Shown one piece after another: positions 1 through 64,000 of a DNA stretch of 64,000 nucleotides. The stretch comes from Zingiber officinale (Eukaryota; Streptophyta; Magnoliopsida; Zingiberales; Zingiberaceae), in NCBI RefSeq assembly GCF_018446385.1, contig NC_056001.1:10100672-10164671 (forward strand). The letters run 5' to 3'. A model generated the notes under the pieces. It was given only the letters and a program-made list of their open reading frames with translations. It searched no databases and was not told the origin of the DNA. Every line of letters begins with the position of its first letter. The first letter of the stretch is position 1. The position numbers and the translations under genes are program-made.

Positions 1-681
1 CCTGCAAAGTGGTTTCTTAGATTATGAAGTGCAAGAACCAAATTGCTAACATTGGAAAAGCAATAAAAGGTGACTGGACACGATTGAAACACCATATTTT
101 CTAATTAAGATCTAAATTCTACACAGATAAAATAATTGTTCCAATAGAAGTAATAGATTTACTCGTCTATAAGCACAAATTTTCATATTTCAGTTTGATA
201 CTTTACCATTCCAGTAAAGGGGCCAGCTAAACATGTAATCTGAAAGAGAAGATACATTAGCCATGGAAAATGAATGTAAATATACTTTTTAAGGGATTTT
301 TTTTCAGCAAACAAAGGAATCTTATTGGTATTTATCTTCAGAGAAAAATAGTATAAAACATGTTGTAGGAGTGCAAAACGTGTAAAGGATGTTATAGTTT
401 ACTCATAAATCATAATACATATTAAACCAATACGTGTAAATTTATATATAGCAATCATTTATGCTTCATGTTGAATACATGACTAGATCAAAATTAACGT
501 AAATCTGTATATGATTATATAACAAAATAACTATGCAAGTGATTATGTAACAGCTAACAGATGCATCATGCAATGCCTTTGATTATTATATTCATTCTTA
601 TTTAAGCATAATGTTGATCTTATTTTTTCAAACATCATATAAAGCTAAAAAGAAACTATTCTGAACTTTCCTTTAACTTAC

Positions 682-3600
682 CATATTTTGCCACTTGTGA
701 TATATACCAGTTATATCTTTCTTCTTCCATTGTTTGAGATCAAACACATTCATCCCATAAGCCCATCCGCATGCATTGGGATCAAAGTTACGGGCAAGAT
801 GAGGATTTGAGAAATTCAGATATTTGTCAAAGCGATGGAAACTCTCACCACATGTCTCCACTGCACCATTGACATTTTCTTTAAGGTCTACAGACCATAA
901 TGGAGTCAGATCCTTCTGAACAACAATGTCATCATCAAGAAATAGAATTTTATCCAACTTGGGATAAACCTCTGGGAGGTAGAACCGGAGATGATTCAGC
1001 ATAGACAGATACTTTGGGTTTCTGTATTTTAAATTGGAAGAACCTGCTGATAGAGTTGTTGGATGATCAGCCTTAAAATAGTACTCTTTCATGGCAGCAG
1101 ATTCAAGCTGCCGCAAAACTGGACAATACGAAGAGTTCAACCATTTGAAATCATCAACATTTTCTACATGAATAGTTGCATTGCCAGGCGGATTTAACAA
1201 AAACCACATGTTCATTGCTCCAAAGTTCAATTTATCAGTCACTAGATGAAAGACATGTTTCTCTGGTTCCTGTAATTATAACCATATGTATAAGAGAATG
1301 GTGAATAATCAATTATAAACATCAGATCAAAAATGAAAATGATACTACCTTAGCATTCATGATTGTTGAATTTACAACTACAGATGCAGCTAAGATGTTA
1401 TCAGAGAAGAGGGCATAATGGTAATGGTTTGGACTTTCCAGATTTTCACTCCGCGGAAACACCCTTTTCTCTATAGGAAGGAGGTAGTAGTCTATAGTGA
1501 GGCGCATAGACAAGCAGTGGATCCCGTTAGGAATTGTCTTTGCAGCCAACTGGCTAAGGAATGCGCTCTGCTTCTTCAAACTCCTAACTTGGTCATCTGC
1601 AGATTGAAGCATCACTCTAAGCCTTTGAATCACTGTTTTGCAGTCATATAATGCCTCTCTAGCTCTTGACAAGACTTGACCCATTGCTTTGATTTTATCA
1701 GCACTGAAAATTTTGCATGTGAAATTAGATTAATTATCATATGTAGAAGAAAAAATGAAAAGCAACTCACCTATGATGGAGGTCAGCATCAGTATTGGCC
1801 TCCCCCACTGAACGTTGGCTTTCCTTGATGCGAGTCAGCAGTTCCTGATAAAGATCAAGCCTGTTCTTTGATTTAGCAAGTACGATGTAGACCCTAGCCA
1901 TGATTATTTGGTCACGCATCAACCTAACAGTTGAATCTGAATTTTCATTTTCGCTGTCTCGCCTCCATATACTATATTTTCCCAGGATTGCAGAATCCAC
2001 TATTTTTGAACGTTCAATAGCAGCATTTTCAAGTCTAACCAATGCCTCGCCATCCTGCTTAAGCAATTCCATTGCTCTCTTGTCTCTTCTCTTCTCTCGT
2101 AGTTGCTAATATATAAGAATAATAGCAAAAAAATAAAACAGAAAAAGAATAATAATGAGAAGTGAATTAAGATGAATGAAAAAGTATTACACAATTATTG
2201 ATCTTCAGAAAATAGTAGACAGTGCAACAATTTCTCCAAGCCAAATCAGTTGTTAATAAATAGTCAAATCTATCAGAGGTAAATCTTCTTCTAAATTTTA
2301 TTCCCCCAGGCAAGTGTAATATTGATCATTAAAATCAAAATTAATATTTCTTTGTCTTACAACAAAAATGACAGAACCAACATAGGAAAGTAAAACAAAA
2401 AATAATGAAAAACTAGTTACCCTTAGAACAATTTTCACAGGTGAGTCAACATGTCCGTGTCCATCTGCATTAAAGGGAATTATTTTCCCACTTGATGACG
2501 TAGGATATGATAAAAATCTCAATAAACAGAAACAACAAAGTAATATTTACCTGAAGAATGTTTAGTATCTTTATCCTTAGTCCACAAAGAACCAACCCTG
2601 GCATCATTGTCAAATTTTGCAGAATTTCTTTTTTCGATCCTTGAAGCATTTTGAGGTATCTTCAAGATGAAACTTGAAAAAATCAGTACACACTTTAACT
2701 AACACATGAAACTTGATAATTTGAGAACAGAGCCAATTTGATATTCCACCTCTGTCAAAGTTGAATTATCAACATAAGCATAACCAGCTCCATCAACTTG
2801 CCATGAAGATACATGGTGTGTTCTGAGATAATCAAGGCTCCACTGTCCCATCTCACGTTGGCTTGCAGATATTAAATCAACCACCTGGAACAATGTAACA
2901 AAAAAAACTTGAGTTCATATGGCCAGGCTGCACTAGAAACTCAATTTTTTACTCAGGAAAACAAACTTTGGTGTTGTTTAATCAGATACATGGAACCTGA
3001 ACTAGGTGGATCAGTCTGACAAACTTATCAACAAATAACAGAACCTATAGAGAAACATGGATCAGAAATTTGAACCAAATTGAAGGAACCATTGAGCAGA
3101 AAGCAAGGAAAGTTGAAACATTTTTACAGCAAGAAATGTACTGCATGGATTCCATAATATCTAACAAACTACAAAAAAAAAAAGCACCAAGTAAACTAAT
3201 CTCACCATCTCTCACAAAAATCTAACCTCTTTCGTCAGAATCGGTTTGAGGTGCTGGATTATCAACTGTTCTTTCCAATTTAAATTCTGTATGATAATCG
3301 GGAGTATAGATATAATGAAAAGATAGAGCTGAATGTCATGACAAGTAAAACAGTAAGAGAAAACAAATTTGTGAATACCTTTCTGCCCCAGAAGTTTGAA
3401 GCCCCTGTGTCAAAGATTAGAAATATATATATATATCTTAGATGGTATCCAGAATTGCTGCAAAAATTATGCTGAAAAGAATAAAAGTCGGGTTTCTCAC
3501 AAGAGTATAAATTAACAATCTTTAATGAATCTTCCATTTTGTTTTTCCCTTTTTACATCACATAATAGATGACAGTTCTAAGAAATTTAGTTATTTTTCA

Positions 3601-5350
3601 TACTTGAGTTACATGATCAATATATAGTTTGACATGATCATTCAATACTCTGAAACGAATGAAAAAGGAGATATAGATATAGAATATTTATCAATTTTCT
3701 GAGTTCCCACTCAATGTTACAAGATGCACATAGCATAGTAGAAGTTTGTCTCTGATTTAATATTTTCTAGCTATGAACTTTTTAACAATTTAAACAAAGC
3801 CATTCATTTGCAGTGCAGTTGTATAATATTGTGTAACTAATAGTAATACCCCTCCATGCAGTCTTCTTGCAAGTAACCTAAACAATTTTAAAAAGCTGAA
3901 CCACAGTAGTCTTCCACAGTACACCCCCAGTTACTTTCATTTTCAAATAAATAAAAATTGATAACAATAAATGAAAAAAAAACAAAAGATTGATAACAAT
4001 AAAATTCCATAGTTTATCAAAATGAAAAAATGATAAAATTCCAGAATTGGGAATGTTTTTTTTATAACAATATATGCTATTTATACATGAAAGCGGAACA
4101 CTCAAAAGATTAAGAAACTATGCTATAAATGTTATATTATGATCTATATAAATTGAGCTTCTTCCTAAGAGAAAGCTTACACTTTTGACAACATAATAGT
4201 TCAATCATATGTAATGTTGAATAAATCATCAACCATGCATTTGAATTCCTCGTGTACTATTTCTCTTACTAACTTCTTCATTCATCTCCCAGTATCTCTA
4301 AGGTTCTACTTTCTCTTTCCTCCCTTGGTTTACTGCCCAAGCATTGAGTAAATTGATCAAGAATATCAAATCCAGAATTATCTTGCAAAACATTTCATGA
4401 ATTTCAAACCATTCTTAAAAGATTTAGCCATAAATTACAAAATATGCTAAAAAATTCAGCCCTACTTGGAATAAATTTTACACTCACAAGTATAAAGAAA
4501 ATATTATTATATCATATTTAATAGCATAAGAAGATTGAGGGAGCATGTTGATAAAGTTTTATAACAAAAAGTTATGTTTACATACGATCTTGTCAAAAAA
4601 TTACAAATATTGTCCTTTTTATTTGATTTCGGGTTGAAATGAAATGTACAAAAAGACAGTTTATTATTGATTACATCAAATAATAGGACAATAATGTTGA
4701 CTCATTCTCGTTATCTACTATGACTCTTGGCAACACCAACCGTTGTTGAACTTTGGAAGAGGAATGCAATGAAACTAAGTGAAGAAAGGAAGAAGATGAT
4801 TTAAACATGGAAAACTTCTTCCACTAATCGTTAACTCCAAAGCTGCTTTAGGTTTCATGTTCTTCAGCATAATTGATACATACGAAATTTAGGTATACAT
4901 TATTTGGTTTTCTTTGAAAATGCACTAACCATCAAAAGTCAAAATGCGGCAGCAACAAGAAATAATCAGGGAATTGCTTGACGTGATAAGTTGTCTAACG
5001 ACGAGTAGCAAAAACAATGAAAATGAGGAAAGGAACCGGATCTGAGCGGAAATACACCCAACATAATTTCAAGACCTTGAACCCTCAAAGCGGCAACCAA
5101 GCAGTCAAGCTCAATTCAGAAAATAGAGGTCTACTAAATACAAGAACCACAATAACGTTAGGTGAGAACTCGAAGACTCACTGGAGGAGTCGGCGGAACG
5201 AATACCGCCGCGCGTCGCAAAGAAGAGCAACGGAGCCAGGAGACAGATGAAGAGCAACAGTACGACGGGAGGCCGAAAGCTGCCATCGGCACTGCCGCGG
5301 TTTCGCCTTCCGCCGCCTCCGGTCGAGAGGAGCCTCTTGGACTGTGGCAT
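682..5350 (-). CDS. GAUT1: GAUT1-like alpha-1,4-galacturonosyltransferase, 3' end off window
   Basis: Family GT8 Golgi enzyme that adds galacturonic acid from UDP-GalA to homogalacturonan (pectin). Nine coding exons can be placed by splice signals and frame: 5350-5182, 3404-3379 (26 bp micro-exon), 3286-3227, 2884-2750, 2659-2551, 2464-2421, 2105-1771, 1703-1349 and 1269-682. All phases agree and give 607 residues. The start ATG at 5350-5348 is followed by a basic tail and a membrane anchor at residues 28-46 (type II topology). The stem region resembles Arabidopsis GAUT1 (QLREKRR, then LENAAIERSK and GKYSIWRR). The GT8 domain shows HCLSMRLTIDYY, HVFHLVTDKLNFGAMN, the metal-binding LDDDI near 523-525, and CGESFHRFDKYLNFS. 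The last ~90 residues, with the HxxGxxKPW motif, are missing because the gene runs past base 1; a CAG acceptor lies at bases 4-2. GAUT1 is recalled from family knowledge; a close paralogue is possible. Confidence 0.93.
3405..5181 (-). other. Large first intron of the GAUT1-like gene
   Basis: GTGAGT donor at 5181-5176 and CAG acceptor ending at 3405. It is 1.78 kb, AT-rich, with no coding exon or clear transposon terminus that I can see. All other complete introns of the gene are under 500 bp. Confidence 0.8.
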
Positions 5351-5554
5351 CACCGACGGTTCCAACTCCCGCGAAGAGGCAAAGAATAGAGATATGGGGA
5401 AGACGAATGTGTTCAAGAAGAACTCGTCAGATTTCCATGGAATTGCTATTCAACTCTCGACAAGATAGGTAATCGCTGGTTTAGGGCTTGTCGAGCAAGC
5501 AATGGTCCAACAAAGTGACAAACTACAGCTATAGAAGAAGATCTCCGATGAGTC

Positions 5555-5565
5555 GGTTTATAACC
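5555..5565 (-). promoter_or_regulatory. Candidate TATA box of GAUT1-like gene
   Basis: Minus strand reads GGTTATAAACC, about 205 bases upstream of the ATG at 5350. The spacing would leave a 5' leader of roughly 170 bases. No transcript evidence. Confidence 0.4.
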
Positions 5566-5682
5566 TTACACGGTGGAAAACTGGGCTTAGTTTCGTAGCT
5601 GCTTTTTCTCCCTCCAACACTCCCAAAACACGTGCTTAACATCATTCGATAATTATGACAACGACATAAATTCAAAAATAAA

Positions 5683-5683
<1 letters not shown>

Positions 5684-5715
<32 letters not shown>
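5684..5715. repeat. (AT)n microsatellite
   Basis: About 16 uninterrupted AT dinucleotides in the intergenic region upstream of both divergent genes. Confidence 0.95.
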
Positions 5716-5718
<3 letters not shown>

Positions 5719-6191
5719 TTTTAGTTATATTTATTGCTTAGAAAATCATTTTCGTAGGGGCTTGCGTATTACGTGCCAGGTGTTAAATCCGGTGGCTAAT
5801 TTTATGGTAAAAATTATAATACGCTCTAATGAACTTGTTGTGTTTTGACCGTTTAAAGAGTCTAAATATGTGAACTTGACTTTTATTTTACTGGAAGAGT
5901 AAAGATCCGTTCAATTTCACCGTAAGGCAAGGTTTCGGTTCGATCTAGAAAGTTGGGACAGAAAAGAAAACGATAAGCTGTTGAAAGACGAGTAATGAAA
6001 GTTATTCTGTTGGCAATTTGTTCGAAAGAGAAGACGGCTCAGATTGTTGAGACGCACACGTGGCACGGAGTGGAAACCCTTGCAAAATAGTATCTGTTGA
6101 ACCTTTGTAGGCAAATTCCTTTTTTTTTTTTTTCTTTTTTGTCGTTCTCGAAGCTGTGGAAAAGCTGGCATAAGATCCAAAGCTGCCAGCC

Positions 6192-6198
6192 TATTTAA
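6192..6198 (+). promoter_or_regulatory. Candidate TATA box of RING-H2 gene
   Basis: TATTTAA lies 50 bases before the ATG at 6248, which would give a very short leader of about 20-25 bases. Confidence 0.5.
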
Positions 6199-6247
6199 GG
6201 TTTGCTTGCTTAGAGTCTTCGACGCAGATCATCCCGCTCGAATCTCG

Positions 6248-6748
6248 ATGGACCACAGCTTGCACTCCGGCGACGACCTCCTCTCCGGAAGCTCCCATCC
6301 CAGCCGCTTCCCGCCCACCACTCCGCCGCGTCCCCCTGCGTACATCGACCAAGTCCTTCTCCCGCTCTTCCTCTTCGTCCTCTCCTTCCTCATCGTCGGC
6401 GCGGTCATCAGCGTCGCCTTCGGCTCGAGCTCCGAGGCGGAGGAGCGTCTGGCACGAAGGATGAAGAAGAAGAAGAAGAGGGGGCTCGACCCGGCGCGGG
6501 TGACTTCTTTCCTGCTCGTGCCGTTCGGCGCCGTGGATTGGGGACGCGAGGAGGCAGGGGAGTGCGCCGTGTGCCTGGTGGAGTTCCGCTGCGACGACGA
6601 CTTGAGAGTGCTGCCGGGGTGCGGCCACGGCTACCACGCGACGTGCATCGACCCCTGGCTCATCAGACATGCCACGTGCCCCTTGTGCCGGAATGACCTG
6701 GCGTCGCCGCCGGCTCGCTCACCCGGCCGCCATGTCATTGACGCTTAA
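6248..6748 (+). CDS. ATL-type RING-H2 finger protein, probable E3 ubiquitin ligase
   Basis: 166 residues, no intron. The ATG at 6248 is the first methionine after the TATA-like site. A proline-rich N-terminus is followed by one hydrophobic membrane segment at about 36-58, a lysine-rich patch at 73-78 and a RING-H2 domain at 106-147. The metal ligands are visible: CAVC, then CGHGYHATC, then CPLC, with the Trp of IDPWL that contacts the E2 enzyme. An N-terminal membrane anchor plus C-terminal RING-H2 in a short intronless gene is the layout of the ATL family, though the GLD motif before the ring is weak here (VPFGAVDWG). The expected role is transfer of ubiquitin to membrane-associated targets; the substrate is unknown. 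The gene is strongly GC-rich compared with its AT-rich flanks, as in many monocot genes. Confidence 0.92.
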   Translation: MDHSLHSGDDLLSGSSHPSRFPPTTPPRPPAYIDQVLLPLFLFVLSFLIVGAVISVAFGSSSEAEERLARRMKKKKKRGLDPARVTSFLLVPFGAVDWGREEAGECAVCLVEFRCDDDLRVLPGCGHGYHATCIDPWLIRHATCPLCRNDLASPPARSPGRHVIDA

Positions 6749-7559
6749 CGTTGCGACTTGGACTTGTCAAGGATTCATTGGCAGTGCAAAAGAAAAGAAA
6801 GAAAAAAAAATGGGAAGCAAAAAATGCTAATATTTTCCCTACTCTTGGAGATATTTTATTAATTTGAAATAGACATTAGTTAAAGAAAAAACGTGTATGA
6901 ACTGTGAAAGAACAAAAAAGAATCAAAAGCATCAACGTATAATTGTAATTGCTTGTTGTTGTTTTTTAAAAGAGATTGTTGATTCTTCTGTTGCACTTTG
7001 ACATCCTCTGCGTTGTTGCTCAGTATACAAGATTGTTTCGATTCCATTCAAGATCTCGTTTGGCAATAATTGCGTTTTTGGATGATTGCTGTTCATCGAG
7101 AATCAAAGCAAACCTCAAAGGTTGAGCCATGTTTAAGCAGGCGCTGCTTGTTTGTGCAATTTATCCTTTGTCAAATTGGAATTTGCATTTTTAGGCTATT
7201 TTCAGTTTGTTAAGCTAATCGTTTGGTATAAAAATGAAGAGAAGCTGAAAAAGACAAGTAGCAGCAAAACAAAAGGTAAATGGTGATCTTGTAAAATATG
7301 GTGAGGGACCGGAAAGGATGAGGAGCATCGGAGACGGTAAATCTTGACAGAAGACTCAATGAGCCAAAAAGATGATACGGCAAAGGAACCGATGCTTCAA
7401 GTGCATCCGGGAGACAAGAAGTTACAGAAGAGTACTCCAACATCCTAGGTGTGCAAAGTCGAGAGGAAGAATGCACAAGCGACTAAGTCAGGAGTTTCAA
7501 GCGACTGGACCAGCGACTCGATCAACCAAATGCGAGGATAAAAATCTAACGATTTGAAT
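6749..7559. other. Intergenic sequence after RING-H2 gene
   Basis: Contains the likely 3' UTR of the RING-H2 gene and AT-rich sequence. No gene, RNA or transposon end was recognised. Confidence 0.6.
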
Positions 7560-7934
7560 GTTATCATTAGAACAAGATAGGTCGACCGATCATCTAGATC
7601 TGTCGATTGGATGTCACATCAGCAAAACAGTCGAGGAAGGACTGTTTTAGTGGATGAGCCTCATCTGCCACCTCAACTCACCACATCAGCAAATGATCAT
7701 TGAAAATATGAGCCTCATCTGCCACCTTCTCGCCATGTCAACAAACAATCGTTGAGTGGATGAGCCCTTTTTGCCATGTCAGGTTTCGATCAACCGAACA
7801 TGTTACGTCAGCAGCTCGAGTAGTGACTATAAAAGGAGGCGAGGAGCGCAATTGAAAGAGAAAATTGACACTCGAACTACATTTTATTTTCTTGTTCTCT
7901 TAATTGTTTTTCTCGTTCTCAATTGGTATAAGAG
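7560..7934 (+). mobile_element. Copia-type LTR fragment with TATA and primer-binding-like site
   Basis: Repeated GTCGACC and CTCATCTGCCAC segments are followed by TATAAAA at 7828-7834 and then a primer-binding-site-like TGGTATAAGAG at 7924-7934. This is the order U3, TATA, R/U5, PBS of a plus-strand LTR element. The left boundary is unclear. A fossil; only a short stretch of internal region follows before another LTR begins at 8128. Confidence 0.5.
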
Positions 7935-8127
7935 GCTTCTCCACATTCGACTTATTTTTGAAGAGGAGAACATAGTGGACATCCATAGTTCTTGGACTAA
8001 CAACCCGTGGGTTGTAATGAAAGAAGTTGTAAAATTAAACCTTAAGCCGCATGTATTCAAGAAATCGAATAAGAATTCCAAGAGGAAATACAACAACATT
8101 AGCATAAATCTTGTTTCATCGAAACCA

Positions 8128-8508
8128 TGATAGAACATCATGAAGCGTAAACAAATAGTGACAAGGAATTTAATTGAAGAGTCATCTTTATCTTTAGTGT
8201 CTTCTAAGTAAGTGAAAGCAAAGGAGGAAAATCATCTAAGGAGATTAGGATTGACGACGTCGAATCCTCTTCATCAATGGAGAACGAAGAGACATCTCAA
8301 AGATACCCTAAACTCTTGGGGATCAATCCCTTATATAGGCAATCTGATCTGTTATCCGCTCATAGATAATAACGGATCAGTATAAAAGATTCTACACATG
8401 AAACTCCCGAAACTCAATAACCTTATGTTAGATCACTTAAATAGGTTATGTTCGTATTCATATGCATAACTTACAAATAAGCCCAACTAATATGGATTAT
8501 GTCCAACA
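8128..8508 (-). mobile_element. Copia 3' LTR (minus strand)
   Basis: 381 bp bounded by TG and CA. On the minus strand it begins TGTTGGACATAATCC and carries TATATAAG (8331-8338 on the plus strand). It is followed on the plus side by the complement of a purine-rich tract, as expected next to a 3' LTR. It belongs with the degenerate Copia internal region to its right. Confidence 0.6.
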
Positions 8509-8733
8509 ATCTCTCACTTGGGCTACTTGAGTTGTATATGAAATACAAATAAAACTTTAATTGATATCAAAATTTATGGTTCAGAGTACCCCTTTAAACA
8601 ATATGATCCATTAACTTTATTGATATAAGACTAAAGAGGTCATACTATTGTATATACATGTAATAAGCTCCAACAGTAATCATAATACTAATGTCATTAA
8701 TGACACAGACCAAGATATGAATGTGTAGTGTGT

Positions 8734-9129
8734 AGGGTGGAGCATTTGATTAAAATCGAACCCAACAAACTGAAAATCGAACAAATTAATTTTTATTTCC
8801 AACCAACCAAATTGATTGAATTTTCCTACGAAAACTGAATAAACCGAACTGATTAAATATCGGTTAATTCAGTTTTAGACTGAATTAATCAAAATTTTAA
8901 AATCAAATTAATCAAATTTAGATTTTGTTTAATTAATTATATTTTTAAAGAATAATCAAAATAATATCTTTATTTGGTTTAATTGAATTACGAATTTTAA
9001 AATCGAAATCGAACCGAATTAACCGAAAGTTGAACTATTTTTTTTTAAAAAAATAAAAATCAAATTAACTGAATCGAATTTCTAAATTCGGTCGATAAAT
9101 TCAGTTTTGTCAAATTTTTGCTAATCCCT
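8734..9129. mobile_element. hAT-like MITE inside the Copia remnant
   Basis: Imperfect inverted ends AGGGTGGAGCA and TGCTAATCCCT enclose 396 bp of AT-rich, partly self-complementary sequence full of AATCGAA/TTCGGTT motifs. Flanks share a degenerate 7-8 bp match (TAGTGTGT versus AGTAATGT). No coding sequence. Assignment to hAT rests on end sequence and flank length only. Confidence 0.45.
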
Positions 9130-10539
9130 AGTAATGTATGGAAATTACATAGAATATAATTAGTACAAGTCAATTTCCTATTGGTTCTAAGTGACCCAAA
9201 AGGGTCTGATCATATTTGTTAAAACTTTATACTAAACTACACTAGAAAATCATGATCCAAGTCTTATGATTCCAAATAGAATCTATATCATATTTATAAA
9301 CAAAAAATGTTAAACAATAGCAGTAAATCATGATTCTTTATTTTAGAGTGTCAAATAAACAAACAAAAATTCTCATTAATGTTTTGAACTTAAGTACGTA
9401 TAATAATCAAAATAAAATGTTTGTCAAAAATTATAGAGTAATAAAGAAAATACAGACTCTCACTAGATAAATTTTTCTTCTATAAGAAGGACTTTCATAT
9501 CCATAATATGCGCATTAAACATATTAGGTACCAAGTCATTGGTAAGTGGATCTGCTAACATAGAATCTGTGTTGATGTGCTCTATCATGACCTGACGACT
9601 CTTAACTTTGTAGAAACTTGATGTCAATGTGCTTGGTCTTTGACAAACTGCAGTTATTTTTGACAGACAATTCTGTGACTTTATTATTATAGTTGATCAA
9701 CAATGGTCTATCAATACCATTAATAATCTACAACACTGTGATGAAGTTCCACAACCAAATCTCATGATTTGATACTTTGTAGCATGCTACTAACTCTACC
9801 TTCATACTAGAAGTGGCTGCTAGAATATTTTTGACGCTCTTCCAAGATATAGTCCCTCCAATAAGCATGAAACATTTTATCCAAGCATCTCGTAAAATCA
9901 GAGCCTAAATATCCAATCACCTCTGGGTGATCTTACCTCCGATACGTGAGCATGTATCCTTTAGTTCTTTGTAAATATCGCATCACTCTCTTTACTATTT
10001 TCCAGTGCAACAATCATGGGTTACTAATGTTGGGACCGAAAAGTAGCTAGAGGGGGGGTGAATAGCTCTTCGCGTGCTTCGTGGTTGGCGTTGCTTGTTT
10101 CTTCAAAGATGCGCAGCGGAAACACAAGAAACAAACCACACAACGCTAACAAGGTTGGTTTACTTGGTATCCACCTCACAAGAGGTGACTAGTCCAAGGA
10201 TCCACACCTACTCACGCACCCTCCACTAATAAAATCCTCCTTTTTGGTAACTACCAAAGGCGGAGAAGCCCTACAAGTTCACACTACAAGAAGAAGGGGA
10301 AAGGATACAAAATATAAGCACAAAGCTTACAATGAGTACAAGAAAACCCTAACCCGAGCTTTCTTCCTCTTGCAATAGATCCGCCTCTTGACTTGGAAGA
10401 ACCTCCAAGAACTTCAAAAACTGGCGTGGAGAGCTCTGTGGAGTCGCTGGTGAAGATCTAAGGTTTGTCGTGGAAGCGATGCCGAAGGAAATGAACACCT
10501 GCGGCTTAAATCGACGCTAACGATCGAATCCCGATCGAT

Positions 10540-10795
10540 TGGAATGCTCCCAATCGATCGGGGAGGCTTTGGATCGATCCACGGATCGATCCAGAGTGCC
10601 TCTGTGCTATGGAAAAATGCCTGGATCGATCCACGGATCGATCCAGTGCTTATCGCGCGAAGCATCATCGTCCCAATCGATCCACTGATCGATTGGGACC
10701 TCTGGATCGATCCACTGATCGATCCAGAGGCTTTCTGTGCGCTAGGAAACTGCCTGGATCGATCCACTGATCAATCCACTGATTGATCCAGCTCT
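10540..10795. repeat. ATCGAT palindrome cluster in solo LTR
   Basis: About ten copies of TGGATCGATCCA-like palindromes, arranged as pairs separated by CGG or CTG, in the TATA-proximal part of the LTR. Confidence 0.9.
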
Positions 10796-10870
10796 TGATT
10801 TTTACCCAAAACCAAGTCCCAAGCCTCCCAAACCAACCTTCGGTCAACTTTAACCTGTTGGTACGTCATA

Positions 10871-11248
10871 CCTAGCATCTAGTCACTTCCTTGACCTGCT
10901 AGGACTCCCTCACCAAGTGTCCGGTCAATCCCTTTGACCCACTTGGACTTTTCTTTGTGCCAAGTATCCGGTCAATCCCTTTGACCTACTTGGACTTTTC
11001 TTCATCATGCATGGCTTCACTCACTAGGACTTCCAATCTGCCTAGCTTCACTCACTAGGACTTCTCTTCTGCCTGGCTTCACTCACCAGGACTTCTCTTC
11101 TGTCTGGCTTCACTCACCAGGACTTTCACCTAACTTCACTCACTATGATTTCTCTGCTGCCTGGCTCCACTCACCAGGACTTTCATTTCGCCTAACATCC
11201 CAGTTAGGACTTCCCAGTCAAGTATCCGATCAATCCTTGACCTACTTG
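10871..11248. repeat. Hairpin array with compensatory stems
   Basis: Long-loop units: stems CCTAGCA/TGCTAGG (10871-10903), CCAAGTG/CACTTGG (10913-10946), CCAAGTA/TACTTGG (10960-10993) and CAAGTA/TACTTG (11219-11248), with loops of 18-20 nt ending TTGACC. Short-loop units: CCTAG/CTAGG (11041-11059), CCTGG/CCAGG (11072-11090 and 11160-11178) and CCTAAC/GTTAGG (11191-11208). Nearly every unit is followed by ACT or GACTT. Confidence 0.85.
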
Positions 11249-11614
11249 ACTCTTCTTCAATCAACCTTGTATTGTCAAACATCGAAACCCAAACCAAGAC
11301 TCAAGCTTGGTCAACCAGGTCAACCTTGACCTGAGAGATGTTGCACCAACAACTAACATATTTGTCTAACATCTCTACTATAAATGCTATATATGGTCAT
11401 TTATAAACTTGTGGATACATGAGACTTCCTACAGCTGATGCATAAGGAAATTATTTCATCTCCTTTATTTCAAATTCAAGATGTGGATACTGTTGTAAAC
11501 TGAATTTGTCATGTTTAGACATAGGTAGGCCACTAGGTCCATAGTTTTGCATGTCATACCTTATAAATACCTTTTCAATTTAGGCCTGTTATAAAAGTCC
11601 AAGAATGTATGATT

Positions 11615-12105
11615 AACGATCGAAGCGGAGCATAGAGGCGGTTGCGGGGGCTTAGAAGTCAGTTGTGGCACACACAACCCATAAGCAGCGACGACAAGAG
11701 GTGGTAGCAGCAATGATACGAGGTGGTGGTGGCTGCGAGATCTGGTCCGAGGAGAGTGGTTTGCTTCGATGGCAGCGAGATCGACACTAGAGGCGGTGGG
11801 TAATGGCAGGATCTAGAGAAGCTAGCGGTCAGAAGCGAGGAGGACGAAGGAGCAGCTAGTTGCAGCTGCGATGGCAAGCGTGTGCCAAGAAGGGGTAACA
11901 ACAAGTGGAGTTTTGGCGGGGGTGTAGCATTGCTCCAAGAGGTGACGATGAGGTGGAGATATGGCAGAGATGACGTGAGGAGGGGGAGAGGAGGTGGTAT
12001 CTGTTGCAGGGAAGGGGAGGCATGGGAGGCTACTTTGTCGGGTGGCCGGAGATCAGTTGACAGCAAGTGCGGAGTGAGGAGGTCTGCGGTGAAGACTGTT
12101 GGAGC
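11615..12105. repeat. Unclassified GC-rich dispersed repeat, copy 1
   Basis: Similar over most of its length to 20770-21490 in the same orientation (shared AGCGGAGCATRGAGGC, GCTAGCGGT, GTGTGCCAAGAAGG and GATCTGGC-like landmarks). Open frames on both strands are low-complexity (Gly/Arg or Pro/Leu-rich) and not recognisable proteins. Probably part of an LTR or other retroelement; family unknown. Confidence 0.6.
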
Positions 12106-12503
12106 CATCCCAATGGTCCGTGCGATCATGTGTTTTGGTATTTGGACAAAGGGTTTAAGCTAGATTTACCCTTGTATTTGATATGTGTATGTGAGTGTGT
12201 AGATTTGCAGGATACACATATGACTCAGCTTGATGACTTTGGGTTCGGTGAAGGATAGAGCATCCGAGGGACCGTGGACAAGGCACCAAGGACAAGGGCC
12301 GAGGGAAGCGACTTCGAGGCATACGCGAAGGATGATGTTGGATACGAGCCGCGGGCTTGGATGCATCCGAGGGACGAGAGCCAAAGGAAGTAGGCTTGAA
12401 GGCAAGAGGTCAAGGCTGCAAAGAAGAGTTAAGTGAGTCGTGAGGGTACGAGTGCATGAGAGATTGTACTCAAGGAAAATTCTCGGGGGGGGGGGGGGGG
12501 TAC
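12106..12503. other. Probable LTR fragment ending in a G homopolymer
   Basis: GAGG/CGAGGGAC-rich sequence with a run of about 16 G at 12485-12500, directly before the LTR that starts at 12504. It probably continues beyond that insertion at 13774 as one older LTR. Confidence 0.4.
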
Positions 12504-12659
12504 TGTTGGTGCGGGAAGCATCTGACAATTGAACCCAAATTTTGATAATGGCAAAGGAATCAAAGTTAAGCTTATTTGTGATCTAACATGTCTGATGGAG
12601 ATTGCAGGAAAGTCCTAAGTTTTCTTAGGCAAAATTCCTAGCTACGATTAGGCAAGGTG

Positions 12660-12850
12660 AAAACCCTAGGGGGTGGTAACCCTAGGTGAAGGAAAAACCC
12701 TAAAGGGAGGTAACCTTAGGTCCTAGGGGTGGTAACCCTAGGTGGAGGAAAATCCTAAGGGGGGGTAACCTTAGTTCCTAGGGGGTGGTAACCCTAGGTG
12801 GAGAAAAACCCTAAGAGCGGTAACCCTAGGTCCTAGGGGGTGGTAACCCT
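12660..12850. repeat. Hairpin array in LTR 12504-13773
   Basis: Units with stems CCTAGGG/CCCTAGG (12665-12686 and 12722-12742) alternate with CCTAA/TTAGG (12699-12720) and CTAAGG/CCTTAG (12755-12774). Loops contain GGTAA. Both arms change together between units. Confidence 0.8.
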
Positions 12851-13124
12851 AGGTAGAAAGTCTAGTCGGTCTGGTGGACTGAACTGACATCAGGTAATCT
12901 CTCCTGAGGGGAGTAGGTGAGGACGCGCTCCCCGCAGAGGGAACAGTAGGCGTCAGGTTGACCTAGGGTTTCTGGTGAAATTCGAAGTCAGACCCGGACA
13001 GTCTGATGACTGTCGATCACTTGATTTATAATGTTTTAACTTTGTCTTGCAGGATATGTTGTTGTTTTGGGACTAACATGTCTTGCAGGTACAAAAGGAA
13101 CAAGCTAAGCCGCGGATGAACAGT

Positions 13125-13365
13125 GTCCGAGGCGCCTCCATAGAGCTTGGAGGCGCCTCGGGTGCAGATTGTGAGATGGCCGCGAAGCAGTGCTGGAGGC
13201 ATCTCGGATGGAGCTGGAGGCGCCTTGGACCAGAGATTGGAGGTGCCTTGGATTGGCTTGAAGGTGCCTTCAAGTGGATGAGTTGCGACCAGGTCCGTTC
13301 TGATCCACGCGGCTGACTCAGCTTGTTGGAGGCGCCTTGGATGGTGATTGAGGCTCCTCCAGCAG
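13125..13365. repeat. GGCGCC palindrome cluster upstream of TATA box
   Basis: Repeated GGAGGCGCCT and close variants, the last directly before TATAAAA at 13368. Same position within the LTR as the ATCGAT cluster of the 10028-11351 LTR, but a different core. Confidence 0.85.
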
Positions 13366-13778
13366 TGTATAAAAGGAGCTCTCGAGCAGCAAGTTAAATC
13401 ATCAATTCACAAGCGACCTTTCTGCATTCAGCTGCTTACGAGAAGCTCCAACGAAGCTACAACTTGATACCGACAACCCGTAACTCTAAATCTGACATTT
13501 CACTTGTCGTTGGTATATTCTTTTATTATTGTTAATTGTACTTGCTTGTAAAAGATTTTCGATATTATAGTTGTTGCCCATCGAAAGCGATCAACGATCG
13601 CGAGCCTTGGAGTAGGAGTCGCTACAAGCTCCGAAACAAGTAAATATCCTGTGTCTTTCTGTGTTTGTCTTTTCTTTACTGTTTCTGCTGCTTTAACTCG
13701 AATAATTTACGAATTCGAAATGTGTGAAAGCCATGAGTGCTAATCACCCCCTCTAGCGCTTCTCGATCCAACAAGTAC

Positions 13779-14385
13779 TGTACAATCAGCGGGGATTGTA
13801 GTAGCTAACAACACTATAGCAGTTACTGTAGCAGTCGACTGGTGTACTGTAGCAGTCGACTGGTAGAGAGTCGTTGGGCTGGTACCAGTCGACTGGTGCA
13901 AGGACCAGTCGATTGGTAATGGTAAAATAGCAGGGTTGTTTTCTTCTAAGCTCTATAAGAAGGAGCTTGGGATGGCCGGCCAAGGTGACGAAATTAGAGG
14001 TGATCAACCCTAATTAGAAGTCACCAAAGTTCTCAAGTGTTTGTGGAATCCAAGAGGTCTTGGTGAGTTTGTGGTGAGGTTTCTCCACCCACAAGGAGTG
14101 ACTTGAGATAGCTAGAGTTTGTCGGGGACTAATCCACCGACGGATTGAAGGATCGTCCACCTTACGGATAGCCATGGAGTAGGAGTAAGTTATCTCCGAA
14201 TCACGTTACATTGACGTGTTAGTGGTTTGCATTTCTTTCATTGTCTTTAGCTTTTTCATTCGTATTTAGTTTTGTATTATTCTACTATGCGTTAACGGAT
14301 ACGTAGGAAGCTATCGCGTCGGGGGCACGACTATTCAACCCCCCTTTGAGCCGGTCGCAAGATCCCCTACAAGTTGGTATCAGAG
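13779..14385 (+). mobile_element. Copia 5' LTR (part) and primer-binding site
   Basis: CAGTCGACTGG palindromes (13820-13920), TATAAG at 13954, R/U5 ending in CTACA at 14371, then TGGTATCAGAG at 14375-14385, the usual initiator-Met tRNA primer site of plant Copia elements. Its upstream part is displaced by the LTR at 12504-13773. Confidence 0.75.
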
Positions 14386-14387
14386 TA

Positions 14388-15676
14388 AGGATGCTCTCCT
14401 TCGGACTAACCGCTGAGGAAGCAAGGATGTCTGGCTTGATTGATCCGCCGAAGTATGAAGGAGGAAGCTTATGGGGCATCACCTTTTGGATGGTGAAAAT
14501 GAAGAACTTCTTCGAGACGGATTGGGACACAATGATAGTGGTGGAAAAGTCATTTGAAGTCTCGAAGGACAAGAAAGGGAAGAAGCTCCGACCACGGCAT
14601 TGGACGAAGGAGCAAACCATACGATCAGAGGCAAATTCAAAGGTAATATCAATTTTAATTGATATATTTCCTAATGATGTTGTGAGTCATGCAGGTAAAT
14701 ATGAGAACACCCATGAATTGTGGAGCAAAGTGAAGAAGGTTCTAGGAGAAGAACTCATGCCTACATAAGAAGAAAGAAAATTCGAAGAAAAGGATGAAGT
14801 GACTCAAGTCGAGGGGGAGCTTCAAGGGTAAGGGAGGTATATCCTAACTTGAAGGTTAATTCAAATTTAAACTCCTCCATGCATACTAGAAATAATTGTC
14901 ATTATTTATCTAGGCAAAATTTTGGATTTAGATATCATGATAGGAATAGGGTAAATGTTAGAGATAACCCTAGGAGATCTATGCATGATAAATCTAGAAA
15001 TGGTAGGCCTAAGGAGAACTAAGGCATTAATCCCAAGAAGGGGAGACACATGCCTAGAAAGGGTAGGTCTAGGAATGTCCAATGTGGATAAATCAACTCT
15101 AGCGTTAGGGACCTAGAGAGAAAAAATCAAGCTTTGAAGGCAAAGCTTGATCAATTGGAGAAAACCCTAGCTAGATTCACGGTTAGATCTAGAGGGTTGA
15201 GTATGGTGTTGGGCAGTCAAAGACCCAACAATGATAGATTGAGTTTGGAATACCGATCTAATGTCTCCAAGGCTAAGGAAAAGTCTTATGCTAGGGTTGC
15301 ATATGACTATAGCAATGAAAAGTCAATAAATGGCAAGAGAAAGCCATTTAAAGGCAAGAAGAAGTTAACCAAGGACAATGTGTCCAAGGTTAAAAAGGTT
15401 AGGTTTGTAGGCCAAGTGTCACCGGAGGTGCATCGATGTGACCTAGCAATTGTGGATGAGTCACCTAGGGAGGTGACTAAGATTACAAGCTCTAGGGAGA
15501 GCTCAAAGAGTCAATTTAAGACCCATGGTAAATTGATCTCAAGTGGATTACTTGGGAGTCTAGAGGAGCCATGGAATGTGCTAAGTGGTTTGGAGACGGA
15601 CTTGAGTCTCAAACCTATGGATTTGGCACAATTAGTTTGTGTTTCATGCAAGAAATATGACATTGGGGTCATATAG
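14388..15676 (+). mobile_element. Copia (SIRE-like) gag remnant
   Basis: Follows the primer site. 14388-14768 resembles the N-terminal gag domain (a PPKYEGG-like start and a later HELWSKVKKVLGEE). 15134-15676 resembles the later gag part with a QLEKTLARFT coiled segment, a LGSQRP motif and a degenerate zinc-knuckle-like CVSCKK. Related to the gag at 62982-64000. Broken, with no recognisable pol behind it. Confidence 0.75.
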
Positions 15677-16310
15677 CATGATAATTAATTTTGGATGTAT
15701 AGATGCTATATAAACCAATGCTAGGGATGCATTGTGATTTAGTATGACAAATACATCAATAGAAAGCCAAAACTAGGAATTTAGGTCAAGGTTCAATTGA
15801 ACCATTTAAATAGTTTTGGATTTTGTGACATTCTTGGGATTAGTGATAAATACATTTTGTAATAAATTTTTCCTAAGTAGACATGAGTAAAATAGACCTC
15901 TCCACAAAATTTGGAGATTTTTGGAGGTTTGTGAAATTTCTAGTATATTTATGAAGTTTGTCAGAAAAGGTTGATTTTTGCATAAATAGAGTACCAGTCG
16001 ACTGGTGCAGATACCAGTCGACTGGTAACAATATTTTTGAGCACAGAATGTCTCTGTAATCTCATTTTGATGAGGGCAGTTGACTGGTACTGATACCAGT
16101 CTACTGGTAACAGTGCTTTCGACCACATAACGCTTCTGTAATGTTGTGTCGAAGGGATAAGTCGACTGGTACTTGGGGGCAGTCGACTGATACCAGCCTG
16201 AAAGTATTTTTCAGCGTTGATTTTGACCACGTCAACTAATTTAGATGTATGAGATCCATGGGGAATAAATACATGAGTTTAAAATCAGTTTGTATGAGAT
16301 CAGTTGTGAC
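15677..16310. other. Non-coding stretch with further GTCGAC palindromes
   Basis: AT-rich sequence with several CCAGTCGACTGG palindromes and variants between 15990 and 16200, the same 12-mer as in the LTR at 13820-13920. No coding region recognised. Confidence 0.7.
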
Positions 16311-16936
16311 CAAAATCAGTAAGGCAGAATATCTTCCGATTGAGAAGTCGAGAAAGGAATCTCTAAGCCTGTTGTAATGCTTAAGAGTGGGAAAAGAATC
16401 TTCGGGTTTATCATAAGGCTAATCTGAGCCTGCCATAAGACAAAGTGTCTTCCGATTGAGGAGTCGGGAAAAGAATCTTTGGGCTTGTTATAGGGTTAAT
16501 CCGGGCCTGTTGTAAGACAAGTGTCTTCCGAATGAGGAGTTAGGAAAAGAATCTCTGGGCCTGTCATAAGGCTTAGTGTCTTCCAATTGAAGAGTTGAAA
16601 AAAAATCTCCGAGCCTATCGTAAGGCTAATCGCTAGTACGGGGCTAGGGGCTCCAAGTCTATCGTAAGGCTAATTACTTAGGACTAAGGAGTCGGGGAAG
16701 AACTATAGATCTAACTTAGAAGTCATTGGAGATCTGATGGAGAAATCGTTGGAGATCCAACTAAAAAGTCATTAGAGATCCGATCGAAGGGACGTTGGAG
16801 AGTCTGATTGAGAAATTATTAGAAATCTGATGGAGAAGTTGCTGGAGATCCAACTGAGAAGTCGTTGGAGATCTGACGGAGAAATAGTTGGACATCCGAC
16901 TGAAAAGTCAATGGATATTCGATAGAGAAACTCTTA
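16311..16936. repeat. Degenerate tandem repeat region, part 1
   Basis: Units of about 60-90 bp with GTCTTCCGATTGAGGAGT and then about 20-30 bp units with GAGAAGTCGTTGGAGATC. Strongly diverged. Continues on the other side of the MITE at 17715. Confidence 0.6.
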
Positions 16937-17711
16937 GGGTGCATTTGGTTGGGGGTTATCCTTGATAACCTTGGTTATTCATCCAAGGTTATCAACGAAA
17001 ACCCTGTTTGGTTTAGGTAATTAATGTTTCCCGAGTAATGTTCTATGTCCGATACGTCAACAAAAGGGGCATGCAACCCGGAATCGAAAAATCTCAAAAA
17101 ACTGAGGTTTTTCTTGATTCTGTGGTTAACAAAAATTTTTTACCCAAAATATTCTCGAATAAGAGAAAAATGTAATAAAAAGAAAAATATAAAGAAAAAA
17201 ATTAAAAAATATAAAAAAGAAAATAAAATATTTTTAAAAAATAAAAAAATGTAAAAAAAACATTGAAAAATTTTAAAAATAGAAAAAGGTAAAAAAAAAT
17301 TTAAAAATAATAAAAAATGGGGAAAAAATAAAAAAAAACATAAAAAATGTAAAAAAAAATTTAAAAAATTTATAAAATATATAAAAAAACAAAAAAACAT
17401 AAAAAAAAACGTAAAAAAATAAAAAAAATAAAAACAAACATAAAAATAAAGAAAAACGTGAAAAAGAAAAAATAAAAAAAACGTAGAGTTTAAAACATAT
17501 ATATGGTTGGTTTTATAACTAAGGGTAATATAGTAAAATATTAAATTAGATTATTCATTAAAACATTCAAACAAACAAGTTTTTGTTGCATTACCTACGT
17601 TGAACCAAACAATATTTGGTTATATTTTATTCCCCATAACCTTGGTTATGTGATTACCAAACAATCAGATAACCAAGGTTATATACATGATAACTTGAAC
17701 CAAATACATCC
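16937..17711. mobile_element. Tourist-like (PIF/Harbinger) MITE
   Basis: 775 bp with inverted ends GGGTGCATTTGGTT and AACCAAATACATCC and a TTA duplication at 16934-16936 and 17712-17714. A second inverted pair (TAACCTTGGTTAT) lies just inside. The middle (17150-17480) is an A-rich simple sequence. No transposase. Confidence 0.85.
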
Positions 17712-17714
17712 TTA

Positions 17715-18187
17715 GAGAATTCTAACTAGAGAGTCGATAATGAAGAATTCTGACTAGAGAATCAATAATGGAGAATCCCGATTGGTGAATCAATAATGGA
17801 AAATCTCGATTGGAGGGTCAATAATGGAGAATCCCAAATGGAGAGTCAATAATGGAGAATCTCGACTGAAGAATCAATGGAGATCACTAATATGAGACTA
17901 TGATGTATTATGAGCTCGATCCTGACTAGGGGAAAGGTTGAGCTCTAAAAAGCATAATTATTTATAGAGATCCATGATCGGAGACTAGAATGTATATATG
18001 AGCTTGATCCCGATTATGTTTGAGTTGGAAGAGGTTGAGTTCTAAAAAGGATAATTTCTGATGGACACCACTCATGTGATACCAAGGGATAATATAAGTG
18101 CTCCATCCTGACTATATTTGAGTTGGGATAGGTTGAGCCCTGTAAAGAACAATTGCTGATGGACGTCGTTGGTCTGAGACCAGGGGA
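17715..18187. repeat. Degenerate tandem repeat region, part 2
   Basis: Units of about 30 bp with AATCAATAATGGAGAATC, then longer units with GCTCGATCCCGACTA and GGACGTCGTTGGTCTGAGACC. The same long unit recurs after the LTR at 19260-19380, showing that the LTR split this array. Confidence 0.6.
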
Positions 18188-19265
18188 TTGTTGGATCGTG
18201 AAAGATGAGAGAGGAGGTGAATCTCGTTGGATTAAAAATCTTTTCTTTTCCTAAGAGGAAAATAGAATCAAAGTATAATTTGCAGCGGAATAAAACAAAA
18301 CTCAAAGACATAATTATTTTTTACTTGGTTCATAGTCCAGTGACTATTACTTCAAGGCCCCCCATTCTTTATCACTTTCGTTGGATAAGACTAATATAGT
18401 TCTTCCGAAGAAATCAAATCGTACAAGAATGATACGATGATAGTAACAATCCTACTATCTTTAAAGAATAAGTGCAAGATAAAAACAAGTTGCCAACACC
18501 ACTAATAGAAGATTACTCACAGTTGTTGGAGATTTTCTCACAGCAAAAGTGTCGACGCTTGCACGAACAGTTGTGGTAGATGTAAAATGAATTAGAGGTT
18601 AAAGTTCTATCTAGCTCGGAGCTCGAGGCCTTCTTTTATAGGCATGGTTTGGTCAACTAAAAAATCGTTCAGTCGGCCAATATGTTTGGTCGACCAAATA
18701 CTCTATTCGTCGACTAAACCCAACACATTTCCTTGTTTGCTGTGATTCAAACCGGCCTAACTATCTTTCCTTGTTTGTATCATCGACTGATCCCACTAAT
18801 TAGTCTACGAAAAATGACTTCCTTTCTTGGCTTATACGGTTATCAAATATGGATTGATCAACTGATTAATTATATTAGTCAACTGATCATGCTGTGATAC
18901 CAAGTTTATGAGCTTTGTGCTGATTTATCCCAATCTGGCCTGATCGATTGACTGAACCTCCACTTCGGTCAACCGAACCTTGGTAAACCTGAAACTTTGT
19001 TTTGTCTGCAAAATAGAGTTAGCACGAAAATAACAAAAGTGGCTTTCCAAAATAGAGTTAGATAGATATATATTAATGCATGAATAAGCAGTAAGGACTG
19101 TCCTGATCTCAACTTAGAAATCTCAAACAGTTTCTCTATTTCGATCAGCACCTAAAGGTTGTCCTTGTTGGGACATGACCTTATTGTACTCTCGCCAGGA
19201 GTGTACCTCAACTTACCTGCTAAACATCTAGTCCTCCAGATCTGTTTAGACTTACAAACATATAT
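18188..19265 (-). mobile_element. Copia-type LTR (minus strand), right edge uncertain
   Basis: Plus strand starts TGTTGGATCGTG. On the minus strand GTCGAC-centred sequences (18660-18970) precede TATAAAA (18634-18640 on the plus strand). It interrupts a tandem repeat region. I could not find a matching target duplication, so the right end is approximate. Confidence 0.5.
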
Positions 19266-20170
19266 AAGCTCAATCCTGACTATATCTAAGTTGGGAAGAG
19301 AGTGGGTCCTTAAAAGGATAATTTCTGATGGACGCCGTTGGTCTAAGACTAGGGGATATAAGTGCTCGATTCCATTGATATAAAGAATAGCTTAATCCCT
19401 CAACTCCCGAATATTTGCGGAATCAGGGAAAGAATATAATAAAACTCGATTCCACTGACGAAGAGAATAGAATAAGAATCAATCCCACTAAAAGAGATAA
19501 TAACTCGATCCCTCGACTCCTGAATGTTGGCGGAGTTAGGGAGAGAATAGAATAAGAATCAATCCCACAAGGGAAGGGAATAACCTAATCCTTTAACTCC
19601 CAAATGCTTGTGGAGTCAAGGAGAGAAAAGAATAAGATTCAATCTCACTAACGGAAAGAATAACCCAATGCTACTGAGAGAATGACTCGATCCCTCAAAT
19701 TCCAAATATCCGCGAGATCAGGGAAATAAGATGAGCTCGATTCTGCTAAGGGAGAGAATAATTCAATCCCATGACTCCTAATTGTCCACAGAGTCAGGGA
19801 GAGAAAGTAATATAACTCGATCCCATTGGGGGAGAGAATCATATGATCCTGTTAAGAGAATAAATAACCTAATCCCTTGACTTTTGAATGCTCATGAAGT
19901 CGGGGAGACAAAATAATATAACTTGATCTTACTGAGAGAGAATAATTTGATCCTGTCGAAAGAATGAATAACTCGATTCCTTAACTCCCGAATGCTAGCG
20001 AAGTCAGGGAGAGAAAATAATATAACTAGATCCCGCTGGGGGAGAGAATTATCCATCTAGCCGAGAGAATAAATAACTTGATCCCCCGACTCTTGAATGC
20101 CTACAGAGTCAAGGAGAGAAAATAATATAACTCGATCTTGCTAAGGGAGAGAAAAATACTTAACTTGGTT
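19266..20170. repeat. Degenerate tandem repeat region, part 3
   Basis: Units of about 90-110 bp built from AACTCGATCCC, GGGAGAGAATA and GACTCCCGAATG; roughly eight diverged copies. No coding region. Confidence 0.7.
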
Positions 20171-20769
20171 AGACGTCTTGTGCTAACCGAGGATATGGAA
20201 AGTAAAGATCTTGCTGGGGTGAATACCCGTTGGCTTCTAGCTCAACGTTCGAATGAAAATGACGCCTAAGAAATTTCTTTTTCCTCCTCTTTCACGATGG
20301 CAACCATGTGTTTGTCAAAATCCTCGGGAATCATGGTGATGGTGAGTAGTTTTTCGGTGTCATCCACCTTAACGTCTCAACTCAGGTGTACGTTCCCATA
20401 GACAGTATCTTCTGTGTTGACTAGATCGTGTAGTCTTCGAAGAAGAGGGTGAGTTATCCTTGTTGTTGGAAGAGCCAGAAGGACAATTGGGTGACTGGAG
20501 ATGCCTGGAGGAGTACAAGAGTGAGGGAGGGGTTAGAATAGATACTAGGGGTGCTCCAGCTTGTCCACTTCGACGCTCATGCCAATCTCTAGTAGAGGAT
20601 AAATGGAAATAAATAGTCAAATAATGAAATGCAGGACGAGGCGTATGTGCATGTATGCGAGCACGTATGCACGCACCTCTGTCCGTAAGAGCGAACGCCT
20701 CTTATAACACAAAGGAGTGGGTTGAATGGAGAGCCAGGTCGAGATTGGCGCATTGTAGTGGCGAGAGCA
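20171..20769. other. Unassigned sequence
   Basis: No gene, terminal repeat or clear protein similarity seen. Short open frames are not convincing. Likely internal retroelement DNA given its neighbours. Confidence 0.4.
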
Positions 20770-21490
20770 CAGAGGCCAGATCAGCAGCAGAAGCGGAGCA
20801 TGGAGGCAGATATAAGGGCTCGGAAGTATAAGTACCTCGGGTAAGTTTTGATGTGGTCAATCGAGTTAACTTAGGTCTTGCAGTTTTGATGTCTTCTATC
20901 TAACTGTGCAGGAACTTAGGAATATAAGAAGTTGAGGGAGACGCAACGGATGAGAAGGATGACATGTGAAGCTAGTCGACACATAATAGGGAGACCTAGA
21001 CCTTCACGAAGCAGGCTGCGACTAAGGAGACCTAGAGGCAGCAACAATAAGAGGTGGCAATGGCAGCGATAGGAGGTGGAGATGGCAGCGACAGGAGGTG
21101 GAGGCTGCAACGAGATCTAGCCCGGGGAAGCGGCGTGGTCCGATGGCGGCGAGATCAATGTCGGAGTCGATGACAACAGTGGGAACTGGAGGAGCTAGCG
21201 GTTGGAAGTCAGGAGGACAAAGGAGCAACCAGCGGCGGCCAAAGGTAGTGGTGACAGAAGGCATGTGCCAAGAAGGGACAACAACAGGCGAAGTTCTGGC
21301 AAGGGCGCGACATTGCTTTGAGAGGTGGCGACGAGGTGGAGATCTGGCGAAGATGACATGAGGACGGGAGAGCAAGTGGTGTTTATCACGAGGAAGGGGA
21401 GGTGCGGGAGGCTACATTGTCGTTTGGCTGGAGATCGACCGACAGTGGGTACAGAGCGAGGAGGTATGTGACGAAGGCGGTGTCGAGGAG
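20770..21490. repeat. Unclassified GC-rich dispersed repeat, copy 2
   Basis: Diverged direct copy of 11615-12105, with extra GGTGG/GGCAGCGA simple repeats at 21050-21110. No recognisable protein. Confidence 0.6.
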
Positions 21491-21667
21491 ATCTAAAAAA
21501 GGAGGGGGTCGATGGCTAGGTGAAGAAAAAGGGGTAATCCCGTCGGCATGGGGAGGTGGAGGCATCGTCAGCAGTGACGGGAGGGTGCAACAGCGAGGGA
21601 GACGGTGAGGGAGGAGGTCGACAGTGTGATGGTGGCATGTGTCAATTTCTTCGACGAAGGGGAGTTC

Positions 21668-22156
21668 CATGTGTACCAAGAAGTTTAATAATCATGTTGA
21701 GATGAAGGTCAAAGTCAAGATAAGTCAAAGGGAACACCATTCGGCTTAGTCCATCCGAGAAGAGAACCTTAGCATTTACCCTAGTCTACCCGAGATAGGA
21801 AGTTTCATCATTCGGCTCAGCCCATCTAAGAAGAGAAGCTTCAGCATTCATCTTAGTCTACTCGAGACAAGAAGCTTCACCATTCGCCTCAGTTTGCCCG
21901 AGATAAGAAGTTTCATCATTTGGCTGATTCTGTCCAAGACAAAAAAAAAATCACCATTCGACTCAACCTATTCAAGACGAGAAGCCCTGCCGATCTAACA
22001 CTCATGCTCATTTCCTCTCGGCTCCGCCGATCTTGCTCATCTCCTTCAGCCCTACCAATCTGACACTCCTGCTAGTCCCTCTCGGTTTTGTCGATCCGAA
22101 ATTTCTCCCTTTGGCCCAACTACCCCAACTAGTTAATAGTACGTGGGACAACACAT
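21668..22156 (+). mobile_element. Left half of a Gypsy-type LTR split by CACTA element A
   Basis: Tandem units of about 50-60 bp (CATTCGGCTCAGYCC..CGAGAYAAGAAGCTTC) at 21730-21990 in the U3. Sequence runs straight into the CAT target site of element A and resumes at 43743. The left boundary is approximate. Confidence 0.6.
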
Positions 22157-22680
22157 CACTACAAAAAAATAAGGGTTTAGCAGCGGTTTTTCAAGGCCTA
22201 TACCAGCGGTTTACGACCGCTGCTAACCCTATTGCACCGGTTTTGTAACCGGTGTAGGTGTTGGCGACGCTAAATGCAACTGAAATGGTAATACTGACCG
22301 GTGGTTTAAACTTATAAACCGCTTCTAATGCTTACCAATAGCAGCGGTCTTACGGTGGGCCTTTAGGAGCGGGTAGTAACCGCGTATATAGATCAATATG
22401 GGTCGCCTTAAGGTGGACCTTTAGGAGCGGTTAGTAACCGATTCCAAAGGTCAACTTTTACAAACAGTTAAAACCGGTCTTATAACTTACTTTGCAATTT
22501 AAAAATGATGTTTTAGAAGTGGTCTAAAACCGACACAGAAGGATGATTTATTAGAGGCGGTTGTAAACCATTTTAGAAAATAGTCGTTTAGATGCGGTTG
22601 TAACCGATCCTATAAGTTTATTATACAACAGTGACACTATCTATATGAGCAGTTTTAAACCGCCTCTAAATATACAGAAT
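22157..22680. repeat. Left terminus and subterminal repeats of element A
   Basis: Inverted end followed by about 500 bp with many ACCGCT/AGCGGT and AACCGGT motifs in both orientations. Such arrays bind the TNPA-type protein in known CACTA elements. Confidence 0.85.
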
Positions 22681-24009
22681 TACCATATTTAAAAATGCTT
22701 TTATATCATATTGTACCTATAGATTTCCAAAATGAATGCTCAATTTAAATCAATTGATAATATTAATATTTCACTGCACAAATCTAATTTATATTCATAA
22801 CACAATTTGGATTACCAAATAAACAAGTCATATTCATATTTAAGTTCAAAATATTCATAACATACATTTAACACCACACTATACCACTAATACAATCCTT
22901 TCTTTAATTCCCAAAATATATAGAAACTTCAATAACAAGTTTTCTCCGCCAATAAAGCATCAAAAGACATTTGCTTCAAGCGACAAAAGGCATTTGCTCC
23001 AACCTTCAATAGCAACCTTCAAAAAAATGCAAACTTCAAATAATGCAAAGACATATAGAAGGGAAAAAGACATAAAAGACTATATAGCTATAAAGAATGA
23101 TGAATACCCTTGCGACTTTAGTAGTTGGAAAAAAAATACAATACAGGATGAAATAGAAAATTTAGACAAGATCAAGGCACAAAGCAGCTATACATGGTCT
23201 TCATAAACTACTTTAACTCGTTCAATGCTTATCTAGTCAAGTTTGTGAGATATGATATTGCAGATCTACAAGATTTCCATCATCAACAAAACTCAATATG
23301 AACCATGAAATATCCAAGTTAAATTCTATAAGGAATAAACAACTTTTTTAGAATTTTAGAGAGACCATGGTAAAGGATATCTCATTGTAGCACCTGTATA
23401 GAGGAAGTAGTCTGTAGTTTAATATCTCAAGGAGCAATATAGACATTCCAGGCTTGTTCAAAAAAGATAATGATCGTTGGGTCAAATTCTGCAGATACAA
23501 AAAATAAAGTTACAAAAGAGCACATTGTTCTAGTATATTGCTAGCAAGCAAATAATGTAAATTTATCAATTAGGTAAGGTTTTTTTTTTCGGTTGAACAA
23601 TTCAATTTCCTGAACCAGTACAGCAGAGGTCACTTCAGTGAGGTAAATTTTCACAGTTAACAGCTCCAATCAGAGCTATCATACATAGCATTTCAATTAA
23701 GTTGAGAGATGATCAAAATTGATGCAATAACCAAAGCAAGATTTGATCTTACTGCTTAAGAAGCCAGAAAAGGCATCGCACTAAGCAATTAACATCAGCC
23801 AAAATCATACTTTGAGACTTTAATGAAGTCATACTTTACGACTTTAATGACTATATACTAACTTGATAAAATAGTAAACTTATAGAGTCACAAAATGGAG
23901 TTTGACCTTGAACCTAATTCAAAATTTAATTGTTTCCAGTTTAATTGTGATAAACAAGATGAGCTGCTAAAACTTCATCTTAACAAAAACATTTCTATTT
24001 AAAAATTTC
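22681..24009. other. Non-coding 3' part of element A
   Basis: AT-rich sequence between the subterminal repeats and the last exon of the TNPA-like gene. Short open frames lack family resemblance. Confidence 0.6.
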
Positions 24010-25881
24010 TAACCTGTCTAGTTATTATTTGATTCTGGTGATGGGGAGGATCTACATCTATTTCCTTCCGCAGTTGATGAAACTTGTTGTTGCATAATAT
24101 TTGTAAGCATAGCTGCCATCTACAAAAATAAATAAATTTGCTATCATGCACTTAACTATACAAATAATTTTAAACAAATTCTTTTATTTTATTAATGTTA
24201 TTACCTGTGCCGGTAATGATTCAGGTCCATGAGAACCTCCAGCACTACCCGACATCATATTGAGCATTACCCGTGCAAAATTTTGAAATTGATCATTTTC
24301 TTTCATTTGTCTTTTCATCTGCTCTATTTCCATTTGTCGTTGTGCTTCTCGCAACTCCATATCTTTAATTTTCTCTCCCATTTCCTTAAATTTGTCCGTC
24401 ATATCTGAATTAGAGTGATAGTCTTGCCAATACATTGAGCTACGTTTACATAGCTCTGGGAACACTTGACTAGGCAGCGCACCAGCTCCTAAACATCGTA
24501 CCCGACCAGAATGCTCGGGTCCAAAAACCTCACTATATATTGAATAAAATTAAAGTTGAACCATTTGCAACAGCTTTTACAAAAATGAAATGAAATTAAA
24601 AAAAATATTATTACCGAAATACCTCCTCATGGACTTCTATTGGTTGTGTTCCTTCAGGTTTATCTTGAAGGTGACGATCCACAGTCTCTTTAAGTAAATT
24701 CTAACAAGAAAATAAATTGTTAATAGAATAAAAATATATTTAAAAGTCGACTTAAAAAGTGAAATATATTATTACCTCAATTCGTATTGCCTCGTCATCA
24801 ATAAGGGCGCCTCCTTTCTTTCTACTTCTTCGACTCAATTGTTGTATTTCAATACGACTCGGTTTTCTTCCATTTTCTTGAGACTAACAGGATAACAAAT
24901 CCACATTTAGCACCAAATATTAATAGCATAAATTCTTCTATTTGCATAACAACTTATAGAACGAAAATAAAACAGTAATAAATTACATTGGTTGTAATTA
25001 TATAAATTACAGTAATAACAACTTACAGTAATAAATTCTTCAAAAACTAACTATATACATTACATTGCTTGTAATCAATTTCTAGAATCCCATAAAACCT
25101 TGGAACTTCAAGGATAAGAGCATTAAAGTGTAAAACAGTAAATAAGCAGTGTGAAACTAACTGTAAGAAAGAAAAGAAATAATTTTGATTCTTACAAATT
25201 TATATTCCAATGATGGAATATTAGTGCGTCCTTGTGCATGAGTCCCTTTCTTTTTGTTCGCATTTTCTCTATTGATTTTTGAAGTTTTCTGGCACAAAAA
25301 TTTATAAGGAAATTATAACATCTATAACATATATAAAAAACTATTAATACTAGTTGTACCTCGGTAGACTTCCAATAGTTACATAAAACTTCCCATGTTT
25401 GAAGTGTCAAGCCATGAGGAATGGGTTGTATTGCAACAAGCACTTCTAGTGGAGTATTTGAATCATAAGATGTAGCTTTCACTTCGGTCCTCCACCTTCT
25501 CCATGCAGCCCCCATCATTTGCATTATAACTCTTCTATGGCAATTTGAGATACAGAAACGTGCCTATAAACATAAAATAAAATATGTACATGATTTAAAT
25601 TCATAATTGAAATTATGATCTTGTAAACTTACAGTAACAAGTTTCCATGCATCATTCAAGCGATTTGTCGGCATTTTTCTCCAATCTAAAAAGCTCAGGG
25701 GCAACACAACTCCATTCCGTGCAATAGTCCCAATAAAATTTGCAAGAGTCGGTTGTAGATCACCGTAAGGCTGTCCCCTTTCATTGAATTTCACTACCAG
25801 CATATGATCGGGATGTAATGCATGAATATCTCTCATAATAGTCTTGCCACGTTTTCTTTTCTGAGCTTGGGATGAAGACAT
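24010..25881 (-). CDS. TNPA-like protein, plant Transposase_24 (Ptta/En/Spm) family, element A
   Basis: Multi-exon gene with exons at about 25881-25633, 25563-25360, 25288-25196, 24895-24775, 24705-24615, 24535-24210 and 24120-24020, each bounded by GT/AG signals on the minus strand. The conserved core is present: an opening with FNERGQPYGD, ARNGVVLPLS and NDAWKLVT, then WRRWRTEVK, WEVLCNYWKS and NKKKGTHAQG. A predicted coiled coil with MEIEQMKRQMKENDQ near the C-terminus suits oligomerisation. In known CACTA elements the second protein binds subterminal repeats and helps the transposase. No stop was noticed in the exons read, but the 5' end (some coding sequence may lie at 25970-26090) is not settled. 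Confidence 0.75.
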
Positions 25882-26099
25882 GATCTCATTTTCATCTGAA
25901 AAATATAATTTTCACTTAGTGTTGCAAAAAATAATTTTCTATTCATATCCAAAAATATTTTTCACCTTGCTCATTAACCTCCTCATTTTGTAGCTCTAAT
26001 GGTGAATGAGATGTTGTATCTTGTGATTCATTTTCATGATCAGCTCCTCTATTACTCGATTCTTCTCTCGTAGATCATCTTTGGCTATTTTGTATTAGC

Positions 26100-27500
26100 T
26101 TTCGCATTCTTTTGTTTGCTATTTTCAAAAGTTACCTACAAATCACAATATAGAAATATGAATGAAGTTTGAAGTGTAAAATCTGAAATTGTCATAAAAT
26201 GTTCAAGCATAATAACAAAAGAGAACAAATTTTCTGCATTAAAAAAACATCTAGATAATTAACTCAGATATCAATAACAAAAGAGAAACAATGTTCCGCA
26301 TTAAAAAAACACAAGGAATGAATTGTATTAGTCAAAATGCATAACTCTAGTAGCTGTAAGAAAATATTTCTGTCAAAAAAAATTTAATCTAGTTGAAGTG
26401 GTTGAAGACCTACTTGAGCTGAAAATCACTATAAACAATAGCATAAATAGAGTTGGTGACGACAACACTAAAGAAACACTAACGAAAACAGAACTATGTT
26501 GTTCATCATGCTGCCTTCTTTAGTGATATTTACCAATATAAAAGTTATACAAAATTAATCTGATTTGATGAAGATTCAAAGGGACCGAAAGATAACATAA
26601 TTGAGAACATCTAAATGATTGGCTCAAGTATCATCAATGACGTGGAAACTTTAGACCTTGTACACCATATATTTCTTTCAAACTAATCACAAAATAAGGG
26701 GAAAAAACTAAAACAGAAGCTCTAACAACACGAACTACATCAAACCTGATAAATGTAACTGCAAAACAATGCTAATAAAGAGTGCTACAAGGATATTTGT
26801 ATACTTCTCAAATTCCATAAAAAAGTATCAAGAACATTGCCAGTGATTTTGTCTCGGCATTGCTCAAACATCCTTTGACTTGAACTGCCTATATCAAGAG
26901 ATTCATCCCTTTGACAAAACCCATAAAAAAACCCTAAACAAATTCCAAAAGCAAAAGCCTTTACCTACAAAGAGTCCAAGGATCAAAGACAGGGCAAAGA
27001 GAGGTTGAAGTATAAAAACTCTAACAGCAGATAGGATTCGAAAATAGGTCTAATAATCTGTAGAAGGCTTCCAAAATCAATATTAAGCAACATAATAAAA
27101 AATCGGAATCAGAGGATGAAGGAAACAGCGGCGGAAGGAATCAGCGGCGGAAGGAAGAGGCGGCGGAAGGAAGAGGCGGAGGTTATGGTAGCTGCGTACC
27201 TGGGAGGAGACGGAGGTTCCTGGCTGTGTGACTAGAAGAGGCGGAGGTCGGAGGCTCGTCGACGATGGGATGAAGGTGAGTGTGTTTGTGGTCTGTGGAA
27301 GGCGACGAGGCGACTTTAGTGGGAATGTAAATTATGTTAAGGTAATGTGAGGGGAGGGAATTAATAGCGGGAATGTGAAATTTGGGTGCGAGAATGTGAA
27401 ATTTGGGTGGAGTCTTATTTTTATTGTATTAATATTCATATTTTGTTTAATTAATTTAATTTATTAAAATAATTTTAAAAAATAGGGAATGTAAATTATG
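26100..27500. other. Non-coding part of element A upstream of TNPA-like gene
   Basis: AT-rich, with a GA/CGG-rich patch GGCGGAAGGAAGAGGC at 27120-27185 that could be a 5' leader on the minus strand. No protein recognised. Confidence 0.5.
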
Positions 27501-27539
27501 TTAAGGCAATGGAATTTTGATTAATATTCTAGACTTGGA

Positions 27540-27870
27540 CCGATCAGGATCCAACCTGATCGGTCTGGGAGTCGCCTGATCGGTCTGTGGACCGATCAGT
27601 CCCTAGGCTGATCGGTCCCCAGACCGATCAGCCAACTCTCTGTGAGAGTTGGTTTCGAAGCCTGATCGGTCTGTGGACCGATCAGGCTATAGGTGGATCG
27701 GTCCCCAGACCGATCCCCCTACCTTCTTTGCCTCTGATCGTTTCCTGATCGGTCCGGTGACCGATCAGATAACTTACAGTGAGCCACTGTTTGGTTTCTG
27801 ATCGGTCACCAGACCGATCAGAAAACCCATAGTATCACTGGATCGGTCTGCTGACCGATCCAATGCCCAT
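27540..27870. repeat. GATCGGTC/GACCGATC palindrome cluster
   Basis: About 14 half-sites, arranged as CTGATCGGTC, a 2-6 bp spacer (TGTG, CCCCA, GGTG, CTG) and GACCGATCAG. The design matches the palindrome clusters of the LTRs elsewhere in the window, but here it sits inside a CACTA element near B's insertion site. It may be a small LTR fragment carried in A. Confidence 0.85.
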
Positions 27871-28166
27871 GTGGATTTAGAAGGCCAACCAGTAAAGAAG
27901 CCCACTTATCACTAGCACATAACACTTACTCACTTCATTTCCACAATTGAATACTAGAGTACTTTTAAACATCAGAAATCTGGTTTCATAAGAAATTAGA
28001 AATCAGAAATCAGAAATCAAATTCATAAACAAATCAGATTCAGCAAATAAATTCTGATTTCTGAAACAAATCAGATTCAGTATTAGAAATCAGATTGAGA
28101 AATAAATTCTGATTTCTGAAATTGCCTTCCATAAACCTACACATATTCCTCCAAATTGGCACAATG
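27871..28166. repeat. AATCAGATT-type short repeats at B's insertion site
   Basis: Short units AGAAATCAGA and AATCAGATTCAG, also present at 39060-39150 on the far side of element B, confirming that B split this stretch. Confidence 0.7.
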
Positions 28167-28745
28167 CACTATGTGAAAAACGGCTTTTTACTTCGTTGAT
28201 TACCTGAAGTAAAAGACCTGTTTTTACCGAAGTAGACACGCGTGTAGTAAAAAGATTCATTTTACTTCGGATAAACTCCGAAGTCGTAGGCCCAGAAAAA
28301 ACGAAGTCGTATTGGGTGTCGGGTTCGGACATATTACGAAGTAAAAAGTGCATATAACTTCGTCGGTTTTTAAAAACACCGAAGTAATTAATCCTTTTCG
28401 ACTTCATCGTTTAGTATTTGTTGTGAAGTAATATACCTACTTTAACTTCGGTTAAAAATGAAGTAAATGGATTACTTTTACTTCGTCATATATCGTTAAT
28501 TCCTGAAGTAATTATCGATTAAATTGCATTTAGCTTCGTTCTGGATCGAAGTAATAGATAGATACTACTTCGAAATTTTTGGTAATAACCGAAGTAGTTG
28601 ATACTATTTTACAGCAACAAATTATATTGCTTCGAAGTTATAAGTAGATTTTACTTCGGATTTTATGAATAAAGTGAAGTATTTTATGAATAAATTACTT
28701 CGGATTTTAGACTTCAGTAATTTTGAGCATCACAAAAGGTAACTT
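28167..28745. repeat. Left terminus and subterminal repeats of element B
   Basis: Inverted end followed by some 20 copies of ACTTCG/CGAAGT in both orientations. Confidence 0.88.
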
Positions 28746-28873
28746 CATAAGCCTTGATCAAAATAAGTCATGATTTCAACATATTTTTATACAAAACAAA
28801 TCTCCCTAAATATGATCAAAATAAGCTATAAAAAACCAAAAACATGTACTGGTTCATTCACACAACTTGCAAT

Positions 28874-31800
28874 TCACTTCAAATACGAGTACACAAATTC
28901 ACTCCATTCGATTCTCACGTCATCATATTGTGTCTGCGTATAGTACTGGTTCTTCACACAACCTGCAAACTGTAATTTAGAAAGAACCATCATGTTATGT
29001 TTTGTAACTGAAAACTTTAAATCAAAACACAGTAAGTTGACAAAAAATCATGAATTAAATTAACAAAAGCATGATAAGACAAATAAATATGTATTGTTAT
29101 ATGCACTCTTATAGTAACAATAACATTTCATCAAATGTGCAATAAAAATGATCCAACAGTTTTTTGAACCTTAAGTTTTAGTAGTTCCAATCGCATGGTG
29201 ATTAGATGCTCAGTTAAATTAATGTATTGCATTCTCAATTTCACATGCACTATGACAAAAAAGCAAAAAATTGTACAATGAGACTTGCTCAATAATCACA
29301 CAACACGAAAGTACTGAATTAGCGGTGTGGACAGATAACTGGATCTTTCAAGTAGCCTAGCTGATATGCTGAACATTTTCTTATGGTAGCTTGGGCATGG
29401 TTCTCGTGGAGATGTCAGTATTCTACCCACCTTGGTCATAAATAATGTTCAATATCGAGGTATGACTTATGATCCCTTGTCTCTCATCTTAAAACATCTA
29501 AATTTCAACTCATAATACAGTTTATATTTTGATGCCTAAGGTTCTATTGGATTTGATTTAAACTAAGCACGTGTCTAGAAAGGTTTTGTCATTGTTATTA
29601 GCAAATGACTAGTATTAATTAAAAGCATTTTATAACATTAGTGCTAATAGCAAGACTATTATAGTTGTTCCTTGACAGCCTTCTATATTCTCAATCATCG
29701 GCAAGCAGAAATTTAATAGTTTATTAGGTCTATAAGGTAACCATGCCCAAATCAGTTACTAATTTCCCCCAGCTACTAATAGAACTATGCATAACACAGT
29801 TTTGTATAAAACCATAAACAGGGTGTCATCTAAGGGCGAGGAAAAAAAAGAAGGAAAGAAGTCATATCAAAGCATGAGAAGAAAGCAGTAGCAGGGCGTG
29901 AACGATTTGATTCAGTATGTGCATTCCTGTTCAAAATGGAAGAAATTCACACACCTTCCTCTCCAACTGTAGATCCTCACATTCAACAATCTCCTTCATG
30001 TACCGCATGACACAGTATCCACATTCAACACAACCTTGTTGTGTGAGATTACCCTAATGAATCAAAGTTAATGCAAAGTGAAAAACCAAATATATAAGAA
30101 CCAGGAATGCATGTTTTCAATAAGACATACCGTCAACTGTTTGAAAGTCGGTCGTTTTGGATTACCCCTCATACAAAGGTACGTCCTCACTCCACTACAT
30201 TGTAAAAATAGAACTTATTTCATTTCATATTTGCTAATCAATCTATTCATAATCTACATAATCTAAAACATACTTGCACACTGTAGTTTTCCAAGCGTTA
30301 TCTCGGTTCCTATTACCCATTGAGTCCAACAAATAAATTGTATCTTTGTCCTCGTTTATAACGGTCAAGATCCAGTTGTTCCTGCACGATTGTCAATATA
30401 TAGCTAAGCTACTATGTATTAGGAATTGAGCAGGGATTAAAAATATACCCAGTGTTGTATGGGATAAGGCATATGTTGTCTCCGTTTGATGCTTTCAACT
30501 GATTAGCAATGTGTTGTGAAGAGGTACTGCCATCTTGAGCGGCTGGTATTTTGTTGGGATCCACAAACGACACATACTCAGCCCTGTTTGTTTCCTTCAA
30601 GTACTTGTACAAGTAACTGCATTCAAGTAATAAAAAACATGGTTACTTAAGACATGAACTCATGCAAAGAGAAGAATTGTATATAAGACATAACTTACCC
30701 CATGTAAACCAATATTTGCCTGGACCCTATCTCTCTCATTTCCATACAGCGCATGATATCCTCTCTCAACAACGATGTACTCACATTACGTCCAAACATG
30801 GCTTCATCAAATTCGATAGGAATGGTCTCCTCCTCAGTCATCAGTCTAACAACAAAAGAATACAAAAACTTGCATGGCATTGGTAGAGCACTTTCAACTT
30901 CCTTGAATTTATTTTTTCTCATCAGGAACCTCCAAAATAGCAAATGGTGGTGCAGGTTTCTCCGTTTTCTGTAATTTTAAATAATTGTAGCAAAATATAT
31001 AACTATAGCAACAGAAAAGTGAACTGAAAATACCTTTGTCGTCGGAAATATCACCAATTCTTTTGGCCAGCCAACCACAGTTCCAACAGCATCTACCATT
31101 ACTATTGGTCCTGACTTAAGTGGAATTGGAAGCTCTGCTTCCTCCTGTAAAACAACATCAACAGACACCTTTAAGTTGCCTTCCCCAAGTGGAGCATTGT
31201 GCAGCATTACATTTGGGCCTCCGTCGGATACTATCGTGCCATATGCCACCACATTCCCCTTATTCTTCAGAGCCAAATGACATTTTTTCCCCTGAACAAT
31301 AAGATATTATCTTTTAATATCTGAAGCTAGGAAACAAATTTAATGTACCAAATATAATACAAAACCTGATTGAATGAATTGTCGCATTCAAAAACTTCCA
31401 CATCATCTTCCAATATTTGAACTGCCATGTGCGATGACTTGTTAGATGCTACACGTTCAGAAACTCGATCACTTGTTTCTGGCATAAATCGAGCAAGAAG
31501 AGCCTTCAGTTTTTCAACTTCAGCTTTCAAAATCTTTGTTTCCTCCGCTTGCTCTTTGAAGTTTTCAGCCAAAGCCTTTGACACCAACTCCCTCTTCTTC
31601 CTTGGAGTTTTGAAGTAGACTTGGGGCTTCACAAATCCCCCTACACCTCTAACCCTTCCGTAAGGTTCTTGGCTCCCTAATGCAGTAGTTAATACGTCAT
31701 TGCTTCCAGAAGATATGAACTCTCCCCTCTTTTTTTTGTCCAACAATTCGTCCTACAAATATGGAGGTAACATTAAATATCCAATGAAGACACTTTTTTC

Positions 31801-33030
31801 ACTTATTATGAATGAACTTGAAATAAAACTAAAATAATACAATTTTTTCAGCAACTTCAGCAGTCTCTGTATTTGTGATGTTTCCGGATTTGTCTTCGCG
31901 GGCCTTACGCCAAAGGAATGACCTATCAACTTCCTCATCCTCCCTGAATATTTTTCTCTGCCTCTACAATTCCAAAAAATGATCATTTAAAACATGGCGT
32001 ACTACATGAAAAGGATAATATAATGTTCCATGGATTACCAATTCAGTCTCCAATCCAATGTATCCCTTGCGAGACATTTTGTGATGATACTTGCAATTGC
32101 TCGCCCGTTCCTTTTGTTTTTCATGAGTGACCTATGTCACGTAAAAAAGAGTAAATTTTTAGAAGAATGACTAGAATTTAAAAACACTAGGATGGAGTAT
32201 GATGAACTTATTATATATATTCCTGCTGTACATGAACTTATTATATACAGAACTTCATTTTGTTAATTAAATGCCCTAAATGTTTTAAATCTTGGTGCAT
32301 ATAATAATTTAAATATAACATGATAATATCATCAAGTACCTCCCAAGATGGATGTAGCCTCTCATCAACAAAAGCTTTCCAAATTGCAGATGGGATCTGA
32401 TACTGCTCCGGTGGTAACCTCAGTTTTTCAGGATTATCTCTATATGGCCAGACAAACCTACTGTTGAGTTTGTTTTTGAAGTCTCTCCATTTCTGGCCTG
32501 CTGAACTCATCACTGCCGCCTCGCTTTGAGGTGCTAAGTCGAAGACATTCTGTAACACACAGCAGTAATTGCTATCAATTTGTATATTGAAAAAATCACA
32601 ATGAAAAAAAACATAAGCAATCTCATAAGGAAGTGTATTATTGGATTATACTCACCGATATTTCTTCCCACACTTTCTGTTTCATGTTCTTTGGAACAGT
32701 GGGCCATGACTTTATGTTAATAGGCACCATGGATCTAACAACAGAGCCTATGAAAGATTGTAGTGCCTTCCCATTTTCATTGTACACAGGTCGTCCTATG
32801 TCATCATATTCAATCGTCGACTTTTTTCCCCATCTTGCAGCAGCAATAAGTCTGCACATTGATGTAGGCCCCCGAGTCTTCTTCTGCCCAGTAATAGGAG
32901 GTTGTTCTATTTCAGTCTCTCCTCGTAGCTCTGCAGCTGCTAACCCATCAGCATCTTGGTGTAGTTCGGTGTCCTCAACTACACGTGGCTCATCATATTT
33001 TGCTATTTTTCGCTGTTTTTTAGGACGCAT
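28874..33030 (-). CDS. Second protein of element B with Ulp1-like C-terminus
   Basis: About eleven exons by GT/AG signals: 33030-32656, 32549-32340, then near 32140-32040, 31975-31840, 31750-31375, 31290-31032, 30967-30695, 30616-30450, 30381-30270, 30055-29940 and 28980-28874 (stop TGA at 28876-28874). Early exons resemble the TNPA-like half of CACTA proteins (KSWPTVPKNMKQKVWEEI, PEQYQIPSAIWKAFVD). A coiled coil (ETKILKAEVEKLKALLARF) and a DUF8039-like part (PNVMLHNAPLGEG) follow. The end has the cysteine-protease fold: TVINEDKDTIYLLDSMG with the Asp, and QGCVECGYCVMRYMK with the nucleophile Cys. The catalytic His, normally in HHW or xHW, reads NNW (30380-30372). Ulp1-type domains cleave SUMO-like modifiers; this copy probably cannot. 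The shape of the protein is known from plant CACTA elements. Confidence 0.75.
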
Positions 33031-33207
33031 TGTTCTTTTCCCTGCATATAGGAAAATAAATGATGAGATAACAGTATATAAAGTCTACAGTGACAATATA
33101 ATAAAAGAAGACGTGATACAAATAATAACATTAACACATACGAACAAGTAAAATAATACTAGTAAAAACAATAAATATTAATGCAGATGACATAAAAGTG
33201 GAAAACA

Positions 33208-36200
33208 TCATTTTTTCTTGTTTGTTACAAAGAAACCCTCTTTAGAAGATCTAAAGTATCCTTCATGTGTAGGAATACAATGAATATCAACATTATCAAT
33301 TGGTCGAGCTTCGGGAATTATGGTCCAAAGATCCTCTTCTCCCTCGTAACATCTATTTGGAACTTGAAGCACTATTGACCACCCTTTGTTCAGTGGGTCA
33401 GCAACATAAAATACTTGTCTAACTTGACTTGCAAGCACAAATTCATCCTTCTGGTGCCCTCGTTTGTTCAGATTAACTAAGGTGAAGCCACATTCATCAT
33501 TGTATTGTATTCCTTTGTCATTTGATACCCATGCGCACTTGAAAAGAGGAACTTGAAATTGATGATAGTCTAGTTCCCATATCTCTTCAATAACTCCATA
33601 AAAAGTCACATTCTCTAACACGGGATTCTTATCTTTGGCACTACAAACAAGCATCGTGTTGGCAAGTAGAGAAACACCACTGTTTTGACAAACTTTCTCA
33701 TCATCCCGCTCTTTTGTTTGGTATAAATTGCCATTTATGACATAGCTATCACACTTTATGACTCGCACACGTGGTCCATGGGCCAGCCATCTCAATGACG
33801 ATGTCATTCCACCATTGCAACTGTCGATTTCAGCAGCCACCTGACATGAATTCCTATTAATTAGTGTGATCAAAACAATGATTAACAAATATTGTATGTT
33901 AACATCTTCTACATCACCTTTGCACAAAACCAGTCAATGAACCTCTTATTATGAGCATCTTGTATCCACCTTGCATCTTTCTGTTTCTTGGGAAACATTA
34001 TCTTCAAGAAAGATTTGTGTTCACTGAAGAATTTTACTTCTAATGTTTTATTTTCATGAATGCATATGGACTGCCAAGTACATATAATTATTAGTTATGC
34101 AGTACACTTACATAATGTATGGAGATATTTTTTCTGTATTTTCTAGAACAGTCAAGTGTGCTTGTCGGAGATCAATTTGTTGGACGATGATTGATGAATT
34201 GCTTGCTGAGAATCCAGGAATGCTTGCGTTTGGGTCACGTAGTGATTTAGGGACCCCAACAGGATCAAGGTCATTGAGATATTCTGAACAAAATTCAACT
34301 GCTTCTTCTGCTGCATATCTCCGAACAATGCAACCTTCTGGATATTTTCGACTGCCTACGTAACTTTTCAACACCTTCATGCATCTTTCAAATGGGTACA
34401 TCCATCTGAAGTAGACTGGTCCACATAATTGGACTTCACGAACAAGATGAACTGTTAAGTGGAGCATGATATCGAAGAAAGAAGGGGGGAAATACTGCTC
34501 CAATAAGCAGAGTGTAACAATCAAGTCAGATTGCAGCTTATCTAACTTGGCTACATCGATAATCTTGCAACAAATATCTTTGAAGAAGAAGCATAATCTT
34601 ATGATAGCATATCTAACATATTTTGGCAGAGAATTACGTATGACTATTGGCAGGAAGTGCTGCATTATAACATGAGAATCATGTGATTTCAAGCTACTTA
34701 GCTTCATCTCATCCATGCAGACAAGATTCTTCATGCTTGATGAGAAACCTTCCGGAACTTTTATATCCATTAATGACCTACATACTTGTAATCTCTCATT
34801 TTTTGTGAATGAGCATGCTGCAGGAGGTAGATATGTTCTTTTCTCACCAATTTTAGGAGCCAATTGAGGTCTAATTCCCATCTGAACCATGTCCAACCTA
34901 GCTGCCACATTGTCCTTGGTTTTTCCCTTGATGTTCATCAAAGTATTAATCAGAGACTCGAAAACGTTTTTCTCAATGTGCATAACATCGAGACAATGCC
35001 TAACATGTAGGTATTTCCAATATGGAAGATTGAAAAAAATTGACTTCTTCTTCCAACATTTACTGAAATTTGTAGCTCCAACATACTTTTCTTCTTCAAT
35101 GTATTCCACAATATTCTCCTTTGCTTTTTTCCTTATTTTCCCCTTCACACTTGTTTTCTTTCCAAACTCACATGTTATTTCTGAAAGCTTGTCAAACAAC
35201 TTAATTCCAGATAATGGCCTACCTGCTTCACCAAGTTCCTCCATGCCATTAAACTCCTTTATTTGCCTCCGATATGGATGAAATCGTGGTAGGAATCGTC
35301 TATGCCCAGCAAATGACATTTTCTTCCCATTTGGTAAGTGCTTTGCATAAGTATCCTCACCACATATTGGGCATGCGTAATAACCATGTGTAGTACATCC
35401 ACTAAGGTTACCATATGCAGGAAAGTCGTTGATGGTCCATAAAAGAACTGCTTTAAGAGTGAAAACCTCCCTTCGATAAGCATCATAAACTCCATCAACT
35501 CCTTCCCACAAGAGCTGCAAATCATCAACCAGAACCTCAAGGTAGACGTCGATATCGTTTCCAGGCTGTTTCGGCCCTGAAATGAGCATCGTTAGCATGA
35601 TGAATTTCCTTTTCATGCACATGTATGGAGGCAAATTATATGTGGCCAGCATGATTGGCCAGCAACTGTAGCGACTACTAAGATTGCTGTGAGGATTAAT
35701 TCCATCGGCTGCAAGTGCCAGGCGAATATTTCTTGCCTCACTTCCAAAGTCGGGCCACATATGATCCACCAATTTCCATGACGGAGAATCAACTTGATGG
35801 CGTAACTGACCAACAACTCTTGTGCTATCTGCATGCCATGTTAAATTTCTGGAAGTTTCTAAAGATTTAAACATGCGCTTAAATCTTGGTATGGGAGGGA
35901 AATACCAAACCACTTTGGCAGGAACACCTTTCTTCTCAACATTTTTCTTGGTTAGCTTCCATCTTGATAAGCCACATTTCGGGCAGCTTACGCAGTCTTT
36001 ATATTGTTTCCTATAAAGGATGCAATCATTGGAACAAGCATGAATCTTTTCATGACTCAAAGCCAAACAACTCAACGTCTTCTTTGCTTCATAAATTGAC
36101 GATGGCAGATTGTGGTTATCTGGCAGCATGTCCCCAAAATCTGCTAGTAGATCTGAAAATAGAGCATCACTCATCCCATGCCTTGCTTTGGTATTGTATA

Positions 36201-36646
36201 GTTTTACAAGTGCACTCAACTTTGTGTAACGTTTGCATCCCTTATACAGTGGCTTCTCTGCTTCCTCCAAAAACTTCATAAATGCTTCTGGATTTTCTAT
36301 ACGCTGTTTCACACAAATTAACAGCTTCAAAATTATCATGACAATTATCAGTTGGCTCTTGGTTGACACTCGAATTTAATCTATCCTTCTCATCAGCCTC
36401 ACCATGCCAAATCCAATTCAAATAATTTTTTCTGAAACCATTGAAGTAAAGATGCTCCCGAATCCACATAACCGCTCCCTTTTTAAGATTCATACATTTG
36501 CAACAAGGACAATGAATTAAATTGGGGTCGATATGTGGATTCTGCAAACAACTTCTAATGAATTGTTCTACACCCTCCTCATACTCTTTGGACCTCCTAT
36601 CTAAGTAAATCCAGGATTTATCCATTATAGTACAACAGAATCCCAA
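33208..36646 (-). CDS. TNP2-type CACTA transposase, element B
   Basis: Main enzyme that cuts and joins the element. The N-terminal Transpos_assoc domain (36646-36310) has SWIYLDRRSKEYEEGVEQF and CPCCKC. The Transposase_21 core and DUF4218 run as one open frame of about 730 residues (36310-34108), with NLPPYMCMKRKF, GCTTHGYYACPICG, HIEKNVFESL and YFRWMYPFERCMKVLK. A short exon near 34071-33917 (FIDWFCAK) and a DUF4216 exon (33840-33208; NSGVSL, VFYVADP) complete it. The N-terminal domain and core are in different frames and meet near 36300; no intron of normal size fits there, so a one- or two-base indel is likely. The rest is intact. Confidence 0.9.
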
Positions 36647-36649
36647 GAA

Positions 36650-38500
36650 ACTTCTTCAGAATTATCGTGCTAAAATTATTTACCGCTAGCTCAATGTGTT
36701 CTTTGATCAAAACCTGAAGATACTACATATATGTTAAGCAAACGTTAGAGTAAGACTGCAAAAAGGTAGTCAAATTCATATCGAGCACAGTTCCATATTT
36801 TATACTCATTCCAACAGCTGTCAATATTTTCTACTCATCATGAAGAAAAATAATGCGTATTTTGTACAATATGTGGATATATAAAGAACGAAAGCATGAC
36901 ACCAGTTGAATTTCCAAACACTTGTCTTTTTTCGAACATGCACACTCAATCATTTGACATATGAACGCTCTTAAATAGATTGAATCTATTGGGTTGTCAA
37001 CAATCCAGTGTCGGAGACCATTCAGCCTGATAGTAGTAAAAGAAAACCCCTCTAATTTCTGATTTTAAAGTTAGTTTTTCATAATCATGCTGTTGTGATT
37101 GTTGAAATTTATGATGGAAGCAGTTTTGAGTTCGTTTAATCCAATTGTAACCAAATTTCTTGAAATTTATGGTGGTTATAAATTGTTCATGGATGGAGCA
37201 TTTCAGAATGTAGGAGATATGCTGAGTTGCATTTGTACAAGTTGTGTGATACATTTTTAGAGAGCTTACACAAGTTTTTTATTAGAACTTTTTGTCATCC
37301 TGAGGAGTTAGGAAAGGTTTGAGATGTAACTATAGAAAGTGTGAATAGTAATTTTATTTAGTTTTATTGTATTTTTACTCTCATATTTTTTTTAGCCAAA
37401 GATTTACTTTGAATTTTATTAAATTATTTATCTTAAGTGGTATCATAGTTAGAAATTGTTAAATTAAATTGTTGTATTTATGCTGGATGAAGCAGTTACA
37501 CATTTAATCTCAATAAGTGATAGCATAGTTGAGATTGTCTGATTCTGAAATGTTGTATTTGGGATCTTCATAGTGGATGAAACAGGTAGCACAAAGACAA
37601 ATTATGTTAGGATGGTGAGAATTTACTATAACTATTAGTGAATGTTGTATTTAAAAGTTATTATCATCATCTACCTAGTGGAGAAAATGCTAAGCTATCT
37701 TATGCCAAAGAGAGTAGCAAATAATAGAGAGATGTAATCACTCTTTATCAAATTATACCTAGTGTGGATCGAGTATACAACACAAGGCATTAGATAGAAA
37801 TTGGATGCATCTCTGTTTTATTTCAATCCATTTCAAGAGGACAAAGATAAAGTATCTGACCACATTTATATAAAGAAAGAAGGCATTCATCATCAAGATT
37901 TGAATAGGAGTGTAGTGGTCACCGAGAGAGCAAGGACAAAATAGAAATTATAAAGGTGAGTGTTCTAGCAATATTGATTTGTATATGAATGTTGATGGTT
38001 GCTTAGCAAATTGTCTGAACAAGGAAACAAAAACACACATTAGTTACATTAGTTTTTGCTATCTCATGGGAAAACAATCCATCTTCTATAGTTGATATTT
38101 AAATTCAATTGGTGCTATGCTTGCTTGCATTAGGAGGCAGGTATTTTTTTTTAAGAAAAATTAATACATGTGGAACTGAGATTTTGAGGGACAACTTGAA
38201 GGAGTAAGAGTACAACACATGTCTTACTCTAACTTGAAAGCATGCGTATTTTTAGGTAATGACCTCGTAAACATAGAGAATGAAAAAAAAAAAGCAAAAA
38301 AAAAATTCCAAACACTTGTCTTTGTTGGAAGAATAGCACCAAACCTACAACAAATTGGAGACCGTCTAAAACATGATTTTGCAAAATAAAGGAGGAGAAA
38401 AAGAAGAAGAATAAGAAAAAGAAATCGAAGGAAAGAAAACATACGGTATATCTCAAACAGTTGCAACCTAAACCCTGCGTAAGAAAGTTCAAGTTGCCAA
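36650..38500. other. Non-coding 5' part of element B
   Basis: AT-rich leader region between the transposase start and the right terminus. A poly-purine/pyrimidine patch at 38380-38430 gives low-complexity open frames only. Confidence 0.6.
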
Positions 38501-38564
38501 ACCTTATTTCGGAAGCCCTAACGAGGAAACCTTCGTCTCTGTTGCCTAAGACTCCAAATCAGAA

Positions 38565-38720
38565 GCCCTAACGAGAGGGAACGGAGAGGACTGAAATGAA
38601 GGGGAAGGAAGAGGAGGTCCAACCTTATTTCGGCAGAGGGAAGCCCTAACGAGAGGGAACGGAGAGGACTGAAATGAAGGGGAAGGAAGAGGAGGTCCAA
38701 CCTTATTTCGGCAGAGGGAA
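38565..38720. repeat. Tandem duplication, 78 bp x 2
   Basis: Two nearly identical units beginning GCCCTAACGAGAGGGAAC at 38565 and 38643, near the 5' end of element B; possibly part of the leader or promoter of its genes. Confidence 0.9.
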
Positions 38721-38774
38721 GTTAACGAAAAAGTGGGGGGAAATAAAAGTGGTCTCAAAATAAAAGTTAACTCT

Positions 38775-39021
38775 TGTACTATTACTTCGGAGTAAACACT
38801 AAAAATTCTATTCACGACGTTACTACTTCGGTATTTAACAACTTTCCGAAGTAATAGCTTATTTCAGTTTAAAGCGAAGCCCGCGTTTTTAAATATGTGA
38901 AGTCTATATTTGTATATACTTCGTCAGTTTTTTCAGCGAAGTTGCTTATACACTATTACCTCGTATATTTAAATTGATGAAGTAAATCGTGGCGAAGTAA
39001 AACGTCGTTTTTCACATAGTG
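38775..39021. repeat. Right terminus and subterminal repeats of element B
   Basis: ACTTCGG/CGAAGTA copies in both orientations, ending in the complement of CACTATGTGAAAAACG. Confidence 0.88.
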
Positions 39022-39342
39022 ATGGCAACTCAACAACAACATTTTGAAAACAGGTTTCTCAATTTCTGAATTGTAATTGCTCAAAAATCAGATATAGAAA
39101 TTAGAAATCAGCTTTCATTTCAGAAATCAGATTCAGCAAATAATTCTGTGGTTGCTGAAATAAAACTCAGCAGAACACCTTCACTTCATTTTCAGAATTG
39201 TGATTTCCAAGAGATTACAACTGAGTTCATGGAGAGTTCAAATAAGTAACAATTCCCTTTTGCCATATTGATTTGTACTCACAATACATTAGAAAAAATT
39301 CTTATTGATAGAGCTTTAGAATAATGAACGAAAACACAAAAA

Positions 39343-42300
39343 TCAACTAAAGCTTTCATCATCTGTTTCATTGTTCACAACTGGAAGAACATCAACTATT
39401 GAGCCCTCTACATCAGTTCTAATTAATTCAACATCTACTCTATTTACATCACCTAATATTGATTCCATATTAGAAAAATTATTATGAATAAAATGCATCG
39501 TATCCATATCATCTTCATTGCCCATGTTATACGTATCTCTTGGTGTGTGACGAATGGCGCAGTACCAATCCTCCTCCTTTGGATCACGAACATAATAAAC
39601 CATTTGAGCTTGCGTAGCCAAAATAAAAGGTTCATGTTTCTCACGTTCTCCTGTATGTATCAAGCGTGAAAAATTCAGCATTGAAAATCCAAATGGATCA
39701 ATTTTGAAACCTGTAGTAGTGTTAACCCAATCGCATTGAAAAAGAATAATTCGTCCACGACCACCATAATCAAGTGAGATGACATCAGTTAGTCGACCAT
39801 AATAGATTGACTCATGATCATCATTATCATGCATCGCCTACACCATAACCCCACTATTCTGGACCTTTTTGTTTGTTTCAGATTCCACCGTGCGAAATGC
39901 AAAACCATTTATGTTGAACCCATGATAACTAAATGCTACTGGATTTGGACCACGCGAAAGCACTCGAAGATCTAAGTCATCGATTCGTTCATTTGCTCGA
40001 TCAACCTGTAAGGTACACATATAATTTTTACAGTAAAAAAATTAACAAGTCCATTTATTAAAAATTTGTAATATAAAATAAATCACATATATTACTTACT
40101 CGTCTTGCAAACCATTCTGGAAATTGCATTCTAACCATGTCATCCAACTGAGAATTACTTGGGCGTTGGCCATATCTATGTCTTCTCTTCAATTCATTTT
40201 TTATTTCAGTGTTCAATATCAACATTAATATATAATTAAAACAAATTATTGATCATAAAACAATAAAATATTATGCAAAAAATCAAAAAAATAGTATTAC
40301 TTACTCACGATATGGTTGCAACACTGTACAATTAGAGAGAATATATCTATGAGCTTGAGTTAGAGTTTTGTCATCTAAGGTAACTACTTGAAGCCCTTTT
40401 GTTGGTCGCCCTACATGTGGAAACATCGAGAGTGTGGGAAACTCATCATTTGGTGTCTCTTTATGTCGTGTTCCGGGATTGTTTAATGAGATGTTACCAT
40501 CTACATAATGAGAACAAAACACAACACATTCATCTGCTAAATATGCCTCTGCAATGTTGGCCTCTGGTCGTGCTTTATTTCTAACAAAATTTTTAAGTTT
40601 CCCCAGATATCTTTCTATTGGGTACATCCACCGATAATGTACAGGCCCAGCAATTCTTGCTTCATACGCTAAATGTACCACCAAATGAACCATTATTGTG
40701 AAAAAAGATGGTGGAAATATTCTCTCTAATTGACATAAAACCAAAATAACTCCTTCTTCAGCCTTTTGTAATTCATCTTCTTGTAGGGTCTTTGCACATA
40801 CTGTTCTAAAATATTCACACAACATAATAAGTGGAGCAGTTACCTTTTTCGACAGCACGCGACGAAGAGCAATTGGAAGGAATTGTTCCATCATAATATG
40901 ACAATCATGGCTTTTCAAGCCCATAATCCTACAACATCCAACATCCACACACTTTGAGATATCAGATGACATACCATCAGGAACACGAATATCTTTCAAT
41001 ACAGAACAAAATATCTTTTTTTCATCTTTACACATAGAGTAACATGCAGGTGGCAAATACTCTCTACCATCTAAATGTGCCCAGGGCCATAATTGTTTAA
41101 TAATACCCAAATTCTTTAAGTCTCTACGCGTTGCATAATTATCTTTGCTCTTGTTGGAATCATCTAAAAGTGTTCCAACAATATTGTCGCAAACATTTTT
41201 TTCAATATGCATAGGGTCCAAATTATGTCGGATCAAATTAAATTCCCAGTATGGAAGGCTAAAAAATATGCTTTGTTTTCTCCACATTTGTTCAATTGAT
41301 CCTGTTTTTATTCTCACATTTGGTTTTGATGCATTACTCTTACCAAAAATCACATTCTTGTTTAAGGTCATTCGTAGAACGTCAAATCCAGACAATGGTG
41401 CCAAATCTAACTCACGTAACTCCGGTTTGCCATAACTTGGCATTGTTCGCATTTCTGAATCTGGTGGTAGAAAACGACGATGCCCTCTAAATGACCACTT
41501 TTTGCCATGTTTTAGGTACACTGCATCTGTATTATCAGCACAAGTTGGACATGCATTCTTGGCATATGTATTCCATCCAGACAAACAACCCAAACCAGGA
41601 AAATCACTAACTGTCCAAAGTAATGCAGCCCGCATTTGAAACATTTTTTTTCACAAGCATCAAATGTGGCAATTCCATTTTCCCATAAATCTTTCAATTC
41701 AGTCAATAGGGGGCGCAAATATATATCGATATCATTGCCAGGTGCTTTTGGACCAGGAATAAGGGTGGATAAAATAATAGAATAAGGCTTCATGCATTCC
41801 CAAGGTGGCAAATTGTAAGGCATCAGGACAATAGGCCAAGTACTATGTGAAGTGCTTTGATTTTTAAATGGATTAAACCCATCAGCGACGAGTCCCAAGC
41901 GTACGTTTCTAGGATCAGACGCAAATTCATAATGACGTTCATCAAATTCCTTCCATGCTCGAGAATCAGCTGGATGCCTTAGATTTCCATCTGAAACACG
42001 TTTTTTGAAATGTCATTGCATATTTTCAGACGTCTTAGATGACATGAATAACCGTTGCAATCTTAGTTTCAATGGAAAATACCAAAAGACTTTGGCTGGA
42101 ATTTTAACTTCAGGACATTTTTTTCCACCTTTATACGATCTCCTTGATGATTTTTGCAAATTTTTCCATCTTGGAAGGTTACACACTTTGCAAGCCTGTT
42201 CATTCTCATTTCCCCCCCAATAAATCATGCAATCATTTGGACAAGCATGTATTTTTTCATAATGAAGTCCTAAACTAGAAATTAATTTCTTTGCTTCATA

Positions 42301-42909
42301 AAATGACTTAGGCACTTGAGCTTCAGATGGAAGTACTCGACGAAGGAAGTCCAACAATGCTGTAAATGACTTATCACTCCATTTTCCATTCACTTTCAGT
42401 TGAAATAACTCAACAAGGAACGACAGTTTAGAAAACTCTGTGCATCTGGTATATAGCTGTTGTTTCCCTTCCTCAATTAGTCGATAGAAATCTTTAACAT
42501 TAGACTCCATCGGTGTATGACTCGTTGATGCTCCAATGTAATTTTCATTACTTGTAGATCCTTCATGAATTCCAAATGCATCATGCAGCATTTCTTGTAC
42601 CATCGGTTCATGGCTAGTTACTTCAGAAACTTGTTGCACTGAATAATGAAATTCTTTGTTATCATGATCTTGTACAATTAGTTTTTCTCCATGAAAATTC
42701 CAGATGCGATAATCTTGTAAAATACCATTTATCATCAGATGTTCGTGTACTGTCTCACGATCATGACTCAATGAATTTATGCATTTGCAACAAGGACATG
42801 GTCTCGTGACATCTGGAGCCGCATCACCAAATGCATAACGCAAAAAATATAGGATTCCCACCTGATACTCAAGACTGCCATGTGGCGCAGCCATCCATTG
42901 CTTCTGCAT
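39343..42909 (-). pseudogene. TNP2-type transposase of element A, interrupted
   Basis: Same family as B's transposase but clearly diverged. Domains on the minus strand: Transpos_assoc at 42900-42690 (RPCPCCKCINSL, IWNFHGE), the Transposase_21 core across 42600-41050 (VFWYFPLKLRLQRLFMSS, NLPPWECMKPY, HIEKNVCDNI), DUF4218 at 41050-40550 (HYRWMYPIERYLGKLK) and DUF4216 at 40020-39343 (QNSGVMV, MVYYVRDP). Stops lie at 42013-42015, where a Trp is expected, and at 39838-39840. A length change in the A run at 41644-41652 shifts the frame. The element therefore cannot supply its own active transposase. The remaining sequence is still readable, so loss is not ancient. Confidence 0.9.
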
Positions 42910-43490
42910 AATTTGATGTTATTCAATAATTTATAAAAGTTAAAACATTGAAGCAAGATTTATCAAAAATTAAAGAAACTTCGTAGATAAAATTTCCAAG
43001 AATTCAACAAACATATATATAAATACAATTACTAAATATAAAAATGAAGCTTAGCATCATAGACACGTTGTAAGCAAACTACAATAATAAACTTGAAAAA
43101 TAATACGGACAACTCGTAGAAAAAAAAATCAAATTAAGGGATTCATTGGAAAAATTTACAAATCTACCGGCCAACACAAATTAAACCCTAATTGATTATA
43201 ATTTTTATCACCATTAACATATAAAAACATTGTCACCATACGAAAACTAAACCAAGAAATTACCTCGAGAAACAAAATCAAAGACGATTTATGATTTGGA
43301 TGTCGAAGGATGATGCTAGGGTGCAATTAATCTGATGTGTCGCTATAATAGAGAGGATCGCTGGAGCATAGATGGTCGATAGAAAAGAGAAGGTCGCTGG
43401 AACAAAGAGGGTCGCCGAAATAGAAAGGTTTGCTGGAATTGTGAAAATAATATGAGATGCGAACATGATTTTTTATTAATCTCGTATGTA
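42910..43490. other. 5' leader region of element A
   Basis: AT-rich sequence between the transposase start and the right subterminal repeats, with a GGTCGCTGGA-type short repeat at 43360-43420. No gene seen. Confidence 0.5.
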
Positions 43491-43742
43491 CCCTTTAGGA
43501 GCGGTCATAAGTTCCTTTTATGAGCGGTTCTAAACCGCTTCTAAAAGGAACTTATAGGAGCGGGTCTAATAACCGGTTCTATATGTGTCCAATAGCAACG
43601 GTTTGACAACCGCATCAAAAAAATCTCAATTGAAGCGGTTTTAGGAGCGGTTACACTTGACCGATTCTATTGGATCTGCTGTTACACCGCTTCATCAACC
43701 GCTGCTATTATTGTGGTCCTAATGTCCAATTTTTTTGTAGTG
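43491..43742. repeat. Right terminus and subterminal repeats of element A
   Basis: Repeated AGGAGCGGTT and AACCGCTTCTA motifs, ending in the complement of CACTACAAAAAAAT. Confidence 0.88.
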
Positions 43743-44205
43743 CATGAGTTAACACAATAGCACGTAAGACAACACGTGAGTTGTCATAACACGTGGAACA
43801 ACATGATCTACATTACGTGACCCCGGCCCATATAATCTTCTACAGTACAGGACATGGGTAATACAACCCTTTGATATGACGATGTGACACTTTATCAAAT
43901 ATGATGTCCTATCAATCAAAACATTCCATTCCTTCAAGAGTGATATAAAAGGAGTTCAATTTTGCAGGTAAAGATAAGCACACACATACGTAAAAACTAC
44001 CAACATCTTCTCTACTATTCTTGTTCTCTACCTCCCTAGCAGGAAACTGACTTAAGCATCGAAGTGGTTAAGTCAGGGTACCCCTGACCTCCACTCTCTC
44101 TCTCCCTTTAATTCTCTCAGGCTTCGTAGGCGTTCCGATCAATCCAGCCTTCCCTTGATGTTCAACGACTTCGTCAACGTAAAAGACCGCTGTCTGATGA
44201 CTCAT
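43743..44205 (+). mobile_element. Right half of the Gypsy-type LTR split by element A
   Basis: Starts with the duplicated CAT. Contains ATATAAAAGG near 43945 as TATA box, then a leader with ACTGACTTAAGCATCG, the type seen in R/U5 of plant Gypsy LTRs. The end is approximate. No internal region follows, so it may be a solo LTR. Confidence 0.6.
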
Positions 44206-45533
44206 TCATTGACAATCTCAGATAGAAACAACGAGTCTAAATTATATTGCAACTCTTATTAATTAGAATTAATTATGAATCTGGTCTTAATGACTATTAA
44301 TTTTAATGTCACTCCTCTTCATAAATTTTGAATTTGGTAAACTTTTGATATTTGCAAACAAAGATCATTCAAATGATTAGACCATATAGCTTTGTTTCTT
44401 CCCAATATATATTATCTACCAATCGAATTTCGCTGTCTGTGCACGTGCGAATAAACCAAAAAAAAAAAAAATTGACACACATCGACCGACTCGTTAATTT
44501 CTAAGTATTGTCCTAGAAACTTCCAAGCCGCCCTCATTGCCCACCATTTAGATTTTTTCAATCGAGAAAGCGTTCTTTGACTTTAAATTGCTAGTTTCTG
44601 AAAGAAAATCAAAGTGCTTCTGTTTGAAGGAAAATAAAATAAGATACTAAATAATTTATAAAACTTTAAAGTAATGAATTAATCATGAAATAATATTAAT
44701 ATTTGAATATGTTAGTTGGTCATGGTCAAAATTATGTTAATGCTTTATTTCTATATAGAAATATATTATAGTTTTGATGGTCGAAAATTTATCTACAATA
44801 AAATGATTTCATAACTGTCAATTTTCAGGAAAAGTATGATTTTGCATATCTAGATGTTGCTAAACCAAAAAAAAAAAAAAAAAAAAAAAGACAAGGAGAA
44901 GGATATATACAATGGCTTATATTGTTAAACAAAGTTCGCCTACTCTTGCATTGCCTATTAAAGTCTAATGCAATGCTTCCTCATTTCACCGTCACTACCA
45001 CTGACACTGTGTTTGTATTGTTCAAACTTCATTCAACTGAAAACAAGAGCAAGTAGCGTGAGAATCCACGTAGAGTTTAGAGTTACACTGCGACTTGACT
45101 TACATGAAGTGCTACTTGGTGTCCAAGAGAACTAGGTCAAATCTAAGCCAGTATCAGATACCGTACACGTGGCAATGATGATGATGATGATGATGATACC
45201 GACTGCCAACTCAGAGCATAAAAGAAAATGAACCTTCCGAAAAGCCATCACTCTGACTATGTAAAATCCAGATACATCGAACCCAAATTCACTTCAATTT
45301 TGCTGTCCTTCTCAAAACTCCCCTCCCATCTACAGGCTACACGTGGCGAATACAGAAACCTTCTCATCACCTGGCCAGGATCCCCTGCAATTTTCTCAGC
45401 CAGGCACGCAGCGCCCATCCGAGCATTCGTTGCAATCCTTGGAGCGGATCCTGATGCCGTGACATCCCACCAAGTTTAAATCGCTCCGCAAAGCCGCCAT
45501 CCTTCGCTCGCGCGTTAATTCGTTATCCCGACC
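44206..45533. promoter_or_regulatory. Intergenic region and promoter of the ERF gene
   Basis: AT-rich sequence with A runs at 44459-44471 and 44868-44889 and a GAT trinucleotide run at about 45174-45197. A TATA-like CATAAAAG lies at 45217-45224, about 310 bases before the ERF start. No other gene seen. Confidence 0.5.
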
Positions 45534-45902
45534 ATGGAGCGGCGCCCGGAAGGAGAGCAGAGCAAAGAGGCGGCGGAGACCAAGTACCGCGGCGTCCGGC
45601 GCCGGCCATGGGGCAAGTACGCGGCGGAGATCCGGGACCCGAGCAAGAACGGCGCCCGCGTCTGGCTCGGCACCTTCAACACCGCTGAGGAGGCGGCGCG
45701 CGCCTACGACAAGGCCGCCTACGACATGAGGGGCGCCCTGGCTGTGCTCAACTTCCCGGACAAGGTCCATTCCGGCGCCACCAGCAGCTCGTCTTCACTA
45801 AGGCAGAGCGAGGAGAAGGAAGTGATCGAGCTGGAATACTTAGACGACAAGGTGCTGGAGGAACTCCTCGAGTCCGGCGAAAAGGGTGGCCACAAGAATT
45901 AA
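45534..45902 (+). CDS. ERF transcription factor, group IX (ERF95-98 type) with EDLL-like motif
   Basis: 122 residues, intronless. The AP2/ERF DNA-binding domain spans about 17-75: [19 protein letters not shown], then [19 protein letters not shown] and ALAVLNFP. The Ala of YAAEI and the Asp of EIRD are the residues typical of ERF rather than DREB proteins, so the GCC box is the expected target. The C-terminal [18 protein letters not shown] (about 97-113) matches the acidic EDLL activation motif of Arabidopsis ERF96 and its kin, which are about the same length. It is expected to be a nuclear activator in ethylene and jasmonate defence responses; this is inferred from the family. ACC-ATG context and the start just before the AP2 domain fit. 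Very GC-rich compared with its flanks. Confidence 0.95.
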
Positions 45903-46380
45903 TAGCTTAATTAATTTGTTTGAGCACCATGAATTATGCAAATGAAAGCTATCGATGCGTGTTTTTAATTACGGATGAATTAAGGTAAAATAATGTACGA
46001 GTGATTTTATCTCTCTATACGAATCAGCATCATTTCTGTCGATCTCTTAATGCAAATCTTCACGTTCGATCTATCGAATACCACAATAGCAACAAAACAT
46101 TCATGTCGGTCGAATCTCACAGATTGGGAAACAGCTCAGTGTTACATGAGAAGCAAAAGAGAATTAGAATGGGAATTCCAAGGTCGTATGTTTACCATTT
46201 GAGGAAGTCAAAAGTTAGTCAAACACAATGAATCCTATGCGGTGGTTTTCTTCAGCCCTATGTGTCTCCTGGTCAGGAGTCATGCTAAATTATCAATCAA
46301 AATCAAGTTGAGATGGAAATATACGGGAAGTCAGACTCATCTTGGGGTGAACTCGGATCTAATCCACTAGCCCCATATAT
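45903..46380. other. 3' flank of the ERF gene
   Basis: Likely 3' UTR and unassigned sequence; nothing else recognised. Confidence 0.5.
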
Positions 46381-47815
46381 TCATCCCCAAAATTCGAGTT
46401 TGATTAGATATCAATTTAACATAGTCAGTCTCAAATCTCAATTGCCAACATCCTCCATAATTCTATCTTAGTCTCATATCCATGCATCCTGGCTCGATCT
46501 CAGTTATCAACATTCTCCATGACTCTATCTCAATCTCAGATCCCTGTATCCTGCCTCAACCTAAAATAATGATATCCTCCATGACTTTATTTCAATCTCA
46601 GATCCTAGCCTCTTAGTTCGATCTCAGCTATCAATGTGCTCCATGACGATCTATCTCAGTCTCAGATCCCATCCTCTTGGCTCGATCTTAGTTGTTGACG
46701 TCCTCTGTAATTCTATCTCAGTCTTAGATCCTCACATTCTGATTCAGCCTCAGCTGCCGACATCCTCCTTGACTCTATCACAGTTTTAGATACTGACATT
46801 ATCTAACTGACTCGGCCTCAGTTGTTTACACTGCCACTGGCTCAACCTCGCGTCCCAACTTCATTTACTTTCAAGGTCACTCTGAAATAGCTTCATCCCC
46901 TCATTCTTAGATCCCGTCTACATTTCACGTGGTTTGCTTAAAACATGTGAAGAGCAGTACAACCTCCTCATCACTAGGATCATTCTTCTGCGAATATTCC
47001 TTAGCACGTGGCACCGATTGAATAGAAAGACAATTAATAGTTTGTCAAAATTGATCTCCTAGATGCTCTCCTATGAACACATATTGAACACATGTCATTT
47101 CATGAAAGGAAGGGCAGCTAACCGCTATTAGATTTAGTTCCATTGTCGGCTCATATGAGGACAATGACAAGAATATATAGCCTGTAAGTACTCTCTTGAC
47201 AACTATATAGACACTCACGAAGGTAATAACAAGGAATTCCAGAATTTGAAACCCTAGACCAAGTTCTCTCCTTCGTCTCCATTTTCTTCTTCTCGCATAT
47301 CATCTCACTCAAATCTTAACTTAAGTATTAGAGTAGCCACGGAATTTATCCCCCAATTAATCTAACTCTCTTTTTTTTAGTGTCTCTCAGGTCCGTTCTT
47401 CCTTTCCATCAAAGGCCTTGGAGGAGAAGTATGCATCAGCTAGTTTATCGATCGATGACTTAATCATCCACAGTATAGTGATGACTTAATCATCCACAGT
47501 ATAGTATTTGACCGGAAGGAAACTATTGGTTGAAATCAGTCAAAATCAGAATGTTTGAATAGACCGCATTTAGATTTCCTATATTTTACTATATATAAAT
47601 CTATTTTTTCCTTATATGCATCGTGTTCTTCAAAATTCCACGCCAATGCGTTGAATTGGGAAAATTCATGGTTGTCTAGGCCAAAAAAGAACCAAATTTG
47701 AATTTGGAAGCTTGATCAAGATTCCATACACACAAACCAAATCTGAAACAAACTAATGCTCCAAAGATAACTTTAATTAGGAGGTCAATTGGAACATGGG
47801 ACATGCCTTGAGGTA
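46381..47815 (+). mobile_element. Gypsy-type LTR region, copy 1 of a direct repeat
   Basis: 46390-46800 holds about six units of 60-65 bp (CTCGATCTCAGYTRTCAACAT..CTCTATCTCAGTCTCAGATCC). Then come a TATA-like ATATATAG near 47175 and an R/U5-like leader with ACTTAAGTATTAGAGTAGCC. From about 46622 to 47815 it matches 50581-51728 with few differences. Confidence 0.65.
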
Positions 47816-50200
47816 TTCTAGTTCAAAAAATCAAAAGTGATTTTAATTTGATGTGGCCCAAAAAGAATGCTGTTTGGGATAAATCGAAGATGACAAGAAA
47901 TATTTCTTGTAGAGTCATATAGACACTTGGAATTTTCTATTGGAAAAAGAAGTATTGAAGAAGAAATAAAAGAAATTAGGGAAAAAACTACTCTACCGAG
48001 AAGAGGAGACTAAAACAAAAGAATTCAACTTACTTCATTCATTGAAAAAAAGTACATATTTATAAGTTTATTGGATAAGCACTAATCTCAGATACATTGA
48101 ATCTAAATTTTATTTTTCTTTATTCTATCTCCACGAACTCTTATCCTTATCAAGATTGTCACCTCATCAAATTTTATTTTCACGAACTCTTATTCTTATC
48201 AAGATTGTCACTTCATCAAATTCTATCTCCATCTACTAACTCTATATTAATTTATTATTATTTTTATCCAAAATCAAATTTAATTTCAATACCCTCTCTT
48301 AAACTTGATTTTGTAACTCAAAGTAAATTTTGCATAGGCTTGGTAAAAATATCGGCAACTTGATCTTGAGACTTTATATATTCCACTTGCATTTCCTTTC
48401 TTATAATGCACTCTCTGATATAGTGATAGCGTATATCAATGTGCTTTCTTCTATCATGGAAGACTTTATTATCAACTCGAATCTTGGTTGTCTTATGCCC
48501 TTCAAGAAGTGGAGTTAACTCCCATGTACCTTTCTTTTCGATCAACTTAACTTCTTCATCCATCACATCTTTCCACTTTTTGCTCTTTATAGTTTCTTGA
48601 AAATCTATAGGCTCGCAATTGGCAAAGAGGCAACATAAAGTAAGATTTCTTGATTTTCGGTTACCTCATAAATGTCCCGTAAGCTTCTAAAGCGTGATAC
48701 TCTTTCACTTGAAGTTGATGTAGATGAAGTTTCTTGAGTACTTGATGTTGGTGTTACTAGCGGAGTAGTAGGCTCCTCTCTTGTTTGCTCCACCCTTGGT
48801 TATTTCACATCTTCTTTTTCAAAAGTACAGGAAGAAGTTGTAATCTATGTTTTGAGATTTCCAATTTCATTCTTCTTCTTCTTCATTAAATATTACATCC
48901 CGACTGATGATTATCTTCCCAGTATCTGGATTGTATAACTTATATCCTTTTGAGTTAGTATCATAGCCAATAAAAATAAACTTCTTACTTTTATCATTCA
49001 GTTTGCTTCTTGCTTCATCAGGCACATGAACGTGAGTTAGGGGGCGTTTGGTTAAATGATGGAAATGACTATGGGTATGGGTTTGATAGTAGGGTGGAAT
49101 GAGAATAGGAATGGAAATGAAACCCATCAAGTTATATGGGTTTGGTTGATTCCCATAAATCTAGTAATCATTCCCAAAATGTCATTCACAAACCCACAAT
49201 CCAAACACTATCTTTTACTATCATTCTATTCCCTCATTCCCAAACCCATCAACCAAACACCCCCTTATACTCCCAAAAACTCTTAGATGAGAAATCTCAG
49301 GTTTCCTTCCGCTCCATGCTTCCTGTAGTGTCTCGCCACATACACTCCTTGTTAGTGATTTGTTGGATAAGTATACTACTGCACATGCAACCGCTTCTGC
49401 CCAAAGTTTCTTTTGGTAGCCCTTGCTTTTGAGAATGCTCCTTGCCATGTTAAGGATGGTTCGCTTCTTTTTTTGGTCACTCCATTTTGTTGAGGGGGTC
49501 TTAGAACCGTCAAAGGTCGTCGTATTATGTTGGCTTCACAAAATTCTTGAAACTCCTTTGAGGTAAATTCTCCTTCTCGATCAGAACACATAGTTTTAAT
49601 CTCGAGACTGCTCTCCTTTTCTACGCTAGCTTTAAATTTCTTGAATATACTGAAGACCTCCGATTTTTGCTTCAAGAAGTGTATCCAAGTTTTTCGAGAA
49701 AATTCATCTATGAAAAGAATAAAATAATTACTCTTACCAAGTGAACTTGGCTTTATCGGGCCGCAAACATCCGTGTGTATAAGTTCAAGTGACTTTTGAG
49801 CTCTTGAATTTAACTTCTTTAGAAAACCTCTTCTACATTGCTTCCCACGTAGACATGCTTCACATAATTGATCAGGATGTTTGATGTAGGGTAGTCCTCT
49901 TACCATCTCCTTCTTTGAAAGCAATTTTAATCCTCCAAAATTGAGATGCCCAAATCGAAGATGTCATAGCTAAGTGATGTCTTTATAATAAGGTTTGAGA
50001 CAACTGACAACATCATTTTGAATATTAAGCAAGAACATTCTATTTCTTGACATAAGTACTTTAGCAATTAAGCAACCAATATCATCTTTTAACATAAACA
50101 TATTATCTTTTAGATGAATATCATATCATTTTTCCAAGAGTTGTTTTAAGCTCAAAATGTTACTCTTAGTATTTGGCACAAAGAAAACATTTGAGATTGA
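47816..50200 (-). mobile_element. Copia remnant carrying a MITE
   Basis: Minus-strand similarity to Copia pol: GAG-pre-integrase and integrase segments at 49924-49270, a later integrase part at 49030-48870, and short reverse transcriptase and RNase H pieces at 48566-48318. The order is correct but much of pol is missing. It is broken in several places and is interrupted by the MITE at 49040-49264. A CCCTCTCTTAAAC polypurine complement at 48291 marks the likely edge of its 3' LTR. Confidence 0.7.
49040..49264. mobile_element. Tourist-like MITE, 225 bp
   Basis: Inverted ends GGGGGCGTTTGGTT and AACCAAACACCCCC with TTA at 49037-49039 and 49265-49267. The interior is partly self-complementary (ATGGGTTTG and CAAACCCAT). 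It lies inside the Copia integrase region. Similar end sequence to the larger MITE at 16937-17711. Confidence 0.9.
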
Positions 50201-50580
50201 TGCGGCGATAAAGGGCCGGGGAGCCCACCTGTCACGGGTTAATTTACACAGTATCGGTTAAAGTCAAGGCGATCAACGTCAGGGCTTACGGAAAGAGCCT
50301 TGGCCAAAGGTGGCTGTCTGGTTATCCCGATCGGCAAAGGAGTGGCCGAGTGGATCACTCGGTCGGTTAGATAAATGGACATCATGGGTCGGTCGGACGA
50401 ATGGACAAGCTGTAGTTGGTTGTTTCGATCGGCAAGAAAACGAGTCGCTCGGACCGCCCATCCGGCAGGAAAACGAGCCGCTCGGACTGCCCGTCTACTC
50501 AAGAATGACACTACACAGGAGGAGATTTAGAAAACAAAAGAGAACACTCCGTCTATCATCATTAAATATGAAGAAGTCAA
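50201..50580. other. GC-richer LTR-like fragment
   Basis: Contains repeated CGGTCGG, CCGCTCGGAC and GATCGGCAAG segments, like the U3 of some Gypsy LTRs, but without clear ends. Confidence 0.4.
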
Positions 50581-51728
50581 GACCTCAGCTATCAATGTGC
50601 TCCATGACGATCTATCTCAGTCTCAGATCCCAGCCTCCTAGCTCGACCTTAGTTGTTGACATCCTTCACGATTCTATCTCACTCTTAGATCCTCACATTC
50701 TCGCTCGGCCTCAGCTATCGACATCCTCCTTGACTCTATCTCAGTTTTAGATATCGACATTATCTAGCTGATTCGGCCTCAGTCGCTTACACTGCCACTA
50801 GCTCAACCTCGCGTCCCAACTTCATCTACTTTCAAGGTCACCCTGAAATAGCTTCATCCCCTCATTCTCAGATCCAGTCTACATTTCACGTGGTTTGCTT
50901 AAAACATGTGAAGAGCAGTACAACTTCCTCATCACTAGGATCATTCTTCTGCGAATGTTCCTTAGCACGTGGCACCGGTTGAATGGAAAGACAATTAATA
51001 GGTTGTCAAAATTGATCTCCTAGATGCCCTCCTATGAACACATATTGAACACATGTCACTTCATGAAAGAGGGCAGCTAACAACTATTAGATTTAGTCCC
51101 CTTGTCGGCTCATATGAGGACAATGACAAGAATATATAGCGTGGAAGTACTCTAGACAACTATATAGACACTCACGAAGGTAATAACAAGGAATTCCATA
51201 TTTTGAAACTTGGACCAAGTTCTATCCTTCATCTCTATTTTCTTCTTCTCGCATATCATCTCACTCAAATCTTAACTTAAGTATCAGAGTAGCCCTCAAC
51301 TAGTCTAACTCTCTTTTTTGAGTGTCTCTCATGTCCGTTCTTCCTTTCCATCAAAGGCCTTTGAGGAGAAGTATGCATCAGCTAGTTTATTGATCGATGT
51401 TTTAACCATCCACAGTATAGTATTTGACCGGAAGGAAACTATTGGATGAAATCAGTCAAAATCAGAATGTTTGAATAGACCGCATTAAGATTTCCTATAT
51501 TTTACTATATATAAATCTATTTTTTCCTTATATGCATCGTGTTCTTCAAAATTCCACACCAATGCGTTGAATTGGGAAAATTCATGGTTGTCTAGGCTAA
51601 AAAAAAACAAATTTGAATTTGGAAGCTTGATCAAGATTCCATACACACAAACCAAATCTGAAACAACTAATGCTCCAAAGATAACTTTAATTAGGAGGTC
51701 AATTGGAACATGGGACATGCTTGAGGTA
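50581..51728 (+). mobile_element. Gypsy-type LTR region, copy 2 of the direct repeat
   Basis: Near-identical to 46622-47815 and includes about 190 bp beyond the R/U5-like leader. Only about three of the 60-65 bp units remain at its left edge. Confidence 0.7.
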
Positions 51729-52345
51729 TATATAGTATATAGAATTAAATAAGTAAACTATATATGAAAATTTTATAACGAAATATGTTTCTATTTAAAC
51801 TTGATATTAAGTTTTATAGAAATAAAATAAATTACTTAGAAATTTTTATATGTCACGAATTTTTATATGTAGATAGATATGAAAATTTTACAATCATGTA
51901 AATATGTTTCTATTTAAACTTGATATTAAGTTTAAAAAAAAATGGTAAAAACGTGTAAATATTATGTATAATATAAAATATGTAATTTAAGAAATATTAT
52001 CTATAATATAGAATATATAATCTAAATTATATATATAAAAAAAATTGTAAGAACGTGCAACAAAGAAATATTATGTAAAATATAAAATAATATGTTACAT
52101 AATATATAAGGTATAATATAAATTACAAAGAATAAATAGAATTAAATAAGAAAAATATAGGATTAATAGATGTTGAGCGCGCAATTAGTAACCAATTAAG
52201 AAATTATAGTATTATACTTTATATAAAATATATATGGAATTAAATAATCATGGAGATAGATTTCTATCTAGACTTAGTAAAATATTTTATAAAAATAATA
52301 TCTATGACTTAGCATTTATAAAATTTATAAAAAAATTAACACCTA
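51729..52345. other. Very AT-rich spacer with internal repeats
   Basis: Contains two copies of TATGTTTCTATTTAAACTTG (51785 and 51901) and many TATAAAATA-type words. No gene. Confidence 0.7.
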
Positions 52346-53399
52346 GACAAAGTTCTAAGCCTCTCTTCTATTTAAACCCTCACCTAGAATTTCTCCCTAC
52401 CTTCTTATTTCCACCGACCCTAGTAAGATCTTCTCACCCTCTTGTTCTCCACCGGTGCTAGGATTTCCAAGGAAGACAAGGAGTGAGTGGCTAAGTACAT
52501 AAGACATGTTCTCTACTTGGTACATGCATTAGTTGGTTTTATAATTTGGCGGGCTTCGGATTCTATAGGGTTAGGCTTTTAATTACTATTTTAAAATTAT
52601 TCATATTGAGGTTGCTCCACATTTTGCTTCATAATTTACTATTTATTTATTCTTAATTTACTATTTATTTATTCTTAGAAGTTAGAGAATTTTATTAACC
52701 AAAATTAATTAAGCAAGTAATGATATGGCAATTGTTGTTATTATTTCTGTGTTCATGCAAAGGTGTCGTGTAGTAACATCTTGATTTCCATGAAGCAATA
52801 TGGTTGCATGCCTAGGGTGACACTTGTACAAAATTGTTGAAACCTATATGCACGTTCTATACTTTTTGTGCATTAGTCAATTCATAGAATAATGTTTTTG
52901 TGTGGAACCATAGGATGTAAGTACTTTTATGTCGATCATGATCCACGAGTGTTAACCTAGTTATTTTTATTTTGTATGAGTACCATGATTTTAAGGTTGC
53001 ATCAATGAGTGCAATCATCATGGTTTAGATCCGGATTTTAAAGTTTGTAAGTTTGGTTTGTTTTTCATACTAATGATATTATGTTTTGGCCTCTATAAAT
53101 TGTGCATATTCTTAACCATGTTATTGTTTTAGTTTAGTTTCTATGTCTGATGTGTTTTGAGTTTTTCTTTGAAGCTTGTAAGGTATTGATTTATTTTCTT
53201 GTTAAGGATGTCATATTCAGTCATACAAGACTAGAATGTTTTAATTAAGTTAGTGCCTTAATTTAGTTTATATACCTTGTGTGGTTATGGATTTTTGGAA
53301 GTTTGAAGGGTTTTGGTTTGTTTTCTTGCTGAGGATGTCATGTTTCGACCACACAAATTTAGGATGGTTTCAATTATGTCAGTGACTTAGTTTAGTTCC

Positions 53400-53880
53400 T
53401 ATGTCCTGGGTATTTTCGGATTCTAAATTAGGAAAACTTATGTTTTCTTCTTACTTGATATTATAGTAATTTTTCATGCTATCTATATTTTTGGAAATTC
53501 TAATTTAGAAATGCTTATGCTTTCTTCTTACTTGATATCATGGTAATTTTTCATGCTACATGTATTTTTAGAAATTCTAAATTAGGAAAGTTTATGTTTT
53601 CTTCTTATTTGATATCATAGTAATTTTTCATGCTACAAGTACTTTTGGAAATTCTAATTTAGGAAAGCTTATGATTTCTTGTTGCTTGATATCATGGTAA
53701 TTTTACATGCTACATGTATTTGTAGAAATTCTAAATTAGGAAAGCTTATGTTTTCTTCTTACTTGATATTATGGTAATTTTTCATGCTATATGTATTTTT
53801 GGATTTCTAATATAGGAAAACTTATGTTTCTTCTTGTTTGTCATCAATTTTATATGCTACATGTGACTTTCGGATTCTAG
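53400..53880. repeat. Tandem repeat, about 80 bp x 6
   Basis: Units containing TTCTAAATTAGGAAAGCTTA, TTTTCTTCTTACTTGATAT and TTTTTCATGCTACATG. Confidence 0.9.
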
Positions 53881-54078
53881 TTTAGAAAGGGTTGAATTTA
53901 GTATAGTTAGGCTAAAGTTTCCTCTTCTCATCATGATAACTTTAATTGCTCCTGAAATGAACTTGCTTACGTTTATGCGCATGTACATATTTATATTCAT
54001 GCCTATACAGTGATCATCATTATGTTTATGTTTACACTTATGTCTATGCTTATGAGATAAATGTGGTTAGTTGTACCT

Positions 54079-54355
54079 GGGGACCTAAGCCCGAGAAAGC
54101 GTACCAAATGTTGTTATGGGTTAAGATATGAACCGGGGACCTAAGCCTGGGGAGCTTGCCAATTTATTCTGGGATAGTGGTATGATCTGGGGACCTAAGC
54201 CCAGTGAGCGCGCCAGAATCAAACAAGATATGTTCTGGGATGGTGGTATGATCCGGGGACCTAAGCCCGGTGAGCGCGCCAGAATCAATTAAGATATGTT
54301 CTGGGATGGTGGTATGATCCGGGGACCTAAGCCCGGTGAGCACGCCAAGATAAAG
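54079..54355. repeat. Tandem repeat, about 60-66 bp x 5
   Basis: Units start GGGGACCTAAGCCCGGTGAG and end TGGGATGGTGGTATGATCC. Much more GC-rich than its surroundings. Confidence 0.92.
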
Positions 54356-54479
54356 GGGAACTCCAATCCTAAGTTTGGACCCTTACCAACCTAGCGCTAC
54401 AATAGTTGTCTGATCTACAACTTATGTTACGGTACTACTAAGAGCAACTAGGCCACCACAATAGTATGTTTATAAGTAC

Positions 54480-54800
54480 GCATGCAAGTATGTTCAAGTC
54501 ATGTTCATGTTTATGTCTATGCTTGCTTACATTTATGTTTATATTTATGTTGTGTTCATGTTTATGTTTATGTTTATGTTTATATTTATGTTTATGTTTA
54601 TGTTGAGTTTATGGTTATGATTGTGTTATGCTCATGTTATGTTTATATTTACATTTATGTTTAGGTCTACGTTATGTTCATGATATGTTTATGCCTATGC
54701 CTATGGACATGCTCATGATCAAATCTATCATTATGTTTAGTTCATCTACCATGCTTACATTTATGTTGTCACACTTATGTCACTGCTTATGCCTATGTTC
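54480..54800. repeat. TTTATG simple repeat region
   Basis: Imperfect TTTATG/TTCATG hexamer array. Open frames across it are low-complexity artefacts. Confidence 0.9.
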
Positions 54801-55158
54801 ATTGTATGTAGGTAGGGAGGTCCTAAGTTACCTTGGATGTGGTTTTCCTTAGTATACTAGATTATAGATGCTAACTAATGCATAAGACTGTTTTGAACAT
54901 GCTGAGTCTCTCACTTACAGTTTATAACTTTTTTTCAGACAATGAGGCGAACGAGACAGGAGGCATTGACGAGTGAGCCAACTCGGAACAGGGACAGTAC
55001 AACCCGAAGACCATCCATTTTAAATTCCGTATTTAGTTATGTTTTCTTTCGAATCGTCTATGTAATTTTATTGAGTAAGGAACCATTATAGAAGTATTAG
55101 TAAGTGACATCAGCAGGTTATATATTATATATATGTAAAAAAAAACTAAGGGTGTTAC

Positions 55159-56765
55159 ATAAAGGGTCTCGGTCGAGAGCCACTCCACACTAGGAGACTC
55201 GGCCACATGTCGTACAGCAAGTGGCGGTCGCTCATCCAAAAAGCATGAGGTGGGCACCGATGTTTTGCAACTTCCACCAATCGATGACGCACAACACCAA
55301 GGGCTGCTATGACTTGGCAGCTAGCAAGTTGGTTTCGTGCAGATTCCGCCAACGATCGTAACTTCTAGATTAACGTCACCGAAGTTGATCTGCAGAACGA
55401 AGGAATTCAGAAAGGACTACCGGGCCACACCACCACCAACCACAAAGGAACTGAATCCCTGCTCGAGCCTCCTCTGAACGGACCAGACCGTCCACAAGGG
55501 AAGAAGAAAATCGAAGTAACGCCGCTGGGGGAGATAGGAATGATCGCTAGCGGGTCGACCGGCGGAGATTCTAATCGAGCAAGGAAGTTGCATGCGTGGC
55601 GACTCGAGATCCACGCTGTTGGCTGCAGCATGGAGAAAGCTGAGGGACCCGAGATTAGCTTCTGACCTAAGGATTTGGAAGGAGTTGAGGTCCCCCATGA
55701 TGATGCATTAATCATCCGAGCGGTAATTGCCAATTATATAGTCTATCGCACTTTTATTGATACAAGGAGCTCGGTAAATATTATATACAGGAAGAAATTC
55801 AATCAATTGCAAATTGATCAGAGTGAACTGCTGCCAATGATGACTTCGCTCTACGAATTCACAGGTAACGAAGTGTTGTCGATTGACCAGATCAAGTTGG
55901 CCGTCTCACTCGGAGAAGAACCCCTGAAGCAGACAAGGACCACAAATTTCATAGTGGTAGATGTGCCTCCGGCTTACAACGTCATCTTGCGCCGACCGAC
56001 ACTCAATGAGTTCTGAGCGATGGTGTCCACCTACTACTAGAAGATCAAATTCTCGGTAGACGGTAAGGTAGGAGAAGTCAGAGGAGACCAGTTAGTCTCT
56101 CAAAGATGCTACGTCGAGATGGTCAAGTCTGAAGCAAGAGCCGCTCGGAAAAACTCACGTTTGGAGGTAAACGCCATCCTTGAGAACCCCCACGTTGGTT
56201 TATGAAGAAAAAGAGAAAGTTCAGATCCACCCTAATCGCCCGAAAGCAACCACCTTCATCACCGCCGATCTAGATGATGAGAAAAAAGTGGAGCTGGTAG
56301 CCTGCCTGAGACAAAATCATGATGTGTTCGCTTGGACGGCACATGAGCTGTCTAGCATTTCGCCAAGTGTGGCTCAGCATGAACTACACCTCCAACCAGA
56401 CGTGTGCCTAGTAAAACAAAAGAAAAGGGACTTCAGCACGGAACAAAATTTGGTCATCGGAGCGGAGATAGATAAATTGCTAGAAGCTGGCCATATACAG
56501 GAGGTACAATTTTCGAGATGACTTGCTAACATCGTACTGGTCCTCAAGTTGGACAACAAATAGAGGGTCTATATAGACTTCCGTGACTTGAATAAAGCGT
56601 GCTTGAAGAATTTCTATCCGTTGCCCTGGATAGACCAAATGGTGGACTCTACGGCAGGCTACGAGCTGATCTGCATGCTCAACGTATATCAAGGTTATCA
56701 CCAAGTGCCGCTTGCCCGAGAAGATCAAGAAAAAAGTCAGCTTTTTCAAGGTCGACGAAACATTC
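55159..56765 (+). mobile_element. Ty3/Gypsy (Tat-like) protease and reverse transcriptase remnant
   Basis: 55680-56015 resembles a retropepsin region (aspartate in FIDTRSS, later YNVILRRPTLNEF). 56180-56520 resembles the segment before and at the start of reverse transcriptase (HDVFAWTAHEL). A YQGYHQVPLA segment follows. Broken in several places and cut off at 56766 by an inserted LTR. Confidence 0.8.
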
Positions 56766-57170
56766 TGTTGGGACCTTGACGCTCACTAGACGGGGGGGGG
56801 GGGGGGGTGAATAGCGTCTCACCCAAAACGTCGCTTCCTACAATGGTTAGTATGCACAGCGAAATACAAAAATAAATACTAATAATAGAAAGCAAACCTA
56901 ACACATTGATTTAACGTAATTCGGAGATAAAACTCCTACTTCACGGTTGTCCGTAAGGTGGACGATCCCGATCAGTCGATGGATGATTCCCCGGAGAACT
57001 TTCGGCTAGCTCACGTAGCTTCTTGTGGGTGGAGAAACCTCGCCACAACTTCGTGCAAGCACGCTAGATTACTTGGGCACTTGAAGACTCTAATTAGTGT
57101 TAACCACCACTAATTTCATCAACCTTGGTCAAGCACCCCGAGCTCTATTAAATAGAGCTCGGGAGGAAAA
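56766..57170 (-). mobile_element. LTR fragment inserted in the Gypsy remnant
   Basis: Starts TGTTGGGACCTTGACG, followed by a run of about 17 G (56793 onward) and GTGAATAGC, as in the U5 end of Copia LTRs seen elsewhere here. It is itself cut at 57171 by another LTR. The candidate left duplication is CATTC; its partner is not visible. Confidence 0.65.
57137..57163. repeat. Perfect 27 bp palindrome over a TATA-like core
   Basis: Arms CCCGAGCTCTATT and AATAGAGCTCGGG around a single A. The centre reads TATTAAATA, a TATA-like core in either direction. Confidence 0.95.
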
Positions 57171-57549
57171 TGTAAGACCGTTAGATTCGATAGAGGGGGG
57201 GTGAATATCGATTCGAAAATATCGAGTATAAGCGCAGCGGAAAAGTAAAGTAGACACAGTTGTTTTTACTTCGTTCGGAGCCTGTGACGACTCCTACTCG
57301 AAGGCCCGTGGTCCTTGACCACTTTCGTTGGGCAATCACTAGCAATTCGAATATAATTACAAAATGAATACAGGAAATGCTAATGAAACAAAGTAATACC
57401 GACAAGGAAATTAAGAAAAACGAAGAAGCACTTTGTCGGAGCTTTGTTAGCGTCGCAGGAACGTAGAGCAACAGGACCAGCAGTCGAAAAGTTCTCAGTT
57501 GATGATTGATTCTGAAGCTCCTGCCTGGGGCTTCTTTTATATGCTGTCC

Positions 57550-57720
57550 CGGGCGCCTGGATCCCTTCCGGGCGCCTGGAATGTGACGTAGCTGCACAAA
57601 CCATGATGCTCCACGTGGCGACGACTCGGCTGGATAGAATTCGTCTTCCGGGCCCCCGGATCCCTTCCGGGCGCCCGGACCTCCGGGCGCCCGGATTCCC
57701 TCCGAGCGCCCGGACCACCT
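57550..57720. repeat. GGGCGCCC/GGGCGCCTGG palindrome cluster
   Basis: About seven copies of CCGGGCGCCCGGA and variants, separated by TCCCTTCC-like spacers, immediately upstream (element sense) of the TATA box. Confidence 0.88.
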
Positions 57721-57971
57721 TGTTTCAGAAAACTCCCTTTTCCTGCAAAACAAAGTTAGTCCGAGGCAAATGTACCCTGCAAGAAAGAGTGTTAGCACAT
57801 TTTATAGATGAGCATGAATGACTTAGATTCCATCTTTCCGAGACCGGAATCTAGTCACGATCTCGACTTAGATATCCGAAATGGATCTAAGTCGGATCGA
57901 CGCCTAATGTTCCCTTCCCGGGAACGCGTCCTCGCAGTCACTCCCCTCCAGTGACTTACCTCACTTACCTG

Positions 57972-58168
57972 CCAGACGTCCGGTCAGCCCGTCGACCCGT
58001 CTGGACTTCTCGCCAAGCGTCCGGTCAGCCCGTCGACCCGCTTGGACTTCTCGCCAGCTATCCGGTCAGCCCGTCGACCTAGCTGGACTTCTCGCCAAGC
58101 GTCCGGTCAGCCCGTCGACCCGCTTGGACTTCTCGCCAGCTATCCGGTCAGCCCGTCGACCTAGCTGG
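57972..58168. repeat. Array of five hairpins with constant loop and varying stems
   Basis: Period 41 bp. Stems at 57972-58004 (CCAGACG/CGTCTGG), 58013-58045 (CCAAGCG/CGCTTGG), 58054-58086 (CCAGCTA/TAGCTGG), 58095-58127 (CCAAGCG/CGCTTGG) and 58136-58168 (CCAGCTA/TAGCTGG). The 19 nt loop TCCGGTCAGCCCGTCGACC is identical in all five. Each unit is followed by ACTTYTC. Confidence 0.95.
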
Positions 58169-58277
58169 ACTTTTCCTGCACACTTGATAAAAGTGTCAGA
58201 CAACAACAAACCTAACTTAACCTGATTTGTCATTCATCAAAACCTGAGTTAGACCGTTAGTGCTAACCGCACCAACA

Positions 58278-59770
58278 ATCTCCCCCTTTTTGATGGAATG
58301 ACAACCTGGTTAAGTTAGTGATAAAAATATGCAAAAATCAAGCATGATTTTTGAGGTTTTTAAGGTTTAAGTTAGTTTTTTTTTTTAAGTTTGCATTTAG
58401 TTGCCCTACCTTAACCAACCTAACTCTCCCCCTTTGGCATTCATCAAACAACAAGGGAAAACAATCATAGCGAGAAATACTGAAAACAATAATACCTTGA
58501 ACAATAACTGAGTTTTTAAATCCAAGAGAAGATCAAATTGACTTGGGGGGGTATAAAGTTTTGAAAATTTGTTTAAAGCATTAGCTTTTAGCTTTTAGAA
58601 AAAATTGCTAAGTTTAGATAGGTTAATTTTCAAACATAAGTGTATAAGGTCTAAAAATTTTTCAAAATAAGTTTCAACTTTGAAATGCTACTTAAACATA
58701 AGTTTTCAAAACCAAAATCCCAACGCTAAGTTTGAAAAGTCTATTTTTCAAAACTAATTGAAATTTATTTTTCAACACTAAGTGTACAAGATTCAATTTT
58801 CAAAACAAGGAAAATAACTTTGAGAAGCTTAGTTTGTAAACTAAATTTTGTAAAATTTATCCTTCAAATTAAATTGTCAAAATTAAGTAAAGTCAAATCT
58901 TTAAGAAGTAGACTCAGGACAATTTTCAAAGTAAAATTAAGTTTAAATCTTTACTTTTAGTTTTCAAAGGAGTTTGATAAACGTAAGAAAAAAATTTTTG
59001 GAATGTTTTTGTAAAGTTTGCTTTTCAAAATCAAATTTTTCAAAGTTTAAAAGTATTAGATTCAAAACTATGGTTTAACATACTTGAAAAGTTCAGTTTT
59101 CAAAGAATAGGTAAAAAGGATAAAAAGTTTGTGAGTTTAAAAATTAAACAAACTTTGATTTTCAAATTTAAGTTTAAAATTCAATTTGGAAAACTAAAGT
59201 AGTTTTATTTCTCCCCCTGAATTTGATATTTAACTTCAACCAGCTGTCTAACCAATTAGGTACTAACTAACTATTAGAAAATAGTAGCTTTCACTTGGTT
59301 AGTCAGATTAAGTTAATTATAATCAGTCAGTGTTTGACTCGACTGATGAACTTTAATCTGATTAATATTTGAATTGTATTTAACGTCCAGACTTATACTG
59401 ATGCACTGAAATAAGCATCTTAAGTCCAGACAGATGGCCTATGCATCTCACCCCTTTCTATGTTTATCAACCACAAGCAAGGTAAACCTAAGGTGTTGGT
59501 GAGATGCTCAAGAACTAAACCTATGGGTACATGCTTTTTAAGGATGTAAGACTAGTCTAAGGCCAAAACTGTTTTTGAAAGTTTAAAAATGGAAATTTTT
59601 GAAAACAAACAAGTTTAGCCTATAAGTTGATAAAATCAGTTTTGAACGTATTTATGAAGGATCCTAGTCTATTGAGCAAGAACATATTCAATGTAAGTTT
59701 GAAATGTCACAAGATAAATTCAAAAATATTTTACAAATAGTGTAGCTACAGAAGTAGGTCATCACTAAAG
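58278..59770. mobile_element. Non-coding 3' interior of the SIRE-like element
   Basis: Begins with the polypurine tract complement, then about 900 bp of degenerate TTTTCAAA/AAGTTT simple repeats (58320-59220). Further CTCCCCCT tracts lie at 58428 and 59213. No coding region. Confidence 0.7.
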
Positions 59771-60970
59771 CTACTGAGATGATGAAGAGGGTGGTCCAGA
59801 TCCCAAGGATCGAAGAAGTGTCATCAGCTCAGTGTGGCGGGTGTCCCCGGCAGCTCGTAACTCGGCAACCTCTCGCCGTATGTCCCGATGAAAATCGGAG
59901 TTCTCCTGCTGGAGACTCGCCATGGCTCTCTCTAGTCCGGTCATACGGTCGGCTAGAGTGCGGGGAGCGTGTCGTGGTGCTCGAGCTGGGGGTGGTGGTG
60001 GAGCCGGTGCGGCTTCCTCCGGAAATAGTGCGAGCCTGATCTGTGCGTCTGGATCGGGCTGGTGCTGTGCCCCCCTCCGCCAAGTCATAGTCCCGTCATC
60101 TCTATCTACCTGGATGCCGGCTAAGGAGAAGTTCCGAGAGGATATAACATCGAACTCGGTCATATGGGCAACGTCTCCTCTAGTGACATCAATGTGCAGT
60201 GAGGACATATAGGCTGTCAAAATGTGACCAAATGGCATATGGACTCGACTGTCAGTAACGTATCCGGCTGCGTAAGTGATGGTGGAGAATATATGTAGGC
60301 TAATGTCAATCTCCAACCTATGAATCAGGGCATAAAGTAGGAATGAATGGAATGGGCGCATCGCAGCGATGTCCCGAGTGGTCAGTGGTAAAATACAAAG
60401 AACTACAACTCTATAAAGAGCGTAGTCCTGGACTCTAAGTTCTACTGACCTAAACTGTGTCACAGTGGGATCTCTCTCTCCCCCCAAAAAATACGAATAC
60501 ATCGTATCGAGAGTAATATGTGAGTAGGGATCGTCGAACGGTAGATCCCTCGGAGGATAGCACAAAAAGGGGCAAGTAGAAGGACGCAACTCTAAAAATT
60601 CTCTGATAGTCGTAGGGGAAAATACGATATCAGTGCCTGCTGCCCTAGTGGTATAGGTGAAGTCATCTACTTTTACTAAGTTATTGCAAAATTCGGCACA
60701 TAGACTTATGTTTATTGGACTGGTACATTCTACAAGGTTCCTTAAATTGTAGTGGCCTATAACCTCTAAGGCAGAGGGACATGACCTTAGGAAGAACGCT
60801 CTATCTACGCAGGTAGTCCTAATGACCTTATAGATGGTGGACTCAAATTTAATCCTAAGTTCGTCCGTGGGAAACCTAGGGTCTGTACTAGCATTGGAGG
60901 GTCCAGCACCAGTATTTGTTCGTTTCTTACTGTATATAAAGAATATATATAAAACAAATTTAGAAGACAA
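59771..60970 (-). CDS. 399-residue ORF, putative plant transposon protein (Transposase_32-like), in an LTR element
   Basis: Long open frame without interruption. The part from about residue 35 to 285 resembles the putative plant transposon protein domain (RSCPSALEVIGHYNLRNLVE, SPTTIREFLEL, HRLEIDISLHIF, FGHILTAYMSSL). It is followed by a Pro/Ala-rich linker (325-345) and a coiled coil (LADRMTGLERAMASLQQE to the end). The first ~15 residues look intron-derived. A GT donor near 61009 and CAG acceptor near 60929, with an ATG at 61014, would give a short leading exon instead. TATAAATA at 61177-61170 lies upstream. Function unknown; no catalytic residues are evident. It lies where pol would be expected. 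The name is from memory of the family. Confidence 0.65.
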   Translation of the reverse strand: MSSKFVLYIFFIYSKKRTNTGAGPSNASTDPRFPTDELRIKFESTIYKVIRTTCVDRAFFLRSCPSALEVIGHYNLRNLVECTSPINISLCAEFCNNLVKVDDFTYTTRAAGTDIVFSPTTIREFLELRPSTCPFLCYPPRDLPFDDPYSHITLDTMYSYFLGGERDPTVTQFRSVELRVQDYALYRVVVLCILPLTTRDIAAMRPFHSFLLYALIHRLEIDISLHIFSTITYAAGYVTDSRVHMPFGHILTAYMSSLHIDVTRGDVAHMTEFDVISSRNFSLAGIQVDRDDGTMTWRRGAQHQPDPDAQIRLALFPEEAAPAPPPPPARAPRHAPRTLADRMTGLERAMASLQQENSDFHRDIRREVAELRAAGDTRHTELMTLLRSLGSGPPSSSSQ

Positions 60971-61084
60971 AAAAATATTTTAGAGAGGGGAAGAATATTT
61001 TACCGAGGAGCCATCGGAAAAAATATAGATTTGACGACCTCGGTTGAATCGCAACAGCGTCTTCACCGCACGAAAATTTAATTT

Positions 61085-61270
61085 AGAGTACTTTCGCACT
61101 GAGGTTCAAAGTGAACCTTGGCAAAAGTGAGAATGAGTGGGGCAGAGGTTGGGGGCGCCTGCTGCCCCTTATTTATAGGGCACTCCGGGCGCCCGGGGTC
61201 GCTGGGGCGGGGCGCCCGGGACCCCTTCCGGGCGCCCCCGACGAGAATACCAGGGGCGCCCGCCCCTGGT
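61085..61270 (-). promoter_or_regulatory. LTR-like promoter block before the 399-residue ORF
   Basis: GGGCGCCCGGG palindromes (61180-61262), then in minus sense TATAAATA (61177-61170) and a leader. It has the same order as the TATA-proximal part of the LTR at 57171-58277 although it lies inside the element. Confidence 0.55.
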
Positions 61271-61279
61271 TTTTTGACC

Positions 61280-62455
61280 TTTTTTTTATTTTATTTTTTA
61301 TTTTTAAGTTAAAATTAAAATTTTGAGATTAATTTTAAAGTTTAAAATTAGAATTTTGAAATTAATTTTTAAGTTTAAAATTAAAATTTTTGAAGTTCAT
61401 TTTTAAGTTTAAAATTTTTGAAATTAATTTTTAAGTTTAAAATTAAATTTTTGAAGTTAATTTTTAAGTTTAAATTTTTAAGTTTAAAATTTTGAAAATA
61501 ATTTTTTAAGTTTAAAATTAAAATTTTTGAAATTAATTTTTAAGTTTAAAATTTTTGAAATTAATTTTTAAGTTTAAAATTTTTGAAATTAATTTTTAAG
61601 TTTAAAATTAAGTTTTTGAAATTAATTTTTAAGTTTAAAATTTTGAAAATAATTTTTTAAGTTTAAAATTTTGAAATTAATTTTTAAGTTTAAAATTAAA
61701 ATTTTGAAATTAATTTTTAAGTTTAAAATTAGAATTTTGAAATTAATTTTTAAGTTTAAAATTAGAATTTTGAAATTAATTTTTAAGTTTAAAATTAGAA
61801 TTTTTGAAATTAATTTTTAAGTTTAAAATTAAATTTTTGAAATTAATTTTTAAGTTTAAAATTTTGAAAATAATTTTTTAAGTTTAGAATTTTGAAATTA
61901 ATTTTTAAGTTTAAAATTAAAATTTTTGAAATTAATTTTTAAGTTTAAAATTAAAATTTTTGAAATTAATTTTTAAGTTTAAAATTTTTGAAATTAATTT
62001 TTAAGTTTAAAATTTTTGAAATTAAGTTTAAAATTAAGTTTTTGAAATTAATTTTTAAGTTTAAAATTTTAAATTTTGAAATTAATTTTTAAGTTTAAAA
62101 TTAAAATTTTTGAAATTAATTTTTAAGTTTTTAAGTTTAAAATTAAATTTTTGAAAATAATTTTTAAGTTTAAAATTAAATTTTTGAAAATAATTTTTAA
62201 GTTAAAATTAAAATTTTGAAATTAATTTTTAAGTTTAAAATTAGAATTTTGAAATTAATTTTTAAGTTTAAAAGTTTAAAATTAAAATTTTGAAAATAAT
62301 TTTTAAGTTTAAAATTAAATTTTTGAAAATAATTTTTAAGTTAAAATTAAAATTTTGAAATTAATTTTTAAGTTTAAAATTAGAATTTTGAAATTAATTT
62401 TTAAGTTTAAAATTAAATTTTTGAAATTAATTTTTAAGTTTAAAATTAAATTAAG
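61280..62455. repeat. AT-rich minisatellite, about 30-35 bp unit
   Basis: About 1.17 kb made of TTTTTAAGTTTAAAATT and TTTTGAAATTAA words in units of roughly 28-36 bp, some 35 copies. Almost no G or C outside AAG and TGA. No coding potential. Confidence 0.95.
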
Positions 62456-62981
62456 CCTTATTCATCTCACCCGATCTATATTATCAATCAGGGAATCCTA
62501 TGATTTTGTGAGATGAAATTGGTTTGATTACAGACTTTTGGTTTAACTTGTGTTAGATTCAGATTTAGTTTTGGTTTCCACAAATAGGCATTCTTCGGAT
62601 AAACTTCTAAGCTTGGTGAGTCACAGGGACATCATTAGAAGTAACCAACCTTTCGAAGTTTTCCGAATAGTCCCATCCACGGAACTTAGTACTAAATCTT
62701 GGTCTAACTGGTTAGGATTCGTTTAAGGGTAGCTTCGGTCAGTTCCACTTGGCCAAATGCACCAGATCGAAGCCATATCTTTCTAGACATGCGATGCCCA
62801 AGCTTCCCTAACGTACTATCATCCAAGAACTTCACCAGTACCATGAGTCAAGTTAACCTCGGTCTCTTTTTAACTAATCCTGATTACCCTGTCGGGTTAG
62901 TTTGTTTTGGGTTACCCTGTCGGGTATGTTAGTTTTGGAGCAGCTATTCTGGAGCCTCCCCCTGAATTATTGGCCATTAAT
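62456..62981. mobile_element. Interior of the SIRE-like element between minisatellite and gag
   Basis: No gene recognised. A CTCCCCCTGAATT tract near 62957 and two CCCTGTCGGGT repeats near 62890-62925. Confidence 0.5.
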
Positions 62982-64000
62982 TTAGATTTTGGGTTTGTGT
63001 CGATTCTTTTTATAGTTATAATCAACTTGGTGATAGTCTAAATTTTGTAGAGTTTTGAATTTTGATTTTAAGTTAAATTTATTTGTTAGTTTTTGATCTG
63101 ATTTATTCAAGTTTATATAATGTATTTTATCTTTAGGTATATAGAATTGATTAAGTCCTACTTGCGTGGTTAAGCACGCTTTCGGGACCCAAGCTTGTTT
63201 AGTTGCTTTGTGTTGGGTTAATAATGATTTAAAGGTTTTGTTTGATTTTGACTTGTATCCAAGTCCGGTTTTATTATAGCATGCCTTTTGGTTATTTAGA
63301 ATTAAATCTAAATTTTTAGATCTTGTTGTGAATTTTTCCAACAATTCTTTTAACTTATTAATTTCACTTTTTAATGATAAATTCTCCTCCTCAAGTGTTC
63401 GATCTTGAGTTGGATTCGAATTTTTTAATTGTTCCTTCAGGTTTTGATTTTCCTCAAGAAGCGATTTATTTTCATTTTCCAATTTAACTAATTTTTTATT
63501 TAAACACGAGATAATTCTAAAGAATTTATGATTTAAGTTTAGGTATACCTCTTCGGAACCTTCGGAAACGAGTGCGGACTCGTGGCTCGATTCGGGTTCG
63601 GACCCGTCTTCCGATTCCTCTGATTCGTCTTCCGTTTCAGCTTCGCGAGCCATCAGCGCGAGGTGACTTTGGTGCTTTTGCCTTTCTCCCTCTGATTCGT
63701 CTGAGGAGGAATCGTCCCATGTTGCTTTGAGGGCTTTCTTCTTTGTTGACTTTGATTTGTCAAGTTTCAATCTTGGGCATTCGTTCTTGTAGTGCCCCTT
63801 TTTGTTACATCCGAAACATGTGACATTTCTTGAGTCGGCTGGCGAACTGATCTTCTGAAGATCCTGTTTGCTGAAGTTTCTCTTTTTCCTGGTGAACATT
63901 TTCCTTACCAGGTTCACCAGGTGTTCTTCGTCTTCAGAGTCTTGATCGGAATCTTCTTCAGATTCGGGTTTGTTCTTCTTTTCTTTAGAGGAGTCTGCGA
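62982..64000 (-). mobile_element. SIRE-like Copia gag, 5' part off window
   Basis: Open frame running off the right edge. In order: an acidic Ser/Glu-rich stretch, a basic KRNFSKQDLQK segment, the CCHC zinc knuckle CFGCNKKGHYKNEC, an acidic Ser/Glu/Asp region, a coiled coil (LENENKSLLEENQNLKEQLK), and a NLDLILNNQKACYNKTGLGY motif shared with the gag at 15134-15676. Nucleocapsid-like RNA binding is the family role. No pol follows it in the window. Confidence 0.82.

Follow-up and report, generated by a model that had tools for sequence, protein, structure and literature searches.

We found that five tandem hairpins in ginger (Zingiber officinale) DNA, which differ in the sequence of their stems while both arms stay paired, belong to the palindrome-rich cis-regulatory U3 of a Sirevirus-type LTR retrotransposon. 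The window that we analyzed is a single stretch of 64,000 nucleotides, and all coordinates refer to it. What we observed directly is the setting of the array within the element, its nested hairpins, the paired state of their arms, and matched changes in related units of another LTR; from these, we infer a copying mechanism. Our leading explanation, which we hold tentatively, is that the arms of this palindrome array are re-matched by template switching and that the hairpins are kept through a function of the U3.

A hairpin array in the U3 of a Sirevirus-type LTR

The sense strand of the element is the minus strand of the window, and the array occupies about positions 107-306 of the 3′ LTR (LTR1; Table 1). 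The initial annotation had placed the array in an LTR U3, so that the element RNA would carry it close to its 3′ end, and this placement was borne out. The junction of the polypurine tract (PPT) and the attachment site reads GGGGGAG-AT-TGTTGG at 58286-58272, and several PPT copies lie upstream of the 3′ LTR, with minus-strand GGGGGAG at 58280, 58426, and 59211. Two further GGGGGAG copies, at 60478 (within the open reading frame at the envelope position) and 62956, are perhaps separate from the PPT cluster, and six additional ones occur, on either strand, elsewhere in the window. An inverted repeat spans the PPT/LTR junction. The RM-type palindromes with a CGG-CCG core stand upstream of TATAAA in LTR1. 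Poly-C runs similar to CACCCCCCCTC are also present in LTR2 and LTR3, and we labeled the run in LTR1 as a candidate integrase signal on the basis of the poly-C-rich integrase signal described for Sireviruses.

The Gag-like frame, which runs off the window end, matched zf-CCHC with an E-value of 0.0076 and 16.7 bits, below the cut-off of 20.8, and its bZIP match was also weak. The frame at the place of the envelope-like gene showed a sub-threshold match to PF20167, which we take to be a mark of Sirevirus envelope-like proteins. The minus strand has no frame above 70 aa that is contained entirely in the interval between these two frames (60979-62982), and we may therefore be dealing with a non-autonomous derivative. 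A 33-bp AT-rich tandem repeat fills 1.15 kb of this interval (61300-62450) and is similar to its own reverse complement as well. LTR-like GC palindromes, followed by TATAAATA (61177-61170, minus strand), precede the envelope-position frame in sense, at 61140-61270; the palindrome-TATA order of the LTR is repeated there, as if this frame had its own promoter. Overall, the non-coding features of the element fit those listed for Sireviruses (Ty1/copia) in PMC2829016.

Other elements share the window. Minus-strand transposase frames at 33208-42909 (Transposase_21, DUF4218, DUF4216, and Transpos_assoc) are of a kind that we take to be typical of CACTA elements. Scattered AGTCGACT palindromes at 13830-16200, some of them lengthened to ACCAGTCGACTGGT, are perhaps from another LTR element, and TGGTATCAGAG at 14375 is presumably a tRNA-Met primer-site motif.

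Table 1. Features of the host element, its hairpin array, and two other LTRs of similar build in the window
Feature	Position	Strand	Remarks
LTR2, solo LTR, 1324 bp	10028..11351	minus	ACTAA on both sides; related hairpins inside
Class I hairpins E (10871-10903), D1 (10913-10946), D2 (10960-10993)	10871..10993	minus	In LTR2
Class II array, six units	11010..11178	minus	Loop TGAGTGRAG, 5-bp stems; 3/6 perfect
Class I hairpin F	11216..11251	minus	In LTR2
LTR3, probably a solo LTR	12504..13773	+	Flanks GGTAC/AGTAC, 4/5 bases alike
LTR3 hairpin array, seven units	12665..12853	+	Arms CCTAGGG/CCCTAGG or CCTAA-type; 4/7 perfect
3′ LTR (LTR1), 1107 bp	57171..58277	minus	TGTTGG...CTTACA; limits inferred from motifs, as the window has no 5′ LTR to compare
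Poly-C run CACCCCCCCTC (sense)	57193..57206	minus	Near LTR end
TATAAA, taken as promoter TATA box	57536..57541	minus	LTR position 737; second TATAAA at 472
RM-type palindromes TCCGGGCGCCCGGA and variants	57548..57714	minus	CGG-CCG core; two clusters, LTR positions about 564-730
Class I hairpin array, five 41-nt units	57971..58172	minus	+ strand order A B C B C
Hairpin A	57972..58004	minus	Arms CCAGACG/CGTCTGG (+ strand spelling)
Hairpin B1	58013..58045	minus	Arms CCAAGCG/CGCTTGG (+ strand spelling)
Hairpin C1	58054..58086	minus	Arms CCAGCTA/TAGCTGG (+ strand spelling)
Hairpin B2	58095..58127	minus	Identical to B1
Hairpin C2	58136..58168	minus	Identical to C1
Inverted repeat across PPT/LTR junction	58212..58318		Arms 58212-58242 and 58288-58318 (31 nt), 74% complementary
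Terminal polypurine tract GGGGGAG + AT	58278..58286	minus	Ahead of LTR TG
ORF at the place of the envelope-like gene	59771..60979	minus	Pfam PF20167 Transposase_32, 40 bits vs cut-off 45
Gag-like open frame, 338 aa	62982..63998	minus	Off window end; weak CCHC zinc-knuckle match

The array consists of five 33-nt hairpins with 7-bp arms at a start-to-start spacing of 41 bp. Five hairpins with paired stem changes had been reported from the sequence, and this was correct: all 35 cells of the outer stems are Watson-Crick, with pairs 1-3 constant and the other four of the seven (pairs 4-7) variable. The 19-nt loop TCCGGTCAGCCCGTCGACC, described as frozen, is indeed identical in 5/5 array units; however, GGTC and GACC pair within it as an inner stem that has a one-sided 3-nt bulge, and it differs in the related units of LTR2. 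In sense, the class I unit reads CC(N5)-GGTC...GACC-GGA-(N5′)GG, and a symmetrical CGG-CCG core is absent. The same nested architecture (outer stem, one-sided 3-nt bulge, and inner stem) is predicted in 7/7 distinct class I units from two LTRs. An Rfam search over 57100-58400 gave three matches up to an E-value of 1, none of them near the gathering score and none inside the array.

Nine of the 41 columns of the array unit are variable, eight in the arms and one where the last unit differs in its spacer; by pairs, variation affects 4/7 arm pairs compared with 1/27 other columns (Fisher p = 0.0035). An 82-bp block has been duplicated to give units 2-3 and 4-5 (a single spacer base apart), and the array therefore contains only three distinct units. 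With unit 2 as the ancestor and changes confined to the arms, random change sets of equal size paired as well as the observed ones at p = 0.0022 for unit 1 and p = 0.00015 for unit 3. When changes were allowed to fall anywhere, 18% of trials left unit 1, with its four changes, still paired, since the majority of randomly placed changes miss the arms. Being still paired is not rare by itself under the latter null; the rarity lies in the concentration of changes in the arms.

Matched changes in related and unlike hairpins

LTR2 holds further class I hairpins, of which D1 and D2 were found by BLAST, E by its stem, and F by reading; E is therefore biased as covariation evidence. The loop-adjacent stem pair distinguishes D1 from D2 by a G-C to A-T change. 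Compared with D2, each arm of F is one base shorter and the stem is lengthened by AGT/ACT. The covariation set comprised the six distinct units A, B, C, E, D1, and D2, and F was omitted as it had been shifted by the aligner. In the outer helix, two of the seven pairs are invariant and five carry double changes (11 cells), with no one-sided change, no unpaired cell, and no G-U among the 42 cells. In the inner helix, four cells are one-sided G-U and double changes are absent.

We compared these values with those of 500 shuffles, with the caveat that related sequences can beat shuffles without structure. Percent paired, doubly changed cells, and the covariation score were each reached by 0/500 shuffles, and the number of pairs with a double change by 5/500, but the number of pair types was not in excess (416/500 shuffles as high). 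Sliding the alignments by 1-3 columns left just 13-38% of cells paired. When the 3′ arms were permuted among units, only one of the 720 orders, the real one, paired all six units; without E, 5/5 units were paired and 1/120 orders was as good.

One-arm stem changes in other copies had been named in the initial annotation as the observation that would speak against its reading. Among the relatives in the window, the outcome was divided: class I units show double changes and stay paired, whereas class II and LTR3 units mix matched changes with one-arm mismatches. The class II units had been gathered by their loop and not by their stem, and the LTR3 units by their core. In class II, the fourth pair from the base is G-C in three units, A-T in two, and A-C in one, and one G-C unit and one A-T unit have non-Watson-Crick cells elsewhere. 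The fifth pair of the LTR3 units is G-C (n = 4), A-T (n = 2), or A-C (n = 1). Non-Watson-Crick cells amount to 5/30 in class II and 4/49 in LTR3, and in sense they are five A-C/C-A, one G-U, one A-G, and two C-T mismatches, a spectrum unlike selection for sense RNA pairing. The one-arm mismatches may reflect decay of the solo LTRs once they were no longer mobile.

Palindromes of other kinds were observed as well. At 10557-10790, LTR2 has four palindromes round GGATCGATCC, with one core in common; two of them have unrelated paired arms, CCTCTGG/CCAGAGG (7 bp) and GTCCCA/TGGGAC (6 bp), and the other two have only 4 and 3 paired bases beyond the core. Elsewhere in the window, seven hairpins of the form GATCGGTC-N4-GACCGATC at 27530-27870 show variable 4-nt loops and copy-specific paired extensions. 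Their 21 paired extension bases compare with 9.7 when the flanks were permuted (p = 0.0007), for a set that was one of six palindrome sets and picked after inspection, with 7/8 rows used (the core of the omitted first row paired with one 24 nt further on, an overlap). LTR1 and LTR3 also share a motif between the hairpin array and the palindromes (57899-57948 and 12906-12954; 80% over 51 columns), which in sense reads GAGGACGCG(T/C)TCCC...GGGAACA(T/G)TAGGCGTC.

Hairpins of at least 6 bp are in excess in the pre-TATA parts of all three LTRs, with 16, 12, and 13 in LTR1, LTR2, and LTR3 versus 3.2, 3.3, and 3.9 after shuffling (0/200 as high); the LTR2 boundary was placed by eye because LTR2 has no TATAAA. 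The downstream parts of the LTRs are also in excess, at 4 versus 1.8 (9/200), 8 versus 2.5, and 6 versus 2.0 (0/200 for the last two). When 212 segments of 600 bp were ranked by hairpin content (40 shuffles each), 57601-58200 came first (z 7.2), 10801-11400 second, and 27.3-27.9 kb third.

Two further ideas were set aside. AGTCC...GGC was tried as a common hairpin base, and 13/73 AGTCC sites start a hairpin of at least 5 bp compared with 237/5063 NNNCC sites; GCGCC (13/58) and GGACC (12/71) are equally high, so we simply note this base. That neighboring units require unlike arms was dropped on reasoning alone. Pattern searches for the hairpin, the PPT junction, class II, and LTR3 found 0 loci in viral contigs, and those for the hairpin and class II found 0 loci in prokaryotic genome contigs, collections in which plant copies are hardly to be expected; the hairpin pattern was narrow, matching the five units within the window and missing their LTR2 relatives.

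Proposed copying of the arms and the alternatives

We propose that the matched changes come mainly from template switching at a hairpin, during reverse transcription or DNA replication, which would rewrite one arm from the other, such that a one-arm mutation would be either erased or copied into the partner arm. Tandem duplication, as of the 82-bp BC block, would then spread the result and keep the loop and spacer uniform. The hairpins would be retained through the function of this U3 zone, probably transcription or its host control. In immobile copies, such as solo LTRs, re-matching would end and single-arm mismatches would accumulate. Template switching has been proposed for multi-base compensatory changes in RNA genes by Monttinen and Loytynoja (PMC8794818), who, in the part of the paper available, describe their own case for the maintenance of stems as less clear and as circumstantial.

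Several observations argue for arm copying. The outer stems have five pairs with double changes and no one-sided change, and the inner stem shows the opposite. The arms vary more than the loop and spacer, which pure stem constraint does not predict. Hairpin F, with one base fewer in each arm and three extra outer pairs, looks as if copying had overrun, and matched changes also occur in unlike hairpin families (class II, LTR3, the LTR2 palindromes, and the 27.5-27.9 kb set). Against arm copying, the independent units are few, three in LTR1, and E is biased. The stem pair adjoining the bulge covaries, yet the bulge is kept in 7/7 distinct class I units, which is hard to obtain from simple fold-back copying. 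An inverted loop, the strongest mark of template switching according to the available part of PMC8794818, was found in none of the class I units. In LTR1, these units also have no directly adjoining paired base beyond the inner stem (0 in 5 array copies), which is due to the bulge. Moreover, the other arrays are only partly perfect (3/6 and 4/7), two of the four LTR2 palindromes pair for just 4 and 3 bases, and the pair types are not in excess. A narrower version, which we consider possible but doubtful, is that the element's own reverse transcriptase re-matches Sirevirus U3 hairpins by template switching, in which case the covariation would come from copying and the arms would be a fast-evolving paired lineage tag.

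A folded nucleic acid and a mechanism that copies the arms had been put forward as the two readings from the start, and they are the two still live. Selection on the fold is the close rival to arm copying, although we judge it rather unlikely: the hairpins would be needed close to the 3′ end of the genomic RNA, in an antisense or small-RNA precursor, or as a DNA cruciform, and one-arm mutations would be compensated. The nested architecture in 7/7 class I units of two LTRs, the percent paired and covariation score above 500/500 shuffles, and the pre-TATA hairpin excess in all three LTRs are consistent with such selection. Furthermore, the + strand of the array as single-stranded DNA was predicted to form exactly five clean hairpins (z -3.6, 0/200 shuffles as good); the - strand gave z -2.2 (3/200 as good), and five separate hairpins did not form. 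Sense RNA, however, does not favor five separate hairpins: the whole array reached z -0.77, with 44/200 shuffles as good, and the mean own-unit pair probability was 0.26 in sense and 0.60 in antisense. Single units A, B, and C as sense RNA reached only z -1.4 to -1.9; the LTR2 units E, D1, D2, and F reached z -2.6 to -3.6. The outer stems contain no G-U, which RNA selection would permit, and the arms outpace the spacer in change. Roles in packaging, priming, or RNA stability, once suggested for the array, gained no specific support.

We consider it improbable that the units are palindromic DNA binding sites, as proposed for RM boxes, in which protein binding keeps the symmetry. The array does precede the TATA box, its U3 is rich in palindromes, and the LTR also contains CGG-CCG RM boxes. 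However, binding is expected to freeze the arms, and what we observed is arms that vary between a fixed loop and fixed flanks, in a class I unit without the symmetrical CGG-CCG core. Methyl-CpG decay, in which C-to-T changes on both strands turn arm CpGs into TG/CA or TA/TA without copying or selection, is slightly more improbable still. Positions 6-7 of the 5′ arms in A, B, C, E, D1, and D2 read CG, CG, TA, CA, TG, and TA, and all six are reachable from CG by transitions, but decay would be expected to leave unmatched combinations, found in 0/6 units, and the varying stem positions 3-5 are not CpG. CpG decay may be a source of mutations, not of matching. Simple repeat decay had already been thought inadequate, and our results support this: chance or ordinary tandem-repeat decay, which could appeal to there being just three distinct units, to the 82-bp duplication that raises the apparent number of units, and to the 18% that stay paired under the changes-anywhere null, is most improbable in view of the arms-only null (0.0022/0.00015), the single paired order among 720 arm permutations, and the matched changes in other arrays.

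Relation to known LTR palindromes

Sirevirus RM boxes are described, in the part of Bousios et al. (2010; PMC2829016) available, as high-copy palindromes that occupy the stretch of the 3′ LTR from the PPT junction to the TATA box and also occur before the envelope gene; most copies lie 200-400 bp into the LTR, and high identity within an element is stressed. The GC palindromes of LTR1 at 57548-57714 resemble them in their CGG-CCG core. In contrast, the array units are found from about 107 bp of the LTR onward, form longer compound hairpins with a 19-nt loop, have no CGG-CCG core, and vary in arm sequence while staying paired. LTR palindrome clusters with predicted secondary structure, a small-RNA hotspot, and high variability are attributed to Bousios et al. 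(2016, Genome Res 26:226) in the accessible parts of PMC10760457 and PMC5311732. Our arrays are likewise clusters in the LTR regulatory region, but the maize palindrome given there, CACCGGACNNNGTCCGGTG, differs in sequence. The hairpins of PMC8794818, as far as the available part describes them, also show compensatory changes of several bases at once, in which the stem is matched anew while the loop is retained; unlike ours, they belong to rRNA and microRNA genes under DNA replication, not to LTR arrays or reverse transcription.

As far as the available parts of these papers go, both the existence of palindrome arrays in the LTRs of Sireviruses and the place of these arrays are already published, and their high variability is cited later. 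A literature search judged by titles and the starts of abstracts, with Bousios et al. (2016) outside its scope, found no report of arm covariation or compensatory change in LTR palindromes and listed no paper on Sireviruses in ginger; the string "compensat" is absent from PMC2829016, and both "compensat" and "covari" are absent from PMC10760457.

Covariation is the usual proof of selection on an RNA fold. The window brings together unlike covarying arrays, the best of them without G-U intermediates, and would be a natural place to test whether template switching can imitate this proof. The finding also bears on how palindromes persist in Sirevirus LTRs despite attracting small RNAs.
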